Source: Pedococcus cremeus
Lineage (GTDB): Bacteria; Actinomycetota; Actinomycetes; Actinomycetales; Dermatophilaceae
Reading direction: 5' to 3'
Assembly (NCBI RefSeq): GCF_900111375.1
Contig: NZ_FOHB01000008.1
Span: 207,696-271,695, forward strand
DNA length: 64,000 bases
Part shown: positions 1 to 64,000 of the stretch, one piece after another
How the letters are laid out: each line of letters opens with the position of its first letter
How positions within the stretch are numbered: position 1 is the first letter of the stretch
Notes under the pieces: model-generated
Database searches by the model: none
The model's input: only the letters and a program-made list of their open reading frames with translations
Told to the model about the DNA's origin: nothing
Program-made: the position numbers and the translations under genes

Positions 1-11
1 ACACGACCGCG

Positions 12-521
12 ATGGGGCCGATGACATGGGGAGAATCGCGCGTGCCCGGTGATCGGCCCGACGTCGACGACCTGGTGACGGCCCTGCTGACCGCATCTCG
101 GGTCCTGGTCGGCGTCTCCGCGCGCTCTCTCGCCCACCTCGACGAGTCGGTCACGGTGACACAGTTCCGCGTGTTGGTCGTGTTGCGCGGGCACGGCGAG
201 ACGCGCTTGAACCTGCTTGCCGAGCGCCTGGGGGTGAGCCCGTCGACGGCATTGCGAACCGTGGACCGGCTGATCGCCGCCGACTTGGTGACCCGAAGAG
301 AGAACGACCAGGATCGACGTGAGGTGGTTATCCACCTGACCGACAGAGGGGTGCGGGTCGTCGACGAAGTAACGGCACAACGACGGTCGGCGATCCGGAC
401 CATCGCCGAGAGCATGCCTCGACCGGAGGCAAAGCAGCTTGTCAAGGCCCTGACGGCGTTTGCCGCTGCTGCGGACGAGCCGGCAGTCGCCCTCGACGCC
501 GCCACGATGTGGGGCTGGTGA
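12..521 (+). CDS. MarR-family transcriptional regulator
   Basis: A winged-helix regulator of about 169 residues, the usual MarR length. The central segment (about residues 65-110) reads as the DNA-recognition helix and wing: LAERLGVSPSTALRTVDRL followed by RRENDQDRREVVIHLT, the D-x-R-x-x-x-V-x-L-T wing signature of the family. Helices at both ends would form the dimer interface. Start is uncertain: ATG at 12 and 24 and GTG at 42 are in frame, and no strong ribosome site is visible. It precedes an ABC exporter pair by about 190 bases, so control of that exporter is a reasonable inference. The ligand is unknown. Confidence 0.85.
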   Translation: MGPMTWGESRVPGDRPDVDDLVTALLTASRVLVGVSARSLAHLDESVTVTQFRVLVVLRGHGETRLNLLAERLGVSPSTALRTVDRLIAADLVTRRENDQDRREVVIHLTDRGVRVVDEVTAQRRSAIRTIAESMPRPEAKQLVKALTAFAAAADEPAVALDAATMWGW

Positions 522-712
522 CCGCGGTTGCTCCTCGGAGCTGACGTGGCCCGCCCGTCTACCCCCAGGCTCAAGCTCCGGCCATACTCGTCGCCGCTCA
601 CGACGATCTGACAAGCAAGCTGCGCCCTTTGCATGTGCCCGGCCAGGTTACTGCATCTTTCCAAAACGATTGCGCAGTGCAATTATTGAGGGACGCAACG
701 GATGGAGTGGCG

Positions 713-1648
713 ATGGAAGCCGGGCAACGGCGGTCGTCTACGACAGCGGTCGCGCTCGAGGCGCTCACCAAGAGGTTTGGTCGACAACGTGGGATCGAGC
801 GCGTGTCCTTGGAGGTTCAGGCAGGGGAGGTCTTGGGATTCCTCGGCCCCAACGGCGCAGGGAAGTCCACAACGATTCGGCTGGTGGTGGGCCTGCTGCT
901 GCCCACCTCCGGGTCGGTTCGGGTGTTCGGCTCTGACCCTCGCCACGATGTCTCTGTGCGCCGGCGCATCGGCTACCTGCCGGGTGAGTTGGCCCTGTAC
1001 CCCTCACTGAGCGGCGCAGAGCTGATCGGACGAGTGGCCCTTATGCGCGGAGGTGTCGAACCTCGACGGGTCGACCAGCTGGTCGAGCGGTTGCGCGTGG
1101 AGCTCGACCGCCCGATCCGCGCTCTGTCCAAGGGGAACCGGCAGAAGGTCGGCCTGATCCTGGCGTTCATGCACCAACCCGACCTTCTGGTGCTCGACGA
1201 GCCGAGCTCCGGGCTGGACCCGCTGCTGCAGGAGGAGTTCGAAGGTCTGGTCAGAGAACGAGTCCGCGACGGCGCGACGGTCTTCCTGTCCTCCCACGAC
1301 CTGGACGAGGTCGACCGCGTCGTCGACCGGGTCGCGATCATCCGGCGGGGCCGACTGGTGGGCGTCGACACCTTGGACCAGCTGCGACAGAGAGCCCCGC
1401 GACTGGTCGAGGTGCGTTTCGCCGAACCCGTCGACCCGACCCGGATCCTGGCCCTCCCAGGGGTCCGGGCGCTGGATGCGAACGCGACGGAGTTGCGGCT
1501 GGAGGTGACCGGCCCCCTGGGCGAGCTCCTGCAGGCCGTACAGCCGTTGGGCGTCGCCGACCTGACCGCCCGACCGGCCTCCCTGGACGCGATCTTCCGG
1601 TCTTTCTACGAGGACATCCCCCGAGGGGAGGAGATCCATGCGTACTGA
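713..1648 (+). CDS. ABC transporter ATP-binding protein (ABC-2 type exporter)
   Basis: Cytoplasmic ATPase subunit of an exporter, 311 residues. Walker A GPNGAGKST is at about residues 45-53, the signature is LSKGN near 140, and Walker B LLVLDEP is followed by SSGLD and a switch His in LSSHDLDEVDR. The C-terminal domain of about 80 residues is typical of DrrA/CcmA-like exporters. The ATG at 713 is chosen because GGAG sits six bases upstream. An in-frame ATG at 629 would add 28 residues with no family resemblance. The permease gene starts 11 bases before this stop, so the two are translationally coupled. Substrate is not evident; drug or lipid export is the common role. Confidence 0.9.
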   Translation: MEAGQRRSSTTAVALEALTKRFGRQRGIERVSLEVQAGEVLGFLGPNGAGKSTTIRLVVGLLLPTSGSVRVFGSDPRHDVSVRRRIGYLPGELALYPSLSGAELIGRVALMRGGVEPRRVDQLVERLRVELDRPIRALSKGNRQKVGLILAFMHQPDLLVLDEPSSGLDPLLQEEFEGLVRERVRDGATVFLSSHDLDEVDRVVDRVAIIRRGRLVGVDTLDQLRQRAPRLVEVRFAEPVDPTRILALPGVRALDANATELRLEVTGPLGELLQAVQPLGVADLTARPASLDAIFRSFYEDIPRGEEIHAY

Positions 1649-2426
1649 CTTCGCTCGTCTGGACCTGCGCCTGAGGCGGCGGGGCTCGTGGGCGTACTCG
1701 CTCGGTATCGGCGCGTACGCCCTGCTCATCGTCCTGCTCTACCCGGCCTTCAAGCACGATACGTCGCTGGACCAGCTGATGCGCGGCAACCCCACCATGG
1801 CAGCCCTGTTCGGCGTCTCCGGCTCGCTGACGTCTCCGGCGGGATGGTTGAACGCGAACCTGTACGCCAACATCGTTCCGCTCTTCGCGCTGCTGGTGAC
1901 CATCGGATACGGGGCCGCAGCCGTCGCCGGTGACAACGGGGACGAACGACTTGGTCTGCTCGCAGCCCTGCCGGTCAGCCGGCACTCGTTGCTCGCGCAG
2001 AAGCTACTGGCACTGGGGGTGCTGTCCCTGCCTGTGGCTGTCGCGACGCTCGCAGCCGACGTGGTCGGCCGGTTCTACCAGCTGCGGCCCTCGTGGCAGG
2101 GCTTGGTCGGTGTCACTGCCGGGGTGGCGTTGACGGCCATGGTCTTCGGCTGCCTCGCCCTTGCCACGGGATGCCTGACCAACAGCAGAGGGACCGCCAT
2201 CGGCGTTTCGTCAGCCGTCGCAGCCGCCTCGTACGTGATCAGCTCCCTGTCCGGCAGCGTCGTCTGGGTGCACCACCTACGGCTCCTGTCACCTCTGTAC
2301 TGGGCGGTCGGGCAGAACCAGGTTGAGAACGGGCTGCCTATGTCATCGCTGATCGCCTTCATCGCAACTGCCGCCGTCCTCAGCGGTATCGCATTCTGGG
2401 CGTTCGACAGGCTCGACCTGCGCTGA
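1638..2426 (+). CDS. ABC-2 type transporter permease
   Basis: Integral membrane partner of the preceding ATPase; 262 residues with about six hydrophobic helices. The first runs from about residue 18 (SLGIGAYALLIVLLYP) and the last is at the C-terminus (LIAFIATAAVLSGIAFWAF). The motif GDNGDERLGLLAALPVSR in the cytoplasmic loop resembles the coupling region of ABC-2 exporters (DEREEGTLELLLAxPVSR). It overlaps the ATPase gene by 11 bases with a GGGGAGGAG ribosome site inside that gene. It converges on the next minus-strand gene with only 28 bases between stops. Confidence 0.85.
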   Translation: MRTDFARLDLRLRRRGSWAYSLGIGAYALLIVLLYPAFKHDTSLDQLMRGNPTMAALFGVSGSLTSPAGWLNANLYANIVPLFALLVTIGYGAAAVAGDNGDERLGLLAALPVSRHSLLAQKLLALGVLSLPVAVATLAADVVGRFYQLRPSWQGLVGVTAGVALTAMVFGCLALATGCLTNSRGTAIGVSSAVAAASYVISSLSGSVVWVHHLRLLSPLYWAVGQNQVENGLPMSSLIAFIATAAVLSGIAFWAFDRLDLR

Positions 2427-2454
2427 GGAACCGGGGCCGGTCGTGATGGCTCGG

Positions 2455-3147
2455 TCACATCGCCTCCTTGATCCCACGGCGAATAAGCCAAACGTTCGCC
2501 GGCCACGCGGTGAAGAAGCCGATGACCATCCCGATCTGCATCAGGAACCAGTACGTGACCTGATTGGGATGCAGGTGCGGACCAGGGAAGAACACGAACG
2601 CCATGAGGAGCATCCAGCCGAACAACCCTACTTCAAACGCCGACAGGCTCAGGATGTCCGCCTTGACCGCTGCGGCCAGGCCCTTGCGCAGCCCCAGGCC
2701 CCGCATGGGGGCGATCGCGAAGTACTGGAACGCCACTCCGAGGAGAACCGCGGCGATGTAGCCGCCGATCATCTCGGCGAAGACAGCCTTGGAAGCGATG
2801 GTGACTCCTGCCGCGAAGATGGCGAACTCCGCGATGATGTCGCCGAGGGTGCACCCAGCACCGCAGTGACTGACACCGATTGCGGTCGTGGCCCACTTGG
2901 GCTTCTCCGGTGGCCCGTCAGCGTCCCGCTCTCGCTGCCAGCGGTGCGACATCGGCCTACCGAACCGGCGGTACGCCCACGAAGCCAAGGGTCCGAAGTA
3001 CAAGGCTGTGACGGGCCACACCGCCTCCATGACCCGCATCGGCTGGCGGTACTTCCGCAACCACATGTCAGTGGCAATGTCAGTCGCACACACCAATGCG
3101 AGCACGATCGACACCCAGGAGATGATGACCAACCATTGCGGAACCAT
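2455..3147 (-). CDS. DUF4396 domain-containing membrane protein
   Basis: A 230-residue integral membrane protein with roughly six hydrophobic segments. The motif SHCGAGCTLGD at about residues 92-102 is the hallmark of the DUF4396 family, whose His and Cys residues suggest a metal or redox site in the membrane. The biochemical function of the family is not established. The start ATG at 3147 has an upstream AGGAG-like sequence. The 293 bases between this start and the divergent antiporter hold no other gene that I can support. Confidence 0.8.
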   Translation of the reverse strand: MVPQWLVIISWVSIVLALVCATDIATDMWLRKYRQPMRVMEAVWPVTALYFGPLASWAYRRFGRPMSHRWQRERDADGPPEKPKWATTAIGVSHCGAGCTLGDIIAEFAIFAAGVTIASKAVFAEMIGGYIAAVLLGVAFQYFAIAPMRGLGLRKGLAAAVKADILSLSAFEVGLFGWMLLMAFVFFPGPHLHPNQVTYWFLMQIGMVIGFFTAWPANVWLIRRGIKEAM

Positions 3148-3440
3148 GACTCCTTCCTACCCAAAAGTGACGAAATATCCCTACAACTACAAGGCGTCGT
3201 ACGGGGATGCACGATGTGGGCCGCGCCGGGAATGTCCCCCGCCACGCTGGTGGAGGTCATTGGCCGGGACGGCGGTTCTCGGAGCAGACCTCACTGCGCC
3301 GGATCTCATGGCAGCGCCGACGTGGTCGAGCGGCGCAAGGGCCACGACCTTCTCGAACTGTTGCGGCTCTTGGCTTACCTGACGATGCTTGCCGAGCCGG
3401 CACGGACGCTGACCGGTGCCCGGCGGAAGGAGCGGCGCAG

Positions 3441-4619
3441 GTGGATGCGGGACTGCTCACCCTGTGCTTCGCGGTGCTCCTCGTCATCGGGGTGCTGATC
3501 TCCGAGCTGGCGAACCGCACCGTGCTGTCCACGGCGGTGCTCTTCCTGCTCGGCGGCTTCCTTCTGGGGCCGGGTGCCCTGAACGTGCTCCACATCGAGG
3601 CCGGCGACGAGGGTGTCTCCGTGCTGGCTGAGCTGGCGCTTTTCTCCGTGCTCTACAGCGACGGGATGAAGGTCGGTTTCCGTGACCTGCGCCGCGCGTG
3701 GCGCTTGCCCGGGCGGGCGCTGTTGCTCGGGTTACCGATCACGTTGCTGCTCACCGCTGTTGCAGCCCACTACATCGTGGGGCTCGACTGGTTGCCATCC
3801 CTCCTGCTCGGCGCCGTGCTGTCACCCACTGACCCTGTGTTCGCGGCCGCCATCGTCGGGCGCGAGGAGGTGCCCGGGCGGCTACGTCACCTGCTGAACG
3901 TGGAGTCGGGGCTCAACGACGGACTCGCCCTGCCGATTGTGCTCGTGCTCCTGGCCGCCAGTGGTGGGGCCGACGCCAGCGGCTGGGGGCTTGCCTGGGA
4001 GCTGGGCCTGGGCGTGGCGATCGGTGTCGTCGTGCCGCTGCTGGTGCTGTCCCTCGAGCGGTTGCCGTTCCTGGCGGCCACCAAGAGCCTGCAGCCCCTT
4101 CTCCCTGCCGCCATCGGGCTGCTCGTGCTGGGTCTGTGCCTGACCACCAGCGGCAACCTCTTCCTTGCCGCCTTCGCCGCGGGCATCACCGTCGCCTCTT
4201 TCGCGCCCGAGTTCCGTCACGAGTTCGAGCAGCTCGGTGAGCTCGTCGCCGAACAGCTCAAGCTGCTCGCCATCCTGGTGTTCGGCGCCCTGATCACCCC
4301 TGCGTTCCTGTTCCAGGAGACACCCTGGACCGGCTGGGTCTTCGCTGTCATCGCGCTGGTCCTCGTCCGCCCACTGGCACTGCTCATCTCGCTGGCCGGC
4401 TCAGGGCTGGCGATGCGCGAGCAGGCGGCAGTCATGTGGTTCGGGCCCAAGGGATTCGCCTCTGTCGTCTACGGCCTCTTGGTGCTCGACTCCGGCATCG
4501 CGGACGCCAACGTGCTGTTCCATCTGATCGCTTTGACCATCGCGGTCTCGATCATCGCGCATTCGTCCACCGACGTCGTGGTCGCACGCCAGTTCAAGCA
4601 GGAGGCATCGCTGCGCTGA
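3441..4619 (+). CDS. CPA1-type cation:proton antiporter (NhaP-like)
   Basis: A 392-residue transporter with about 12 membrane helices, predicted to exchange Na+ or K+ for protons across the inner membrane. Family markers are SPTDPVFAAAIVG (about residues 127-139) and SGLNDGLALPIVL, which carries the Asn-Asp pair of CPA1 ion-binding sites. A GTG at 3441 is chosen because AAGGAG lies eight bases upstream. The frame stays open back to 3207, but the upstream 78 residues are rich in Arg and Pro and unlike the family. It lacks the long C-terminal regulatory domain of some NhaP proteins. Confidence 0.88.
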   Translation: MDAGLLTLCFAVLLVIGVLISELANRTVLSTAVLFLLGGFLLGPGALNVLHIEAGDEGVSVLAELALFSVLYSDGMKVGFRDLRRAWRLPGRALLLGLPITLLLTAVAAHYIVGLDWLPSLLLGAVLSPTDPVFAAAIVGREEVPGRLRHLLNVESGLNDGLALPIVLVLLAASGGADASGWGLAWELGLGVAIGVVVPLLVLSLERLPFLAATKSLQPLLPAAIGLLVLGLCLTTSGNLFLAAFAAGITVASFAPEFRHEFEQLGELVAEQLKLLAILVFGALITPAFLFQETPWTGWVFAVIALVLVRPLALLISLAGSGLAMREQAAVMWFGPKGFASVVYGLLVLDSGIADANVLFHLIALTIAVSIIAHSSTDVVVARQFKQEASLR

Positions 4620-4757
4620 CGCCAGGCCCCAAGGATCGTTTGATATCTGACCTAACGTGAGGGTAGGGTTCTCTGCGGTTCAGGGCCGTTCAGCGCGAGG
4701 GGGAGTATGAACGGCTTCGGGCCCACCCGCCTCCTCTCCTCACGCAGGAAGTACCTG

Positions 4758-5156
4758 ATGAGCCACTCCACCCGCAGCGACCGCATGCAGATCGGCGACG
4801 TCGCCGAGCGGACCGGGCTCAGCCTGCGCACCATTCGTCACTACGAGGACGTGGGCCTGTTGCCGCAGGCCGAGCGCAGCCCAGGAGGGTTCCGCCTCTA
4901 TGGCGAGGAGGCGGTGCAACGGCTGCTGGTCATCAAGCGGATGAAGCCGCTGGACTTCACCCTTGAGGAGATGCGTGACCTCATCGAGGTCCGCGAGCGG
5001 CTTGCCAGTCCGCGGCTGTCGGCCAAGACCCGCTCTTCCCTGCTCGAGCGGCTGGCGGCCTACCAGTCGCTGGTCGAGCACCAGCTCGCCACCCTGCGCG
5101 ACAAGGTCGACAACGCCCAGACGTTCGCCGACCAGCTGCGCCACGAGCTGGGCTAG
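4758..5156 (+). CDS. MerR-family transcriptional regulator
   Basis: 132 residues: an N-terminal MerR winged helix (IGDVAERTGLSLRTIRHYEDVGLLP, quoted as its two halves IGDVAERTGLS and LRTIRHYEDVGLLP), then a C-terminal coiled coil ending SLVEHQLATLRDKVDNA. There are no cysteines in the effector region, so it is unlikely to sense a soft metal. Start at 4758 fits AGGAAG seven bases upstream; ATG 4707 is an in-frame alternative. It stands 95 bases upstream of a SulP transporter in the same direction, a pairing seen repeatedly in actinomycetes, so it probably controls that gene. Confidence 0.88.
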   Translation: MSHSTRSDRMQIGDVAERTGLSLRTIRHYEDVGLLPQAERSPGGFRLYGEEAVQRLLVIKRMKPLDFTLEEMRDLIEVRERLASPRLSAKTRSSLLERLAAYQSLVEHQLATLRDKVDNAQTFADQLRHELG

Positions 5157-5251
5157 ACCGGCTTCACCCTGAGAGCTTTCGCCCCCTGCACATCGAGGTG
5201 CCGGGGCTGGCCATCGCGGCCACCCATCACGAACACCACTGGAGTACCCCT

Positions 5252-6784
5252 GTGTCTGCTGCCCCGCCCAGCCCTGCGCTGGACCACCCAGCCGAGTTCG
5301 CCCACGAACGCGACGTCACCTCCGTCCGTGCCGCGTTGCGTTCGCCGAAGCGCCTGCGGGTCGAGGTGCTCGGTGGCCTCGTCGTGGCGCTGGCCCTGAT
5401 CCCCGAGGCCATCTCGTTCTCGATCATCGCCGGTGTCGACCCCCGCGTGGGCTTGTTCGCCTCCTTCACCATGGCGGTCTCGATCGCGTTCCTCGGCGGT
5501 CGCCCCGCGATGATCTCCGCCGCCACCGGTGCTGTCGCCCTGGTCATCGCCCCGGTGGTGCGCGAACACGGCCTGGACTACCTCATCGCCACGGTCATCC
5601 TCGCCGGCATCATCCAGGTCGTCCTCGGTGTCCTCGGGGTCGCCAAGCTCATGCGGTTCATCCCCCGCTCGGTCATGGTCGGCTTCGTCAACGCCCTGGC
5701 CATCCTGATCTTCATGGCCCAGCTGCCGCACCTGATCGGGGTGTCGTGGGTCGTCTACCCGCTGGTCGCCGTCGGCGTCGCCGTGATCGTGCTGCTGCCG
5801 CGGGTCACCACCGTGGTGCCCGCGCCGCTGGTCGCCATCGTCGGCCTGACCGTGGTCACCGTCGCCGCGGCCATCGCGGTGCCCACGGTCGGCGACGAGG
5901 GCAAGCTCCCCGACAGCCTGCCCAGTCTGTTCTTCCCGCACGTGCCGCTCACCCTCGAGACGCTGTCCATCATTGGCCCGTTCGCCCTCGGCATGGCGCT
6001 GGTGGGGCTGATGGAGTCGCTGATGACTGCCAAGCTCGTCGACGATGTCACCGACACCCACTCCCATAAGTCGCGAGAGGCGTGGGGCCAGGGCGCCGCG
6101 AACATCATCACCGGCTTCTTCGGCGGTATGGGCGGGTGCGCCATGATCGGCCAGACCATGATCAACGTGAAGGGCTCCGGCGCCCGGACCCGGATCTCGA
6201 CCTTCCTCGCCGGCGTGTTCCTGCTCGTCCTGGTCGTCGGGCTCGGCGACATCGTCGGCATCATCCCCATGGCTGCACTGGTCGCGGTGATGATCATGGT
6301 GTCTGTAGGGACCTTTGACTGGCACAGCATCCAGCCCGCGACCCTCAAACGGATGCCCAAGAGCGAGACCCTCGTCATGCTCGCCACCGTCGCCGTCGTG
6401 GTCGCCACCCACAACCTGGCCATCGGCGTCGTGGTCGGCGTGCTCGTCGCGATGGTCATGTTCGCCCGCCGCGTCGCCCACTTCACCGAGGTCGTCGACG
6501 TCGCCCACCCCGATGAGGACACCCGCGTGTATGCCGTGGTCGGCGAGCTGTTCTTCGCCTCCAGTAACGACCTTGTCACCCAGTTCGACTACGTCGGCGA
6601 CCCCAAGAACGTGGTCATCGACATGTCGCAGTCCCACATCTGGGACGCCTCCACGGTCGCGACTCTCGACGCCATCCAGACCAAGTACGAGGCCAAGGGT
6701 AAGAAGGTCGCGATCATCGGTCTGAACGACGCGAGCCAGGAGCGTCACGAGCGCCTGGCCGGACACCTCGCCGGCGCTCACTGA
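5252..6784 (+). CDS. SulP-family inorganic anion transporter with STAS domain
   Basis: A 510-residue anion transporter (sulfate or bicarbonate are the known SulP substrates). The membrane domain has 10-12 helices beginning with the family motif LVVALALIPEAISFSIIAGVDP, seen here as ALIPEAISFSIIAG, and FFGGMGGCAMIGQT further on. The last 90 residues are a cytoplasmic STAS domain with DMSQSHIWDASTVATLD, the equivalent of the anti-sigma-antagonist phosphorylation loop. Start at GTG 5252 has GGAG seven bases upstream; the frame is open to 5198. It follows the MerR gene and may be in its regulon. The preference between sulfate and bicarbonate cannot be read from sequence. Confidence 0.9.
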   Translation: MSAAPPSPALDHPAEFAHERDVTSVRAALRSPKRLRVEVLGGLVVALALIPEAISFSIIAGVDPRVGLFASFTMAVSIAFLGGRPAMISAATGAVALVIAPVVREHGLDYLIATVILAGIIQVVLGVLGVAKLMRFIPRSVMVGFVNALAILIFMAQLPHLIGVSWVVYPLVAVGVAVIVLLPRVTTVVPAPLVAIVGLTVVTVAAAIAVPTVGDEGKLPDSLPSLFFPHVPLTLETLSIIGPFALGMALVGLMESLMTAKLVDDVTDTHSHKSREAWGQGAANIITGFFGGMGGCAMIGQTMINVKGSGARTRISTFLAGVFLLVLVVGLGDIVGIIPMAALVAVMIMVSVGTFDWHSIQPATLKRMPKSETLVMLATVAVVVATHNLAIGVVVGVLVAMVMFARRVAHFTEVVDVAHPDEDTRVYAVVGELFFASSNDLVTQFDYVGDPKNVVIDMSQSHIWDASTVATLDAIQTKYEAKGKKVAIIGLNDASQERHERLAGHLAGAH

Positions 6785-7023
6785 GAGCGATCAGCGAGAC
6801 GGACAGCCTCCCCTGTTGGGCGGGCCGGGAGCAGCGGTCGCACGGCTCGCATGTCCACTCGGTGAGGACTTTCCTTACTGGCTCAAACGCGGCTCCGCCG
6901 CGGGCCGGGGCCTGCGGCCCCGGCCGTGCCGGGCATGCGGCCTGGCGGCCGTTCCGGGCGCGGCCGGAACCGCCGGCGGCCGGCCACAGCAAGAAGTGCC
7001 CCGGAACCAGTCCGAGGCACTCC
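6785..7023. other. Gene-free stretch after sulP
   Basis: Between the SulP stop and the repeat at 7024 I see no gene. It is very GC-rich, including a run built from gcggcc and ccggcc words around 6895-6990. Together with the following 480 bases it forms the end of the putative left island. Confidence 0.5.
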
Positions 7024-7093
7024 TCACCACCGAGCCGCCGACCCGACTCCGAGCATCCGGCCGGCACTCACGAGCCCGTCAAGGCCGCAGCTC
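7024..7093. repeat. 70-bp segment shared with 52173-52241
   Basis: Aligned by eye to 52173-52241 in the same orientation, about 57 of 71 columns match. The first 24 bases match at 22, and a 10-base block AGCATCCGGC is identical. It lies 240 bases inside the tRNA-Ala half-site. The other copy lies inside the tRNA-Gln island. Function unknown; possibly a conserved piece of related integrative elements. Confidence 0.6.
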
Positions 7094-7332
7094 CCAGCCG
7101 GGTCACGGTGCACACTCCGTGTACGGCCACATCACCATCCCGCGATCAGGGCGACCTTGACCGCCTCGACGGCCGACCTCCACTGCTCCGCCATCGGGTC
7201 GCCGGCTCTCCCCGGCCATGGCCAATCGCGTGTGCCCCCGGCGTGCCCCCAGCCTTCAGCAGGCGCACCCAAACCGAGGTCAACCGTGCGAGCCAGAGCA
7301 CGAAAACCGTTGCCGTTGAGAGCCTAGAGGCC

Positions 7333-7376
<44 letters not shown>

Positions 7377-7386
7377 GAATGAAACT

Positions 7387-7418
7387 GGACCGGACACGCT
7401 TGTCGTCCGGTCCTTTTT
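7387..7418 (+). terminator. Intrinsic terminator after the tRNA-Ala half-gene
   Basis: A 9-bp stem (GGACCGGAC / GTCCGGTCC) with a 9-base loop followed by TTTTT. It is a good Rho-independent terminator and fits the original 3' end of the tRNA-Ala gene on the host chromosome. It also lies downstream of kup, but reads in the opposite sense to it. Confidence 0.8.
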
Positions 7419-7510
7419 CATTCCCTGGATGTGTATGGGGGATTCGGGGAGGAGGAGCGAGGGACGAGCGACGACGGCTCCCCTCAGCCCCACCCGACGG
7501 CAGATTGCCG

Positions 7511-9454
7511 TTACAGGGTGACCTGCGCGCCCATCACGACGGTCCTGTCCTGAGGCAGGCTGAAGTAGTGGCTCGGGTTCGCGGCGTTGTGAGCCAGCCC
7601 GATGAAGAGCCGTTTCCGCCAGGTTGCCATGCCAGGCTCTCGACCGCGCTGAAGCGTGATCCGCGACAGGAAGTAGTTCGCCTGTTCGGGGTTGATGTCC
7701 AGGCCTGCTTCCCGGGCGGCCTCGAGGCTCTTCGGGACATCCTGCTCGTCCTGGAAGCCGAAGCGCAGCGTGACCAGGGTGATCGTGCCCAGAGGGCTTG
7801 GGAGGAGTTGCCAGGTGCAACGGTCCGTTCCCAGGACGTGAGGGACGTTCTCGGAGACGGTCCGGACGATGAAGACGTGCTCGTGGATGACGTGGTTGTA
7901 GCCGACGTTCTCACGCAGAGCCAACGGCGTCGTGACGTGGTTGGGGTGCAGGAAGATCGCCGTTCCGGGCACGACTCGGACCTGTTGTCCCTCGAGGTTC
8001 CACACGAAGTGGTTCAGCCTGCCCTCCAAGGAGGTGCGACGCTCGGTGACCAGGACTCTTCCTCGCTGCCACGTGAGCATGATCGTGACCACGGAGACGG
8101 CAATGAGCAGCGGGAGCCAACCGCCGTGCGCCACCTTCGTGAGGTTCGCCGAGAAGTACGTCACCTCCAGGATTCCCAAAGGCACTCCGACGGCCAGCAA
8201 CTTGGTGCGGTTCCAGTGCCAGGCGGACTCGGCGTACATCAGAACCAGCGTGGTGGTGAGGAGGAACGTCCCCGTCACAGCCAGCCCGTAGGCCGTGGCC
8301 AGCTTGGTGGATGACTGGAACGTCAGGAGGAGCAGCAGGACGCCCGCGCACAGCGTCCAGTTGATCGCTGGAGCGTAGATCTGTCCGCCCTCGTGCTGAG
8401 AGGTGTGTCGGATCGTCAGCTTGGGCAGGTAACCGAGTCTCTCCGCCTGCCGCGAGACGGAGTAGGCACCCGAGATCACCGCCTGGGAGGCGATGATGGT
8501 GGCAGCCGTCGCGAGGACCACCAACGGCAGCTGCGCCCAACGCGGCGCCATGAGGTAGAACGGGCTGGAGATGGACGACGGCGAATCGAGTATGAGCGCT
8601 CCCTGACCCAGGTAGTTCAGAGTCAGGGCCGGAAAGACCAGGCCGAACCATGCCCGTCGGATGGGCGCTCGACCGAAGTGCCCCATATCGGCGTAGAGCG
8701 CCTCAGCGCCCGTGATGGCCAGCACCACGGCGCCCATCGCGATGAAGGCGATCAAGGGATGATCCAGCACGAACAGCACTGCGTGGTGCGGCAGCAGGCT
8801 CTGCAGGATGCTCGGGTCGCCAGCGATCTGGGCCACCCCGAGAACGGCAAGGACCGCGAACCACACGATCATCACGGGCCCGAAGAACCGCCCGACGATG
8901 TTGGTGCCGAAGCGCTGCACCACGAAGAGGGCGGCGATGATGGTGGCCCCCAGCGGAACCTCGAGGTGACCCAGCCCCGGCGCCGACACGGAAAGCCCCT
9001 CTATGGCCGACATCACCGAGATCGCGGGCGTTATGACGCTGTCGCCGTAGAACAACGATGCGCCCACAACGCCGAGAATCATCACCAGGGCGAACCGCCT
9101 GCCCCCAGGGCGCACAGTTCGACGCGCGAGAGCCGCCAAGGCCATGACGCCACCCTCGCCGTCGTTGTCGGCTCGCAGGATGAGGGTGACGTACTTTCCG
9201 GAGACGATCGCCGTAATCGACCAGAAGACCAGCGAGATCACCCCGTAGACGTCACCCGGAGTGGGTTTGACGATCCCACCATCGAGCGCGAAGACGGTCT
9301 GTACCGCGTAGAGGGGACTCGTGCCGATGTCACCGAAGACCACCCCGAGCGCCCCGACCGCCAACACCAACAAGCCCGAACCGGGAGGCGAGGCGGGGGC
9401 ATGCGTCTTGGGGCGACGAGTGGAGTGCCGGTGAACAGCCATGATGACAACCAC
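7511..9454 (-). CDS. kup: KUP-family potassium uptake transporter
   Basis: A 647-residue K+/H+ symporter of the KUP/HAK/KT family in the cytoplasmic membrane. After a short basic N-terminus the first helix carries GALGVVFGDIGTSPLYA, the family signature. About 12 helices follow, with YGDSVITPAISVMSAIEGL as a second family motif (about residues 130-148). The C-terminal 150 residues are hydrophilic, as expected. Start: ATG 9454 or 9442, neither with a clear ribosome site. It is encoded next to the whole kdp system, so low-affinity constitutive and high-affinity inducible K+ uptake sit together. Confidence 0.93.
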   Translation of the reverse strand: MVVIMAVHRHSTRRPKTHAPASPPGSGLLVLAVGALGVVFGDIGTSPLYAVQTVFALDGGIVKPTPGDVYGVISLVFWSITAIVSGKYVTLILRADNDGEGGVMALAALARRTVRPGGRRFALVMILGVVGASLFYGDSVITPAISVMSAIEGLSVSAPGLGHLEVPLGATIIAALFVVQRFGTNIVGRFFGPVMIVWFAVLAVLGVAQIAGDPSILQSLLPHHAVLFVLDHPLIAFIAMGAVVLAITGAEALYADMGHFGRAPIRRAWFGLVFPALTLNYLGQGALILDSPSSISSPFYLMAPRWAQLPLVVLATAATIIASQAVISGAYSVSRQAERLGYLPKLTIRHTSQHEGGQIYAPAINWTLCAGVLLLLLTFQSSTKLATAYGLAVTGTFLLTTTLVLMYAESAWHWNRTKLLAVGVPLGILEVTYFSANLTKVAHGGWLPLLIAVSVVTIMLTWQRGRVLVTERRTSLEGRLNHFVWNLEGQQVRVVPGTAIFLHPNHVTTPLALRENVGYNHVIHEHVFIVRTVSENVPHVLGTDRCTWQLLPSPLGTITLVTLRFGFQDEQDVPKSLEAAREAGLDINPEQANYFLSRITLQRGREPGMATWRKRLFIGLAHNAANPSHYFSLPQDRTVVMGAQVTL

Positions 9455-9595
9455 ACTAGGACTGGCCTTGGCGCCGAGATGCCGTCAAGCCAGCACCGGT
9501 GGTCCTTCTTGATGCGAAATTAACGCCGGACGAGGGGCCGACGACCCGGTCCGATTTCCACTCGGGCTGCCTGCCGCCGCTTGGCCAGGCGCACC

Positions 9596-10279
9596 TCAGT
9601 CGCCGAGCAGCCGGTAGCCGTGCCCCGGCTCCGTCACCAGGTGACGTGGGCGGCCAGGGTCTGGCTCGAGCTTGCGGCGCAGCTGGTTGGCGTACACGCG
9701 CAGGTAGTTCGACTCGCGCCCGTAGCCGGGCCCCCAGACCTCCCGCAACAGCTCGCGCTGGGAGACCAAGTGGCCCGGTTGCCGTGCCAGAACCGAGAGC
9801 AGCCGCCACTCGGTCGGCGTCAACCGAGTCTCGACGCCGTCGATCACCGCTCGCCGTTCAGCGAAGTCGAGCCGGAACCGCCTCGTCACGAAGGGCGGTT
9901 GGGGGGCCTCTTCGCCCTCAGTACGTCGACGCAGAGCCACCCGGACACGCGCCAGGAGCTCTTCCATGCCAAAGGGCTTGGTCACGTAGTCGTCGGCGCC
10001 GAGGTCCAGTGCCTCCACCTTGTCGGTGGACTCGCTGCGGGCCGAGAGCACGATGACGGGGACGGAGGACCGCTCGCGGATGCGGCGCAGCACCTCGACG
10101 CCGTCCAGGTCGGGCAGTCCCAGGTCCAGCACCACGAGGTCCGGCTCCCGCTCGTTGAAGGCTTGCAGGGCGGAGCGGCCGTCGCCGGCGGTCTCCACCT
10201 CGTAGTCGCGAGCCCTGAGGTTGATCGACAGGGTGCGCAGGAGGTGCGGCTCGTCATCCACCAGAAGCAACACGCTCAT
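9596..10279 (-). CDS. kdpE: Response regulator KdpE
   Basis: OmpR/PhoB-type response regulator of 227 residues: receiver domain with DDEPH acid pair and phospho-acceptor Asp in VLDLGLPDLDG (about residue 53), switch Thr/Ser in VIVLSARSE, Lys in DYVTKPF. The C-terminal winged helix contains LTPTEWRLLSVLARQPG. It overlaps the last four bases of kdpD (ATGA), so it is cotranslated with its kinase. It activates kdpFABC under K+ limitation in the known systems. The 11-bp-spaced repeats upstream of kdpF are candidate targets. Confidence 0.95.
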   Translation of the reverse strand: MSVLLLVDDEPHLLRTLSINLRARDYEVETAGDGRSALQAFNEREPDLVVLDLGLPDLDGVEVLRRIRERSSVPVIVLSARSESTDKVEALDLGADDYVTKPFGMEELLARVRVALRRRTEGEEAPQPPFVTRRFRLDFAERRAVIDGVETRLTPTEWRLLSVLARQPGHLVSQRELLREVWGPGYGRESNYLRVYANQLRRKLEPDPGRPRHLVTEPGHGYRLLGD

Positions 10280-12831
10280 GCGAGGTCTCCGTCCGCTGCC
10301 ACGGGGACATGGCGGGGTTCCGCACCGGTCGACGACCCCGGGGCCGGGCGAAGTTCCAGGACGATCGTCAGTCCGCCTCCGGGTGTGTCCTCGGCCGCGA
10401 TCGCGCCTCCCATGACCTCGATGAGCCCTTTCGCGACGGCCAGGCCGAGACCGACGCCCGTTCCCCTCGGCGCATCCCCGTACCGCTGGAACGGCGCGAA
10501 GATGAACTCCTTGGCCGTGTCAGGAACGCCTACGCCGCGGTCGATCACCCGAACCTGAACACGTTGAGCCACGGACGACGCGCGCACCAGTACCTCTTGC
10601 CGTCCAGGACTGTGCCGGAGCGCGTTCTCCAGGATGTTGGCCAGTACCCGGTCCAACAGGCCGGCGTCCGCCATCACCGAGGGCGTGTCCTCCTCCACAA
10701 GGATCCTCACCCGGTGCGGCTCGCTCAACGAGCGCGTCGCGCCCAGGACGGCATCCCTGATGTCCAGCGAGTCCTCACGCGCCTGCACGGTCCCGGACTG
10801 CAGGCGTGACATGTCCAACAGGTTCGCCACCAGTCCGGTGAGCTGGTCAGTGGAGTCCTCGATGGTCTCGAGCAGGCTTGCCTCATCCTCCGCCGTGAAC
10901 GCGACGTCGGCTTGCCGCAGGCTGGAGGCGGCGGCCTTGATGCTGGCAAGCGGGGTGCGCAGGTCGTGTGACACCGCGGCCAGCAGGGCCGTCCTGGCGC
11001 GGTTGTCCTTGTCCAGCTGGCCGGCGCGTCGTGCCTGTTCCTCGAGCAGGTCACGGCTGAGGATGAGGGCGGCCCGTGAGGCGAAGGCCGATACCAGCCG
11101 GCGGTCCTCTCCACTCAACACCCGGCCAACCAGCACGAGCGTGTTCTCGTCGTCGACAGCGGCGCGGACCGACGCCGTGGCAATCTGTTCGACCGAGAAG
11201 TCATCGGTGGCCGCCACGACCTCCCATGGATCACGGACACTGCGGCGCCGTGCCAGTGCCGCGGCGTCCACGTTGAAGAACTCGACCACCTGCCGCAGGA
11301 GAGCGGGCAGCTGGTCATGCTCAGCGAGGAGGGTCTCGGCCGACTTCGCCAAGGCGGCCGCCTCCCGCTGTGCCGCTCTTGCTGCGGCGGCTCGGCGTTC
11401 GCTGAGATGCACCACCGAGGACACAGCCAGGGCGACGGCGACGTACACCAAGAGCACCACCAGGTTCTCCGAGTCCGCGATCGTCAGTGTGTAGAGCGGC
11501 GGTGTGAAGAACCAGTTCAGCGCGAGGCTGCCCAGCACGGCAGCTGCCAGGGCGGGTCCCAAGCCACCGGCGAGGGCCGCGAGGACGGTGAGGAGAAGGT
11601 AGAGCAGCACGTCCAGCGGCAGGTCGTGCCAACTGCGGATGACGTCCAGCAGAGCGCTCAGGGCGACCACACCCGCGGTGGCGACGAGCCAGCCGAGCAC
11701 GGTGCGACGACGCCCGAGCGCTGGCCCGATCGACAGGCGCCCACGACGGGGCCCGGCGAGCTGGTGCGACACGAGATGGATGTCGATCTCACCTGAGGCG
11801 TCGACGACCCGTCGACCGACCCCGGGGAAGAGCGCGGCCTGCCAGCGAGGCCGTCGCGAGGTGCCGATGACGATCTGACGGGCGTTGACGCCTCGAGCGA
11901 AATCGAGGATGGCCTCGGCTGTGTCCTCGCCGGTGACCGTGTGGAAGGTGCCACCGAGCTCGGTCGTCAGCTCACGCAGCTCGCCAAGCGTCTCGAGACT
12001 GGCGTCGACGAGACCATCCGGAGGAGTGACATAGAGGGCGAGCAGCTCACCTCCGGCCCCACGCGACGCGATCTGGGCGGCGCGGCGCAGAAGGTTGCGC
12101 CCCTCCTTCCCGCCCGCAAGAGCCACCACGACTCGCTCGCGGGTCGGCCACGACTCGGTGATGTCATGATCCGCGCGGTAGCGGTCCAGGCCCTCTTCCA
12201 CCCGATCCGCGAGCCACAGGAGGGACAGCTCCCGGAGCGCGGACAGGTTGCCTTCACGGAAGTAGTTCGACAGAGCTGCGTCGACCTTGTCCGCCGCATA
12301 GACGTTGCCGTGGGCCAGCCGCCGCCGCAGCGCGTGCGGCGACATGTCGACCAGCTCGATCTGGTCGGCCGCCCTGACAACCTCATCGGGCACCGTCTCC
12401 TGCTGCCGAACGCCCGTGATCGCTTCGACCACGTCGTTGAGGGACTCCAGGTGCTGGATGTTCAGCGTCGAGATGACATGGATACCGGCATCCAGCAGCT
12501 CGTCGACGTCCTGCCACCGCTTGGGGTTTCGGGTGCCCGGCGCGTTGGTGTGGGCGAGCTCGTCCACGAGCGCCACCTCAGGTTTGCGGGCCAGGACGGC
12601 GTCCAGGTCGAGCTCGCGCAGCGCAGCACCTCGGTGGGTGACCTCGAGCAGGGGCACCTGCTCGATGCCCTCCATCAGGGCGGCGGTGTACATGCGGCCG
12701 TGGGCCTCGCAGACGCCGATCACGACGTCCGTGCCGCGCTCCATGCGGCGGCGCGCCTCGGAGAGCATGTCGACGGTCTTGCCGACACCGGGTGCGGCAC
12801 CGAGGTAGATGCGCAGCTTTCCCCTGGCCAT
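10276..12831 (-). CDS. kdpD: Sensor histidine kinase KdpD
   Basis: An 851-residue membrane kinase for K+/turgor sensing. Order: N-terminal KdpD domain with Walker-like GAAPGVGKT (residues 11-19) and DELAHTNAPG, a universal-stress-protein-like domain (about 245-370), four close helices of the DUF4118 region (about 395-490), a GAF-like segment, then the dimerisation box SHDLRTPLASIK with the phospho-acceptor His, and the ATPase domain with NILENALRH, DRGVGVP and GTGVGLGLA. Full length for the family. Start at ATG 12831; 51 bases separate it from kdpC. Confidence 0.95.
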   Translation of the reverse strand: MARGKLRIYLGAAPGVGKTVDMLSEARRRMERGTDVVIGVCEAHGRMYTAALMEGIEQVPLLEVTHRGAALRELDLDAVLARKPEVALVDELAHTNAPGTRNPKRWQDVDELLDAGIHVISTLNIQHLESLNDVVEAITGVRQQETVPDEVVRAADQIELVDMSPHALRRRLAHGNVYAADKVDAALSNYFREGNLSALRELSLLWLADRVEEGLDRYRADHDITESWPTRERVVVALAGGKEGRNLLRRAAQIASRGAGGELLALYVTPPDGLVDASLETLGELRELTTELGGTFHTVTGEDTAEAILDFARGVNARQIVIGTSRRPRWQAALFPGVGRRVVDASGEIDIHLVSHQLAGPRRGRLSIGPALGRRRTVLGWLVATAGVVALSALLDVIRSWHDLPLDVLLYLLLTVLAALAGGLGPALAAAVLGSLALNWFFTPPLYTLTIADSENLVVLLVYVAVALAVSSVVHLSERRAAAARAAQREAAALAKSAETLLAEHDQLPALLRQVVEFFNVDAAALARRRSVRDPWEVVAATDDFSVEQIATASVRAAVDDENTLVLVGRVLSGEDRRLVSAFASRAALILSRDLLEEQARRAGQLDKDNRARTALLAAVSHDLRTPLASIKAAASSLRQADVAFTAEDEASLLETIEDSTDQLTGLVANLLDMSRLQSGTVQAREDSLDIRDAVLGATRSLSEPHRVRILVEEDTPSVMADAGLLDRVLANILENALRHSPGRQEVLVRASSVAQRVQVRVIDRGVGVPDTAKEFIFAPFQRYGDAPRGTGVGLGLAVAKGLIEVMGGAIAAEDTPGGGLTIVLELRPAPGSSTGAEPRHVPVAADGDLA

Positions 12832-12882
12832 GACGTGATTCTCGCCCTCCGTGACCAGATCAGGCGACGCTGGGCCGCATCG

Positions 12883-13458
12883 TCATCGACCGGCTCGCCT
12901 GTCCAGCGCGAGGTTGAGCTCGAGGACATTCACCCGCGGCTCGCCCAGGAAGCCTAGCGTCCGCCCCTGGGTGTGTTGGTGCACGAGCTCGACGACGATG
13001 CCTTCGTCGAGGCCGTTGGCGGCCGCGACGCGCGGAGCCTGAGCCAGTGCGTTCGACGGTGAGATGTGCGGGTCGAGGCCGCTGGCAGAGGCCGTGAGGG
13101 CATCGGCGGGTCCCTGCACGCCTCCATGTGCGTTGGCATATCCGCGGCTCCGCTCTGCGAGAGCCTTCCGCTGTTCGTCACTCGAGGCGTAGAGGTTGGT
13201 GCCGCCGCTCACGTCACCGGCGTAGCTGCTGGCTGAGGGCCGGCTCTGGAAGTGCCGCTCGTCGGTGAAGTTCTGGCCGAGCAGCGAGGATCCCACGACC
13301 ACACCGGCGCGCTGGACCCTGGAGCCGTCTGCTTGCGACGAGAGGCCGAGCCGACCGATGCCCCAGATGGCGGCGGGGTAGAGCACACCGAGCAGAAGGG
13401 TGAGTGCCAGGAGCATCCGTGCGGCGGCGCCGACCTGACGGGTGAGGGGGGAGGACAC
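12883..13458 (-). CDS. kdpC: Potassium-transporting ATPase subunit KdpC
   Basis: 191 residues, normal length. A single N-terminal membrane helix (MLLALTLLLGVLYPAAIWGIG) is followed by a periplasmic domain with the family motifs VGSSLLGQNF, FQSRPSAS and ASGLDPHISPSNALAQAPRVA. It assembles with KdpA and KdpB. It starts six bases after the kdpB stop, within the kdpFABC operon. Confidence 0.95.
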   Translation of the reverse strand: MSSPLTRQVGAAARMLLALTLLLGVLYPAAIWGIGRLGLSSQADGSRVQRAGVVVGSSLLGQNFTDERHFQSRPSASSYAGDVSGGTNLYASSDEQRKALAERSRGYANAHGGVQGPADALTASASGLDPHISPSNALAQAPRVAAANGLDEGIVVELVHQHTQGRTLGFLGEPRVNVLELNLALDRRAGR

Positions 13459-13464
13459 GGGTTC

Positions 13465-15513
13465 TCAGCTCAATCCGGGGAGTAGCGAGACGACGAGGTC
13501 GATGGCCTTGATGCCGACGAAGGGCACCACCACCCCGCCGAGGCCGTAGATGAGGAGGTTGCGGTTCAGGAGCGCGCTTGCACTGCTCGGCCGATACCGG
13601 ACGCCGCGGAGCGCCAGTGGAATCAGAGCCAGGATGACCAGCGCGTTGAAGATGACCGCCGACAGGATCGCCGACTCCGGCGAGGACAGTCGCATGATGT
13701 TCAGTGCGTCAAGGCCCGGGAAGAGCACGACGAACATCGCGGGGATGATCGCGAAGTACTTCGCGATGTCGTTGGCGATCGAGAACGTGGTCAGCGCTCC
13801 GCGGGTGATGAGCAGCTGCTTGCCGATCTCCACGATCTCGATCAGCTTCGTGGGGTCTGAGTCGAGGTCGACCATGTTCCCGGCCTCCTTGGCCGCCGAC
13901 GTGCCGGTGTTCATCGCGACACCGACGTCCGCCTGCGCCAAGGCCGGTGCGTCGTTCGTGCCGTCGCCCGTCATGGCCACCAGGCGGCCGCCCGCCTGCT
14001 CGGCCCTGATGAGGCGCATCTTCTCCTCGGGCGTTGCCTCCGCCAGGAAGTCGTCGACGCCTGCCTCCCTCGCGATAGCGGCGGCGGTCAACGGGTTGTC
14101 GCCGGTGATCATGACGGTGCGGATCCCCATGCGGCGCAGGCGGTCGAACCGCTCACGCATACCCGATTTGACGATGTCCTTGAGGTGCACGACACCGAGC
14201 GCCCGTGCCGGCGCGTCGCTGTCGACCTGCTCGGCCACCACCAGCGGGGTGCCACCGGACTCGCCGATTCGGTCGGCGATCTGCTGCACCGATGGGGGCA
14301 CACTGCCGCCCGTCTCGCGCACCCAGGTCGCGACCGCGGAACCGGCGCCCTTGCGGACCCCTGAGCCGTCGGGGAGGTCGACCCCGGACATGCGGGTGGT
14401 CGCAGTGAACTCGATGAACTTGGCGCCCTCGACCGCCAGCGCCTTCGCGGTGCGAGACCCGTCCACCCTGTATGCCGTGTGGGCCAGTTCCACGATGGAC
14501 TTGCCCTCCGGGGTGGAGTCCGCCAGCGAGGAGAGATAGGCAGCCTCGGGCAGGTCACGTCCACCCTCGCCGTCGAGGCTGATGAACTCCGACGCCTGCC
14601 GGTTGCCGAGCGTGATGGTGCCCGTCTTGTCGAGCAACAGCGTCGAGACGTCGCCGGCGGCCTCCACCGCGCGCCCGGACATCGCGAGCACGTTGCGCTG
14701 CACCAGCCGGTCCATGCCTGCGATGCCGATGGCGGACAGCAGGGCGCCGATGGTCGTCGGGATGAGGCAGACGAGCAGGGCGACGAGCACCAGCACCGAC
14801 TGGGCCTTCCCGGAGTACACCGCCAGGGGCTGCAAGGCCATGACGGTCACCAGGAAGATGATCGTCAGCGTCGTCAGCAGGATCGTCAGGGCGATCTCGT
14901 TCGGGGTCTTCTGTCGTTCCGCGCCCTCCACCAGGGCGATCATCCGATCGATGAAGCTCTCGCCCGGCTTGGTGGTGATCTTGACCACGATGCGGTCTGA
15001 CAGGACGGTGGTGCCACCGGTGACTGCGCTGCGGTCGCCTCCGGATTCACGGATGACCGGGGCCGACTCGCCGGTGATGGCCGACTCGTCGACGGTGGCG
15101 ACGCCCTCAACGACGTCACCGTCACCCGGGATGACTTGACCGGCCTCGACGACGACCTCGTCACCGACGCGCAGCGCCGAGCCGGGAACGATCTCCTCCG
15201 CCCCGTCCTGGCTCAACCGGCGAGCCGTGGTTTCCTTCTTGGCCCGGCGGAGGGTCGCGGCCTGTGCCTTGCCCCGCCCCTCGGCGACCGCCTCCGCGGC
15301 GTTGGCGAAGAGCACGGTGGCCCACAGCCAGCCCGTCACCGACCAGCTGAAGAGGCTGGGCTCTGTGATGGCCAGCCCGGTTGTGAACACCGACCCGACC
15401 CAGACCACGAAGATGACGGGCGAGTGCCAAACATGGCGCGGGTCGAGCTTGGCGAATGCCTGCGGGACGACCTCCCTGAGCGAGTGCCCACCGGTGACCA
15501 TGTGCCGCGTCAT
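13465..15513 (-). CDS. kdpB: Potassium-transporting P-type ATPase, KdpB
   Basis: Catalytic subunit of the high-affinity K+ pump, 682 residues, standard length. Phosphorylation motif [10 protein letters not shown], phosphatase motif [14 protein letters not shown], and hinge [22 protein letters not shown] are present with about seven membrane helices. The start at 15513 is set by GGAGG just upstream and the 4-base ATGA overlap with kdpA. The same frame runs open a further 270 codons upstream across kdpA, but those residues are low-complexity and not KdpB. Confidence 0.96.
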
Positions 15514-17159
15514 GAAAGAGCCTCCGCGATGGGGCCCAGCGCGAGGGCCGGGAAGAAGGTGAGCAGGGCGACGATGACGGCTACGCCGGTGAGCAGGCCC
15601 ACGAAGAGGGGTGTGTGGGTGGGCATCGTGCCGGCGCTGGCGGGCCTGGGCTGCTGCTCGACGAGTAGTCCGGCCAGGCGCAGCACCAGCAGCATGGGTA
15701 CGAAGCGTCCGAGGAACATGCTCGCCGCGAGCGTCAGGTTGAACCAGGGAGTGTCGGCCGTCAGGCCCGCGAACGCGCTGCCGTTGTTGTTGGCCGCAGA
15801 GCCGAAGGCGTACATGACCTCGGACAGACCGTGTGGGCCGGAGGCCAGCATCGCCGACCTGGGGCCGTCCATCACGAGCGACAGCCCGGTGAAGGCCAGG
15901 ACGAGCAGGGGCATGACGAGGATGTACAGAGCGGCACAGGTGATCTCGCGGCGCCCCACCGTCTTGCCCAGGAACTCGGGGGTTCGACCGACCATGAGCC
16001 CGGCGATGAACACGGCGATGATGGCGACGATGAGGATGCCGTACAGGCCGGAACCCACACCTCCCGGGGAGATCTCGCCCAGGAGCATGTTCGCGAGAAC
16101 CGCTCCGCCACCGAGTGGGCTGTAGCTCTCGTGCATGGAGTTGACGGCGCCCGTCGACGTGCCGGTGGTCGAAGCCGCGAACAGGGCTGAGGACCACACG
16201 CCGAACCGCTGCTCCTTGCCCTCCATGGCGTCGCCGACCGCACCGGAGGCGGCGACCTCGGATGCGGTCGTGGCCGCGACCCCGGCGGCCCACAGGAAGC
16301 CTGCGAAGCCGAGAAGCGCCCAACCCTGCCGTCGGTCGCCCACCATGATCCCGTAGGTACGCGTCAGGGCGAACGGGATCAGCAACAGCAGGAAGACCTC
16401 GAGGAGGTTGGTGAACGGGTTCGGGTTCTCGAACGGGTGTGCCGAGTTGGCGTTGAAGTACCCGCCCCCGTTGGTGCCGAGCTCCTTGATCGCCTCTTGA
16501 GAGGCGACCAGACCGCCACGGATGATCTGCTCGCCGCCAGCGGCAGCCCTGACCGTTTCGGGGGCGCTCAGGTTCTGCACCACACCCCCGATGAGCAGCA
16601 CCACCGCGGCAACGGCAGCGAGGGGCAACAGCACCCGCAGTGTCCCCCTGACGAGGTCCACCCAGAAGTTTCCGATCCCCCTGCTCGACCGGCGGGCGAC
16701 CGCTCGCGTGATGGCCACCGCCACGGCCAGACCGACCGCCGCCGAGGCGAAGTTCTGGACCGTCAGGCCCACCGTCTGGACGAGCGGCGTGACGCCGACC
16801 TCACCGGCATACGACTGCCAGTTGGTGTTGGTGACAAAGGACACCGCGGTGTTCAGGGCCGTGCTGACACCCATGCCCGTGGAACCCTGGGTGAGCGGGA
16901 GACGCAGCTGGACCACGATGAGCACGAAGAGGGCCGCGATGCTGACCAGGGAGAAGGCCACGACGCTGGTCGCATAGGCCCGCCAGCCCTGCTCGGAGTC
17001 GGGGTCGACCCCGACGGCCCGGTAGACGACTCGCTCGATGCGCCAATGACCCCGGTCGGTGAAGACTCGGGCCATCCAGGCGCCCATCGGGTGGTAGCAG
17101 ACCGCGAGCGCCACGATGAGCACGCCGATGGTGAGCAGGCCGCTCACCGTGGCAGACAT
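15510..17159 (-). CDS. kdpA: Potassium-transporting ATPase potassium-binding subunit KdpA
   Basis: Channel-like K+-translocating subunit of 549 residues with about 10 membrane helices. Selectivity-filter-like segments are visible: [36 protein letters not shown] (here quoted as [19 protein letters not shown]), [14 protein letters not shown] and [12 protein letters not shown]. Start ATG 17159 overlaps the kdpF stop by one base (TGATG), so kdpF, kdpA, kdpB and kdpC are tightly coupled. Confidence 0.96.
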
Positions 17160-17245
17160 CAGAACTTCTCCGGCCGGATGAGGGCGTACACGAGGTAGGC
17201 GATGAGGGCCAGTGCCAGGACGGCCGCGATGACGTTCTCGCTCAC
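17159..17245 (-). CDS. kdpF: KdpF stabilising subunit
   Basis: A 28-residue single-helix peptide, ending ALALIAYLVYALIRPEKF, which is the KdpF pattern. GTG start at 17245 with GGGGG upstream. The frame stays open upstream to 17362 but the extra residues are hydrophilic and would precede the operon's promoter region. It is the first gene of kdpFABC and shares one base with kdpA. Confidence 0.9.
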   Translation of the reverse strand: MSENVIAAVLALALIAYLVYALIRPEKF

Positions 17246-17284
17246 GCCCCCAGTGAAGAGCCAGCTTCGCGTGCGTCGGACCCC

Positions 17285-17388
17285 ATTGACGTCCTGGTAA
17301 CGGCTCTTGACGTGATCTTGACGGCCCAAGTGCTCCCGGACACTCGTCCCCGATCTCGCCACGTACGGAAGGCGTTAAGTCTCTTGAC
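17285..17388. promoter_or_regulatory. kdp intergenic region with spaced TTGAC repeats (candidate KdpE site)
   Basis: Between divergent kdpF and the DUF4118 gene there are four copies of [C/A]TTGAC on the plus strand, at 17285, 17306, 17317 and 17383. The pair at 17306 and 17317 is spaced exactly 11 bases, the direct-repeat spacing of OmpR/PhoB-family operators such as KdpE. Read on the minus strand it is GTCAAG repeated ahead of kdpF. The copy at 17383 (TTGACA) could also act as a -35 for the plus-strand gene. Assignment to KdpE is inference. Confidence 0.5.
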
Positions 17389-17419
17389 AGGCGGACCCCG
17401 GGGCACGCGTGATGAGGAC

Positions 17420-18214
17420 ATGAACCTGAGGTCGGTCATACGCGCCCACCGCCTTGCGACGACCGTGCTCGCCGCGGGTCTGCCCCTGGCGGCGGCGGCA
17501 CTGTTGTCGCTTGTGCGGGACACCGTCGGCACGCCTACCGTCGTGCTGGTCCTCGTGGCGTGCGTCGTCGTCGCCGGGGCGACCGGCCTGCGAAGTGCCG
17601 GGCTCGCGGCCGCCGTCTCAGCGGCGGCATCCTTCGACTTCTTCCTCACCCAGCCGTACGGCTCGTTCGCCATCCACGACGCGGAGGACCTCGAGGCGGC
17701 CGTGCTGTTGCTCATCATCGGGGGCATCGTCACCGAGACGGCTCTGTGGGGTCTGAGGCAGGAGGCTGCGCTGGCGCGTCAGAGCGGCTACCTCGGCGGT
17801 GTCCTGGCCACCGCGGACACGCTTGCTCGACACCACGAGTCGGCCGAGGACGTCACAGAGAGCGTCGGCCGGCGCATCACCGAGCTGCTGGACCTGGACT
17901 CGTGCCGCTTCGTGCCAGGTCCCCCGCCGAACCCGGGCGCCCCGACCTTCCACCACGACGGGGCGCTCGTCCGTGACGGCTACCAGCTCAACATCGAACG
18001 TGACGGGCTGCCCGTCGACGCGGCGATGTACCTGCTGGTGCGCTCAGGAAGCCAGGTGCGAGGGCACTTCGTCGTCACGGCCGCCACCCACATCGCACGG
18101 CCCAGCCTGGAACAGCGACGCGTGGCTGCGCTGCTCGCCGACCAGGTGGCTGGCTGGCTCGCCGGTTCAGGCCAGCACGTGACAGGACGCAGCGTCCACG
18201 GCTCGCCACAGTGA
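17420..18214 (+). CDS. DUF4118 sensor-like membrane protein
   Basis: 264 residues: four tight N-terminal helices (about residues 14-105) that match the KdpD membrane domain DUF4118, including FDFFLTQPYGSF, then a GAF-like cytoplasmic region. There is no histidine-kinase H box, no ATPase motifs and no KdpD N-terminal domain. ATG 17420 chosen, preceded by GAGGA; the frame opens at 17312. Divergent from kdpF. It could modulate K+ sensing, for example by pairing with KdpD; this is inference from domain and position only. Confidence 0.75.
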   Translation: MNLRSVIRAHRLATTVLAAGLPLAAAALLSLVRDTVGTPTVVLVLVACVVVAGATGLRSAGLAAAVSAAASFDFFLTQPYGSFAIHDAEDLEAAVLLLIIGGIVTETALWGLRQEAALARQSGYLGGVLATADTLARHHESAEDVTESVGRRITELLDLDSCRFVPGPPPNPGAPTFHHDGALVRDGYQLNIERDGLPVDAAMYLLVRSGSQVRGHFVVTAATHIARPSLEQRRVAALLADQVAGWLAGSGQHVTGRSVHGSPQ

Positions 18215-18814
18215 CGGCCTGAGTCGAGCTCCCGCCACAGGCCGCTCGGGAAGGGTCGGCAGCAGGGACCTTCGCCCTACCTGACCCGGTCGGCCGGGTC
18301 GCACCATGGTGGTGCGCCGCCTTCGGCCCGCCAGCTCGACGATTCGTCGTCTCAACGCTGATGAGGCCGAAGGTGGTGCTCCACGTCGACCCCGGCCTGG
18401 CCACGGTCCTCCACTCGGTGGCAGCCAGGTGCCTCGGTGCCTCGGCCTCCCGTCGTCGACAAGACCGGCCCCCTGGGTCACCCTTCTAGGTCGCCCTTCG
18501 CTGCCCCCGAGAAAAAGGTTGCACAACGCACCCGTTCAGGGATTGCCACGCCCCTGAGCCAGTGGTTGACTCCACGGCGGCGATGGATCCCGCCAGGACG
18601 ACATGTCCGAACCGCCCGTCACATGGGCTGATGGTTCCTGGCCACGGGCGACCCGTTCGCCATGGTGCTCAGGGGGTGGTCGACGCCGTTACCGGCCCAG
18701 TTGCCGCTGTTGTCCCGCCAGCCGTGCGCACTCGAGCCACCGCACAGTCGCACTCGCCACCCTCGCGCAGCCGCGCACCCAATGCGCGGCCGTGCACCTC
18801 GGAAAGGATCTGTT
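18215..18814. other. 600-bp stretch without a supportable gene
   Basis: Short open frames exist on both strands, but none has a ribosome site, a family motif or codon bias that stands out. It should contain the promoter of the secreted phosphoesterase that follows. Confidence 0.5.
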
Positions 18815-19936
18815 GTGACCTCACGTCCGCTCGCCCTCGGCGCCTTGGCCGCCGCCACCGCCGTCGGTCTCCTCACGGCCACCATGGGAGGGGCCGATGC
18901 CCATGGCCGGTCGTCCTCGAAGGCGTCTCCCCGCATCGACCACCTCTACGTGCTGATGCTCGAGAACCACTCGAAGTCGAGCGTCATCGGCAACCCGAAC
19001 GCGCCCTTCCTCAGCCAGCTGGCCAGCCGGAACACCGTGGCCGACCACTACTACGGCGTGACCCACCCCTCGATGCCCAACTACATCGCCGCGATCGCCG
19101 GCGACAACTTCGGCATCCAGGACGACGAGGACGAGAACGTCGTGAACCTCGACCGCCCCAACCTGGTCGACGAGCTCGAGAAGAAGCACGTCCGGTGGGC
19201 GGCGTACATGGACACCCTCCCGCAGGACAAGCAGGCCAGGTTCGGCCCGACGCTGCCCGACGGCAGCGTCGCCAAGCTGTACGCGAAGAAGCACAACCCG
19301 TTCGTGCTGTTCGACAGCGTGAAGAACTCGCCCGAGCGCATGGCCAAGGTCAAGGACTACTCCGCGATGGCCGCCGACCTGAACTCGCCGAAGGCGCCTG
19401 AGTTCGTGTGGATCTCGCCCAACCAGTGCAACGACATGCACGGAGGGGTGAGCCAGACGATCGCCGGCCACCCGGAGACGCCGTGCCCGTACGGCAGCAC
19501 CAAGGACGACGCCAACGACGCCGCCCTGAAGAAGAAGGCCGACGACTTCACGCGCCAGGCGGTGCACACCATCATGACGTCGAAGGCGTGGACCAAGAAG
19601 TCCGCGATCGTCATCGTCACCGACGAGAACGACTACACCGGCAACGCGGAGACCGGTGGCTGGGAGAGCGCAGACGGTTGCTGCGACTCGCCGTACGTCG
19701 CCAAGGGCGACCCCCGGGTCTCCAAGGACTGGCCGGGAGGTACCTACGGAGGCGGGCTGATCCCCGCCATCATCGTGAGCGGCTCGGGTCCGACCAAGCG
19801 GGTGGACCACACGCCGTACAACCACTACTCCCTGCTGGCCACCGTGCAGGAGAACTGGAAGCTGCCCTACCTCGGGCACTCCGGGGACCGTGCCGGCGGT
19901 GTGGTGTCCATGTGGTCGGCGTTCGGCCGCCGCTGA
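18815..19936 (+). CDS. Secreted phosphoesterase (acid phosphatase / phospholipase C-like)
   Basis: 373 residues with a clear signal peptide (ALGALAAATAVGLLTATMGG, ending near ADAHG), so it is exported. Family marks of the PF04185 phosphoesterases: LMLENHSKS near residue 50, GVTHPSMPNYIAAIAG near 85, and VTDENDYTGN near 268. The Glu, Asn, His and Asp of these motifs form the metal/phosphate site in the family. GTG start at 18815 with GGAAAGGA upstream. It is followed by a strong hairpin terminator. It would release phosphate from extracellular esters; the exact substrate is unknown. Confidence 0.85.
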   Translation: MTSRPLALGALAAATAVGLLTATMGGADAHGRSSSKASPRIDHLYVLMLENHSKSSVIGNPNAPFLSQLASRNTVADHYYGVTHPSMPNYIAAIAGDNFGIQDDEDENVVNLDRPNLVDELEKKHVRWAAYMDTLPQDKQARFGPTLPDGSVAKLYAKKHNPFVLFDSVKNSPERMAKVKDYSAMAADLNSPKAPEFVWISPNQCNDMHGGVSQTIAGHPETPCPYGSTKDDANDAALKKKADDFTRQAVHTIMTSKAWTKKSAIVIVTDENDYTGNAETGGWESADGCCDSPYVAKGDPRVSKDWPGGTYGGGLIPAIIVSGSGPTKRVDHTPYNHYSLLATVQENWKLPYLGHSGDRAGGVVSMWSAFGRR

Positions 19937-19949
19937 CCAGCATCTCGGT

Positions 19950-19986
19950 GGCGACGTGACGTCGGGTCTCCCGGCGTCACGTCGCC
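19950..19986. terminator. Hairpin terminator after phosphoesterase
   Basis: Perfect 12-bp stem GGCGACGTGACG / CGTCACGTCGCC with a 13-base loop, 14 bases past the stop. No U tail, as is common in high-GC actinomycetes. Confidence 0.7.
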
Positions 19987-20071
19987 GTGGGCGGACGCGG
20001 ACCTCGCCCTCAGGTCGCGGCGCTGGCGCGTGCCGTGGACCATGGAGGGCAACCGACAGCAGGGGGCAGCG

Positions 20072-20566
20072 ATGATGGGTCGCGTCACGGTGGCCGAGCA
20101 GCTGTTTGAGCAGCAGTGCACCAAGGTGGTGGCGACTGCCGAGGGCCAGGTGAGACACCTCGGGCCGGGGCTGGTGCCCGATCCGACGGATTCGATTCTG
20201 GCGAAGCTGGGGGAGCCGTCGTTCGCCATCCATCTCGCGCAAGCGGTGGGCGCAGATGAAGACGTCCCCAATGACGTCGGTCTGGCCCTGCGCAGGGCGG
20301 CGCAGCGGTTGCCCCATGTCCTGTCCGACGGACGAGAGGATCCTGCCGAAGACGGGCCCGTGGAGGGGGTCTTCGGGCCGGTCGTCGGCGATGGAGCCCT
20401 GGTCATCTGCCTCGACACCGACGGGGCGGGTGCAGGTCCGTCGATGATGAGCACGATGGTCCGGATCGTCGTGGAGGAGCTCACACCGCTCGGGGTGGAT
20501 GCCCATGTCGCCGCAGGGCCGTCGTTCTCCGACGCCATGCTTGCCGGCTGGCTGCCCGCGGAGTAA
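20072..20566 (+). CDS. Hypothetical protein
   Basis: 164 residues, not recognised. It begins MMGRVTVAEQLFEQQ with a G-rich ribosome-like stretch (AGCAGGGGGCAG) just upstream; an in-frame ATG at 20030 is possible. Sequence is balanced and soluble, with a plausible alpha/beta pattern (GALVICLDTDGAGAGP, IVVEELTPLGVDAHVAAG). No membrane segment. A very long frame on the opposite strand covers this region but has low-complexity composition, so the plus-strand reading is preferred. Confidence 0.55.
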   Translation: MMGRVTVAEQLFEQQCTKVVATAEGQVRHLGPGLVPDPTDSILAKLGEPSFAIHLAQAVGADEDVPNDVGLALRRAAQRLPHVLSDGREDPAEDGPVEGVFGPVVGDGALVICLDTDGAGAGPSMMSTMVRIVVEELTPLGVDAHVAAGPSFSDAMLAGWLPAE

Positions 20567-20627
20567 CGCCGCCGCAGCTGACGGATGTGGCCTTTCCGAC
20601 CGGCAGCACGACGGACAGGATGACCCC

Positions 20628-21005
20628 ATGACCACGCGCTTCACCTTCGGCCGCCTGCACCACGTCCAGCTCGCCATCCCCGCCGGCGGTGAAGACGCCT
20701 GCCGAGCCTTCTGGGGTGGGGTGCTGGGCATGACCGAGCTGGAGAAGCCACCCGTGCTCGCCGCCCGAGGCGGGTGCTGGTTCCGCGGCGGGGGACTCGA
20801 GGTCCACCTCGGCGTGGAGGAACCCTTCGTTCCGGCCAGGAAGGCACACCCCGGCATCCTCGTCGAGGACCTCGACAGCCTGGGCGCAGCCCTCGACGGC
20901 GCGGGCACGGCGGTCACCTGGGACGGGGAGTTCCCCGGACACCGGCGCTTCTACGCCGCCGACCCGTTCGGGAACCGGCTGGAGTTCCTCGAACCCAGCC
21001 ACTGA
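20628..21005 (+). CDS. VOC-family (glyoxalase/bleomycin-resistance) protein
   Basis: 125 residues, one vicinal-oxygen-chelate module pair. It starts RLHHVQLAIPAGGEDACRAFW, where HHVQLAIP places the first metal-ligand His, and ends with DPFGNRLEFLEP, the GNxxEF motif carrying the metal-ligand Glu. Start ATG 20628 is preceded by CAGGA. The substrate cannot be told. The next gene is on the opposite strand. Confidence 0.85.
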   Translation: MTTRFTFGRLHHVQLAIPAGGEDACRAFWGGVLGMTELEKPPVLAARGGCWFRGGGLEVHLGVEEPFVPARKAHPGILVEDLDSLGAALDGAGTAVTWDGEFPGHRRFYAADPFGNRLEFLEPSH

Positions 21006-21029
21006 CTCCCGACCCAGCGGATCGCGACC

Positions 21030-21281
21030 TCAGTCACGGCGTCGCGCAGTCCAGCGGTTGCGGTCCCTGAGGTCGAGGCCAGAGCGGCGACGCTGGCGCC
21101 CCATGGCCTCGCGGCGCCGCCGACGTGGGGATGAGCGGGTGGCCCACCACGCGAAGACGCCCAGCAGCGCGATGACGAGCAGGGCGGCACCCCAACCGCT
21201 GAGGCTCCCCACGCCCGTGCCCACGGCCGCGTCGTGCAGCGAGGCGCTCGCGTGACCGCGGAAGAGCGGAGCGTTCGGCAT
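21030..21281 (-). CDS. Small single-helix membrane protein
   Basis: 83 residues: short N-terminus, one helix (GWGAALLVIALLGVFAWWA, about 29-47), then a very basic tail rich in Arg. AGGAGA lies at the right distance upstream. It starts 24 bases after the MFS transporter stop, on the same strand, so it is likely cotranscribed with it. No recognised family. Confidence 0.6.
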   Translation of the reverse strand: MPNAPLFRGHASASLHDAAVGTGVGSLSGWGAALLVIALLGVFAWWATRSSPRRRRREAMGRQRRRSGLDLRDRNRWTARRRD

Positions 21282-21304
21282 GGCTTCTCCTCAGGCGGTT
21301 GCTG

Positions 21305-22645
21305 TCAACGAACGGTGTTCGCGGCCGCCACCCGTTGGGACTGGTCGTGCGACGGACCGCGGAGGGTCTCGTACATGCGAACGGCCACCACTAGCCCGGA
21401 GGCGGCGGTCAGTGCCGCGACGGCCCAGATGGCGGTGCGCACGCCGTAGAGGTCGGCGAGGACGCCCGACAGCAGCGCCCCGACGGCGAACCCTCCGTCG
21501 CGCCACAGCCGGTAGACCCCTACCGAACGCGCGCGCCAAGCGGGGTGCGCCACGTCACCGATCGAGGCCAGCAGGGTGGGGTAGACCATCGCCGTACCGG
21601 CACCGAGCAGGGCGGCTGCGACCGCCCAGGCGCCGAACGTGTCACCGGCCGCGACGAGCCCGAGCGCCACGGCCTGGACCAGCATGCCGGCGACGATCAG
21701 CCACTTGCGGCCCCACCGGTCGGAGAGCGCACCGGTGACCAGCTGCCCGAGCCCCCAGACCGCGGGGTAGAGCGCCGCGAGGACGCCGATGCGGGCGACG
21801 GACATACCGGTCGCCGCGAAGAGCACGGGGAAGAGGCCCCACGCCAGGCCGTCGTTGAGGTTGTTGACCAGGCCCGCCTGGCTGGCCGAGGAGAGGGCGG
21901 GTTCGCGGAAGCTGGTCTGCGCGAACACCTGCCCGCTGGTGAGCTCCTCGTGCAGGTGGTCGTGCCGGCCGTCGGCGCGAGCCACGTGCCCCTTCGCCTC
22001 GAGTCGTGCGTGCTCTCGGGTCTCCCGCACCGCCACGCTCGAGAGCGCCAGGCCGAGGGCCGCGAAGGCGAGGCCGAGCAGGAAGGGGGCGGGGCGGAGC
22101 CCGTAGGTCTGCGCGAGCAGGCCGGTGACCATCGCGGTCGCGGCCACCGCGGCATACCCGGCAGCCTCGTTGAGCCCCATGGCGAGGCCACGCCGCTGGG
22201 CGCCCACGAGGTCGATCTTCATCACGACGGTCGTCGACCACGTCAGACCCTGGCTCACGCCGAGGAGGATGTTGGCGGCGACCACCCAGGCCCACGACGG
22301 TGCCCAGATGAGCAGCAACGGCACGGGAACCGCCACCAGCCACCCCGCGACGAGCACCGGCTTGCGGCCGTAGCGGTCGGAGAGGGTGCCGGCGACGTAG
22401 TTGGCGACGGCCTTGGAGAGGCCGAAGGCCACGATGAAGGTGAGCCCGGCGGTGTAGGCGCGCAGGCCGAACTCCCGTTCGCCGAGCAGGGGCACCACGG
22501 TGCGCTCCTGCCCGAGCATGCCGCCGACGAGCGCGTTCACGACGACGAGCAGCGTGAACTGGGCGGCGTTCTGCCGCAGGCCGAGCCGCAGCTGGGGAGA
22601 GGTGCGTGCGCCAGGTGCAGCGGTGGCCGGACGCGGGCTGTTCAC
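21305..22645 (-). CDS. MFS transporter
   Basis: 446 residues and 12 predicted helices with two MFS loop motifs: GTLSDRYGRKPVLVAG after helix 2 and GALSDRWGRKWLIVAG in the second half. A hydrophilic central loop between helices 6 and 7 contains the His-rich run GRHDHLHEEL. GTG start at 22645 with GGGAGG upstream. It lies 69 bases downstream of a small Cys-rich protein that is itself preceded by a CsoR-like palindrome, so metal or sulfur stress export is a reasonable but unproven guess. Confidence 0.87.
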   Translation of the reverse strand: MNSPRPATAAPGARTSPQLRLGLRQNAAQFTLLVVVNALVGGMLGQERTVVPLLGEREFGLRAYTAGLTFIVAFGLSKAVANYVAGTLSDRYGRKPVLVAGWLVAVPVPLLLIWAPSWAWVVAANILLGVSQGLTWSTTVVMKIDLVGAQRRGLAMGLNEAAGYAAVAATAMVTGLLAQTYGLRPAPFLLGLAFAALGLALSSVAVRETREHARLEAKGHVARADGRHDHLHEELTSGQVFAQTSFREPALSSASQAGLVNNLNDGLAWGLFPVLFAATGMSVARIGVLAALYPAVWGLGQLVTGALSDRWGRKWLIVAGMLVQAVALGLVAAGDTFGAWAVAAALLGAGTAMVYPTLLASIGDVAHPAWRARSVGVYRLWRDGGFAVGALLSGVLADLYGVRTAIWAVAALTAASGLVVAVRMYETLRGPSHDQSQRVAAANTVR

Positions 22646-22714
22646 GGTGTCCTCCCTGCCCTCACGGTATGCCGCGACGCCGCCGCCAGCAGCTGGCGGC
22701 GGCGTCGCGTGTGC

Positions 22715-22888
22715 TCAGCTGCGGCCGAAGAGACGGCCGAGGAACGAGCCGCCGGCCTGGCTGGGCTCGTCGTCGTGGCCGGGGCAGCGGTCGGCGCGGG
22801 GGACGCCGGCCATGACCTGGTCGACGTGCTGGCCGCAGCCGGCCCAGGTGGTCTTGCCGCAGGTGCGGCAGGTGGCGGGACGGCACAT
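22715..22888 (-). CDS. Small Cys/His-rich (zinc-ribbon-like) protein
   Basis: 57 residues, with Cys in CRPATCRTCGKTTWAGCGQH and a further Cys-His in DRCPGHDDEP. The spacing suggests a bound metal. Similar small proteins (CRTCGKTTWAGCGQHV) are common in actinomycetes, without known function. AAGGAGAGCACC-ATG gives an excellent ribosome site. The C-terminus SFLGRLFGRS is amphipathic. A perfect palindrome lies 30 bases upstream of the start, and the MFS gene follows on the same strand. Confidence 0.75.
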   Translation of the reverse strand: MCRPATCRTCGKTTWAGCGQHVDQVMAGVPRADRCPGHDDEPSQAGGSFLGRLFGRS

Positions 22889-22918
22889 GGTGCTCTCCTT
22901 GGTCGCTGTTGGTGCGGT

Positions 22919-22936
22919 GATACCCCATGGGGTATC
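22919..22936. promoter_or_regulatory. CsoR/CstR-like palindromic operator
   Basis: Perfect 18-bp palindrome GATACCCCATGGGGTATC. The ATACCCC-GGGGTAT form is the known operator type of CsoR-family copper or persulfide repressors in actinomycetes. It lies 31-48 bases upstream of the small Cys-rich protein start. No csoR gene is in the window. Confidence 0.65.
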
Positions 22937-23007
22937 TGTGGCGACTGTACGGGGAGAGGCGCGAGGGCCGCAAGTCTCCGCGCGTCCGCGGCCTCCGGCC
23001 GGGCTGC

Positions 23008-24324
23008 TCAGGCGACGCGCGGCGTGGCGCCGTGGTGGTGGTCGCGACGGTAGGTCCATCCCACGTCGATGAGTGCAGACACCGCCAGGATGGCCACGAG
23101 CGCCAGGGCGGTGACCGGCTCGTCGACGAGCGTGGTGAAGCAGAAGACCACCAGGGTCACGACCGTCGACAGCAGGGCGATGACGAGCACCCACACGTGA
23201 GCGCCGGTCTCCCGGTGCAGGCGGAAGTGCGCGAGCGTCACCAGGGAGAAGACGACGAGCGCGACGGCGCTGCCGAGCGAGGCGATGCGGCCCAGCCCGA
23301 AGAAGAGCACGAGCACCAGCGAGAAGGCGGCCATCGCCATCAGGCCGTTGGGCAGCTGGCGCCGGCCGTGGCCCAGCGACCGTCCGAACACCGGCGGGAA
23401 CTGGCCCGTGCCCGCGAGGTGCTGCGAGAGACCGATCGAGGGGTAGAGCGCGGAGTTGACCGCCCCCGTCGTCGAGAACAGCGCGGTGATGACCATGAGC
23501 GCGTAGCCGGCCTCGCCGAGCGTCGGCTTGGCCGCCTCGGCCAGCGCCGTGCCTCCGGAGGCGATGACCTCGTCGACGGTCAGGGTGCCGAAGACGCCGA
23601 GCGCCACTGCCACGTAGACGGTCGTGGCGATCGCGAGCGAGAGGAACATCGCCCGCGGCAGCTGCCGGCCCGGATCGGGAAGGTCCTTGGCGGTGAAGGT
23701 CACCACGCCGAAGCCGAGGAAGGCGAAGAACGTCAGCGCGATGCTCGAGACGATGTCCTGCACGCTGGGGTAGCCGGACGGCGCGAGCAGCGAGGGCTGC
23801 ATGTTGGCGATCGTGACGACGGCGAAGACGGCGAGGATCGCCACCACCACGTTGACGATCACGGCCTGCACTCGCGCGACGGCCTTGGAGCCGACCGCGT
23901 TCAGGGCCGTCATGGCCAGGATCACCACGCAGCCGAAGACCCTGGCCCACGTGGCGTTCTTGTCGGTGAAGACCGCGCTGGCGTAGTTGCCGAACGACAC
24001 CGCGACCATCGCGCACACGATGCCGTTGGCGGCGAAGAGCAGCCAGCTCGTGATGCCCGGGACGTGACCGCGGCCGAACCCGCGCGACAGGTACTCGAGC
24101 ATCCCGCCGGCCGACGGGAACTTGGTGCCGAGCTTGGCGAACGAGTACCCCTGCAGGGCCGCGATGGCACCGGCGAGGAGGAACGAAAGCCACACCGCCG
24201 CGCCCGCCACGGCGCCGGCGGCCCCGAGAAGCGCGAAGATCCCGGCGCCCACCATGGATCCCACGCCGATGAACGCGGCCTGCATGGTGGTGAACTGCTT
24301 CTTCTCGGTCCCCGTTCGAGACAT
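23008..24324 (-). CDS. APC-family amino acid permease
   Basis: 438 residues and about 12 helices. The first helix carries FIGVGSMVGAGIFALLGAAG, quoted here as GVGSMVGAGIFALLG, the substrate-backbone-binding GxGxGIF motif of APC transporters. The start at 24324 is fixed by GAGGAGG five bases upstream; an upstream in-frame ATG at 24477 would add 51 unlike residues. The gene's end lies close to the CsoR-like palindrome. Substrate class (amino acid or amine) is inferred from family only. Confidence 0.87.
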   Translation of the reverse strand: MSRTGTEKKQFTTMQAAFIGVGSMVGAGIFALLGAAGAVAGAAVWLSFLLAGAIAALQGYSFAKLGTKFPSAGGMLEYLSRGFGRGHVPGITSWLLFAANGIVCAMVAVSFGNYASAVFTDKNATWARVFGCVVILAMTALNAVGSKAVARVQAVIVNVVVAILAVFAVVTIANMQPSLLAPSGYPSVQDIVSSIALTFFAFLGFGVVTFTAKDLPDPGRQLPRAMFLSLAIATTVYVAVALGVFGTLTVDEVIASGGTALAEAAKPTLGEAGYALMVITALFSTTGAVNSALYPSIGLSQHLAGTGQFPPVFGRSLGHGRRQLPNGLMAMAAFSLVLVLFFGLGRIASLGSAVALVVFSLVTLAHFRLHRETGAHVWVLVIALLSTVVTLVVFCFTTLVDEPVTALALVAILAVSALIDVGWTYRRDHHHGATPRVA

Positions 24325-24445
24325 CCCGGCCTCCTCGTGGGGGTGGCCGCCGCGGGCGGCACGCCCGCACCGGTCACAGCCCTCGAGCCCAGCCTCCCCA
24401 AGGGGGTGCGGGGGCGGCTCATCCGGACAGGGCGAAACCCCGAAA

Positions 24446-24483
24446 ACGGGTGTGCCCCCGCCGTTCGGCAGGGGCACACCCGT
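24446..24483 (-). terminator. Strong hairpin terminator of the LAYTG surface protein gene
   Basis: 13-bp perfect stem ACGGGTGTGCCCC / GGGGCACACCCGT enclosing a second 4-bp stem GCCG-TT-CGGC. On the minus strand it is followed by TTTT. It lies just after the surface protein stop at 24498. Confidence 0.8.
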
Positions 24484-24497
24484 CGTGCGGTACGAGC

Positions 24498-25598
24498 TCA
24501 GTGGCGACGCTCGACCACCAGGTGGCGCCGGGCCAGGAGCAGGAGGGCACCCATGAAGAGCAGGGCGCCGCCGAGCGTGAGCGGGTGCCAGACGGTGGAA
24601 CCCGTGTAGGCGAGCTTCTTGGCGGGTGCCGTGGTCTCGGCGCTGGCTGCGGTGCTCGCCGCGACCGTCGACGTGCGGGTGGTTGCGGTCGAGGTGTCCA
24701 CGGCCCCGGTGTCAGGGCCCGCCGTGGTCGTGGTCTTGACCGGAGCCGAGGTCGTGGTCTTGACGGGTGCGCTGGTCGTCGTGGTCTCGACGGGAGCCGA
24801 CGTGGTGGTGGTCTCGACCGGTGCGCTGGTGGTGGTCGTCTCCACCGGGGCCGAGGTGGTGGTCGTCTCGACAGGGGCTGAGGTCGTCGTGGTGGTCGTC
24901 TCCACGGGAGCCGAGGTCGTCGTGGTGGTCGTCTCCACGGGAGCCGAGGTCGTCGTGGTGGTCTCGCCCGGCGCGCTGGTCGTCGAGGTCTCGGACGGCG
25001 CGGTCGTGGTGGTGGTCTCGGACGGCGCGGTCGTGGTGGTGGTCTCGGACGGCGCGGTCGTGGTGGTGGTCTCCGACGGCGCGGTCGTGGTGGTGGTCTC
25101 CGACGGTGCGGTGGTGGTCGAGGTCTCGGACGGTGCGGTCGTGGTGCTGGTCTCCGACGGAGCGGTGGTCGTCGAGGTCTCGGACGGCGCGGTGGTCGTC
25201 GAGGTCTCGGACGGCGCGGTCGTGGTGGTGGTCTCCGACGGAGCAGTGGTCGTCGTCGTGGAGGTGGTCGTCGTGGTGGTGCTCGGGCTCGGGTTCTCGG
25301 CCTGGCAACGAGCAGTGAAGTCCGCGTCGCTCTCCCCGTCGTTGGGGAAGAAGTCGCGGGGGTGGTTGCCGTGTCCGCCGTCTGTCGCCGGGTCACCCAC
25401 CTTCTGCACCTGGTAGACGCCGCCCCCGTAGTGGCAGACCAGGTCCTTTCCTGCAGGGCCGGCAAAGGCCGAGACGGTGGGGAAGACCATCATGGCGAGT
25501 CCCAGCGCGCCCGCCGCGATGGCCGCACGGGTCTTCGCCAGGCCGGCCTCGGCCCACAGGCCGCTCGGGTGGGGAACGGCAGAAACGTGCTTGGTCAT
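24498..25598 (-). CDS. Thr-rich, sortase-anchored surface protein (LAYTG)
   Basis: 366 residues in four parts: a signal segment (about residues 25-48, AAIAAGALGLAMMVFPTVSAFA), a short globular domain with two Cys (DLVCHYGGGVYQVQKVG to DADFTARCQAENP), a long Thr/Ser/Pro/Glu stalk of tandem repeats, and a C-terminal sorting signal LAYTG followed by a helix and RRHLVVERRH. LAxTG is the signal known for class E sortases in actinomycetes. The stalk is likely a wall-spanning spacer and could be O-mannosylated; a PMT-family mannosyltransferase is encoded about 1 kb away. Start 25598 has AGGGG upstream. Confidence 0.8.
   Translation of the reverse strand: MTKHVSAVPHPSGLWAEAGLAKTRAAIAAGALGLAMMVFPTVSAFAGPAGKDLVCHYGGGVYQVQKVGDPATDGGHGNHPRDFFPNDGESDADFTARCQAENPSPSTTTTTTSTTTTTAPSETTTTTAPSETSTTTAPSETSTTTAPSETSTTTAPSETSTTTAPSETTTTTAPSETTTTTAPSETTTTTAPSETTTTTAPSETSTTSAPGETTTTTSAPVETTTTTTSAPVETTTTTTSAPVETTTTSAPVETTTTSAPVETTTTSAPVETTTTSAPVKTTTSAPVKTTTTAGPDTGAVDTSTATTRTSTVAASTAASAETTAPAKKLAYTGSTVWHPLTLGGALLFMGALLLLARRHLVVERRH
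24716..25290 (-). repeat. Tandem 24- and 27-bp repeats encoding the Thr-rich stalk
   Basis: Two families of in-frame repeats: about ten units of the peptide TAPSETTT/TAPSETST (24 bp) and about eight of SAPVETTTT-like units (about 27 bp). Copy number is a probable site of slippage variation. The opposite strand reads as a spurious Val-rich frame. Confidence 0.9.
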
Positions 25599-25936
25599 GG
25601 GAACCCCTGCTAGTCGACGGATTTCGTACCTCTGGCGTCGAACAGTGCCCAGCGCCACTGGAAAGGTCAAGAGAAGGTAAAGAGACCGTCAGTGGAAGGT
25701 ATGGCGGTTCTGGAAACTGTAAAGCGAGGCAAGGGGAGGCATCCGGGCACAAAAGGGGTCAGAGGTGCCTGTCGATGTGGGCGCATGTGTGCCGGTTTCA
25801 CCCCCTTCGTCGGCTCCGGGGCCGGCATGAGGGCGCACCCAAAACTCAACCAAAAGTACTAGCCAGCACGAGGTCTGACGGTCGAGCTGCCCGCGGACGG
25901 TGTGCAGTCGTGTCGAGGGGGGCCAGGCCCACTGAC
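25599..25936. other. 338-bp intergenic stretch upstream of the surface protein gene
   Basis: No gene seen. It is more AT-rich than its surroundings near 25660-25740 (aaaggtcaagagaaggtaaagag) and should contain the promoter of the LAYTG protein gene. Confidence 0.5.
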
Positions 25937-26608
25937 TCAGCCGACGGCTGCCGAGGCCACCTTCAGGTCGGCCACGAAAGCGGCGTAGTCCTCGTCGCGC
26001 TGCCGGGACCGCAGCACCGCCGATGGGTGCGTGGTGGCGACGACCGTCTTCGGCGGGTGCGCGAGCTCGAGCTTCGTCTCCTCCCAGCCCATCGACCTGC
26101 CCCGCGCGGCGCCGACGCGGAACGAGGGGCCGAACACCGCCTGCCCTGCGGTCGCCCCCAGCACCACGACCACCTGCGGCCTCACGACCTCGAGCTCGGC
26201 GAGCAGCCACGGCCCACAGGCGGTGACCTGCCACCGGCTCGGGGACTGGTGGATGCGCTGCTTGCCGCGCGTGCCCGAGAACCGGAAGTGCTTGACCGCG
26301 TTGGTGCGAAAGACCGTGGTGGCCGCGATGCCGGCGTCCTCGAGCGCCCGGTCGAGCAGCCGCCCAGCGGGTCCGACGAACGGCTCGCCGGCGAGGTCCT
26401 CCTTGTCGCCGGGCTGCTCGCCGATGACCATGAGCCGGGCGTCCCGCGGGCCGTCCCCGACCACGGCCTGGGTCGCGTCGCGGAAGAGGTCGCAGCCCTC
26501 GCACGCCTGGGCGCTGGTGCGGATGGCCGACAGCGAGAGGCGTTCGGGCACCCAGGGGCCCCCGCCCGGGTAGTCCGCCCGGTCCTTCGTCGAACCCGCG
26601 CTGGGCAT
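25937..26608 (-). CDS. udgX: UdgX-type uracil-DNA glycosylase
   Basis: 223 residues. Motif A is GEQPGDKED, the UdgX variant of the family 4 motif. The insertion GKQRIHQSP at about residues 115-123 corresponds to the KRRIHQ loop, whose His forms a covalent bond with the abasic site in Mycobacterium UdgX. Motif B is THPSAVLR. Cysteines in ACEGCDLF and TACGPWL fit an iron-sulfur cluster. It should remove uracil from single-stranded DNA and stay bound. It ends 329 bases from the surface protein start and is transcribed with, or just after, pmt. Confidence 0.85.
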   Translation of the reverse strand: MPSAGSTKDRADYPGGGPWVPERLSLSAIRTSAQACEGCDLFRDATQAVVGDGPRDARLMVIGEQPGDKEDLAGEPFVGPAGRLLDRALEDAGIAATTVFRTNAVKHFRFSGTRGKQRIHQSPSRWQVTACGPWLLAELEVVRPQVVVVLGATAGQAVFGPSFRVGAARGRSMGWEETKLELAHPPKTVVATTHPSAVLRSRQRDEDYAAFVADLKVASAAVG

Positions 26609-26661
26609 GTCCTCACTCTGGACCGGTGCGCCCCGAGCGGCCAGTCAGACGCCGGTCCAGC

Positions 26662-28233
26662 TCAGATCCAGCTGGGGAACCACATCCGGTTCGACCAGTC
26701 GGGCTGGGGGATGACCTGGGCGGTGTAGATGGGCCAGAAGAAGGCGAACAGGGCCAGGGTCAGCAGGCAGAAGCCGCCAACGGCAGCCAGTCCCCACTGC
26801 CGTCGTCGCAGCGACGCGGTCCGCGGCCCGAGCCACAGCCCCAGCACGAACACCACCCCCAGCACCACCCACGGCTCGAAGGCGATCTCGTAGAACGAGT
26901 AGATGGTGCGGTGCTGGTAGTTGAACCAGGGCAGGTAGCCGCCGATGAGGCCGGCGACCACCGCGCCGGCGCGCCAGTCGCGCCGCACCAGCCAGTAGTA
27001 GAGGAGGACGAACACCGCGATGGTGCCCAGCCACCAGATCGAGACGGTGCCGATCGAGGTGATCGCCTTGGAGCACTGCTCGACCGTGCAGCCGTCCTGC
27101 CCGCGCTTGGGCCCCTCGTAGAAGAACGAGGTCGGCCGCCCCTGCACCAGCCACGACCACGGGTTGGTCTTGTACGGGTGGTCCGAGGTCAGCCCGACGT
27201 GGAAGGCGTAGACCTCCTGGTGGTACTTCCACAGCGACCGCAGCGGTGCCGGCACCCAGCTCCAGCCCCAGTCGGGGTGCTGCGTCGCCCACTGCCGGTC
27301 GTAGCCGGCCGTGGAACGGAACCACCCCGCCCATGACACGAGGTAGGTGGCGACGGCGGTGCCCACCATCGCCAGCGCCGCGAACAGCCCGTCCTTGACA
27401 ACGGCAGCCCGGAACCAGTGGCGCACCCCGACGGCCCGTCGGGCGCCGATGTCCCACCACACCGTCATCACCCCGAAGGCGATGAGGAAGAACAGGCCCG
27501 ACCACTTCGTGCCGGCCGCCAGGCCGAGGCTGAGCCCCGCTACCCAGCGCCAGGGGCGCAGGCCGAGCCAGGGGCCCCAGCCGAGCCGTGAGGAGTCACC
27601 GGTGGGGGCCCGGGCCGCGACCCGCTCGGCGAGCATCGCGCGCGAGCGGTCGCGGTCGATGAGCAGCGCGCAGAACCCTGCCAGCGCGAAGAACATGACG
27701 ATGATGTCGAGCAGCCCGGTGCGCGAGTGCACGAAATGGTGGCCCTCGAACGCGAGCAGGAAGGCTGCGACGGTGCCCAGCAGCGTGGAGCCGAACATGC
27801 GTCGCGCGGCGCGGCCGATCATGAGGATCGACAGCGTGCCGAGCAGTGCCACCGAGAAGCGCCAGCCCCACGACGACGTCTGCCCGAAGAGCCACTCGCC
27901 CACGCCGATGACCCACTTGCCCACCGGTGGGTGGACCACCAGGTCGCCCTCGCTGCCGAAGACGTCAGGGGTGCCGTGCGTGAACAGCTCGTCGGGCTTC
28001 TTGAGGCTGTCGGGCACCCGCATCTCCACGCCGTAGCGCAGCAGCGAGACGCCCTGCTTGACGTAGTAGGTCTCGTCGAAGACCAGCTGATGCGGACGGT
28101 CCAGCGCCCAGAACCGCATCACCCCACCGACCAGCGCGACGACCAGTGGGCCGAACCAGCCCCAGAACCGGTCGGTGGGCCGGAAGCCGAGCAGGCGGGA
28201 TCGCAGCTGCTCGGTGCGCGTCATGGCCGCCAT
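26662..28233 (-). CDS. pmt: Protein O-mannosyltransferase (PMT family, GT39)
   Basis: About 523 residues with around 11 helices. The first extracytoplasmic loop carries the catalytic acidic pair in LVFDETYYVKQG, typical of PMTs, followed by HPPVGKWVIGVGEW. It transfers mannose from polyprenyl-phosphate-mannose to Ser/Thr of exported proteins. Start at ATG 28233 or 28224; no clear ribosome site separates them. It is divergent from rsmI with 35 bases between, an arrangement conserved in actinomycetes. The Thr-rich surface protein nearby is a natural candidate acceptor. Confidence 0.9.
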   Translation of the reverse strand: MAAMTRTEQLRSRLLGFRPTDRFWGWFGPLVVALVGGVMRFWALDRPHQLVFDETYYVKQGVSLLRYGVEMRVPDSLKKPDELFTHGTPDVFGSEGDLVVHPPVGKWVIGVGEWLFGQTSSWGWRFSVALLGTLSILMIGRAARRMFGSTLLGTVAAFLLAFEGHHFVHSRTGLLDIIVMFFALAGFCALLIDRDRSRAMLAERVAARAPTGDSSRLGWGPWLGLRPWRWVAGLSLGLAAGTKWSGLFFLIAFGVMTVWWDIGARRAVGVRHWFRAAVVKDGLFAALAMVGTAVATYLVSWAGWFRSTAGYDRQWATQHPDWGWSWVPAPLRSLWKYHQEVYAFHVGLTSDHPYKTNPWSWLVQGRPTSFFYEGPKRGQDGCTVEQCSKAITSIGTVSIWWLGTIAVFVLLYYWLVRRDWRAGAVVAGLIGGYLPWFNYQHRTIYSFYEIAFEPWVVLGVVFVLGLWLGPRTASLRRRQWGLAAVGGFCLLTLALFAFFWPIYTAQVIPQPDWSNRMWFPSWI

Positions 28234-28268
28234 CGTAGAGGGGCCGGGTGGCCTGAGAGGATCAGCCG

Positions 28269-29111
28269 GTGACCGCCAGCACCGGTGTCCTCGTTCTCGC
28301 CGCAACTCCGATCGGCGACCCCCGCGACGCGGCGCCCCGTCTGGGGCAGGAGCTCGCGACCGCCGACGTCGTGGCCGCCGAGGACACCCGCCGCCTCAAG
28401 CGGCTGTGCGCCGACCTCGGCGTCACGCCCCGCGGGGCCGTGCTGAGCTACCACGAGCACAACGAGGCGAGCCGCACCCCCGAGCTGGTCGACCGCCTTC
28501 GGGCGGGGGAGCGCGTCGTCGTGGTGACCGACGCGGGTATGCCGTCGGTGTCGGACCCGGGCTACCGCCTGGTCACCGCCGCGGTCGAGGCCGACGTCGT
28601 CGTCACCTGTGTGCCGGGCCCGAGCGCGGTGCTCATGGCGCTCGCGGTGTCGGGGCTCCCGGTCGACCGGTTCTGCTTCGAGGGGTTCCTGCCGCGCAAG
28701 GGCGGTGAGCGGTCGCGCACGCTGGCGACGCTGGCCGACGAGCGCCGCACGATGGTCTTCTTCGAGGCGCCGCACCGCATCGAGGCGGCACTCCGCGCCA
28801 TGGCCGACGCCTTCGGCCCGCAGCGCCCGGCCGCGGTGTGCCGTGAGCTGACCAAGACCTACGAGGAGGTGCGCCGCGGCGGCCTCGCCGAGCTCGCGGA
28901 CTGGGCGGCCGAGGGCGTCAGGGGCGAGATCACCGTCGTGGTCGGCGGGGCCACCGCCCGGGCGACGTCCGTGGAGGAGGTGCTGCCCGGCATACAGGAG
29001 AGGGTCGCCGCAGGCGAGCGCCTCAAGGACGTGTGTGCCGACGTGGCCGCGCAGACCGGCCTGTCGAAGAAGGCGCTCTACGACGCGGCTTTGGCGGCGC
29101 GACAGGCCTAG
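28269..29111 (+). CDS. rsmI: 16S rRNA 2'-O-ribose C1402 methyltransferase RsmI
   Basis: 280 residues, a normal RsmI. N-terminal VLVLAATPIGDPRDAAPR, then VVAAEDTRRLKRL, VVVVTDAGMPSVSDPG and VTCVPGPSAVLMAL are the tetrapyrrole-methylase-fold SAM motifs of this family; EGFLPRKGGER follows. GTG start at 28269. It methylates C1402 of 16S rRNA together with RsmH. Its stop overlaps the convergent protease gene by four bases. Confidence 0.93.
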   Translation: MTASTGVLVLAATPIGDPRDAAPRLGQELATADVVAAEDTRRLKRLCADLGVTPRGAVLSYHEHNEASRTPELVDRLRAGERVVVVTDAGMPSVSDPGYRLVTAAVEADVVVTCVPGPSAVLMALAVSGLPVDRFCFEGFLPRKGGERSRTLATLADERRTMVFFEAPHRIEAALRAMADAFGPQRPAAVCRELTKTYEEVRRGGLAELADWAAEGVRGEITVVVGGATARATSVEEVLPGIQERVAAGERLKDVCADVAAQTGLSKKALYDAALAARQA

Positions 29112-29920
29112 AGCCAGGAGAGGTGGTCGCGCAGCAGCGCGTAGCCGACGAAGGCGACCACGTCGAGCAGGGTGTGCGCGACGACCAGCGGCCCGACGCG
29201 TCTGGTGCGCGTGTAGACCCAGCCGAACAGCAGGCCCATGGCGATGTTGCCGACGAAGCCGCCGAAGCCCTGGTAGAGGTGGTAGCTGCCGCGGATGAGC
29301 GCCGACAGCCCGATGACCAGCGGCACCGACCAGCCGGCCTGCCGCCAGCGCGTGAAGAGGTAGCCGACCATGACGACCTCCTCGAGCACCGCGTTCTGGG
29401 CGGCGGCGAGCACGAGCACCGGCACGGTCCACCACTGGGCGGCGAGGTTGGCGGCGGCGACGTTGGTGTTGAGGCCCAGCGCCCGGGCGCCCGCGTAGAG
29501 CGCCAGCCCCGGGATGCCGACCGCGGCGGCCAGCAGCACCCCGCGCAGGAGGTCCTGCCCGGGGCGACGCAGGTCGGCGCCGATCTCGTGGTGGGCTTCC
29601 GGCCGTGAGCGGCGGAGCAGGTGCAGGGCGAGGAACACCGGCACGAGGGCCAGCACGATGCCGACGAGCTGGTAGGTGAGGTCGAGCCAGGGCCGGTCGG
29701 GGGTCACCGACGAGTTCATGGCGGTGGTCTGCTGGTTGAGGGCGACCCGGGCGGTGAGCTTGCGCACGAGGCTGAGCGCCGACCAGATCGCCGAGGCCCC
29801 CAGGCTGACCCCGAGCACGAGCCACGTCTCGGTCAGCAGCTGCCGGCGGGTCAGCCGCTCCGTGCCGACGGTGCCCACGGCCCCCGCCTCGTCGGCGGTG
29901 GCGGCCTCCCTCGAGCTCAT
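29108..29920 (-). CDS. CPBP-family intramembrane glutamic endopeptidase
   Basis: 270 residues and about seven helices. The Abi/CPBP motifs are visible: NAVLEEVVMVGYLFTR with the catalytic Glu-Glu pair, then ALIRGSYHLYQG with His, and VVAHTLLDVVAF with the third-motif His. Members cleave within membranes, as in CAAX processing or bacteriocin immunity; the target here is unknown. It converges on rsmI and is followed closely by the DUF4126 gene on the same strand. Confidence 0.88.
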   Translation of the reverse strand: MSSREAATADEAGAVGTVGTERLTRRQLLTETWLVLGVSLGASAIWSALSLVRKLTARVALNQQTTAMNSSVTPDRPWLDLTYQLVGIVLALVPVFLALHLLRRSRPEAHHEIGADLRRPGQDLLRGVLLAAAVGIPGLALYAGARALGLNTNVAAANLAAQWWTVPVLVLAAAQNAVLEEVVMVGYLFTRWRQAGWSVPLVIGLSALIRGSYHLYQGFGGFVGNIAMGLLFGWVYTRTRRVGPLVVAHTLLDVVAFVGYALLRDHLSWL

Positions 29921-29939
29921 GGGTGCCAGCGTATGCCGC

Positions 29940-30533
29940 TCACGCCGGGAGGCGGCCGCGGCGCCGGCGCCAGCGCCGCACCTTCAGGGCGCCCGCGATG
30001 AGCACCCACGCGAGCAGCACCAGCGCGACCAGGCACAGGACGGGGGCGAACAGGGCGGCGAGGCTGAGCCCGACCGACGCGCCGTCCTCCGCCGTCGACA
30101 CCACGGGGGCGCCGAGGCCGGCCGTGCCCAGGTTGACCACCGGCCGGGCGGCGACCTTCCCGGTGTGCACCAGCCCGGACACCAGCACGCCGAGCGCGAT
30201 GCCGACCCACGGGTGGTCCGCCATCCACGCCGAGCTGTCGACCTGCTCGGCGGCCGAGGTGGCCGCGAAGACGAGGCCACCCATCGCCGGGCGGATGAAC
30301 GTCTGCACCGCGTCGTTGACCGAGTCGACGGCGGGGATCTTGTCGAGCACCACCTCGCTGAGCAGGAGCACAGCACCGATGCCGATGGCCCACCAGCTCT
30401 CGACCCACGCGTAGGTCGCCGGCAGGGTGAGCACGTCGGTGAACCTCGCCACGAGGGCCACGATGAGAAACGGGATGTAGGCGTTGAGGCCCGCCGCGGC
30501 GGACAGCCCCATCCCGGTCAGTGCAGCGATCAT
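29940..30533 (-). CDS. DUF4126 domain-containing membrane protein
   Basis: 197 residues with four or five hydrophobic segments. The N-terminus MGLSAAAGLNAYIPFL and the internal LDKIPAVDSVNDAVQTFIRP are the recognisable DUF4126 motifs. No biochemical function is known. It starts at ATG 30533; the protease gene begins 19 bases after its stop, so the pair is probably cotranscribed. Confidence 0.85.
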   Translation of the reverse strand: MIAALTGMGLSAAAGLNAYIPFLIVALVARFTDVLTLPATYAWVESWWAIGIGAVLLLSEVVLDKIPAVDSVNDAVQTFIRPAMGGLVFAATSAAEQVDSSAWMADHPWVGIALGVLVSGLVHTGKVAARPVVNLGTAGLGAPVVSTAEDGASVGLSLAALFAPVLCLVALVLLAWVLIAGALKVRRWRRRRGRLPA

Positions 30534-30579
30534 CGACGACCTCCTCTGGCCAGTGCTGCCCCGATGATCGCAGGAGGGC

Positions 30580-31599
30580 TCAGGACGCGCAGGCCTTGAG
30601 GTGCAGGGCGGCGTCGGAGAGCACGCCGGTGCCGCCGACCGCCCAGAGGGTGTCCGGCCGTTGCAGCTGCACCTCCGCGACGGTCGCCTTCGGTGCGCAC
30701 TCGCGCTGGGAGAGCAGGATTGGCGCGCCGTGCTGGGCCGCGAGGGGCGCGGCCGCGAGTGCGTCGGGGAAGTTGCTGCCGTTGACCAGCACGATGCCGA
30801 CGGCGTTGCCCGGCGTTCCGTTGAGCACCATCTCCCTGGAGATCGCCACCGCCGTGGTGTACCGGTCCTTGCCGGCCAGCCGCTTCACCTCGGTGTTCGG
30901 CAGCAACGCGCGGACCTGCTGCTCGACCTCCGCGGAGACCGCCGCGGTGCCGCCGAGGATCTTCAGGTAGCGGGGCTGGAACTCCGTCAGGACCGAAGCC
31001 GTCTCGGCGGGCAGCCTCGTGGGGGAGGTGAGGAGCAGCGGCGCCTTCTGCCAGGCGGCGCCCGCCCCACCCGCGAGGGCGTCGGCGAAGGTGCTGCCGC
31101 TGGCGAGCGCGACGGTGAACGGGTACGTCGGCTCACCTGCGTCGTTCACCTCGACGGTGAAGTCCGCCGCCTGGGCCGCGGTGTCGTAGCGGTTGGCGCC
31201 GTCGACACGGTCGACCAGTGGCGCATACGCCCGGAGCTGCCGCTCCACCCCGGAGTCGATGGCCCCCGTGCCGCCCATGACCACGATCACGTCAGGGGCG
31301 AGCTCCTTGAGCCGTTGAGACACCACGGTGGGCAGGGTCCCGGTGTGGGGCACCAGCAGGACAGGGCCGTGCGTCGCAGCGGCGGCCGGTCCGGCGGCGA
31401 GGGCGTCGGGGAAGTTCGTCCCGGAGGCCACGAAGACCACCCCGTCGTAGTTCGGGAGCTTGGAGGCCTCCACGGCCGTCGCGTAGCGGTCGGCTCCCGC
31501 GAACCGGCTGTAGCCGGGCGACCACGTCGCTGCGTCGGCCACGGCTGCGGGCGCCAGCAGGGCGACGAGCGCAAGGGCGGTCAGGGCGGGTCGGCGCAT
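30580..31599 (-). CDS. Secreted protein with three cell-wall-binding repeats (CWB2)
   Basis: 339 residues: signal peptide (LTALALVALLAPAAVADAA) followed directly by three CWB2 repeats of about 95 residues. Each has the pattern R-x-A-G-x-[DN]-R-Y-x-T-A near its start (RFAGADRYATA, RVDGANRYDTA, RLAGKDRYTTA), then a FPDALAAGPAA-type segment and a VVGGTGA-type end. There is no additional catalytic domain. CWB2 modules bind secondary wall polymers in Gram-positive S-layer proteins. Start 31599 has GGAGG upstream. It is more distant from the tandem pair at 41717 and 43139 than those are from each other. Confidence 0.85.
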   Translation of the reverse strand: MRRPALTALALVALLAPAAVADAATWSPGYSRFAGADRYATAVEASKLPNYDGVVFVASGTNFPDALAAGPAAAATHGPVLLVPHTGTLPTVVSQRLKELAPDVIVVMGGTGAIDSGVERQLRAYAPLVDRVDGANRYDTAAQAADFTVEVNDAGEPTYPFTVALASGSTFADALAGGAGAAWQKAPLLLTSPTRLPAETASVLTEFQPRYLKILGGTAAVSAEVEQQVRALLPNTEVKRLAGKDRYTTAVAISREMVLNGTPGNAVGIVLVNGSNFPDALAAAPLAAQHGAPILLSQRECAPKATVAEVQLQRPDTLWAVGGTGVLSDAALHLKACAS

Positions 31600-31739
31600 G
31601 GCGGTCCTCCGAGCAGGCGCAGCCCTCCGCCGCGCATCGGTCGGACGGTACCCGGCCCGACGCGGTGAACCGGGAGCAACCGGCGTAAAACAGCCGTTCG
31701 GACGACGGCCGTGAGTGCCTTGCTCGGGTCGGGGCGACC

Positions 31740-32918
31740 TCAGTCGCCCTTCACGTTGACCACCTGGCGCAGCGTGTGCCGGACCCGCACCAGGTCGGCC
31801 GAGTCGGCCATCACCTCGTCGATGTCCTTGTAGGCCTGCGGGTGCTCGTCGAGGAACGCGTCGGTGTCGCGGTACTCGATGCCCTCCATCGCCTCGCGCA
31901 GCTGCTGCCGGGTGAACCGCCGCCGGGCCGCGTGCCGGGAGAACCTGCGGCCGGCGCCGTGCGGCGCCGAGTTCAGCGAGAGCTCGTTGCCGAGCCCTTC
32001 GACGACGTAGGAGCGCGTGCCCATCGAGCCGGGGATGAGCCCGAGCTGTCCCGCACGCGCCTCGATGGCGCCCTTGCGGGAGACCCAGACCGACCGGCCG
32101 CCGTGGGTCTCGCGCTGGGTGAAGTTGTGGTGGCAGTTGACCCGCTCGGCCTCCACCACCGGCTCCCGCAGGAACTCGCCGAGCTGGCGGATGACGCGGT
32201 CCATCATCTCCTCGCGGTTGAGCAGGGCGTAGTGCTGGGCCCAGTGCAGGTCCTGCAGGTAGGCGTCGAACTCGGCGGTGCCCTCGGTCAGGTAGGCGAG
32301 GTCGCGGTCGGGCAGGTCGACGTGGTCGCGCTTCATGACGCGCCGGGCGATGTCGATGTGGTGCTGGGCGATCTTGTTGCCGACCCCGCGCGAGCCGGAG
32401 TGCAGGAAGGCCCAGACCCGGTCCTGCTCGTCGAGGCTGACCTCGATGAAGTGGTTGCCCGAGCCGAGCGAGCCGAGCTGCTCGCGCCAGCGGTCGGAGT
32501 AGCGGTGCGGGTCGAGCCCGATCGCCTCGGCCTCCTTCTCCAGCAGCGCGACCCGCGGCTGCGCCGTCTCCACCACCCGCCGGTTGGCCACACCGGCGGA
32601 GAGCGGGATGGCCCGCTCGATCGCGCCCCGCAGCCGTGGGAGCGGCCTGCCCACGAGGTCGTCGGCGTGGAACTGGGTCAGCACGGCGATCATGCCGCAG
32701 CCGATGTCGACGCCGACGGCTGCCGGAATGATCGCCCTCTCGGTCGGGATGACCGACCCCACGGTGGCACCGAGCCCGGGATGGGCATCGGCCATGAGCG
32801 CGACGTGGGGGTGGACGAACGGCAGCTCGGCGGTGCGACGCGCCTGCTCCAGCGCCTGGGCGTCGACGACGGACGCCCAGCTGACGAGCCGGGGGCTGAT
32901 CCGCTCCATGGCCTCCAT
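31740..32918 (-). CDS. rtcB: RtcB-family RNA ligase
   Basis: 392 residues, the short bacterial RtcB form. Metal and guanylylation motifs are present: [50 protein letters not shown], and [12 protein letters not shown] with the His expected to be guanylylated. It joins RNA 2',3'-cyclic phosphate or 3'-phosphate ends to 5'-OH ends using GTP and Mn2+. Start 32918 has GGGGAGG upstream; ATG 32909 is also possible. No RtcA or archease is nearby. It is divergent from metG. Confidence 0.92.
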
Positions 32919-33009
32919 CGTGGCCTCCCCGCGGGCTGCTGGGCCACCCCACCGGACCGGCGCCACGCGCCCGGAGACGGTTTGCCGGTCACCCCTAGGA
33001 TTGCGTCCC

Positions 33010-34830
33010 ATGAAGGTCCTCTCCGCTGTCGCCTGGCCGTACGCCAACGGGCCGCGGCACCTCGGCCACGTGGCCGGGTTCGCCGTCCCCTCCGACGTGT
33101 TCAGCCGGTACATGCGCATGGCGGGCCACGACGTGCTCATGGTCAGCGGCACCGACGAGCACGGCACCCCGATCCTGGTGCAGGCCGACAAGGAGGGGAC
33201 CACCGCCCGAGACCTGGCCGACAAGAACAACCGGGTGATCGCCCAGGAGCTCGCCGACCTCGGCTGCTCCTACGACCTGTTCACCCGCACCACGACGGCG
33301 AACCACTACGCCGTGGCCCAGGAGCTGTTCACCCAGGTCTGGAAGAACGGCTACATGATCGAGCGCACCACCAAGGGTGCGGTCTCGCCGTCGACCGGCC
33401 GCACGCTGCCCGACCGCTACATCGAGGGCACCTGCCCGATCTGCGGCTACCCCGAGGCCCGCGGCGACCAGTGCGACAACTGCGGCAACCAGCTCGACCC
33501 CACCGAGCTCATCGACCCGCGCTCGAAGATCAACGGCGAGACGCCGGAGTTCATCGAGACCCAGCACTTCTTCCTCGACCTGCCGGCGCTCGCCGACTCG
33601 CTGCGCGAGTGGCTCGAGGAGCGCGAGGCGTCCGGCACGTGGCGGCCCAACGTCATCAAGTTCTCGCTCAACATCCTCGACGACATCAAGCCGCGGGCCA
33701 TGACCCGTGACATCGACTGGGGCATCCCGGTGCCGCTCGACGGCTGGCGCGACCAGCCGACCAAGCGTCTCTACGTGTGGTTCGACGCCGTCGTCGGCTA
33801 CCTCTCGGCGTCCATCGAGTGGGCGCGCCGGGTCGGCGACGCCGAGCGCTGGCGCGAGTGGTGGAACGACCCCGAGGCCGTGTCGCACTACTTCATGGGC
33901 AAGGACAACATCACCTTCCACTCCCAGATCTGGCCGGCCGAGCTGCTCGGGTATGCCGGTAAGGGGGCTCACGGGGGAGAGCCCGGTGGGTACGGGGTGC
34001 TGAACCTGCCGACCGAGGTCGTCTCGAGCGAGTACCTCACCATGGAGAGCAAGCAGTTCTCCTCCTCCCGGGGCCACGTCATCTACGTGCGTGACGTGCT
34101 CAGCCGCTACCAGCCGGACGCACTCCGCTACTTCCTGTGCGCGGCCGGCCCGGAGAACCAGGACGCCGACTTCTCGTGGCGCGAGTTCGTCACGCGCACC
34201 AACAGCGAGCTGGTCGCCGGCTGGGGCAACCTGGTCAACCGCACCGCCTCGATGATCGCCAAGAGCTTCGGTGAGATCCCCCCGGCGGCGGAGCTGACCG
34301 CCGACGACGAGGCGCTGCTCGCGAAGGTGCGTGAGGGCTTCGAGACCGTTGGCGGTCTCATCGAGCGGCACCGCCTGCGCCAGGCGATCAGCGAGGCGAT
34401 GCGCGTCGTGGGTGAGGTCAACAAGTACGTCACCGACCAGGCGCCGTTCAAGCTCAAGGGCGAGGACGAGCGCGAGCGGCTCGGCACCATCCTGCACGTC
34501 ACGGCGCAGGCCGTGGTCGACCTCAACACGATCCTCAGCCCGTTCCTGCCGCACTCCTCCAACGCGGTGCACGCGACGTTCGGTGGGGAGGGTGAGTTCA
34601 TGCCCATGCCGCGGGTCGACGAGGTCACCGACCTCGACGACGGCCACCCCTACCCCGTCATCACCGGGGAGTACTCCGCGACCCCGGCGTGGGAGTCCCG
34701 TCCCGTGCGCGTGGGGGCCCCTGTGAGCAAGCCCACACCGGTGTTCCAGAAGCTCGACGAGTCCGTCGTCGAGGAGGAGCTGAAGCGCCTGCAGGGCGAC
34801 GCCGAAGACGAGGCCGATGGCGACGCCTGA
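33010..34830 (+). CDS. metG: Methionyl-tRNA synthetase
   Basis: 606 residues. Class I signatures: [13 protein letters not shown] (HIGH-like) near residue 12 and KQFSSSRG in the KMSKS position. A zinc knuckle [18 protein letters not shown] is at about 143-160. It charges tRNA-Met. It lacks the C-terminal tRNA-binding domain of the long bacterial form, as in other actinomycetes. Start ATG 33010; tatD begins 14 bases before its stop. Confidence 0.95.
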
Positions 34831-35692
34831 GGCGGGTCCCCGGCCGGGTGGCCGGTCGGGCCACGGACGGGTGCCGACGGCGCCCGACCCCCTGCCCATC
34901 CCCGTGGTCGACAACCACACCCACCTCGACATCGCTCGCGACGGCGAGGAGCCGGCCGACGTCGCCGACACCGTCGCGAAGGCGGCGGCGGTCGGGGTCG
35001 ACCGGCTCGTGCAGATCGGCTGCGACCTGCCGGGCGCGCGCTTCACGGCCGAGGTCGTCGACAAGCACCCGGAGGTTCTCGGCGGGGTGGCCCTGCACCC
35101 CAACGAGGCACCTCGTCTCGCCGAGGCCGGGAGCCTCGACGCGGCATACCGGGAGATCGAGGAGCTGGCCGCCCACCCGCGCATCCGCGTCATCGGCGAG
35201 ACGGGCCTCGACTACTTCCGCACGGGTCCGGATGGCGTTGGGGTGCAACAGGACTCGTTCCGCTGGCACATCGACGTCGCCAAGCGGCTGGGCAAGGCGC
35301 TGCAGATCCACGACCGCGACGCGCACGACGACGTGCTGCGCATCCTGGCCGAGGAAGGGGCCCCTGAGCGCACGGTGATGCACTGCTTCAGCGGTGACGT
35401 CGGCATCGCCCGCCAGTGCGTCGAGCGCGGCTACTTCCTGTCCTTCGCGGGCACCGTGACGTTCAAGAACGCACGGTCGCTGCGCGACGCGCTGGCGGTC
35501 ACCCCGCTCGAGCAGGTGCTGGTCGAGACGGACGCGCCGTACCTCACGCCGGCGCCCTGGCGCGGTGCGACGAACGCGCCCTACCTGGTGCCCCTGACGG
35601 TGAGGGTCATGGCCGGCGTCATGGGCGTCGCGGTGCCCATCCTGTGCGAGGCCCTGAGTGCCAACTCGGAGCGGGTCTACGGACCCTGGTGA
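34817..35692 (+). CDS. tatD: TatD-family metal-dependent deoxyribonuclease
   Basis: 291 residues of amidohydrolase fold with metal ligands in [28 protein letters not shown] (in place of H-x-R-x-A), MHCFSGD and [11 protein letters not shown]. The N-terminal 30 residues are an actinomycete-type extension. It overlaps metG by 14 bases, so it is coupled. The order metG-tatD-rpf-rsmA-ispE is the actinobacterial arrangement. Role: 3'-5' DNA exonuclease or DNA repair. Confidence 0.92.
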
Positions 35693-36002
35693 CCCATCGG
35701 GACCGGCCCGGGCCACGGCGTCCCGGTCCATTAATGGCACGCCTGTAGTTCCCGCAGGCTATTGACTCTGCCGTTACCAAAATTTGACCTCTGGCCGAAT
35801 CCCGTTCATGGTGGGTGACTGTTGGCCGGGTTCGTATGTCCCCCGGCGGCACGCACCAGGGGTGCTGGAACGGCCAAGGACGGCCGGGCGGCATCCCCTT
35901 CCAGACGTTTGACGGTGCCCCTGTATCACTCGCAGGGCGTGCGCTGTCCCCCCGCGTGACCGCCCTGTACCGATGCCCGGGAAGTTCGACCACTGGAGCA
36001 TC
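35693..36002. promoter_or_regulatory. Long leader region upstream of rpf
   Basis: 310 bases without a gene. It includes the palindrome CCATTAATGG at 35728-35737, a small GCCTG/CAGGC hairpin just after, and an AT-richer stretch (accaaaatttgacc) that may hold the rpf promoter. I looked for a c-di-AMP (ydaO-type) riboswitch, which precedes rpf in some actinomycetes, and could not assign one. Confidence 0.4.
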
Positions 36003-37136
36003 GTGATCTCTCGTTCTATCAGGCGCGTCGCACAAGGCGCCGTGGTGACGACCCTCGCCGTCGGCGCCGTGGGCGTCTCCCACTTCGACAAGTCCGTCAA
36101 CCTCTCCGTCGACGGCAACACCTCCTCGGTGCACGCCTTCGGCGGCACCGTCAAGGACGTCCTCGCCAAGCAGGACATCCGCGTCGGTGAGCACGACGTC
36201 GTCGTGCCGTCGCTGAACAGCCCCGTCCAGGACGGCCAGAAGATCGTCGTCCGCTACGGCCGCAAGCTGACCGTGACCGTCGATGGCAAGACCCGCGAGT
36301 ACTGGACCACCGCCACCACGGTGGCCTCGGCCCTGCAGGAGCTCGGCATCCGCGCCGACTCGGCCAAGCTGTCCGCGTCCCGCTCGCAGACCCTCGGTCG
36401 TCAGGGCCTGGCACTCACCGTGTCGACGCCGAAGTCGGTGTCGGTGCGGGTCGACGGCAAGAACCTGGCGACCGCCTCCACCGGCACGACCGTCAAGGAC
36501 GCGCTGAACGAGCTGCGCGTCAAGGTCGACGGCGACGACCGGGTCAGCCCGGGCCTGGCCGCGCCCATCCGCGACGGCCTGAAGATCGCCGTGCAGCGCG
36601 TGAGCACCAAGAACGTCAACGCCACCCAGGCCATCGGCTTCGGCACCGTCCGCAAGAGCGCCTCCACGCTCTACAAGGGCCAGACCAAGACCCTCAAGGC
36701 AGGCCAGGAGGGCACCCGCGTGGTGACCTACCGCCTCGTGACGGTCGACGGCAAGACCGAGACCAAGAAGGCCCTGAAGTCGGTCGTGACCGAGCAGCCG
36801 GTCGCCCGCGTCATCGCCATCGGCACCAAGGCCAAGCCGGCCCCGGCGCCCACCAGCGGCGGTTCGAGCAGCGGCTCCGGCGGCGCCATCAACCTGGCCC
36901 GCGCCGACATGTGGGACCGCATCGCCCAGTGCGAGTCGACCGGCAATTGGTCGATCAACACCGGCAACGGCTACTACGGCGGCCTGCAGTTCGACCTGCG
37001 CACCTGGCTCGGTGCCGGTGGTGGCGACTTCGCCTCCCGCCCGGACCTCGCCTCGCGCGCCGAGCAGATCACGGTTGCCAACCGCGTCTACGCCGAGCGT
37101 GGCCTCAGCCCCTGGGGCTGTGCGCACGCCGCCTGA
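36003..37136 (+). CDS. rpfB: Resuscitation-promoting factor, RpfB type
   Basis: 377 residues: N-terminal signal/anchor ([15 protein letters not shown]), three DUF348 modules (about 30-205), a G5 domain (about 215-285), a Gly/Ser linker, and a C-terminal Rpf transglycosylase domain with catalytic Glu in [10 protein letters not shown] and the ending [15 protein letters not shown]. It cleaves peptidoglycan and promotes regrowth. GTG 36003 is chosen with GGAG five bases upstream; ATG 35973 is in frame. A very long frame on the opposite strand here is an artefact. Confidence 0.92.
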
Positions 37137-37150
37137 CGCGCTCTCACCGA

Positions 37151-37189
37151 CAGCAGCGCCCCGGACCCTCGTGGTCCGGGGCGCTGCTG
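37151..37189. terminator. 17-bp perfect hairpin after rpfB
   Basis: CAGCAGCGCCCCGGACC pairs perfectly with its complement across a CTCGT loop, 14 bases past the rpfB stop. It separates rpfB from rsmA. Confidence 0.85.
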
Positions 37190-37262
37190 TGTCCTGGCGT
37201 CCTCGCCATCCGCGGCGCTGCCCCGGTCGGGTGCGCTGCGCGCGTCCCCTAGGCTCGCCTCC

Positions 37263-38123
37263 ATGACCGAGCAGCAGAGCAGCGGCTACCTGGGGGCGGC
37301 CCAGATCCGTGAGCTCGCCGCCGGACTCGGCCTGCGGCCCACCAAGCAGTGGGGCCAGAACTTCGTCGTCGACGCCAACACCGTCAAGCGGATCGTGCGC
37401 CTGGCCGGCGTCAGCCAGGCCGACAGCGTGGTCGAGATCGGACCGGGCCTGGGCTCGCTGACCCTCGCCCTGCTGCCGGAGGCGGGACACGTGACCGCGG
37501 TCGAGGTGGATCCCGCTCTGGCGCAGGCGCTGCCGGGCACGGTCGAGCGCCTGGCACCGGAGTACGCCGATCGGCTCACCCTCGTGCACGCCGACGCCCT
37601 GACGGTGCGCTCGCTGCCCGGCCCGCAGCCGACGGCGCTGGTGGCCAACCTGCCCTACAACGTCTCCGTGCCGGTCGTGCTGAGCTTCCTCGAGGCGTTT
37701 CCGACGCTCGAGCGGGTGATGGTCATGGTGCAGCTCGAGGTGGCCGAGCGGCTCGCGGCGGGGCCCGGTTCGAAGGCCTACGGCGTCCCGAGCGTCAAGG
37801 CCGCCTGGTATGCCGACGTGCGGCTGGCGGGCACCGTCTCCCGCAGCGTGTTCTGGCCCGTGCCCAACGTCGACTCCGGGCTCGTCGCGATGACGCGCCG
37901 CGAGCCGCCGGCCACGACGGCGCCGCGCGCGGACGTGTTCGCGTGCATCGACGCGGCGTTCGCCCAGCGCCGCAAGACTCTTCGGGCCGCGCTGGCCGGC
38001 TGGGCCGGCTCCGCCGTCCGGGCCGAGGAGGTGCTGCGCGCAGCGGGTGTCGATCCCCGGACGCGGGGTGAGCAGCTCGGCATCGACGCCTTCGCTTCGA
38101 TAGCGGCGGCCCGGCTGGCCTAG
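37263..38123 (+). CDS. rsmA: 16S rRNA (A1518/A1519-N6) dimethyltransferase RsmA
   Basis: 286 residues. Motifs: [27 protein letters not shown] (SAM motif I) and [13 protein letters not shown] (motif IV NLPY). It dimethylates two adjacent adenosines in helix 45 of 16S rRNA; loss gives kasugamycin resistance in other bacteria. ATG 37263. The ispE gene starts nine bases after its stop, consistent with one operon. Confidence 0.95.
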
Positions 38124-38132
38124 GGTGTGCGC

Positions 38133-39068
38133 ATGACGTCTGCGACCGTGCCGTCCTCGTCGGCGACGGTACGCGTGCCGGCGAAGGTCAACCTCGAGCT
38201 GCTGGTCGGCCCCGTGCGGGAGGACGGCTACCACAACCTCTCGACCGTGTACCACGCCGTCAGCCTCTTCGACGAGGTCACCGTGTCGTTCGCCGACGAG
38301 TGGGGCCTGGAGGTGTGCGGACCGCGCGCGGAGGGAGTGCCCACCGACGGCAGCAACCTCGCGGCCCGGGCCGCGCAGCTGCTGGCGCGGGCCGGTGGCG
38401 TCGACGAGCCGGTGCACATCCGCATCCGCAAGGACATCCCGGTCTCGGGTGGCATGGCCGGCGGATCCGCCGACGCCGCAGCCGCCCTCGTGGCCTGTGA
38501 CCACCTGTGGGGCCTGGCCATGACCCGCGAGGAGCTGGAGGAGATCGCGGCCGACCTCGGCAGCGACGTCCCGTTCCTGCTGGCCGGGGGCACCGCGATG
38601 GGGTCCGGTCGCGGTGAGGTGCTCGCGCCGGTGCTCGCCCGCGGCACCTACCACTGGGTCTTCGCCCTCAGCGACGGCGGGCTGTCGACCCCGGCGGTCT
38701 ACGCCGAGTGCGACCGGCTGCGAGAGGGACGCGAGGTGCCGGAGCCGACGCCGACCCCGGCGATGATGACCGCCCTGCGCTCCGGTGACGCACGTGCACT
38801 GGGGCGTGCGCTGACCAACGACCTGCAGCCCGCCTCCATCCGGCTCATGCCCGAGCTCGGCGACATCCTCGACGCCGGCATGGAGTACGGCGCGCTCGGC
38901 GGCGTGGTCTCCGGCTCCGGTCCCACGGTCGCCTTCCTCGTGGAGGACACCGAGGCCGCCCTCGACCTCGCCGTCTCGCTGACCGCGTCGGGAGCCGTGC
39001 AGGACGTTCGGCGCGCGACCGGTCCCGCCCACGGCGCGCACCTCGTCGCTGGACCACGACCTTCCTGA
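38133..39068 (+). CDS. ispE: 4-diphosphocytidyl-2-C-methyl-D-erythritol kinase IspE
   Basis: 311 residues of the GHMP kinase family. N-terminal VRVPAKVNLELLVG, ATP motif PVSGGMAGGSADAAAAL and C-terminal GGVVSGSGPTVAFL are the family motifs. It performs the fourth step of the MEP isoprenoid pathway. GTG 38127 (two codons earlier) is an equally possible start. It is followed 13 bases later by the ABC-F gene. Confidence 0.95.
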   Translation: MTSATVPSSSATVRVPAKVNLELLVGPVREDGYHNLSTVYHAVSLFDEVTVSFADEWGLEVCGPRAEGVPTDGSNLAARAAQLLARAGGVDEPVHIRIRKDIPVSGGMAGGSADAAAALVACDHLWGLAMTREELEEIAADLGSDVPFLLAGGTAMGSGRGEVLAPVLARGTYHWVFALSDGGLSTPAVYAECDRLREGREVPEPTPTPAMMTALRSGDARALGRALTNDLQPASIRLMPELGDILDAGMEYGALGGVVSGSGPTVAFLVEDTEAALDLAVSLTASGAVQDVRRATGPAHGAHLVAGPRPS

Positions 39069-39081
39069 TGGGCCCCTCCTG

Positions 39082-40914
39082 ATGGCGAACCTCATCTCGG
39101 TCGAGCGTGCCTCGCTCGCCCTCGGCACCAACCAGGTCCTCGACGACGTCTCCCTCGGCGTCAACGGCGGGGCCCGCATCGGCGTGGTCGGGCGCAACGG
39201 TGGCGGCAAGTCCACCTTGATGCGTGTGCTCGCCGGCCTCCAGGCCATCGACTCGGGCCGGGTGACGCGGGCGGGTGACGCGAAGCTCGGCATGCTCGCC
39301 CAGACCGACGACCTCGACCCGTCGGCGACGGTGCGCCAGGCGGTGCTGGGCGACCTGCCCGAGCACGTCTGGGCCGGCGACGCCCGGGTTCGGGACGTCA
39401 TGACCGGCCTGCTCGGCGGGGTGGAGGCCCAGGCGGTCGGAGGGCTGGAGGCCGTGGTCGGGCCGATGTCCGGCGGTGAGCGACGCCGGCTGGCGCTGGC
39501 CCGGCTGCTCGTCGCGGGTCCCGACGTCCTCCTGCTCGACGAGCCCACGAACCACCTCGACGTCGAGGGCGTCGCGTGGCTCGCCGAACACCTCGTCACC
39601 CACCGTGCCCGTCCGGACAACGCGCTCGTCGCGATCACCCACGACCGCTGGTTCCTCGACGCGGTGGCGACCATGACGTGGGAGGTCACGGGCGGCGGGG
39701 TCCACGACTACGAGGGCGGCTACGCGGCATACGTGTTGGCCAAGGCGGAGCGCGAGCGGATGGCCGCGGTGACCGCGGAGCGCCGCGACAACCTGCTCCG
39801 CAAGGAGCTCGCCTGGCTGCGCCGTGGCGCGCCGGCCCGCACCAGCAAGCCGAAGTTCCGCATCGATGCTGCCAACTCGCTCATCGCCGACGAGCCGCCG
39901 GCGCGCGACGACGTCGAGCTGCTGCGGTTCGCGAGCACCCGGCTCGGCAAGGACGTCGTCGACCTGCTCGACGCGAGCGTCGAGCTCGGCGGGCGCACCC
40001 TGCTCGACCGGATCACGTGGCGCCTGGCGCCGGGGGAGCGGGTCGGCATCGTCGGCGTCAACGGTTCCGGGAAGTCGACCCTGCTGCGCGCCATCGCCGG
40101 CGAGGTGCCACTCAGCTCCGGCAAGCGGAAGGTCGGGGCGACCGTGCAGCTCGCCTACCTCTCGCAGGAGGTGCGCGAGCTAGACCGGTATGCCGCGTGG
40201 CGCGTCATCGAGGCGGTCGAGGACGTGCGCAAGTACATCCGGTTGGGCAAGAAGGAGATCAGCGCCTCCCAGCTCGCGCAGCGGCTCGGCTTCACCGGTG
40301 GCCGCCAGCAGACGCGGGTGAGCGACCTCTCCGGTGGCGAGCGTCGGCGGCTCCAGCTGACACGGCTGCTGATGTCGGAACCGAACGTCCTGCTCCTCGA
40401 CGAGCCGACCAACGACCTCGACATCGAGACCCTGACCTCGCTCGAGGACGTGCTCGACGGCTGGGCCGGCACGTTGCTCGTCGTGTCGCACGACCGCTAC
40501 CTGCTCGAGCGGATCTGCGACCGCCAGGTCGCCCTCATGGGTGATGGCAGGGTGAGCGACCTGCCAGGCGGCGTCGAGCAGTACCTCGAGCTGCGGCACG
40601 CCCAGGAGGCGACGGCGGCGGAGACCGGCCGAGCAGCGGTGGCCGCGGCGTCGGGCGGGTCCGTCGGGACCAGCGCCTCGGCGTCGGCAGGGCCCTCGCC
40701 TGCCGAGCTCAGGGATGCCCGCAAGGAGATGGCCCGCGTGGAGAAGCAGCTCGCCCGGCTCGCCGAGCGCGAGGAGCGGCTGCACTCCGCGATGGTGGAG
40801 GCGGCCACTGACCACGCCAAGGTGCTGGAGCTGAACGGCCAGCTGCGCGAGGTCGTCGACGAGCGCGAGGCGCTCGAGATGCAGTGGCTGGCCGCCGCCG
40901 ACGTCGTGGGCTGA
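39082..40914 (+). CDS. ABC-F family ATP-binding protein
   Basis: 610 residues with two ABC domains and no membrane segment. Walker A: GRNGGGKST and GVNGSGKST. Signatures: MSGGERRRLALARLL and LSGGERRRLQLTRLL. Walker B: LLLDEPTNHLD and LLLDEPTNDLD. A linker of charged residues separates them, and a coiled coil forms the C-terminus (ARKEMARVEKQLARLAEREER). This is the Uup-like architecture; ABC-F proteins act on the ribosome, and some give antibiotic resistance. It is last in the rsmA-ispE run. Confidence 0.93.
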   Translation: MANLISVERASLALGTNQVLDDVSLGVNGGARIGVVGRNGGGKSTLMRVLAGLQAIDSGRVTRAGDAKLGMLAQTDDLDPSATVRQAVLGDLPEHVWAGDARVRDVMTGLLGGVEAQAVGGLEAVVGPMSGGERRRLALARLLVAGPDVLLLDEPTNHLDVEGVAWLAEHLVTHRARPDNALVAITHDRWFLDAVATMTWEVTGGGVHDYEGGYAAYVLAKAERERMAAVTAERRDNLLRKELAWLRRGAPARTSKPKFRIDAANSLIADEPPARDDVELLRFASTRLGKDVVDLLDASVELGGRTLLDRITWRLAPGERVGIVGVNGSGKSTLLRAIAGEVPLSSGKRKVGATVQLAYLSQEVRELDRYAAWRVIEAVEDVRKYIRLGKKEISASQLAQRLGFTGGRQQTRVSDLSGGERRRLQLTRLLMSEPNVLLLDEPTNDLDIETLTSLEDVLDGWAGTLLVVSHDRYLLERICDRQVALMGDGRVSDLPGGVEQYLELRHAQEATAAETGRAAVAAASGGSVGTSASASAGPSPAELRDARKEMARVEKQLARLAEREERLHSAMVEAATDHAKVLELNGQLREVVDEREALEMQWLAAADVVG

Positions 40915-40947
40915 CCCAACCCGCCACGACGCCGACGGCGGGTGTCG

Positions 40948-41379
40948 TCAGCCGGTGGGCCGCATGTGCTTCCACGGGAGGTCCAACCGGAAGAGCCGGC
41001 CGGTCACCTCGACGGGCTTGATCTCGACGATGCTGAACTTGGCCGTGGGTACCCAGGGACGGAGCTGCAGATGTTCGGCGTCGTCCGCCTCCTCACCCTG
41101 CAGCTCACGCGCCGTGCCCCTCACGACTACGCTCATTGCCCGTTCGTCGTCGTAGCGGTCGATCTCGAACGCGACGTCCTGGTTCATCGTGATTCCCAGC
41201 AGCTTGCTGCCCTCCGCGGTGCGGAAGACGAGCCGGCCTCGGTGGACGACGTAGTTGATCGGCACGATGTGCACCTCGTTCACGAGGTGAAAAGCCAAGC
41301 GGCCGAACTCCTCCTGGCGCAGGAGCTCCCAGCAGTCGAGCTCGGGCAGCTCCGTCACGACGTCGTGGTTGTTGTCCAT
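40948..41379 (-). CDS. Pyridoxamine 5'-phosphate oxidase family (flavin-binding) protein
   Basis: 143 residues, split-barrel flavoprotein fold: ELLRQEEFGRLAFHLVNEVHIVPINYVVHRGRLVFRT, quoted here by its parts EEFGRLAF, VHIVPINYVV and GRLVFRTAEGSKL, is the typical core. Members bind FMN, F420 or haem; which one is unclear. It converges on the ABC-F gene with 33 bases between. The start at 41379 has GAGG upstream. Confidence 0.85.
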   Translation of the reverse strand: MDNNHDVVTELPELDCWELLRQEEFGRLAFHLVNEVHIVPINYVVHRGRLVFRTAEGSKLLGITMNQDVAFEIDRYDDERAMSVVVRGTARELQGEEADDAEHLQLRPWVPTAKFSIVEIKPVEVTGRLFRLDLPWKHMRPTG

Positions 41380-41716
41380 GAGCCCTCCTCGGCCGCTCTT
41401 CCTGGTGCGCCAAACGTAGGACGGGAGAGGTCGATGCCGGATGGGTCCAAGGACTCAGGACGTTCCCGGTCCTGGCTGTGCGCAGATCTGCGTCTTGACG
41501 GCTCGGAGGGCCTCCGCTAGGCCCGCCGTGACTAACACCTACGTCGTAGGACGCTCTGGGCGGGAAACAGGAGCAACGACGCAAAAGGGATCGTCCTTCT
41601 GCCGGTGTTCCGGCTTCTGGCGCGGCGCTTCACTCGTCCTGCCCACTCCTCCGCCAGTACCAGGGGGCCCAGGGGGGGTACTGAAAGGCAATCTGACCAC
41701 GACAGGAGCAGGAACC
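41380..41716. promoter_or_regulatory. 337-bp region upstream of the first tandem CWB2 gene
   Basis: No gene. It holds two short palindromes, CGCAGATCTGCG at 41481-41492 and CCTACGTCGTAGG at 41538-41550, and a G-rich run near 41675. The promoters of the divergent PPOX gene and the CWB2 gene should both be here. Confidence 0.4.
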
Positions 41717-42832
41717 ATGGGTAAGCACACCCGCCGCGGCTCAATGGCAGCCGCTGCAACCCTCGCAGTCGGCCTCGCATTCGGTGCGGCTGCTGCGACG
41801 GCGGCACCGTCGTCCCCGAACCAGGACGACCCGGACCCGATGACCTGGGTCGCCACGAACGACGGCAACAAGAACCTCTTCCGGGTCGCCGGCACGGACC
41901 GTGTCGTCACGGCCATCAAGCTGATGAACGCCACCTCCAAGCGTTGGGGCCACTCGGTCATCATCGCCCGCAGCGACATCTTCCCCGACGCCCTCGCGGC
42001 TGCGCCCCTCGCGGACGTGCTCGACGCGCCGGTGCTGGTGTCGAAGCCCGGCAGCTCGATCGACAGCCGGGTCCTTGACGCCATCTCGCGTCGTCACTTC
42101 GACAACGTGATCCTCCTCGGTGGCACGGGCGTGTTCACGGAGGCGGCTCGGGCCCAGCTCGAGGGCATGGGGCTCAGCGTCGAGCGCCAGCGCGGCATCG
42201 ACCGCTACGAGACGGCAGTGGGCATCGCCAAGCGGACCGCCCATGAGCTCGCCATGCGCGCTCAGGCAGAGGGCTTCACCTGGAAGAAGACGGTGAACGT
42301 CTACCTGGCCACCGGTCTGGACTTCCCCGACGCGCTGGCCGCCGGTCCGGCTGCTGCGGACAACGACGGCGTCGTCCTCCTCACCGCGGGCACCAAGATG
42401 AACGCCTCGACCTACAACTTCCTCAAGAGGGAGTGGAAGACCCTTCCGGAGTGGGCCAACGGCATCGAGATCCACACCGTGGGTGGCGCGGCCGAGAAGG
42501 CTGCGAAGTCCTCGATCGAGGACATCGCCGACACCAACACCGGTGCCGACCGCTACTCCACCGCCGTCCTCCTGGCCGGCAAGTACACGCACCCCATCAA
42601 GAAGATCGCAGTCGCCAGCGGTGAGAACCACGCTGACGGTGTTGTGGCGGGTGCCTGGATCGCCAACCACGACGGTCCGCTCCTGCTGACCGCGAACGCG
42701 TCGCTGCCCACTGTCGTGAGCAACTACCTGTTCAAGTTCGCGGATGGGAACACCGACGTCGTGGTCGTCGGTGGCACGGGCTCCGTGTCCCGCAACGTCA
42801 GCGCTCAGATCGCGAACCTGTTCCTGCTCTGA
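41717..42832 (+). CDS. Secreted cell-wall-binding-repeat protein, tandem copy 1
   Basis: 371 residues: signal peptide (AAATLAVGLAFGAAAATAA), then three CWB2-type repeats starting NLFRVAGTDRVVTAI, ERQRGIDRYETAV and NTGADRYSTAV, and the ending SRNVSAQIANLFLL. There is no other domain. AGGA precedes ATG 41717. It has exactly the same length as the next gene, which also ends SRNVSAQIANLFLL, so the two are recent tandem duplicates. A hairpin follows each. Expected location is the wall surface; function unknown. Confidence 0.87.
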   Translation: MGKHTRRGSMAAAATLAVGLAFGAAAATAAPSSPNQDDPDPMTWVATNDGNKNLFRVAGTDRVVTAIKLMNATSKRWGHSVIIARSDIFPDALAAAPLADVLDAPVLVSKPGSSIDSRVLDAISRRHFDNVILLGGTGVFTEAARAQLEGMGLSVERQRGIDRYETAVGIAKRTAHELAMRAQAEGFTWKKTVNVYLATGLDFPDALAAGPAAADNDGVVLLTAGTKMNASTYNFLKREWKTLPEWANGIEIHTVGGAAEKAAKSSIEDIADTNTGADRYSTAVLLAGKYTHPIKKIAVASGENHADGVVAGAWIANHDGPLLLTANASLPTVVSNYLFKFADGNTDVVVVGGTGSVSRNVSAQIANLFLL

Positions 42833-43138
42833 CGCCGGCGGCAGGTCCGACCCGCCCTTCGGGGGGAGACTGGTCCTGAATCACCACGGCGAACTGCCCC
42901 CGGGCCTCGGCTCGGGGGCAGTTCGCATGTCTCCTCCGGGCCGGAGATCGTTGCCGTGTCAAGTGTCCGAAGGGTGTGGAACCCGTTCTGTAGAAGGGAC
43001 TTTGGGCCCATGGTGCTACACGGCTGCGGTGGTTACGTGGAGTCGGCCCCCGTTGCCGAGAGGGGGATGACGCAGGGGGCGTCAGCGATCTCGCGGGGTT
43101 CTCAGGGGGCTGGGGAAAGTCAGGACAGGAGTTCAGTC
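42833..43138. other. 306-bp spacer between the tandem CWB2 genes
   Basis: It contains the terminator of copy 1 (42891-42924) and then the presumed promoter of copy 2, so the two genes seem to be transcribed separately. No gene seen. Confidence 0.5.
42891..42924 (+). terminator. Hairpin terminator after CWB2 copy 1
   Basis: 12-bp perfect stem GAACTGCCCCCG / CGGGGGCAGTTC with a 10-base loop, 59 bases past the stop. Confidence 0.75.
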
Positions 43139-44254
43139 ATGAGTACATCCGTGCGTCGCACCACTCTGGCTACAGCGGTGGCGCTCGCTGGAAGCCTCAC
43201 AGTCGGTATGAGTGCCTTCGCAGCACCCTCCACGCCCTACCAGGACGACGCCGACTCCGCTTGGACGCACGTTGCGTCCAACGACGGCAACAAGCACCTG
43301 TACCGGGTCGCCGGCACGGACCGCATTGCCACGGCGATCAAGCTGATGAACGCCACCACCAAGCACTGGAGCGACACCGTCATCATCGCCCGCAGCGACA
43401 ACTTCGCCGACGCCCTGGCCTCCGCTCCGCTGGCCGACGTCAAGGACGCGCCGCTGCTGGTGTCGAAGCCGGGCAGCTCGATCGACAGCCGAGTTCTCGA
43501 CGCGATTGCCCAGCGTCACTTCCACCACGTGATCCTGCTGGGTGGCACGGGTGTCTTCACCGAAGCCGCTCGGGCGCAGCTCGAGGGCATGGGCCTCACG
43601 GTTGACCGCCAGCGTGGCATCGACCGCTACGAGACCGCGGTCGGCATCGCCAAGCGAGTCGCCAACGACCTGGCCATGCGGTACCGCGCCGAGGGCTGGA
43701 CGTTCAAGAAGACCGTCAACGTCTACCTGGCCACCGGCCTCGCGTTCCCGGACGCCATGGGTGCGGGAGCGGCCGCCGCCGACAACGACGGTGTCGTCCT
43801 GCTGACCGCCGGCACGAAGATGAACGCCTCCACCTACAAGTTCCTCAAGAAGGAGTGGAAGACGATCCCGTGGTTCGCCAACGGCATCGAGATCCACACC
43901 GTGGGTGGCGCTGCCGAGAAGGCTGCGAAGTCGTCGATCGAGGACATCGCCGACACCAACACCGGTGCCGACCGCTACGCCACCGCTGTCATGCTGGCCA
44001 ACAAGTTCAAGCACCCGGTGGAGAAGATCGCCGTCGCCAGCGGCGAGACCTACGCCGACGGTGTCACCGCTGGTGCCTGGATCGCCAACCACGACGGTCC
44101 ACTCCTGCTGACGGCCAACGCGTCACTGCCGAAGGTTGTGGCGAACTACCTGTTCAAGTTCGCTGACGGCGGCACCGACGTCGTGGTCGTCGGTGGACCG
44201 GGCTCCGTGTCCCGCAACGTCAGCGCTCAGATCGCGAACTTGTTCCTGCTCTGA
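43139..44254 (+). CDS. Secreted cell-wall-binding-repeat protein, tandem copy 2
   Basis: 371 residues, paralogue of the preceding gene. It has a signal peptide (TAVALAGSLTVGMSAFAAP) and three repeats beginning HLYRVAGTDRIATAI, DRQRGIDRYETAV and NTGADRYATAV. By eye roughly three quarters of residues match copy 1, with the signal peptide least conserved. AGGAG lies seven bases before ATG 43139. Short Lys/Trp substitutions in the second repeat (WKKTVNVYLATG against FKKTVNVYLATG) show the same framework. Confidence 0.87.
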   Translation: MSTSVRRTTLATAVALAGSLTVGMSAFAAPSTPYQDDADSAWTHVASNDGNKHLYRVAGTDRIATAIKLMNATTKHWSDTVIIARSDNFADALASAPLADVKDAPLLVSKPGSSIDSRVLDAIAQRHFHHVILLGGTGVFTEAARAQLEGMGLTVDRQRGIDRYETAVGIAKRVANDLAMRYRAEGWTFKKTVNVYLATGLAFPDAMGAGAAAADNDGVVLLTAGTKMNASTYKFLKKEWKTIPWFANGIEIHTVGGAAEKAAKSSIEDIADTNTGADRYATAVMLANKFKHPVEKIAVASGETYADGVTAGAWIANHDGPLLLTANASLPKVVANYLFKFADGGTDVVVVGGPGSVSRNVSAQIANLFLL

Positions 44255-44378
44255 TCGCTGATGCCGCACGGCCCCGCCCCTGAGAGGGAGTGAGTGCCCA
44301 GCACGGCCCGTCGCCTCCGGGTTCGCCCGGGGGCGACGGTGTTCGTCTGTGCGGCAAAGCTGTTCGGTGCGCCGGTGG

Positions 44379-44876
44379 TCAGCTCTCGAAGGGGGAGAGC
44401 AGCCTGCGCAGGAGGTTGGCCAGCTCGGTGCGCTGGCGCGCGGGCAGCTCGGCGAGCAGCTGGCGCTCCCGCTCGAGCAGGTCCGCCATCGCGGCGTCCA
44501 CCGTCCGTTTGCCGCTCTCGGTGAGCTCGACGATCACCCCGCGCCGGTCGTGGGGGTCGGGGCTGCGCTCGACGAGGCCGCGTCGCTCGAGGCGGTCGAC
44601 CCGGTTGGTCATCGTGCCGCTGGTGACCAGGGTCTCCTGCACGAGCTGTCCCGGCGAGAGCCGGTACGGGTCACCGGCGCGCCGCAGCGCGGACAGCACG
44701 TCGAACTCCCAGCTCTCCAGGGAGTGACGGGCGAACGCCTGGGCGCGGTCGAGGTCCAGCCGGCGGGCCAGGCGCGAGATGCGCGAGAGCACGTGCAGGG
44801 GCGCGACGTCGAGGTCGGGGCGCTCGCGCTTCCAGGCCTCGACGATCCGGTCGACGTCGTCGGGAGGCGTGCTCAT
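44379..44876 (-). CDS. MarR-family transcriptional regulator
   Basis: 165 residues. Winged helix: LSPGQLVQETLVTSGTMTNRVDRLERRGL followed by the wing SPDPHDRRGVIVELT (quoted as GTMTNRVDRLERRGLV and DRRGVIVELT). It is divergent from the trans-aconitate methyltransferase gene with 60 bases between. A perfect palindrome sits in that gap, so it probably represses itself and its neighbour. ATG 44876 preferred; 44885 possible. Its frame stays open far upstream without coding character. Confidence 0.88.
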   Translation of the reverse strand: MSTPPDDVDRIVEAWKRERPDLDVAPLHVLSRISRLARRLDLDRAQAFARHSLESWEFDVLSALRRAGDPYRLSPGQLVQETLVTSGTMTNRVDRLERRGLVERSPDPHDRRGVIVELTESGKRTVDAAMADLLERERQLLAELPARQRTELANLLRRLLSPFES

Positions 44877-44901
44877 GGTTGGCATCGTACTCGCCGTCAA
44901 G

Positions 44902-44919
44902 TATCTTGATGTCAAGATA
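44902..44919. promoter_or_regulatory. MarR operator between marR-like gene and tam
   Basis: TATCTTGATGTCAAGATA: 8-bp perfect arms around a 2-base centre. A second overlapping inverted repeat TCAAG-TAT-CTTGA lies at 44897-44909. The size and symmetry fit a MarR-family dimer site. It covers the promoter region of both divergent genes. Confidence 0.75.
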
Positions 44920-44936
44920 GTGCGAGAGGAGCTGCT

Positions 44937-45746
44937 GTGAGCACCAGGTGGGACCCCGAGCAGTACGCCCGCTTCGCCGACCATCGTGGTCGCCCGTTCC
45001 GCGACCTCCTGTCGCGCGTGGGGGCGGGGGATCCCGCCCTCGTCGTCGACCTCGGCTGTGGCAACGGTCCGCTGACGATGACGCTGGTCGAGCGCTGGCC
45101 CGGGGCTCGGGTCGTCGGCGTCGACTCCTCGCCGCAGATGTTGGAGTCGGCCCGTGCCGGTGACCCGGACGGGCAGGTGGAGTGGGTGCAGGCCGACCTC
45201 GCCACCTGGGACATCGCCACCCTGGGGGACCGGCCTTCGGTGGTCGTGACCAACGCGACGCTGCAGTGGGTGCCCGGTCACCGCGAGCTCCTCCCTGCCT
45301 GGGTCTCCGCGCTGGAGCCCGGCGGCTGGTTCGCGATGCAGGTGCCGTCGAACTTCGCCGCGCCCTCGCACCAGCTCATGCGAGACGTGGCCGAGCAGCA
45401 CGCCGCGGCGGACCGGCTCCGGCCCGGCCTCGCCCGGGTGGGCGTGGCGGAGCCGGCCGACTACGTGGAGGACCTCAGTGCCCTCGGCTGCGACGTCGAC
45501 GCATGGGAGACCACCTACCAGCACATCCTCGACCCGGAGGGGCTGCAGGAGAGCCCGGTGCTGGAGTGGGTCCGTGGCACGGGCCTGCGGCCGGTGCTCG
45601 ACGCCCTCACCGACGACGCTGAGCGCGAGGCGTTCCTCGCGGAGTACGACGCCCGTCTCCGCGCGGCATACCCCCGCAGGCCCTTCGGGGTCCTGCTGCC
45701 CTTCCGCCGCGTCTTCGCGGTGGCGCACAAGCGTGAAGACGACTGA
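44937..45746 (+). CDS. tam: Trans-aconitate 2-methyltransferase
   Basis: 269 residues. N-terminal WDPEQYARFADHRGRPFRDL is the Tam signature, followed by SAM motif I VVDLGCGNGPLTMTL, and LQWVPGHRELLPAW further on; C-terminal PFRRVFAVA. It methyl-esterifies trans-aconitate, a toxic by-product that inhibits aconitase. GTG 44937 with GAGAGGAGC upstream. It is divergent from the MarR regulator and probably its target. Confidence 0.9.
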   Translation: MSTRWDPEQYARFADHRGRPFRDLLSRVGAGDPALVVDLGCGNGPLTMTLVERWPGARVVGVDSSPQMLESARAGDPDGQVEWVQADLATWDIATLGDRPSVVVTNATLQWVPGHRELLPAWVSALEPGGWFAMQVPSNFAAPSHQLMRDVAEQHAAADRLRPGLARVGVAEPADYVEDLSALGCDVDAWETTYQHILDPEGLQESPVLEWVRGTGLRPVLDALTDDAEREAFLAEYDARLRAAYPRRPFGVLLPFRRVFAVAHKREDD

Positions 45747-45950
45747 GCAGCAACGGCGTTCGCCTCCCTGAGATCGTCCGAAGGAATCCTCCCTTCGCTG
45801 AACGTCCCATGGAACTGAGGACCGTGGTCCGCCCCAGCCGGGACGTTCGGCCCTGAATCCGGCATCGCGCTGACCGAGAAACTGCATATGCATCAAGAGA
45901 TCGCAGTTTCAACCACAGCCGGGGATCCCGGCGGAGCGAAGGACAGAGCA

Positions 45951-46547
45951 ATGCGCAAGACCATGGACAAGCTCGTTTCCTGGACCGGCCTCATCGTGGC
46001 GGTCGTCCTCCTCGTCGCCGGCGGCCTGCTGACCTGGGCCAGCAACTTCGTCGCCGACAACGTCAAGCAGCAGTTCTCAGCCCAGAACATCACGATGCCG
46101 GTGGCGGCAGCCTTCCCCAAGGGCCAGGAGAAGTACCTCGCGCCCTACGCCGGCCAGCCCCTCGAGAACGGCCAGCAGGCCAAGGCTTACGCCGACCACT
46201 ACATCCTGGCTCACATGAACGCCCAGAGCGGTGGCAAGACCTACTCCCAGGTCAGTGGCGAGTTCATGCAGATGGCCAAGGACCCGGCCGCCGACAAGGC
46301 TGAGGTTGCCAAGATGGGCGAACTGCGCCAGACCCTCTTCATGGGCAACACCCTGCGCGGCCTCCTTCTCTACGGCTACGCGTTCGACACCATCGGCCGC
46401 ATCGCCGGCTTCGCCGCCATCGGTGCCTTCGTCGGAGCGGGCCTGCTCTTCGCCCTCAGCATCATGGGCCTGCGGCACGCCGCTCGGGTCCGCGAGGAGT
46501 CGCCGGCCAGCCAGCCTCGGGTGCAGGCCAACCCCGCAACCGCCTGA
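45951..46547 (+). CDS. Two-helix membrane protein of unknown function
   Basis: 198 residues: helix 1 at about 11-34 (GLIVAVVLLVAGGLLTWAS), a periplasmic region of about 110 residues rich in Gln, Lys and Ala, helix 2 near 150-172 (GFAAIGAFVGAGLLFALSI), and a short cytoplasmic tail. GAAGGA precedes ATG 45951. Similar two-helix proteins occur in many actinomycetes without known function. It stands alone, followed by a strong terminator. Confidence 0.7.
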   Translation: MRKTMDKLVSWTGLIVAVVLLVAGGLLTWASNFVADNVKQQFSAQNITMPVAAAFPKGQEKYLAPYAGQPLENGQQAKAYADHYILAHMNAQSGGKTYSQVSGEFMQMAKDPAADKAEVAKMGELRQTLFMGNTLRGLLLYGYAFDTIGRIAGFAAIGAFVGAGLLFALSIMGLRHAARVREESPASQPRVQANPATA

Positions 46548-46564
46548 CAACACCAACCGCCACG

Positions 46565-46599
46565 GAAGCGGCCCCGGGAGATCCTCCCGGGGCCGCTTC
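46565..46599. terminator. 16-bp hairpin terminator
   Basis: GAAGCGGCCCCGGGAG / CTCCCGGGGCCGCTTC around ATC, 18 bases after the stop of the two-helix membrane protein. Confidence 0.85.
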
Positions 46600-46709
46600 A
46601 CGTGCCGGTGCCCGATCCGTATGCCGTGTGGCCGCGTCCCGTTGCGGGCGCGGCGGGCGGCGGGTGCGGGCGGGGCGGGCGGTGATTCAGATCTCGCTGG
46701 CGCCTCGGG

Positions 46710-47366
46710 TCAGGCGCGACCGGAGCGCAGCGTGGGCTTCTTCTCCAGGTTGGCCAAGCCGTTCCACGCGAGGTTGACGAGGTGGGCGGCCACGTCGGCC
46801 TTCTTCATCTTGGGCGAGTCGAGCCACCACTGGCCGGTGAGCGCCACCATGCCGACCAGCATCTGCGCATACAGCGGAGCGGCCTTGGGGTCGAGCTTCC
46901 GGCTCTTGAACTCCGCGGCGAGGATGTGCTCGACCTGGCTGGCCACGTCCGAGATGAGGCTCGCGAACGAGCCGGTCGACTGGCCGGTGGGGCTGTCACG
47001 CACCAGGATGCGGAACCCGTCCTTGGAGCTCTCGATGTAGTCGAGCAGGGCCAGGGCTGCTCGCTCCAGGGTGGTGCGACTGCTCTGGTCGGCCGCGAGG
47101 GCGCCGGTGATCCCCTCGAGGAGGGCCGCGATCTCGCGGTCCACCACGACGGCATACAGGCCCTCCTTGCCGCCGAAGTGCTCGTAGACCACAGGCTTGG
47201 AGACGTTCGCCGTCGAGGCGATCTCCTCGACGGTGGTGCCCTCGAAGCCCTTGTCCGCGAACAGCCTGCGGCCGACCTCGATCAGCTGTTCACGCCTCTG
47301 CTTGCCCGTCATGCGGGCCCGCACGGCCGCCTTGGCCTCCCTCTCGCGCTCAGTCACGCGGCCCAT
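46710..47366 (-). CDS. TetR-family transcriptional regulator
   Basis: About 218 residues. N-terminal helix-turn-helix: RREQLIEVGRRLFADKGF, TTVEEIASTANVSKPVVYEHF and GGKEGLYAVVVDRE. The C-terminal ligand domain contains LALLDYIESSKDGFRILVRD. Several starts are possible (47369, 47366, 47312). It is the last chromosomal gene before the tRNA-Gln island. Its target is not evident. Confidence 0.88.
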   Translation of the reverse strand: MGRVTEREREAKAAVRARMTGKQRREQLIEVGRRLFADKGFEGTTVEEIASTANVSKPVVYEHFGGKEGLYAVVVDREIAALLEGITGALAADQSSRTTLERAALALLDYIESSKDGFRILVRDSPTGQSTGSFASLISDVASQVEHILAAEFKSRKLDPKAAPLYAQMLVGMVALTGQWWLDSPKMKKADVAAHLVNLAWNGLANLEKKPTLRSGRA

Positions 47367-47451
47367 CATGCCCCGGCGCTCGCCCAGGACCGGCATTCCA
47401 TGGCTGGGGCGGCGGTTGGCTACCCTTGCGGCAGTCCTGGTCGCAGGACGT

Positions 47452-47530
47452 TCCCCGGTTGGTCTGCTGGCAGGGCCCGCCTGACTTTGAATCAGGACAA
47501 GCGACGTAGGTTCGATTCCTACCCGGGGAG
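47452..47530 (+). tRNA. tRNA-Gln(TTG)
   Basis: Acceptor stem TCCCCGG / CCGGGGA (7 bp), D arm GGTC/GGCC, anticodon stem CCTGA/TCAGG with loop CTTTGAA giving anticodon TTG, T arm GTAGG-TTCGATT-CCTAC, discriminator G. It is slightly long at 79 bases: two bases between D and anticodon stems and a 9-base variable region. The 3' bases read G-CA-A rather than GCCA. The duplicated copy at 54094 does encode GCCA, so the present 3' half probably came from the integrated element. Confidence 0.75.
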
Positions 47531-47544
47531 CAAAACCCGCAGGT
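47485..47544 (+). repeat. att direct repeat, tRNA-proximal copy
   Basis: 60 bases from the anticodon loop CTTTGAA to AAACCCGCAGGT. Differences from the distal copy: T for C after the loop, A for G in the T loop, A for C in the 3' CCA region. Confidence 0.85.
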
Positions 47545-47726
47545 CAGGGGCTTGGGCCGTCTGGACTCGGTTTCTCGTCCGGCCGGTTTTCCAACGGGTT
47601 TGCCAATACCAGCTGGTCGGAGTCGAAGGGCTGGTCGACCACGGCGGCGAAGATCTGGGCCACCTCGACCGCCTGGTCGCGGAGCACGTGGGCGTAGACC
47701 CGCAGGGTGAGCGCGAGTTGCCTTCG
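47544..47726 (-). pseudogene. Tyrosine integrase C-terminal remnant
   Basis: The last 60 residues of this frame contain RRQLALTLRVYAHVLRD and then QAVEVAQIFAAVVD. The TLRVYAHVLR core places the nucleophilic Tyr as in phage-type tyrosine recombinases. Upstream residues in the same frame are Arg/Pro/Ser-rich and show none of the Arg, His or Arg catalytic boxes, so the enzyme is truncated. It reads away from the island toward the tRNA and its stop overlaps the att repeat, the expected place for an integrase. Probable origin of the island's integration. Confidence 0.65.
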
Positions 47727-47934
47727 CGCGGACACCTGACGAGGCCCAGCTTCTCTCACCGGTGCGCTCGAGGGCCGCACTCCTCGCGGCACGGCCGCGC
47801 TGATCGCGGCAGAAGCGAGCTTTGCGGGAGTGGCTGGTGACGTGGCTCCCCCGCGGGAATACCTAACGCCTCTCGCCTCCTCCCTGAGTCGAGGCGAGAA
47901 TGGGGACCGGAGTGGACGTCGAGGAGGACCCCTG

Positions 47935-48624
47935 ATGAGTGCGCCACCGGCCCAACCACCTGAAGAGGACTCCTCCGGTGCAGCCGGCAAGGCGGCTGAC
48001 TCTCAACTGCTCATCGAGCAGTTTCTGCCAACCTACGACGTCGGGGTCGTGCACGCCGACGTCTTCCGGGCGGCGCCTGCCCAGTGCTACCTGGTCGCCA
48101 GTGAGCTGGATCTCTTTCAGACCCCGTTGATACGGACCCTGATCGGGATCCGGGGACTGCCTCAGCGTGTGGCACGCACCATAAGGGGGAGCGGCCCGCC
48201 TACCACGGTCGAAGCATCCCGGCGTACGTTCCGGTTCAGAGACATGGTTGATCTGGGATGGATCTCGCTCGGCGAGACCCCGGGTGTGGAGCTGGTTCTT
48301 GGCCAGGTGGGCCGCCCATGGAAGGGGGTCGCGGTCTCCACCCACGTACCGACCACGCCAGAGCAGTTCAGGAGCTTCGATGAGCCTGGATTCGCCAAGA
48401 TCGCCACCAGCCTCAGGGTCGATCCCTACGGGAACGGCTCCTCGATCCTGACGATGGAAACACGAGTCGCCATCACCGACGACACCAGCCGCCGCCGGTT
48501 CAGGCGCTACTGGCTGGTCATCGGCCCCTTCAGCTTGCTCATCCGTCGAATGGCGTTGCGCCTACTTGCGACTGAGTTCCGCCGGTCGACTCCTGGCGGG
48601 CCAGACGGTCGCGGAGTCGGGTAG
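47935..48624 (+). CDS. Hypothetical protein, possibly SRPBCC superfamily
   Basis: 229 residues. The stretch QFLPTYDVGVVHADVFRAAPAQCY, given here as LPTYDVGVVHADVF, followed by ELDLFQTPLIRTLIGIRGLP, resembles actinobacterial SRPBCC-like hypothetical proteins. Later parts have FDEPGFAKIATSLRV and TMETRVAITDDTSRRRFRRYW. These suggest a lipid- or ligand-binding helix-grip fold, without a known activity. ATG 47935 has GAGGAGG upstream; the frame extends to 47830. First cargo gene of the tRNA-Gln island. Confidence 0.65.
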   Translation: MSAPPAQPPEEDSSGAAGKAADSQLLIEQFLPTYDVGVVHADVFRAAPAQCYLVASELDLFQTPLIRTLIGIRGLPQRVARTIRGSGPPTTVEASRRTFRFRDMVDLGWISLGETPGVELVLGQVGRPWKGVAVSTHVPTTPEQFRSFDEPGFAKIATSLRVDPYGNGSSILTMETRVAITDDTSRRRFRRYWLVIGPFSLLIRRMALRLLATEFRRSTPGGPDGRGVG

Positions 48625-48707
48625 CCGTCGCCATCATCGGGTTCGCCGTCGCCCCGTTGGCCACAGAGTTCGGGTCGGAATGAGACTGAACGTGTGTCGA
48701 ACGAGTT

Positions 48708-48745
48708 GCGCGCTCATCGGCAGGACCGCGCGGGTCGCGGCATGA
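48708..48745. repeat. Cassette-like imperfect palindrome, copy A
   Basis: 38 bases with nested inverted repeats (CGCTCAT/ATGAGCG and CCGCG/CGCGG). It matches 49651-49688 at 33 of 38 positions. It lies 84 bases after the stop of the SRPBCC-like gene and before the methyltransferase. Confidence 0.65.
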
Positions 48746-48844
48746 GCGAGCGGTTACTCCACGGGAATCCTGTGGTGACTGACCTGCCCCACTGATGTAC
48801 TGGTGCGCCACCTGAGGTTTGCCGAGTTGACGGAGGTAGTCGTC

Positions 48845-49600
48845 GTGACGGGCTATGACGTGCTTGCCGAGGTGTATGAGTGGCTTATCTCGGACGCGAA
48901 GTTGACGCCCGCCGAGTTCGCCGCGGCGTTCGCTGACGTCACCTGTCTCCTTCCGTCGAACGCTCAAGTGCTCGATTGCTCATGCGGTACAGGGCAACTG
49001 GCGGTTGGCCTCGCCGGTCTCGGCATGCAGGTTGTTGCGACCGACGCCAGTGCAGCGATGGTTCGTCGGACTGAGAGGTTGGCTGAGGAAACCGGTGCAT
49101 CGTTCTTGACGGTGCGAGCCGACTGGGAGGAGTTGACCGACCATTTCGGGGACGCCTCCTTCGACATGGTGTTCTGCGTCGGCAACTCGCTGCACCATGC
49201 CGAGGGGGCGAGAGGCAGGGTTGCTGCGCTGGAGTCGATGTCACGACTTCTGCGCCGTGGAGGGCGGTTGGTACTCACCTCCCGCAATTGGGAACTCGTG
49301 AGGTCCAGAGGCTCCCGGCTGGACATCAGTGACCGAATGGTCCGCCGGAATGGCCGCGATGGCCTCGTCATCTATCGCTGGGAAATCGCGCCGCAGTGGG
49401 AGCAGGAACACCGCATTGAGATCGCTGTCGTGCAAGTCGAGGGGGATGGGTCGGTCTTGGTCCGCTCTGAACTGTTGTCGTGCTGGCCGTATCAATACGG
49501 CGAACTCGAATCTGAGTTGCACAGCGTGGGACTACGGGTCGAGAAGAGCACGTTCGACCCGGAGGCTGAGGGGTACGTGGTGGTGGCGACGAAGGAGTAG
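48845..49600 (+). CDS. Class I SAM-dependent methyltransferase
   Basis: 251 residues. N-terminal GYDVLAEVYEWLISDAKL, SAM motif I VLDCSCGTGQLAVGLAGLG, motif II VVATDASAAMVRRTERL, and FDMVFCVGNSLHHAEG with RRGGRLVLTSRNW. A variant Ser replaces Gly in the DxGxGxG loop (DCSCGTG). The substrate is unknown; relatives act on glycine or small molecules. GTG 48845 has GGAGG upstream; the frame is open to 48803. Many codons end in A or T, unlike the flanking chromosome, a sign of transfer. Related palindromes lie on both sides. Confidence 0.85.
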   Translation: MTGYDVLAEVYEWLISDAKLTPAEFAAAFADVTCLLPSNAQVLDCSCGTGQLAVGLAGLGMQVVATDASAAMVRRTERLAEETGASFLTVRADWEELTDHFGDASFDMVFCVGNSLHHAEGARGRVAALESMSRLLRRGGRLVLTSRNWELVRSRGSRLDISDRMVRRNGRDGLVIYRWEIAPQWEQEHRIEIAVVQVEGDGSVLVRSELLSCWPYQYGELESELHSVGLRVEKSTFDPEAEGYVVVATKE

Positions 49601-49650
49601 GCACCGGATGCGTTCCTGACGCACAGGGGGGCGGTGTCACCACCACCGTC

Positions 49651-49688
49651 GCGCGCTCGTCAGCAAGACCGCGCGCATCGCGGCATGA
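49651..49688. repeat. Cassette-like imperfect palindrome, copy B
   Basis: 33/38 identical to copy A, same orientation; inner stem CCGCG/CGCGG conserved, outer stem changed to GTCA/TGAC. It lies 51 bases after the methyltransferase stop. Confidence 0.65.
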
Positions 49689-49758
49689 CGGTGCGTTCAG
49701 CAGTCGATCTTCCGCACCCTTTGAGCCGCGCTCTCGGCGTGCTGGCACGGCCTTGGGC

Positions 49759-50320
49759 TCAGGGATTGTGCTGGGCAGCGTGTGGGATGGCTGCGCCAAG
49801 TGCATCGTTCGCCGTGCGCCAGTTGTTCTCTCCCCAGACCAGAATGGTGGGGAGGCTGTGGTCGCCCGCTTGAGCGTCCCATGGGGTTCGAGCCCTGATC
49901 GTGATGTCCGAGCGGGGCAGCACCGCGTCGTAGCCAAACCAGCCCTGGAACAGGACGGACGCCCAAGTCAGACCGACGTCGGCCTCGCCTATCTGGATGC
50001 GGGTGACCTGTTCGATATCGAACCGCTTGACGACACGACCCCCGTCGGGCAACGAACTGACCATCCTCGACAGCGAACTGCACGCGACACGGCCAGACCA
50101 GCCACGAGGCGGAGTGGAGAAGCCCAATAGGCAGGCCCACAACGGCCGACACTGCCAGTGGCGCGAAGAGGAGAGACCAGTCCCTAGTGTCGAAGGCGCC
50201 CAGAATGCCGACGATGACGCCAATGACGGCTCCCAGCGCCAACGAACGCGGGGTGGGAGCCCACCAGTACCGGCGATCGGCACTCACGACAACGCGACCA
50301 TCTGCGGCACGGGTGGACAC
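49759..50320 (-). pseudogene. Frameshifted membrane protein
   Basis: Reading from 50320, a sensible start (ADRRYWWAPTPRSLALGAVIG, two membrane helices ending SASWLVWPCRVQFAVEDGQFVARR) becomes low-complexity after about residue 93. The sensible continuation, GRVVKRFDIEQVTRIQIGEA to DALGAAIPHAAQHNP, is in the next frame. The switch is at a run of five C on the plus strand (50039-50043), so a single-base indel in that run explains it. Restored, it is about 187 residues: two helices plus a PH-like domain. It is either a true pseudogene or a sequencing error. Confidence 0.65.
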
Positions 50321-50390
50321 CCCGGAAGGCTAAGTGAGGGCAGGGGACTTGATGCGCCATCGCCGGACTCCGCGCTGTCACGGCACGACC

Positions 50391-50424
50391 GGACGGCGGC
50401 AGATCCGGACGTTTGAGATCCGGG
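50391..50424. repeat. Diverged palindromic repeat, copy C
   Basis: GGCGGCAGATCCGGACG and following TTTGAGATCCGGG match copy D at about 24 of 30 positions and resemble the middle of copies A and B (CGGCAGGACCGCGCG). The preceding bases 50369-50390 (CCGCGCTGTCACGGCACGAC) also resemble the right half of copy B. Confidence 0.45.
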
Positions 50425-50455
50425 CTCGTGACCCCAGCTGCAGAAGCCCTGTTAG

Positions 50456-50491
50456 GACGAAGGCCCGAACCGCCAGGTCCGGGCCTTCGTC
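50456..50491 (-). terminator. Terminator of the cupredoxin gene
   Basis: 12-bp perfect stem GACGAAGGCCCG / CGGGCCTTCGTC, 28 bases downstream of the cupredoxin stop. Confidence 0.8.
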
Positions 50492-50518
50492 GTTTGGTGC
50501 GTCAGGACAGCGCAGCTG

Positions 50519-51490
50519 TTAGCGGACGACGGTGACGTCGCCCACCATGCCCATGCCGTCATGGATGGCGCAGATGTAGTGGAACCTGCCGGTCTTGGTG
50601 AAGGTGACGTCGAACGGCTTGCCCGGCTGCAGGACACCGCTGTTCAGATTCCCACCGGCGTAGTGGGTGGGGTCGCCTGATGGCCCGAGGACAGCGGGGA
50701 TGGGAGGCTCCTGGCCGAAGGTCACGGTGTGGGGTGCACCGGGTCCAGCCACGAAGAACCGCACCGTGTGGCCGCGGTGAACCACGACGTGGGAACGGAT
50801 GAACCGCATCACTGCGAACCCCTCGCCCTCGATCCCGACTCGGACGGAGTGGCCGGTGGCTTGGGCGTGCAGGGCCTGGCGCCAGGCGATCAGTCCGTTG
50901 TGGAGCAGGGCCTGGGCATGGTGGTTGCCCACCCGGTCGTAGTCCCGCTGGGTGTACGGGTATGGGGTGCCGGCCGGGCGGACGTGCACCCGGCCCTTCA
51001 TCATGACGCCGTGCACCAGGCAGTAGTACGTGAAGTCGCCCGCGGCCGTGAACCTGAGGCGGTACGAGGTTGCGGGGTTGGTGAACGTGAAGATCGGCTG
51101 TGTGGCCATGATCCCCGAGTTGGTGTAGGCGGTGCCGTTGTAGCTCGAGGGACCCTGGCGCTGTGTCTGCGTCGTGTTGGAGGGGTCGAACGCAGGCAGG
51201 GACGTTCCTGGCTTCAGGAAGGTGACGGTGTGCGGCTCGGCGCTGTTGGACGTCCAATGGACGGTGTCGCCGACGTCGACCCAGATGTTCTTGGGCAGGA
51301 ACGCCATCGCCGTGACGGCCATGTCGGGCGTCTCAGCACCGACGCGCACGTGCCAGGTGTGGTGTCTGTGCCAGGTGGCGTGCTCGGATGTGCTCGCCGA
51401 GGCACTTGAACCGACGGCGACCGGGAGGATGAGGGCAGTGACCGAGATGACGGCCAGGATCAGCCGCCGCAGAAGTGACTTCCCAGGCAT
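50519..51490 (-). CDS. Secreted protein with two cupredoxin (type 1 copper) domains
   Basis: 323 residues: signal peptide (LILAVISVTALILPVAVG), then two plastocyanin-like domains. Domain 1: VGDTVHWTSN, EPHTVTF and YYCLVHGVMMKG, giving His, Cys, His, Met as copper ligands. Domain 2: HRGHTVRFFVAG, APHTVTFGQ and YICAIHDGMGMVG with the same set. Both copper sites look complete. It should be an extracellular or wall-associated copper protein for electron transfer or copper binding. Start 51490 has AGGAG seven bases upstream. Island cargo, next to the sortase/CHRD pair on the same strand. Confidence 0.85.
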   Translation of the reverse strand: MPGKSLLRRLILAVISVTALILPVAVGSSASASTSEHATWHRHHTWHVRVGAETPDMAVTAMAFLPKNIWVDVGDTVHWTSNSAEPHTVTFLKPGTSLPAFDPSNTTQTQRQGPSSYNGTAYTNSGIMATQPIFTFTNPATSYRLRFTAAGDFTYYCLVHGVMMKGRVHVRPAGTPYPYTQRDYDRVGNHHAQALLHNGLIAWRQALHAQATGHSVRVGIEGEGFAVMRFIRSHVVVHRGHTVRFFVAGPGAPHTVTFGQEPPIPAVLGPSGDPTHYAGGNLNSGVLQPGKPFDVTFTKTGRFHYICAIHDGMGMVGDVTVVR

Positions 51491-52172
51491 AAGTGCTCCT
51501 AGAAATGGGGACTGACGGTCGCGGTCGCGGCCGCCTTGGAATGCTCGTGGAGCCCCGCAGCGCGCGCAGTCCAACATCAAGCGTGAGCGGCCCACCCAAG
51601 GTGTGCCTCCTACCGATGGCGCAGTACCCGTTCGAGCCGTCGCCCTGCGAATGCACGGGTCAAGCCCCTGATCGGGGGATGGCGCCCCCCTGCGGTGGCG
51701 TGGCGCATCGTCTGGTCCTCGGCCACGGACAGCGAACAGGCCGAGACGGGGTCCAGCCGCGGGCCCGCACACCCACGAGGCGGGCGGGTCGTGCGGGCAC
51801 GCTGCTGTCTGCGCGGTTGGCACCGTTCCGCTCACCGCGACTGGGGTAGCAGGAATCGTCGTCGCCAGGCGCCGTGGGACGAGCTGTGGAGTCGACAGGT
51901 CGTCGAGGGCCTCCTAGAGGACTCCCCATGGGGACCGTCCCTGACGGCTTGGGCATCACCAGCGGCCAGCAGACGGCGATCTGGAGCGGGCCCCGGCGTC
52001 AGGGGAACCGCCCGAGCCCACCGCCGCGCCGAGCTTGCGGGGGACGACCCCCATGGGCGGCTACCGCTGAGTGGATGGAACGCGTCCGCTCGTCGGCAGA
52101 TCCGTGCGTTTCAGCTCCGGTGACATCGCCACCGCCGGCCTTCGACGCCGCCCGCCAGAGTTCCAAAGAGGG
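51491..52172. other. About 700 bp without a supportable gene, inside the island
   Basis: Open frames exist on both strands, but all are Arg/Pro/Ser-rich with no motif. Contains the promoter region of the cupredoxin gene and the repeat copy D. It may be decayed DNA from an older insertion. Confidence 0.5.
52086..52120. repeat. Diverged palindromic repeat, copy D
   Basis: CCGCTCGTCGGCAGATCCG and following TGCGTTTCAGCTCCGG. The first 23 bases match copy A at 18 positions; the rest matches copy C. Confidence 0.45.
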
Positions 52173-52241
52173 TCACCATCGAGCCACCGACCCGACACGG
52201 CAGCATCCGGCAGCCCCGCGAGTCGGTCAAGCCCTCAGCTC
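52173..52241. repeat. Segment shared with 7024-7093
   Basis: About 80% identical over 70 bases to the segment next to the tRNA-Ala half-site. It lies 50 bases past the sortase stop. Confidence 0.6.
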
Positions 52242-52291
52242 GCGTCGGGCCCAAGTGCAGCCTGGCGTCCCTCCGTGTTGTTGACGCGGTC

Positions 52292-52993
52292 TCAGCTAGT
52301 GAGGTGGGCGTACGCCACGATGTTGTCGACGTAATGGCCTGAAGCGGTGTCGAATGCCCCGCCGCAGGTTATGAGTCGAAGTTCGGCGCGACCTTTGGTG
52401 TCGCCGTAGACCGTGGCCGTCGGGAAGTCCTGTTTGGAGTAGCGGGCCACTCGGTCGACCACGAAACGGGCTGTGTTGCCGTCCTTGCGGGTCACGTCCA
52501 CTGCTGCTCCCTTCTGCAGGGAGCCGAGCCGGTAGAAGACAGCCGGTCCAGATTTGCTGTCCACGTGGGCCCCGATGACGGCGGGCCCGAACTCCCCGGG
52601 CGTAGGACCGTCCGCGTACCACCCGGCACGATCGAAGTCAGTCGGTGCCTCGAGCTTGCCGTGGGGGTCGAGGTGCAGGTCCACGATGCCGCTGGTTCGC
52701 ACCCCTATTGAGGGGATGACCAGGGTCACGGGCGGGCTCGGTTGCAGGATCGGGCCGAACGAGCCCTCCCGTTTCGGGGCCATGGGCTTGGGCCTGGTGG
52801 GCGTTGAAGGAGCGGGCGCGGTATCCGACGCGCGGGGAGGCGCGGAGGTCGCGGCGGCGGCGTTTGGCTGCGGAGGCGCTCCCGGCGTTGTGAATGCTCT
52901 CAGGATCAGGGCGCAGCCGGCGAGGGTCAGCAGCGCAGTGACCACCATGACCAGACGGCCACGGTGGTCACCACTGCTGGGAAGGGAGCGCAT
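52292..52993 (-). CDS. Class F sortase
   Basis: 233 residues: N-terminal anchor helix (VVTALLTLAGCALILRAF), a Pro/Ala-rich linker, then a sortase barrel. Catalytic His is in VIGAHVDSKSGP and Cys in LRLITCGGAFD, the class F TCGG form. The tail after the Cys (ASGHYVDNIVAYAHLTS) contains no Arg, although sortases use an Arg shortly after the Cys. Start shares one base with the CHRD stop (TAATG), so it is translationally coupled to the CHRD protein. It should attach a surface protein; the partner may be the CHRD protein, which lacks a clear LPxTG. Confidence 0.85.
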   Translation of the reverse strand: MRSLPSSGDHRGRLVMVVTALLTLAGCALILRAFTTPGAPPQPNAAAATSAPPRASDTAPAPSTPTRPKPMAPKREGSFGPILQPSPPVTLVIPSIGVRTSGIVDLHLDPHGKLEAPTDFDRAGWYADGPTPGEFGPAVIGAHVDSKSGPAVFYRLGSLQKGAAVDVTRKDGNTARFVVDRVARYSKQDFPTATVYGDTKGRAELRLITCGGAFDTASGHYVDNIVAYAHLTS

Positions 52994-53757
52994 TAGGCGC
53001 GGTTACGAACCTTGCGAGCAGCAACCGTGCCGGTGCCGACGGCCGCGAGCAGCAGGCCGCCCCCGAGCAACATCAGCTGGTTGTCCTGCGAGCCGGACGT
53101 CCCACCGGCGCCGGTGTCCATGCCACCGGCGGGAGCGGCTGCGAGCACTCCGCAGAGGGCCGGGTCGGTGGCCTCGGTGGGCAGCTTGGGGTCGAGATCG
53201 CTCTTGGTGCTGCCGTCGTACTTGCCGTTCTTGTTGTAGTCCACGCCGTGGACGACCACGACGGACTTGCCGTCGACAATGGCCTGGGCAACCGCGTCCG
53301 AGACGTTGATCGAGCCTCGTTCGTAGTTGATCTTCCCGCCGGGGGCGGTGTCGAAGCGGTCGATCGCCAGCCCGCTCTTCGGCGAGGTGTCACCGGTCTT
53401 GGTCAGGGAGACGACGATGTCACCGTACGCCGGGCCGCCCTCACTGGTGTTGAGGTGGTTGTCACCGTTGGCGTCGTCACCGGCGCGGGGGCACTCGTGT
53501 CGCGCCTCGGCGCCGAAGTGGATGTGTGCGGCGTGCGGGTTGTCCGGTAGCAGGCCGGCGGCGGCCATCGTGACGTCGACTCGGTTGCCGTGCACGGTGA
53601 CCATGGCAGTGCCGTTGGCCTGCACGCCGTTGAGCGCGACCGGTCGCAGGGTGGCCATGGTGCCGCCGTCCGCGGCCTGAGCGATGCCCGCTCCCATGAA
53701 CGGGACAAGTGCTGCTGCGCCGAGGGCGATGCCGGCCATCTTGGAGGTGGTGCGCAT
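52993..53757 (-). CDS. CHRD-domain secreted protein with C-terminal membrane anchor
   Basis: 254 residues: signal peptide (MAGIALGAAALVPFMGAGIAQAA), a CHRD-like beta domain with PHAAHIHFGAEARHECP and TSEGGPAYGDIVVSLTKTGD, a Ca-binding-like stretch DYNKNGKYDG, and a C-terminal GGMDTGAGG-SQDNQLMLLGGGLLLAAVG helix ending RKVRNRA. The helix and basic tail look like a sorting signal, but the LPxTG box is not recognisable. AAGGAG precedes ATG 53757. It is the first gene of the pair with the sortase. Confidence 0.8.
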   Translation of the reverse strand: MRTTSKMAGIALGAAALVPFMGAGIAQAADGGTMATLRPVALNGVQANGTAMVTVHGNRVDVTMAAAGLLPDNPHAAHIHFGAEARHECPRAGDDANGDNHLNTSEGGPAYGDIVVSLTKTGDTSPKSGLAIDRFDTAPGGKINYERGSINVSDAVAQAIVDGKSVVVVHGVDYNKNGKYDGSTKSDLDPKLPTEATDPALCGVLAAAPAGGMDTGAGGTSGSQDNQLMLLGGGLLLAAVGTGTVAARKVRNRA

Positions 53758-54093
53758 GCGTGACTCCTTGGTGTGAGCGGCCCTTCGCGGCCGCCGTTCG
53801 GATGTGCCACTAACGCAACGGGATTCGTTTCCACCCGGCGTCCGGATTGGGTCAACCGCCAACATTTGCGGCTTTCGAGCACCAAGCAGGAACCATGACG
53901 TCAAGAAGCTGTGCTGATAGCCGCAGGCGCACTTCATGAGCGGGACACGCGTGCCGTTCGTGCGGCCCAATCGGGTGGGTTGCTGACAGATGCCAACCAG
54001 GGGGTCTGACAGCGTGGACTTCGACGGAAGACGGAACCGACTCCTGAGCACGAAACCTGCCCAACCGTGTGAGCCGAACTACCCCGGAACGAG
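53758..54093. other. 336-bp stretch between CHRD gene and distal att
   Basis: No gene seen. Should hold the CHRD/sortase promoter. A direct repeat CTGACAG occurs at 53982 and 54006. No integrase or excisionase frame is visible at this end of the island. Confidence 0.45.
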
Positions 54094-54153
54094 CTTTGAA
54101 CCAGGACAAGCGACGTAGGTTCGGTTCCTACCCGGGGAGCCAAACCCGCAGGT
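54094..54153 (+). repeat. att direct repeat, distal copy (tRNA-Gln 3' half)
   Basis: 57/60 identical to 47485-47544, same orientation. It ends the tRNA part with GCCA, the normal 3' end. No 5' half of a tRNA precedes it. Confidence 0.85.
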
Positions 54154-54196
54154 GTGGATGCGTGTCGACGGCTGCAACGATGAGCGAGTGGGTGTG

Positions 54197-54760
54197 TCAC
54201 TCGGCTGTCGGCAGGGTGGGGTGGTCGGTGGGGTAGATGCCGATCGCGAACCCGTACACGGTGTCGCCGGACCTCGGCATCCGGTCGAACTCGTCAACCA
54301 GTTCGGCCATCCGGTCCCAGAACTGAGCAGCCTGGTCTTCCGAGATGCGCGCATGCCGGATGAAGCCCCAGAGCTGTCCCTGCTCGAACGCCGTCGCGGA
54401 CTCGCGTGCAGCGACCTCGAAGTCGTTGAAGTCCCGGGGCATCTGTTCGCCAGCGGGTGACGGTTCCGCTGCCACGTAGAACATGCGTGCGGTGCGGCCG
54501 TAGAAGCGTTCCTCGATCGCCCGCACCTTCCGGGTGCGCACCACCTGGAGCAGGCCGTTCCGGGTGAGCACGTCCACGTGGTGCGCGACGGTGCTCTTGG
54601 GCCGCTCGAGCGCAGCAGCGAGCTCGGTGACGGTGGCGGCCCGCTCGTGGAGGAGCTGCAGGATCGTTGTGCGGAGTGGGTGGCCGATGGCCTTCACCTG
54701 GTCCGGCCGGGTGAGCGCCATCCGATCGGCCAGCTCGTAGTCCGGGGGGTTGTCGCCCAT
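54197..54760 (-). CDS. ArsR-type winged-helix regulator
   Basis: 187 residues. Helix-turn-helix near the N-terminus: VKAIGHPLRTTILQLLHERAATV, here quoted as AIGHPLRTTILQLL, then TELAAALERPKSTVAHHVDVLTRNGLL. This is the HTH_20/ArsR type. The C-terminal 100 residues form a separate sensing domain with no Cys-based metal site. ATG 54760. It is divergent from the dienelactone hydrolase gene with 65 bases between, so it likely controls it. Confidence 0.85.
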   Translation of the reverse strand: MGDNPPDYELADRMALTRPDQVKAIGHPLRTTILQLLHERAATVTELAAALERPKSTVAHHVDVLTRNGLLQVVRTRKVRAIEERFYGRTARMFYVAAEPSPAGEQMPRDFNDFEVAARESATAFEQGQLWGFIRHARISEDQAAQFWDRMAELVDEFDRMPRSGDTVYGFAIGIYPTDHPTLPTAE

Positions 54761-54825
54761 GGCAGAACAGACTAGCATCGTCGATCATTCGAAGAAGATG
54801 GATCAATGAGAGGGAAGTCGCTGAC

Positions 54826-55395
54826 ATGGCCGAGGTGCTGCTGTATCACCACATCCAGGGCCTGACCGACGGGGTACGGGCCTTCGCCGACGACCTGCGG
54901 CAGGCCGGGCACACCGTGCACACACCGGACCTGTTCGACGGCCGCACATTCGGCAGCATCGAGGAGGGTTTCGGGTTCGCGCGTGACACGGGGCTCGAGG
55001 CCATCCGGGAGCGCGGCGTCGCCGCGGCCGATGAGCTCGGCCCAGGGCTGGTCTACGCCGGGTTCTCCTTCGGCGTGACGATCGCCCAGCGGCTCGCGCA
55101 GACCCGGCCCGGCGCCCGCGGGGCACTGCTCATGTACTCCTGCATCCCGGTCGCGGAGTTCGGTGAGGCGTGGCCGGAGGGGGTGCCGGTGCAGATCCAC
55201 GGCAAGGAGGGCGACGAGTTCTTCGACGAGGACCTGCCGGCCGCACGCGAGCTCGCCAGTTCCACGGCGGCGGCCGAGCTGTTCGTCTATCCCGGCGACC
55301 AGCACCTCTTCGCCGACTCCTCGCTCGACGCCTATGACCCGGAGGCGTCCGCACTGCTCATGGAACGGGTGCGGGCGTTCCTCGCCTCCGTCTGA
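54826..55395 (+). CDS. Dienelactone-hydrolase family protein
   Basis: 189 residues of alpha/beta-hydrolase fold. The nucleophile elbow is YAGFSFGVTIA, with Ser where classical dienelactone hydrolases have Cys. The catalytic His is in YPGDQHLFADSS, and an Asp-rich stretch KEGDEFFDED precedes it. N-terminal VLLYHHIQGLTDGVRAFAD is the family start. Substrate unknown. It is divergent from the ArsR-type regulator. Confidence 0.88.
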   Translation: MAEVLLYHHIQGLTDGVRAFADDLRQAGHTVHTPDLFDGRTFGSIEEGFGFARDTGLEAIRERGVAAADELGPGLVYAGFSFGVTIAQRLAQTRPGARGALLMYSCIPVAEFGEAWPEGVPVQIHGKEGDEFFDEDLPAARELASSTAAAELFVYPGDQHLFADSSLDAYDPEASALLMERVRAFLASV

Positions 55396-55428
55396 CCGCC
55401 ACAAACCTCAGGGAAAGGGCGGCCGCAG

Positions 55429-55599
55429 GTGAGTGAGACCGCTTTTCTCGACGTGACGGTCTTGCCATGGCGGCCCAGCGCTCGCGTGATGAAGCCCGAG
55501 GAGAGGCGCGAGTCCTACCGCACCCTGTGGCGCGCTGCACAACACATTCGTGACGTCAACGCCGACCGGCGCGTCAGGGTGCGCTGGACGTGGGCGTGA
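55429..55599 (+). CDS. Small hypothetical protein
   Basis: 56 residues from GTG 55429 to TGA at 55597. It starts VSETAFLDVTVLPWRPSARVM and ends RRVRVRWTWA; basic, no membrane helix. It follows the hydrolase by 33 bases on the same strand with a weak purine-rich ribosome site (GGGAAAGGG). Codon use is compatible with a real gene, but there is no family to support it. Confidence 0.4.
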   Translation: MSETAFLDVTVLPWRPSARVMKPEERRESYRTLWRAAQHIRDVNADRRVRVRWTWA

Positions 55600-55722
55600 G
55601 GCTCTAGCCCAGCGCCTCTGACGGGAAGGGCTGGGCACTCAGTGTCTGAGGGGAGCGGCCTGGCGAGGCGCGCACCGGCACGGCCGAACCTCGGCTTGCG
55701 CGAGGTCCCGGAGTTCCTGAGG

Positions 55723-56793
55723 TCAGGTGCTGGTGGCGACCGCGAAGAGCCCGGCAAGTCCGAGGAGATAGAGGACGAGCACGACGAGGGAGTCCACTCC
55801 CATGCCTGCGATTCGCCGACGGGGACGGAACACCAGGCCGGTGGCGTAGACGAGAGTGAGCAGCATGCCGAGGGCGGTGAGGTAGATGTCGGTGGCCTGC
55901 GCCTGAGGCAGGACCGCCTTGCCGGACAGCAGGGTGGCGAGCAGGAACAGGACGGGGAGGAAGGCGTTGCCGCCGAAGATGTCGCTGACCGCGAGCTGGT
56001 AGTCCTCGTTCTTGACCGAGGTGAGTCCTGTGGAGACCTCGGGCAGGGACGTGGCCGCGGCGAGGAAGGTGGCCCCGAACAAGACCCCGGAGAGGCCGAT
56101 GTGCCCTGCCATGGCGTCGCCGCTGCGCTCGAGCACGACGCCCGCCGCAAGGGTGACGACCGCGGCGGCTCCAAAGATGGCTGCCGACCTGGCGGTGCTG
56201 GTGCCCTTGGCGGAGGCGTCCTGCTCCGCCTTCTGCTGGGAGTGTCCTCGGGGCTTCGGCTGGTTGTCCGGCGCCTCGCCCGAGTCGGTCCACGGCAGCG
56301 ACCTGGAGGCCCGCTGCAGGAGCAGCAGCCCGACGACCCAAACGATCGTGATGAGCACTGCGGCGGGGGCGAGCCTGAACCTGACCAGGTTCGAGGGCAG
56401 CTGAGAGCCGGCAATGACCACCGCGAGCACGGCGACCACGAGAACGGCCTCCAGGACGAGGACCAGCGACGCAGCCTGGTAGGTCAGCGGACGCCGGCCT
56501 CGAATCCCGAAGACGTCGAGCACGACCAGGACCACGGTCTGGATGGCGATGCCGCCCAGGATGTTGCCCACCGCCACACCGACGTTCCCCGCCAGCGAGG
56601 CGCTGGTGACGATGGCGATCTCGGGCAGGTTCGTCGCGAGAGCCAGCAGGATGAGCCCCCCGAGGGCGGAGCCGAGGTGCAACCGCGTGGAGAGCACGTC
56701 GGTGTGGTTCGAGAGCTGGATGCCGGCCACCCAGATGGCACCGGCAGCGGCCGCGAAGACGAGCAGCAGGATGGGGAAGGACCAGGAAGACAA
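55723..56793 (-). CDS. Ca2+/cation antiporter (CaCA family)
   Basis: 356 residues with two inverted halves of about five helices. The alpha repeats are GLILLALATNLPEIAIVTSA and FLAAATSLPEVSTGLTSV, both with the acidic residue of the ion-binding site, separated by a hydrophilic loop rich in Gln/Lys (about 175-200). The likely role is exchange of Ca2+ for Na+ or H+. Start at ATG 56793. It stands alone, divergent from the DUF1990 gene. Confidence 0.88.
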   Translation of the reverse strand: MSSWSFPILLLVFAAAAGAIWVAGIQLSNHTDVLSTRLHLGSALGGLILLALATNLPEIAIVTSASLAGNVGVAVGNILGGIAIQTVVLVVLDVFGIRGRRPLTYQAASLVLVLEAVLVVAVLAVVIAGSQLPSNLVRFRLAPAAVLITIVWVVGLLLLQRASRSLPWTDSGEAPDNQPKPRGHSQQKAEQDASAKGTSTARSAAIFGAAAVVTLAAGVVLERSGDAMAGHIGLSGVLFGATFLAAATSLPEVSTGLTSVKNEDYQLAVSDIFGGNAFLPVLFLLATLLSGKAVLPQAQATDIYLTALGMLLTLVYATGLVFRPRRRIAGMGVDSLVVLVLYLLGLAGLFAVATST

Positions 56794-56918
56794 GGCGGCT
56801 CCGTAGCGAAGAGGTCGAGAGGCTTTGTGCTACCCAGAAATAGTTGCACTCATGCAAGTAAATGGCGCGTCGGATGCGACCCGCAGTCGGCGAGTCGTGG
56901 CATCGTGGTCTGCCAGCC

Positions 56919-57467
56919 ATGAAGCACCGCACGGATGTCCAGCCGCTGTCAGCGTCGCGACTCGAAGAGTTGCAGGCTGCGCCTCTGACGTATGCCGCTG
57001 TGGGCGCCACAGCGTCCGCGTCACCTCCCGGCTACGCCTGCGTGCACCTCTCCCGGATCTTGCGACGGCGCGACTTCGAGTCCGCTGTGGAGGACCTCAT
57101 GACGTGGCGGGTCCACCGGCGAGCGGGTTTGGGGGTGGCAGCCTCCGGCTCCGCTCAGCCGGACACCGTCGTGGACATGCGCCTCGGTCTCGGGGCACTG
57201 GCGGTTCGCATTCCCTGTCGGGTGGTCTACGTCGTCGACGAGCCCGACCGCCGGGGCTTCGCGTACGGCACGCTCCCGGGCCACCCGGAGACGGGCGAGG
57301 AAGTCTTTCTCCTGCACCGGCATTCCGACGGCCACGTCGAGCTCACCATCACGGCCTTCTCCCGCCCGGCGACCCTGTTGGCTCGAGCGGGCGGCCCATT
57401 CGCGCGGTGGGTTCAGATGGCAATGACCAAGCGGTACCTCGCAGCCGCCGACCAGCTCGCGAGGTGA
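56919..57467 (+). CDS. DUF1990 family protein
   Basis: 182 residues. Core features of DUF1990: LTYAAVGATASASPPGYACVHLSRILRRR at the N-terminus (YAAVGAT in place of YxxVGaT), VVYVVDEPDRRGFAYGTLPGHPETGEE in the middle, and FSRPATLLARAGGP near the end. The function is unknown; a SRPBCC-like fold is reported for the family. ATG 56919 preferred; the frame opens at 56862. Confidence 0.85.
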   Translation: MKHRTDVQPLSASRLEELQAAPLTYAAVGATASASPPGYACVHLSRILRRRDFESAVEDLMTWRVHRRAGLGVAASGSAQPDTVVDMRLGLGALAVRIPCRVVYVVDEPDRRGFAYGTLPGHPETGEEVFLLHRHSDGHVELTITAFSRPATLLARAGGPFARWVQMAMTKRYLAAADQLAR

Positions 57468-57552
57468 GCCGACCCCGTCCGCTGCGGAGCCGGCGGGAGG
57501 TGTGGCGAGGTACGGTGCTTGCTGTCGCTGTCGATCGGCCCGGGGGAGGGGT

Positions 57553-58233
57553 GTGGCGGCCCAGCAGCCCGTGGTGCTCGACCTGCCGTTCCACGGCTTG
57601 TGGTTGGCACGTCGGAGCCCTGCCCGTCGGGTCCCGAGCCACGGGACACACGCGTTCGGGGTGACCTACGCGATCGACTTCGTCGCGGTCGACCGCGACG
57701 GACTCCCGGCTCCGCGGACGTGGCGGACCGCCTTCTCGGTCGAGCCCCCCGAGGGCTTCCGGAGCTTCGGCGCACCGATCCTCGCGCCAGTCTCGGGGAC
57801 GGTGGTGGAGACCCATGACGGCGAGCCCGACCATGAGGCGCGCAGATCTCAGCTCGCCCTCGTGCCCTACATGCTCGGCCAGGCGAAGCGGGCCCGCGCT
57901 GGTGCCGCAGCGATCGCCGGCAACCACGTCGTGATCGCGCAGCATGGCCGCGGACCGTTCGTGCTGCTCGCGCACCTGCGCCGGGGAACGGTCCGTGTGG
58001 CACCGGGCGACACGGTCGTGGTCGGCGAACGGCTCGGCGAGTGCGGCAACTCCGGGAACAGCACCCAGCCGCACGTGCACGTCCAGGTCACCGATTCCAC
58101 GGACTGGCCGCGGGCACGGGGCCTCCCGATGGTGTTCCGGCGCCCGCGGTCCGGGCCTCCCCGAGCATCCGATGAGCAGACCTGGATGCCGGACGAGTCG
58201 GAGATCGTCGACGCCGGCGCGGCCGCTGGCTAG
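57553..58233 (+). CDS. M23-family metallopeptidase
   Basis: 226 residues. LysM-like or signal sequence is absent, so it may be intracellular or leaderless. Peptidase M23 marks: HAFGVTYAIDFVAVD (first metal-ligand region), SFGAPILAPVSGTVVETHDGEPD, NHVVIAQHGRGPFVLLAHLRRGTV and the HxH pair in QPHVHVQV. GTG 57553 has GGGGGAGG upstream. Lack of an export signal is odd for a peptidoglycan hydrolase. Confidence 0.82.
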   Translation: MAAQQPVVLDLPFHGLWLARRSPARRVPSHGTHAFGVTYAIDFVAVDRDGLPAPRTWRTAFSVEPPEGFRSFGAPILAPVSGTVVETHDGEPDHEARRSQLALVPYMLGQAKRARAGAAAIAGNHVVIAQHGRGPFVLLAHLRRGTVRVAPGDTVVVGERLGECGNSGNSTQPHVHVQVTDSTDWPRARGLPMVFRRPRSGPPRASDEQTWMPDESEIVDAGAAAG

Positions 58234-58307
58234 CATGCCGCTGTCGCGACCTCGGCAGAGACGCTGTGCGGGCTGAAACGTCGACCAGACCCGACGAGGT
58301 GACCCGC

Positions 58308-59069
58308 ATGCATCCGACCCTGACCCGACTCGACGACCTGGCCCGAGCCCTTGCTGACGACGACGCCGTTCTGGCCGTGCTCGGCCTCGGCTCGGCCGGC
58401 GTGGAGCACAACCGCTTCGACGACCACTCCGACATCGACTTCTGGCTGGTGGTCTCCGACCGCTCGGCCAAGCAGCGCTACCTCGACGACCTGCGCTGGC
58501 TCTCCGGTCTCGGTGGAAGCATCGCCTACAGCTTCGTCAACGACCCCAACGGTCGCAAGGCGCTCCTCGCCGACGGGCTGTTCCTCGAGTACGCCGTCTT
58601 CACCCCGCAGGAGCTCGGCCGCTTGGCCTTCACCGGCGCCCGCGTGGTGTGGCAACGCCGCGGCATACCGCTCGGGCTCGAAGAGCATCCGGCACCGTCG
58701 GGGTCCACGGCGATCGACACGGTCGACTTCCACGTGAACGAGGCCCTGACGAACCTGTTCGTCGGACTGCACCGCGAGCTGCGCGGCGAGCGCCTGACGG
58801 CCTTCCGGTTCATCCAGGTCTACGCGGTCGACCGCGTGCTGGCCCTGCTGCGCCTGGACACCAACCGGCGGTGGGTGCAGCCGGACCCCTTCGAGGCCAC
58901 CCGTCGCGTCGAGGCCTCATTCGGCGACGTGCCCATCGATGCCCTGGTGGCGGGCTACGACCACAACCGCGCGGCCGCCCAGGCGACCCTCGGCTGGCTC
59001 ACGCAGCACTACGACACCGACCCGGCCATCGTCGACGCGGTTCGCGCCCTGCTGGCGACCACCGGCTGA
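58308..59069 (+). CDS. Nucleotidyltransferase-fold protein
   Basis: 253 residues. The N-terminal pol-beta nucleotidyltransferase motif is GLGSAGVEHNRFDDHSDIDFWLVV, seen here as LGSAG and then HSDIDFWLVV, giving the GS and DxD catalytic residues. C-terminal part is helical (GLHRELRGERLTAFRFIQ). Possible roles include antibiotic nucleotidylation or an orphan enzyme; none can be chosen. ATG 58308 with GAGG upstream; a GTG at 58266 is in frame. Confidence 0.8.
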   Translation: MHPTLTRLDDLARALADDDAVLAVLGLGSAGVEHNRFDDHSDIDFWLVVSDRSAKQRYLDDLRWLSGLGGSIAYSFVNDPNGRKALLADGLFLEYAVFTPQELGRLAFTGARVVWQRRGIPLGLEEHPAPSGSTAIDTVDFHVNEALTNLFVGLHRELRGERLTAFRFIQVYAVDRVLALLRLDTNRRWVQPDPFEATRRVEASFGDVPIDALVAGYDHNRAAAQATLGWLTQHYDTDPAIVDAVRALLATTG

Positions 59070-59092
59070 CGAGGCCGGGCCGGGCGGGTGGC

Positions 59093-60295
59093 TCAGCCGG
59101 CCGCAGCCAGCAGGTCGGGTCCGAAGACCTCGTAGCGGATCTGGCTCGCGGGCACGCCACGACGCACGAGTCCAGCACGAACCTTGCGCATGAAGGGCAG
59201 GGGGCCGCACATGAACACGTCGGCGTCGGTGGTGAGGGGCACCTCGTCGAGGTCCATGAACCCGCTGCGCGCTCCACGCAGGCGGCCGATGGCGTCGACG
59301 TCCTCGTACCAGGTGTGCACGACCGCGTCGCCGAGGGACTGCAGCGAGGTGCTGGTGGACTCGAAGAGCGGGTGGCTGGCTGCCGAGCGGTCGGCGTGCA
59401 CCACCGTCACCGGACGGGAGGTGCCGCGCGCGGCGAGGTCGTCGAGGATCGCCGCCACGGGGGTGATGCCGACACCGGCGCTGATGAGGAGCAGAGGCGC
59501 AGCGCGCTCCTCCAGGACCATGTCGCCTGCGGGCGGACCCACCTCGAGCAGGTCCCCGACCGCGACCCGGTCGTGGAGGTGGGACGACACCGCGCCATCG
59601 GGAGCTCCGCCGACGCCGCGCACCCGCCGCACGGTGATCTGGAGGGTGTTGGGGCGGTAGCCGGTCGAGACGGTGTACTGACGGGGCTGGCGGGTCCCGT
59701 CGGGAAGAGTGACGGCCACGGAGACGTACTGCCCCGGCTGGTGGGACGGCACCGGGCGCTCGTCGGTCGGCGCGAGGAGGAGGGTGACCGTGTCGAGCGC
59801 CTCGTCGACGCGGTCGACGACCTCGTAGTCGCGCCAGGCCAGCAGCGGGTCGACGCCCGCCTGCTTGTAGAGCCTTGCCTCCTCGGCGATGAGCTCGGTG
59901 GCGAACAGCCAGTAGACCTCCTCCCACGCCGCAGCCACCTCGGGCGTGACCGCCTCGCCCACCACCTCGGCGACGGCGCCCATCAGGTGGTGACCCACGA
60001 TCGGGTACTGGCCGCGATGGATCCCCAGCGACACGTGCTTGTGGGCGATCCGCTCCATCACCGGCCGGAAGTCACGGCCCTGCGGATCGATCAGGTGCGT
60101 TGCGTAGGCGACGACCGCCGAGGCCAGGGCCCGGCGCTGGTCGCCGTTCGCCTGGTTGCCCATGTTGAACAGGCTGAGGAGCTCGGGGTGCGCCTCGAAC
60201 ATGGAGGGGTAGAAACGGGACGTGATCTGCACGGCGTGCTCGGCCACGACGGGGGCGGTGGCGCGGACGATGGTTTCTGACTGTGGGGACAGCAT
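59093..60295 (-). CDS. hmp: Flavohaemoglobin (nitric oxide dioxygenase)
   Basis: 400 residues: globin domain (1-140) with Tyr in RFYPSMFEAH, Gln in NQANGDQRRALA and proximal His in HKHVSLGI; FAD domain with RQYTVSTG and the GDLLEVGPPAGD stretch; NAD domain with GVGITPVAAIL and MCGPLPFM. It oxidises NO to nitrate with O2 and NAD(P)H. Start at 60295. A palindrome sits about 49 bases upstream, a likely NO-responsive operator. Neighbouring genes are unrelated. Confidence 0.95.
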   Translation of the reverse strand: MLSPQSETIVRATAPVVAEHAVQITSRFYPSMFEAHPELLSLFNMGNQANGDQRRALASAVVAYATHLIDPQGRDFRPVMERIAHKHVSLGIHRGQYPIVGHHLMGAVAEVVGEAVTPEVAAAWEEVYWLFATELIAEEARLYKQAGVDPLLAWRDYEVVDRVDEALDTVTLLLAPTDERPVPSHQPGQYVSVAVTLPDGTRQPRQYTVSTGYRPNTLQITVRRVRGVGGAPDGAVSSHLHDRVAVGDLLEVGPPAGDMVLEERAAPLLLISAGVGITPVAAILDDLAARGTSRPVTVVHADRSAASHPLFESTSTSLQSLGDAVVHTWYEDVDAIGRLRGARSGFMDLDEVPLTTDADVFMCGPLPFMRKVRAGLVRRGVPASQIRYEVFGPDLLAAAG

Positions 60296-60343
60296 GCGAC
60301 GGCTCTTTCCACATCGACTGGGTGACGGGCGTCCGCAAATTAG

Positions 60344-60359
60344 CACGGGTATATCCGTG
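60344..60359. promoter_or_regulatory. Palindrome upstream of hmp
   Basis: CACGGGTATATCCGTG: 5-bp arms CACGG/CCGTG around GTATAT, in an AT-rich patch. It could be an NsrR-type or other NO-responsive site; no regulator gene is adjacent. Confidence 0.5.
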
Positions 60360-60560
60360 AAAAATAATTGGGTATGCCGCGCGACCGACCCAGCGTTCAC
60401 GGATCGTCGCCGGGCTCCCCCACCCGATCTCGGTGCTCCCCACGGCAGGGCGTCGCCCTCCCTGTCGCGCCGGCCGGCGGTGGGCGGCACCATGGCCACC
60501 GCATCCGTCGGCAATCTGACGGCTTGCAGGCGTTGAGGGTCGCGAACCTCGGGGGGCAGG

Positions 60561-60959
60561 GTGCGTACGGTGACGAGAGTGGTGCTGTCCCTGGTGGCGC
60601 TGGGCGGCGTCGTCGCAGGCTTCAGCGGTCGGCCGGAAGGCTGGGCGGCTGTCGCACTGGCATTGCTGGCGCTGGGTGGGCACGCCTATGCAGAGCACGT
60701 CCGGCGGACGGGGACCGGCGGCGGAAGTGGGCTCCGGGTGTACTCGTTCGGGTTCGCGGCTGCGCTGGTGGTCGCCGCAGTGGCGCTGTGGGTGCTGGCC
60801 GTCAGTGGTGGACCCGATCATCGTGGCGCGTACACCGGTCTGGCCATCCTGTGGACGCTGTTGGCCAGCGGTGCTGTTCTCCTGCTGTGGGGCGTGGAGC
60901 GTCGGCTCTCTGCGTCGCGCCAGGGCAGCGAGGAGGAGAACCCGGCCCACAACGGATGA
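60561..60959 (+). CDS. Small membrane protein of unknown function
   Basis: 132 residues with four hydrophobic segments in two pairs (VVLSLVALGGVVAGF, AAVALALLALGGHAY, then FAAALVVAAVALWVLAV and LAILWTLLASGAVLLLW) and a charged C-terminus. GTG start with a G-rich upstream stretch. Not recognised. It is followed by two 64-residue membrane proteins in the same direction. Confidence 0.6.
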   Translation: MRTVTRVVLSLVALGGVVAGFSGRPEGWAAVALALLALGGHAYAEHVRRTGTGGGSGLRVYSFGFAAALVVAAVALWVLAVSGGPDHRGAYTGLAILWTLLASGAVLLLWGVERRLSASRQGSEEENPAHNG

Positions 60960-61090
60960 CCGAGGACCTCCCGGCAGATGGTGCCCCGAACGTCCGGGAA
61001 GTCATGTCTGCGGTTGTCTGCCAGAGGTGCTCCCCGTCTGCGAAACTGGGGACGGCGGCACTGCGTCGTCGGGGGGACGGAGGTGCACAG

Positions 61091-61285
61091 ATGAGTGGCT
61101 ACACCGTCATGGGGGTGCTGATGGTGGCGGGCCTCCTCCTGGCCATCGTGGGCAGCCTGGTCGGGTTGCTGGTCGTGCTCCTCATGGGGCGGCGCGGCCG
61201 CAACGGCAACTGGGACGCGCACCCGCCCCGCGACCACCTGAGGCTTCGTGCCGGCGGTGGGCTGGGGCGCGGCTCGTCCCACTGA
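61091..61285 (+). CDS. 64-residue membrane protein, twin 1
   Basis: One N-terminal helix (VLMVAGLLLAIVGSLVGLLVVLLMG), then a hydrophilic tail ending RAGGGLGRGSSH. GGAGG lies eight bases before ATG 61091. An in-frame ATG at 60956 overlapping the previous stop (ATGA) would give 109 residues. It has the same length and a similar tail as the next gene. Confidence 0.65.
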   Translation: MSGYTVMGVLMVAGLLLAIVGSLVGLLVVLLMGRRGRNGNWDAHPPRDHLRLRAGGGLGRGSSH

Positions 61286-61322
61286 ACAACCCGTCAGTCA
61301 GGCATCGTCAGAGGGAGTGTTG

Positions 61323-61517
61323 ATGGATCCGGTCTTCGCCACCGAGGTGGCTGTCGTGGGGGTGGCCGCAGTAGGCGTGTTGGCGCTGGTCGTGCGATCG
61401 GTCTTGCGACGGCGGCGCCATGGCCGTGAGGACGAGGACTGGTCCGAGGACGTCGAGCCCGGCAAGGTGAAGATGCGCCCCGGGGCCGGGTGGGGCAACG
61501 GCGGGTCCTGGCACTGA
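61323..61517 (+). CDS. 64-residue membrane protein, twin 2
   Basis: One N-terminal helix (VAVVGVAAVGVLALVVRSVL), a charged stretch RRRRHGREDEDWSEDVEPG, and a tail ending RPGAGWGNGGSWH. It is of equal length to the preceding gene and shares the R-x-G-x-G-x-G-x-GGS-x-H ending. GAGGGAG precedes ATG 61323. Function unknown. Confidence 0.65.
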   Translation: MDPVFATEVAVVGVAAVGVLALVVRSVLRRRRHGREDEDWSEDVEPGKVKMRPGAGWGNGGSWH

Positions 61518-61540
61518 GACCCGTCAGGGACTGAACCCGG

Positions 61541-62419
61541 TCAGGACGGCAGGTCCGGCGTGGCCCGGACGAAGTCGACGAAGCGGGCCGCTGCCGGGGC
61601 GAGCGGCCGGTCGCTGCGCCACGTCAGGCCGATGGTGCGCCGTGCCGCGGCCGAGGTGAGCGGGATGCCGATGCTGCCGGTCTGCCCGGCGAACTGCTCC
61701 GGCACCAGCGCCACGCCCAGCCCTGCCGCGACCAGGCCCTCGATGGTGGCCAGGTCGGCGCTCTCGAACGAGATGGTCGGGGAGACCCCGGCGTCGGTGA
61801 GCAGGCCCTCGACCAGGGAGCGGTAGCCGAACCCGACCGGGGTGGTGATGAGCTCCTCGTCGGCCAGCTCCCTCAGCGCGATCCGCTTGCGGCTTCGCAG
61901 CCGGTGAGTCGGCGGTACGGCGAGGACGAGACGCTCCTGCTGCAGCGGCACCCAGCCGTGGTCGGAGTCGCCGAGCGGCGAGGTGATGGCCAGCTCGGCT
62001 GCGCCGGACACCAGGTCGCGCCGGATCTCGTGCGCGGGCTCCTGCCGGAGCACGACCCGCACTGCCGGCGCGTGCTCGTGGAAGGCGCGCAGCAGTCGCG
62101 GCACCAGTGACGTGGCCATGGAGTCCAGGAAGGCGAGCCGGACGACACCGGTGTCCGGGTCGAGCCGTCCGGCCAGCTCGGCGCGCATCCGCTCCCACCG
62201 CTCGGTCACGTCCCGGGCCGCCTCGACGACCAGCTCGCCGTTCGGGTTCAGCTCGACTCCGGTCGGCACCCGTTCGAACAGCCGGGTGCCCAGCTCGTCC
62301 TCCACGCGCGCCAGCGCGCGGGACAGCGTCGGTTGGCTGATGCCGAGCGCGGCCGCGGTGTCCGTCACATGCAGTTGCGCAGCCAGGGCGAGAACCCACT
62401 CGAGGTCCCTGATCAACAC
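61541..62419 (-). CDS. LysR-family transcriptional regulator
   Basis: 292 residues from GTG 62419: the reading M-L-I-R-D-L-E-W at the start matches family N-termini. Helix-turn-helix: AAALGISQPTLSRALARVEDELGTRLFER. The C-terminal periplasmic-binding-like domain binds an unknown ligand. It is divergent from an MFS transporter, with a palindrome between, so it most likely controls that gene. In-frame ATGs at 62431 and 62437 lie inside the palindrome and would be awkward starts. Confidence 0.88.
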   Translation of the reverse strand: MLIRDLEWVLALAAQLHVTDTAAALGISQPTLSRALARVEDELGTRLFERVPTGVELNPNGELVVEAARDVTERWERMRAELAGRLDPDTGVVRLAFLDSMATSLVPRLLRAFHEHAPAVRVVLRQEPAHEIRRDLVSGAAELAITSPLGDSDHGWVPLQQERLVLAVPPTHRLRSRKRIALRELADEELITTPVGFGYRSLVEGLLTDAGVSPTISFESADLATIEGLVAAGLGVALVPEQFAGQTGSIGIPLTSAAARRTIGLTWRSDRPLAPAAARFVDFVRATPDLPS

Positions 62420-62429
62420 ACCCAGCAGC

Positions 62430-62444
62430 ATACGCATTGCGTAT
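62430..62444. promoter_or_regulatory. Palindromic operator between LysR gene and MFS gene
   Basis: ATACGCATTGCGTAT: 7-bp perfect arms around one base, fitting a LysR T-N11-A core. It lies 10 bases from the chosen LysR start and 57 from the MFS start. Confidence 0.65.
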
Positions 62445-62501
62445 GAAGAAAACGCATTGGCGTCATTGGACGTATGGCAACGTCCAGCGGACAGTGGCTC
62501 T

Positions 62502-63740
62502 GTGACCGCCAGCCCTGCAACCACGTCCGTCGACGACACCGCACTGGGGTACCGCGCCGGCACCGCCGACTTCCGTCGTGTCGTGGCCTCGTTGTTCGCC
62601 GCCGGGGTCGCCACGTTCGCGCTGCTCTACAGCACTCAGGCGCTGCTCCCGGAGCTGGCGGACCAGTTCGGTGTCTCGTCCGCGACGAGCACCTTGTCGC
62701 TCTCGGTCACCACGGTCGGGCTCGGGATCGCGCTGCTGGTGGCCGGCCCGCTGTCCGAGCGGGTCGGTCGCACCCGCCTGATCCACCTGTCGCTGGGCGC
62801 CGCCACCGTGGTGGCCGCCGCGTGCGCCCTCGCGCCCACGTGGCACGTCCTGTTGCTCCTGCGGCTGTTGCAGGGCGTGGTCCTGGCCGGGCTCCCGGCC
62901 GTCGCCACGGCATACCTGCGGGAGGAGCTGCACCCGTCGACGCACGCGCGCGCCGCCGGTCTCTACGTCGGCGGCACCGCGCTGGGCGGCATGACCGGAC
63001 GGCTCGCCACCGGCGCCGTGGGGGAGGTGGCCGGCTGGCGGTGGGCCCTCGGGGCTGCCGCGCTGCTCGGCCTCCTGTGCGCCCTCGTCGTGCGGGTCGC
63101 GCTTCCCGAGTCCCGCCACTTCCAACCGACGGCGGTCGGCCCGCGAGCCCTGGTGCCCATGGCCCGTCGCGCGCTCGGTGACCCCGCACTGCTCGCGCTG
63201 TACGCCATCGGCGCCTGTGCCATGGGCGCTTTCATCGCGGTGTTCAACGGCCTGGGGTTTCGGCTGGCCGCTGCTCCGTTCCACCTCGGCCTGGGTGCCG
63301 CGAGCCTGGTGTTCCTCGTCTACCCCCTGGGCTCCATCGGTTCGACGGTGGGCGGCCGGGTCGCCGACCGCATCGGCCGGCGTGCGGTCGCGCCGCTCGG
63401 CTGCCTCCTCGCGGTCGCCGGGGTGGCGCTGACCCTTCCCTCGTCGCTGCCCTGGATGGTGGCCGGAATCGGGCTGCTGACGGCGGGCTTCTTCGTCGTC
63501 CATGGGGTCGCGAGCGGCTGGGTGCCGGCCCGCGCGCACGCGGGCGGTGTCGCCACCGCGCAGGCCGCCTCCTTCTACCTCTTCGCCTACTACGTCGGCT
63601 CGTCGGTGTTCGGCAGCGTTGCGGGACAGGCGTGGTCGTGGTCGGGCTGGGATGGGGTCGTGGCCCTGTCGGCGGCGCTGCTCGGGGTCGCCGGCGGCCT
63701 CACCCTGCTGCTGCGCCGGACTCCCGCGCTGGTGGGGTGA
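62502..63740 (+). CDS. MFS transporter (drug/metabolite exporter)
   Basis: 412 residues and 12 helices. Loop motifs: GPLSERVGRTRLIHL (loop 2-3) and GGRVADRIGRRAVAPLG (loop 8-9). A short hydrophilic N-terminus precedes helix 1 (VVASLFAAGVATFALLYSTQALLPELA). GTG start at 62502. Divergent from LysR; likely induced by its ligand. Resembles the YnfM/Bcr-like group, but the substrate is unknown. Confidence 0.88.
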   Translation: MTASPATTSVDDTALGYRAGTADFRRVVASLFAAGVATFALLYSTQALLPELADQFGVSSATSTLSLSVTTVGLGIALLVAGPLSERVGRTRLIHLSLGAATVVAAACALAPTWHVLLLLRLLQGVVLAGLPAVATAYLREELHPSTHARAAGLYVGGTALGGMTGRLATGAVGEVAGWRWALGAAALLGLLCALVVRVALPESRHFQPTAVGPRALVPMARRALGDPALLALYAIGACAMGAFIAVFNGLGFRLAAAPFHLGLGAASLVFLVYPLGSIGSTVGGRVADRIGRRAVAPLGCLLAVAGVALTLPSSLPWMVAGIGLLTAGFFVVHGVASGWVPARAHAGGVATAQAASFYLFAYYVGSSVFGSVAGQAWSWSGWDGVVALSAALLGVAGGLTLLLRRTPALVG

Positions 63741-63751
63741 CCAGCGTGCCC

Positions 63752-63783
63752 GCGGGGCCCGCACCTCCTGGTGCGGGCCCCGC
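63752..63783 (+). terminator. Hairpin terminator after the MFS gene
   Basis: 14-bp perfect stem GCGGGGCCCGCACC / GGTGCGGGCCCCGC around TCCT, 12 bases past the stop. It can also serve the convergent gene. Confidence 0.85.
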
Positions 63784-63810
63784 CGAGGTATGCCGTCCGG
63801 GAGACGGGCG

Positions 63811-64000
63811 TCAGATGGTGGACGTGTCAGACGTGGTGGACGCGGTGGAGTCGCTCGAGGACCCCGTCGACGGGGCCTGCTGCTGCGTGCCCTGGTCGCC
63901 GCCGTGCATGCCGCCCGGGCCGCCGGTGCGGACCTCGATGGTCTTGAGGTCCTTGCTGACCTCGACCCGCACCGGGCTGCCGCTCTTGGTGCCGAAGACG
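63811..64000 (-). CDS. C-terminal part of an unidentified protein
   Basis: Truncated by the window edge; about 62 residues are visible. They read VFGTKSGSPVRVEVSKDLKT, IEVRTGGPGGMHGGDQGTQQQ and then a Ser/Thr-rich tail ending SDTSTI. The low-complexity tail suggests a linker or surface region. No family can be assigned. It converges on the MFS gene. Confidence 0.55.
   Translation of the reverse strand, partial: VFGTKSGSPVRVEVSKDLKTIEVRTGGPGGMHGGDQGTQQQAPSTGSSSDSTASTTSDTSTI

What the first reader, a model, noticed from the sequence alone, without database searches (positions are those of the whole stretch)
47452..54153. 6.6-kb genomic island at tRNA-Gln bounded by a 60-bp att repeat
The sequence shows a tRNA-Gln and, 6.6 kb later, its 3' half plus 14 flanking bases repeated directly with 57/60 identity, starting exactly at the anticodon loop. 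Established: many tyrosine integrases use this part of tRNA genes. Inference: the DNA between is an integrated element. Gene content and codon use differ from the flanks.
Basis: partly seen in the sequence, partly recalled or inferred. Interest (0 to 1): 0.75.

Follow-up and report, generated by a model that had tools for sequence, protein, structure and literature searches.

The report
Integron-like gene cassettes in tRNA island
Between a tRNA gene and a copy of its 3' half, this actinobacterial chromosome carries genes separated by copies of one 45-base site that all face the same way; the same site forms arrays beside one group of recombinase genes in other actinobacteria, so this is likely a stranded gene-cassette array that would work like an integron, although integron-type integrases and sites were not found.

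Summary
The repeat is real: 57/60 bases, and these are the only two matches in the genome. An integrase tail abuts the tRNA, and three other genera carry a tRNA-half copy in the same tRNA-glmU gap, so integration at tRNA-Gln is likely. But the 6.6 kb is no clean mobile island: only a tail of the integrase is left, no empty site was found, and accessory DNA continues beyond the repeat. The surprise is inside: a 45-bp site recurs four times, always on the + strand whichever way the genes point. The same-genus G001 has such an array in the same gap; one unit is 95% identical between the two, bounded by sites, against 77-88% for flanks. In 30 regions chosen for hits, 23 of 25 multi-site regions have all sites on one strand. 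A Xer-like recombinase clade lies at such arrays in 10 of 15 loci, against 0 of 15 for distant relatives. No integron integrase passed cut-off in 58 genomes. Best reading: a stranded integron-like cassette array, not an integron by the features tested. No recombination was shown.

The parts
47452..47531 (+). tRNA-Gln (TTG), integration target
   Evidence: ARAGORN, Rfam
47485..47544 (+). first copy of the 60-bp repeat (tRNA 3' half + 13 nt), att-like
   Evidence: 57/60 direct repeat; only two places in the genome
47544..47756 (-). C-terminal tail of a tyrosine integrase (about 55-70 residues, no Pfam match), pseudogene
   Evidence: 82% over 55 aa to the G001 integrase piece at the same place, 85% over 27 aa in G008, 71% over 28 aa in G002; no Pfam or NCBIfam match
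47780..47818 (+). cassette site 1
   Evidence: 23.6 bits
47830..48624 (+). gene of unit 1, unknown function (264 aa)
   Evidence: ORF; no family over cut-off
48711..48751 (+). cassette site 2
   Evidence: 35.4 bits
48803..49600 (+). gene of unit 2, class I methyltransferase, 95% identical unit in G001
   Evidence: Methyltransf_25 66.3 bits; 983 bp at 95.3% to L095 8835-9810
49654..49696 (+). cassette site 3
   Evidence: 30.2 bits
49697..50320 (-). gene of unit 3, small membrane-type protein, apparently split over two frames
   Evidence: ORFs 49697-50320 and 49759-50283; no family
50373..50414 (+). cassette site 4
   Evidence: 29.4 bits; 25.7 bits for 50381-50412
50519..51490 (-). cupredoxin-domain protein
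   Evidence: Copper-bind 78.1 bits
52094..52110 (+). doubtful half-site
   Evidence: 9.2 bits, E 0.46; not listed by the refined model
52292..52993 (-). class F sortase
   Evidence: NF033748 189.7 bits, cut-off 166
52993..53760 (-). CHRD/SodC-like protein with GVDTG sorting signal
   Evidence: NF058571 34.3 bits, cut-off 29; CHRD 20.9 bits, below its cut-off of 24.1
54094..54153 (+). second copy of the 60-bp repeat, att-like

Best explanation
The segment between tRNA-Gln and the copy of its 3' half is likely a stranded integron-like gene-cassette array inside a decayed tRNA-Gln island: its genes are separated by four copies of a ~45-bp site that all face the same way. Proposed working (inferred; no recombination was shown): a cassette is a unit 'right half-site - gene - left half-site'; closed into a circle, its halves would join to one full site. 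A Xer-like tyrosine recombinase, of the clade found at such arrays in other actinobacteria, would cross the circle into a full site of an array, leaving a full site on each side, so units pile up head to tail in one orientation whichever way their genes point. Shown: site sequence, common orientation, unit boundaries in one closely shared cassette, related units in arrays of other genera, association of one recombinase clade with arrays. Inferred: the circle, the crossover point, and that this enzyme does it. This genome has no close relative of that recombinase and only a tail of the tRNA integrase, so neither layer should move by itself now. The 60-bp repeat is read as the scar of the older island.
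For: Sites: four of >=20 bits in the window, all +, with genes in both directions; seven of >=20 bits in G001, all +. In 30 regions picked for hits: 133 sites >=12 bits in 671 kb, against 0, 1, 0 in three dinucleotide shuffles and 0 in the reversed sequence; 23 of 25 regions with two or more sites are uniform in strand. Cassette exchange: the methyltransferase unit is 95.3% identical to G001, starting inside the left site and ending at the right site, while flanks are 83.8%, 87.6% and 76.6%; two G001/G018 segments (78% over 263 bp, 75% over 565 bp) start at the right half-site, and a G001 segment matches the G039 array of another family. Recombinase: 10 of 15 loci at >=54% identity to the G334 enzyme have a site >=12 bits within 5 kb, 0 of 15 loci below 50%.
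Against: No recombination or circle was seen. The own genome has no recombinase relative at E <= 1e-30 or 1e-60. Five of 15 close recombinase loci have no site >=12 bits, and several half-sites beside the gene score only about 10 bits. Seven of the 15 distant loci reach only ~1.5 kb to each side. The regions counted were chosen for site hits, and weak matches at E <= 0.5 occur in 57 of 58 genomes. The right site of the shared unit differs more between the species than the unit itself. From 50415 to 54093 three genes share one stretch with only a doubtful half-site. In G001 the tRNA and the array lie on different contigs, so 'same gap' is inferred there.
Confidence: 0.6

Rival explanations
1. 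An ordinary decayed tRNA-Gln genomic island; the 45-bp sites are only an intergenic repeat (REP- or MITE-like) that spread between its genes.
For: Short repeats in intergenic DNA are common (recalled). tRNA-Gln integration is well supported. Most units have no close counterpart, so mobility of single units rests on few pairs.
Against: One strand within 23 of 25 multi-site regions although genes face both ways; a shared unit bounded by sites; association with one recombinase clade.
Confidence: 0.2
2. A true but diverged integron: an unrecognised IntI and attC sites that the tests used here miss.
For: Same layout (co-oriented sites, small single genes, arrays without integrase like CALIN); some copies have AAC...GTT at the ends; a review lists Actinobacteriota among phyla with integrons (PMC8618304, passages).
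Against: IntI family over cut-off in 0 of 58 genomes (its 14 control genomes held no IntI either, so there was no positive control). The array-linked enzymes score 53 bits for IntI against a cut-off of 265 and about 120 for XerD/XerC. Conserved letters are inside the site as two direct CGGCA halves, and no helix of covarying columns was seen.
Confidence: 0.12
3. The tRNA repeat arose by rearrangement or by another, older element, and the 6.6 kb never entered as one unit.
For: No empty site; accessory DNA continues towards glmU; in G007 and G026 the tRNA is inverted against its neighbours, so this spot does rearrange.
Against: The second copy starts at the same tRNA position in G002, G008 and G016, and in the window the repeat reaches the stop codon of the integrase tail.
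Confidence: 0.25

Closest known systems
[quoted passage not shown]
   Same: Co-oriented short sites, mostly one small gene per unit, units shared between loci of different genera; some arrays beside a tyrosine recombinase, others without.
   Different: Recombinase is Xer-like, not IntI; site is two conserved direct half-sites rather than RYYYAAC...GTTRRRY ends (attC consensus recalled).
tRNA-targeting genomic islands of tyrosine integrases
   Same: Direct copy of the tRNA 3' half, integrase gene piece abutting the tRNA, same target used in other genera.
   Different: Integrase reduced to a tail, no empty site known, and an inner array of another kind of site.
XerC/XerD (dif) recombinases
   Same: Array-linked enzyme is a ~308-aa Phage_integrase protein; closest solved relative by sequence is XerD 1a0p, 69.8 bits.
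   Different: 120 bits for XerD against a cut-off of 330; linked to multi-site gene arrays.

Membership tests
Integron | IntI-type integrase (TIGR02249) | tested here: not met
   0 of 58 genomes over cut-off (no positive control among its 14 named genomes); array-linked enzymes 53 bits against cut-off 265
Integron | attC ends RYYYAAC ... GTTRRRY | tested here: not met
   33 aligned sites: invariant letters lie inside the site and the 3' end varies; consensus recalled
Integron | attC folds into a conserved hairpin | tested here: inconclusive
   no run of covarying column pairs, but on a sequence-made alignment
Integron | Array of co-oriented sites with single genes between | tested here: met
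Integron | Cassette excision and insertion by the integrase | not testable with these tools
   needs a bench assay; exchange is inferred
tRNA-targeting genomic island | Direct repeat of the tRNA 3' part at the far end | tested here: met
tRNA-targeting genomic island | Integrase gene next to the tRNA | tested here: met
   only a C-terminal tail remains
tRNA-targeting genomic island | Empty site in a relative with the same flanks | tested here: inconclusive
   G014 has the glmU block 0.24 kb from the tRNA start, but no genome joins the tRNA to the window's right flank; one other species of the genus held
XerC / XerD | Score over the equivalog cut-off | tested here: not met
   about 120 bits against 330-335

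The most novel reading that the evidence does not exclude
Actinobacteria have their own gene-cassette capture system, separate from integrons: a Xer-like recombinase clade that strings single genes into head-to-tail arrays at a two-half-site sequence, in a phylum where complete integrons were reported missing.
Probability: 0.5. Interest if true: 0.9.

Novelty: new variant of a known kind. Interest (0 to 1): 0.8.

Why it matters
Integrons are the textbook device for stockpiling and shuffling single genes, and a survey found no complete integron in Actinobacteria (PMC9024848, passages). A parallel device there would explain how small accessory genes move among these bacteria, gives a directly testable recombinase-site pair, and would be a class of arrays that tools built on IntI and attC models are not made to find. 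Sites at E <= 0.001 occur in 67 of 394 genomes of the class, so the system would not be rare.

Tried and rejected
attC hairpin: I first read the site as an attC-like palindrome; 33 aligned copies gave no covarying helix, so I dropped it. IntI: 0 of 58 over cut-off; weaker matches occur in all 58 and in all 14 control genomes. Recombinase: after I noted the G001 enzyme as a passenger, because distant homologues had no sites; the loci of G334, G084 and G432 and the class-wide search changed that, for the close clade only. Rfam: only the tRNA in 46700-54900. PADLOC: methyltransferase-type matches only, in 2 of 10 proteins. Plasmids: one record, 42.5% identical recombinase. Exact-pattern scan of genome contigs: 5 stretches. 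My note says 0 of 16 distant recombinase loci; one search lists 0 of 15. Literature: full-text searches (most listings capped at 12-25 of up to 798 papers) showed no title or abstract start describing such actinobacterial arrays; this is not proof of absence in print.
Full report
OBSERVATION. tRNA-Gln and the 57/60 repeat are as described; there is no third copy in the genome at E <= 0.001.

THE SPOT IS A HOTSPOT. tRNA-Gln is matched in 34 of the 58 genomes searched, own included. In relatives the next conserved block is glmU-prs (names read from the proteins, recalled), starting 0.24 kb from the tRNA start in G014, 0.95 kb in G033, 1.8 kb in G023 and 2.4 kb in G015. A tRNA-half copy starting at the same tRNA position occurs in G016 (4.2 kb after the tRNA), G002 (23.2 kb) and G008 (other contig), 0.3-2.5 kb before glmU; two further ones, in G019 and G035, are weak. 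In the window and in same-genus G001 an integrase C-terminal piece abuts the tRNA (70 and 131 residues). Integration at this tRNA is well supported; that the 6.6 kb entered as one unit is not proven.

MORE THAN 6.6 KB. Right of the second repeat lie ArsR-type, dienelactone-hydrolase-type, antiporter-like, DUF1990 and M23 genes up to the contig end (antiporter recalled). The own prs is on contig C1 of 18.8 kb. Window 63752-64000 matches G001:C4 16358-16598 and the C1 end matches 16635-16998, so the two contigs are probably adjacent, with about 18 kb between tRNA-Gln and glmU (inference).

THE SITES. Comparison with G001 exposed a short repeat, consensus about CCGCTCATCGGCACGACCG(cgcg)GATCGCGGCATGTCCGGACGTTC. 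In the window it lies at 47780, 48711, 49654 and 50373, all +, plus a doubtful half at 52094 and a weak hit at 62979. G001 has seven of at least 20 bits and ten of at least 12 on its contig C4, all +; its tRNA is on contig C3, so the common gap is inferred across a contig break. A profile over 58 genomes found further clusters, among them one in the own genome at C5:129239-131637 and a large one in G039. Weak matches (E <= 0.5) occur in 57 of 58 genomes, so only strong or clustered ones were used. In 30 regions (671 kb), chosen for hits, the refined model finds 133 sites of at least 12 bits, against 0, 1 and 0 in three dinucleotide shuffles and 0 in the reversed sequence. Of 25 regions with two or more, 23 have all on one strand; the others are G018 (1 against 7) and G334, where the strand switches at the recombinase. 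In the window genes face both ways while sites do not, which speaks against terminators or other transcript-linked repeats.

UNITS MOVE. The methyltransferase unit matches G001 at 95.3% over 983 bp. Base by base, similarity starts inside the left site and ends at the right site; the right site itself is less alike than the unit. The same genomes are 83.8% identical left of the tRNA, 87.6% over glmU-prs and 76.6% over M23, so this unit probably spread after the species split. Two G001/G018 segments (263 bp at 78%, 565 bp at 75%) begin at the right half-site GCGGCA, and a G001 segment (167 bp at 74%) matches the G039 array of another family. Apart from a diverged DUF1990 gene (68%) in another place, no other gene between the second site and M23 matched G001 by blastn at E <= 1e-4; the gap between the two G001 contigs could hold more.

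THE RECOMBINASE. Among the array regions, G334, G084 and G432 hold tyrosine recombinases (70% for G084 and 54% for G432 to that of G334); G001 holds a shortened copy inside its array (74%). By NCBIfam and solved structures they are Xer-like, not IntI. A class-wide search found matches at E <= 1e-60 in 17 of 394 genomes. I examined 30 loci, not all hits: of 15 at >=54% identity, 10 have a site of at least 12 bits within 5 kb; of 15 below 50%, none, though seven of these reach only 1.5 kb to each side. In the list without the query, 7 of the 11 close ones have such a site; one of the seven (G106) is a partial site 4 kb away. In G432, G133, G334 and G001 a left half-site lies directly at the gene's 3' end, and in G432 and G133 a right half-site lies beyond its 5' end, so the gene sits where a cassette would sit; these half-sites score 10-15 bits. 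At least 7352 relatives exist at E <= 1e-40 among the 7999 candidates scored. The own genome has none at E <= 1e-30.

MECHANISM (inference). A unit with half-sites at its ends, closed to a circle, has one full site; crossing into any full site gives a co-oriented array with the boundaries seen. In G084, 18 site hits at exact 34-bp steps would be gene-less units.

AGAINST KNOWN SYSTEMS. It works like an integron, but IntI and the attC end motifs were tested and not met, and the hairpin test was inconclusive. [quoted passage not shown] a review lists Actinobacteriota among phyla with integrons (PMC8618304, passages). Whether some of those CALIN are these arrays is unknown. Two surveys of tyrosine recombinases (PMC8138268, PMC3414803; passages) do not describe it in the passages shown.

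CARGO. Unit genes: an unknown protein, a methyltransferase, a split membrane-type protein; then a cupredoxin, a class F sortase and a CHRD/SodC-like protein with a GVDTG sorting signal, a plausible enzyme-substrate pair (function inferred).

Noticed in passing
L131 (G000:C5) 8240-10667: A second co-oriented site cluster in the own genome, four sites of at least 12 bits, near a contig end.
   Followed up: partly
L070 (G007) and L073 (G026), tRNA-Gln: tRNA-Gln is inverted relative to tetR and prs in these two genera: an inversion at the same hotspot.
   Followed up: no
window 64000 and L094 (G000:C1 end): Comparison with G001 suggests that contigs C7 and C1 are adjacent, with a gap of a few tens of bases inside one gene.
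   Followed up: partly
window 49697-50320 (-): The gene of unit 3 reads as one protein only across two overlapping frames: frame change or sequencing error.
   Followed up: no
L215 (G084) 11822-12426: 18 site hits at exact 34-bp steps directly in the array next to the recombinase: gene-less units or slippage.
   Followed up: no
L132-L133 (G018:C6): A site array lies beside genes that read like an actinomycete integrative element with its own integrase (ORF reading only, recalled).
   Followed up: no
L170 (Nocardioides sp. URHA0020), L171 (Pimelobacter simplex 3E): Named carriers of dense site arrays; weak hits included, all hits of L170 and all but one of L171 are on one strand.
   Followed up: partly
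window 52292-53760 (-): Class F sortase next to a CHRD/SodC-like protein with a GVDTG sorting signal: likely enzyme and substrate.
   Followed up: partly
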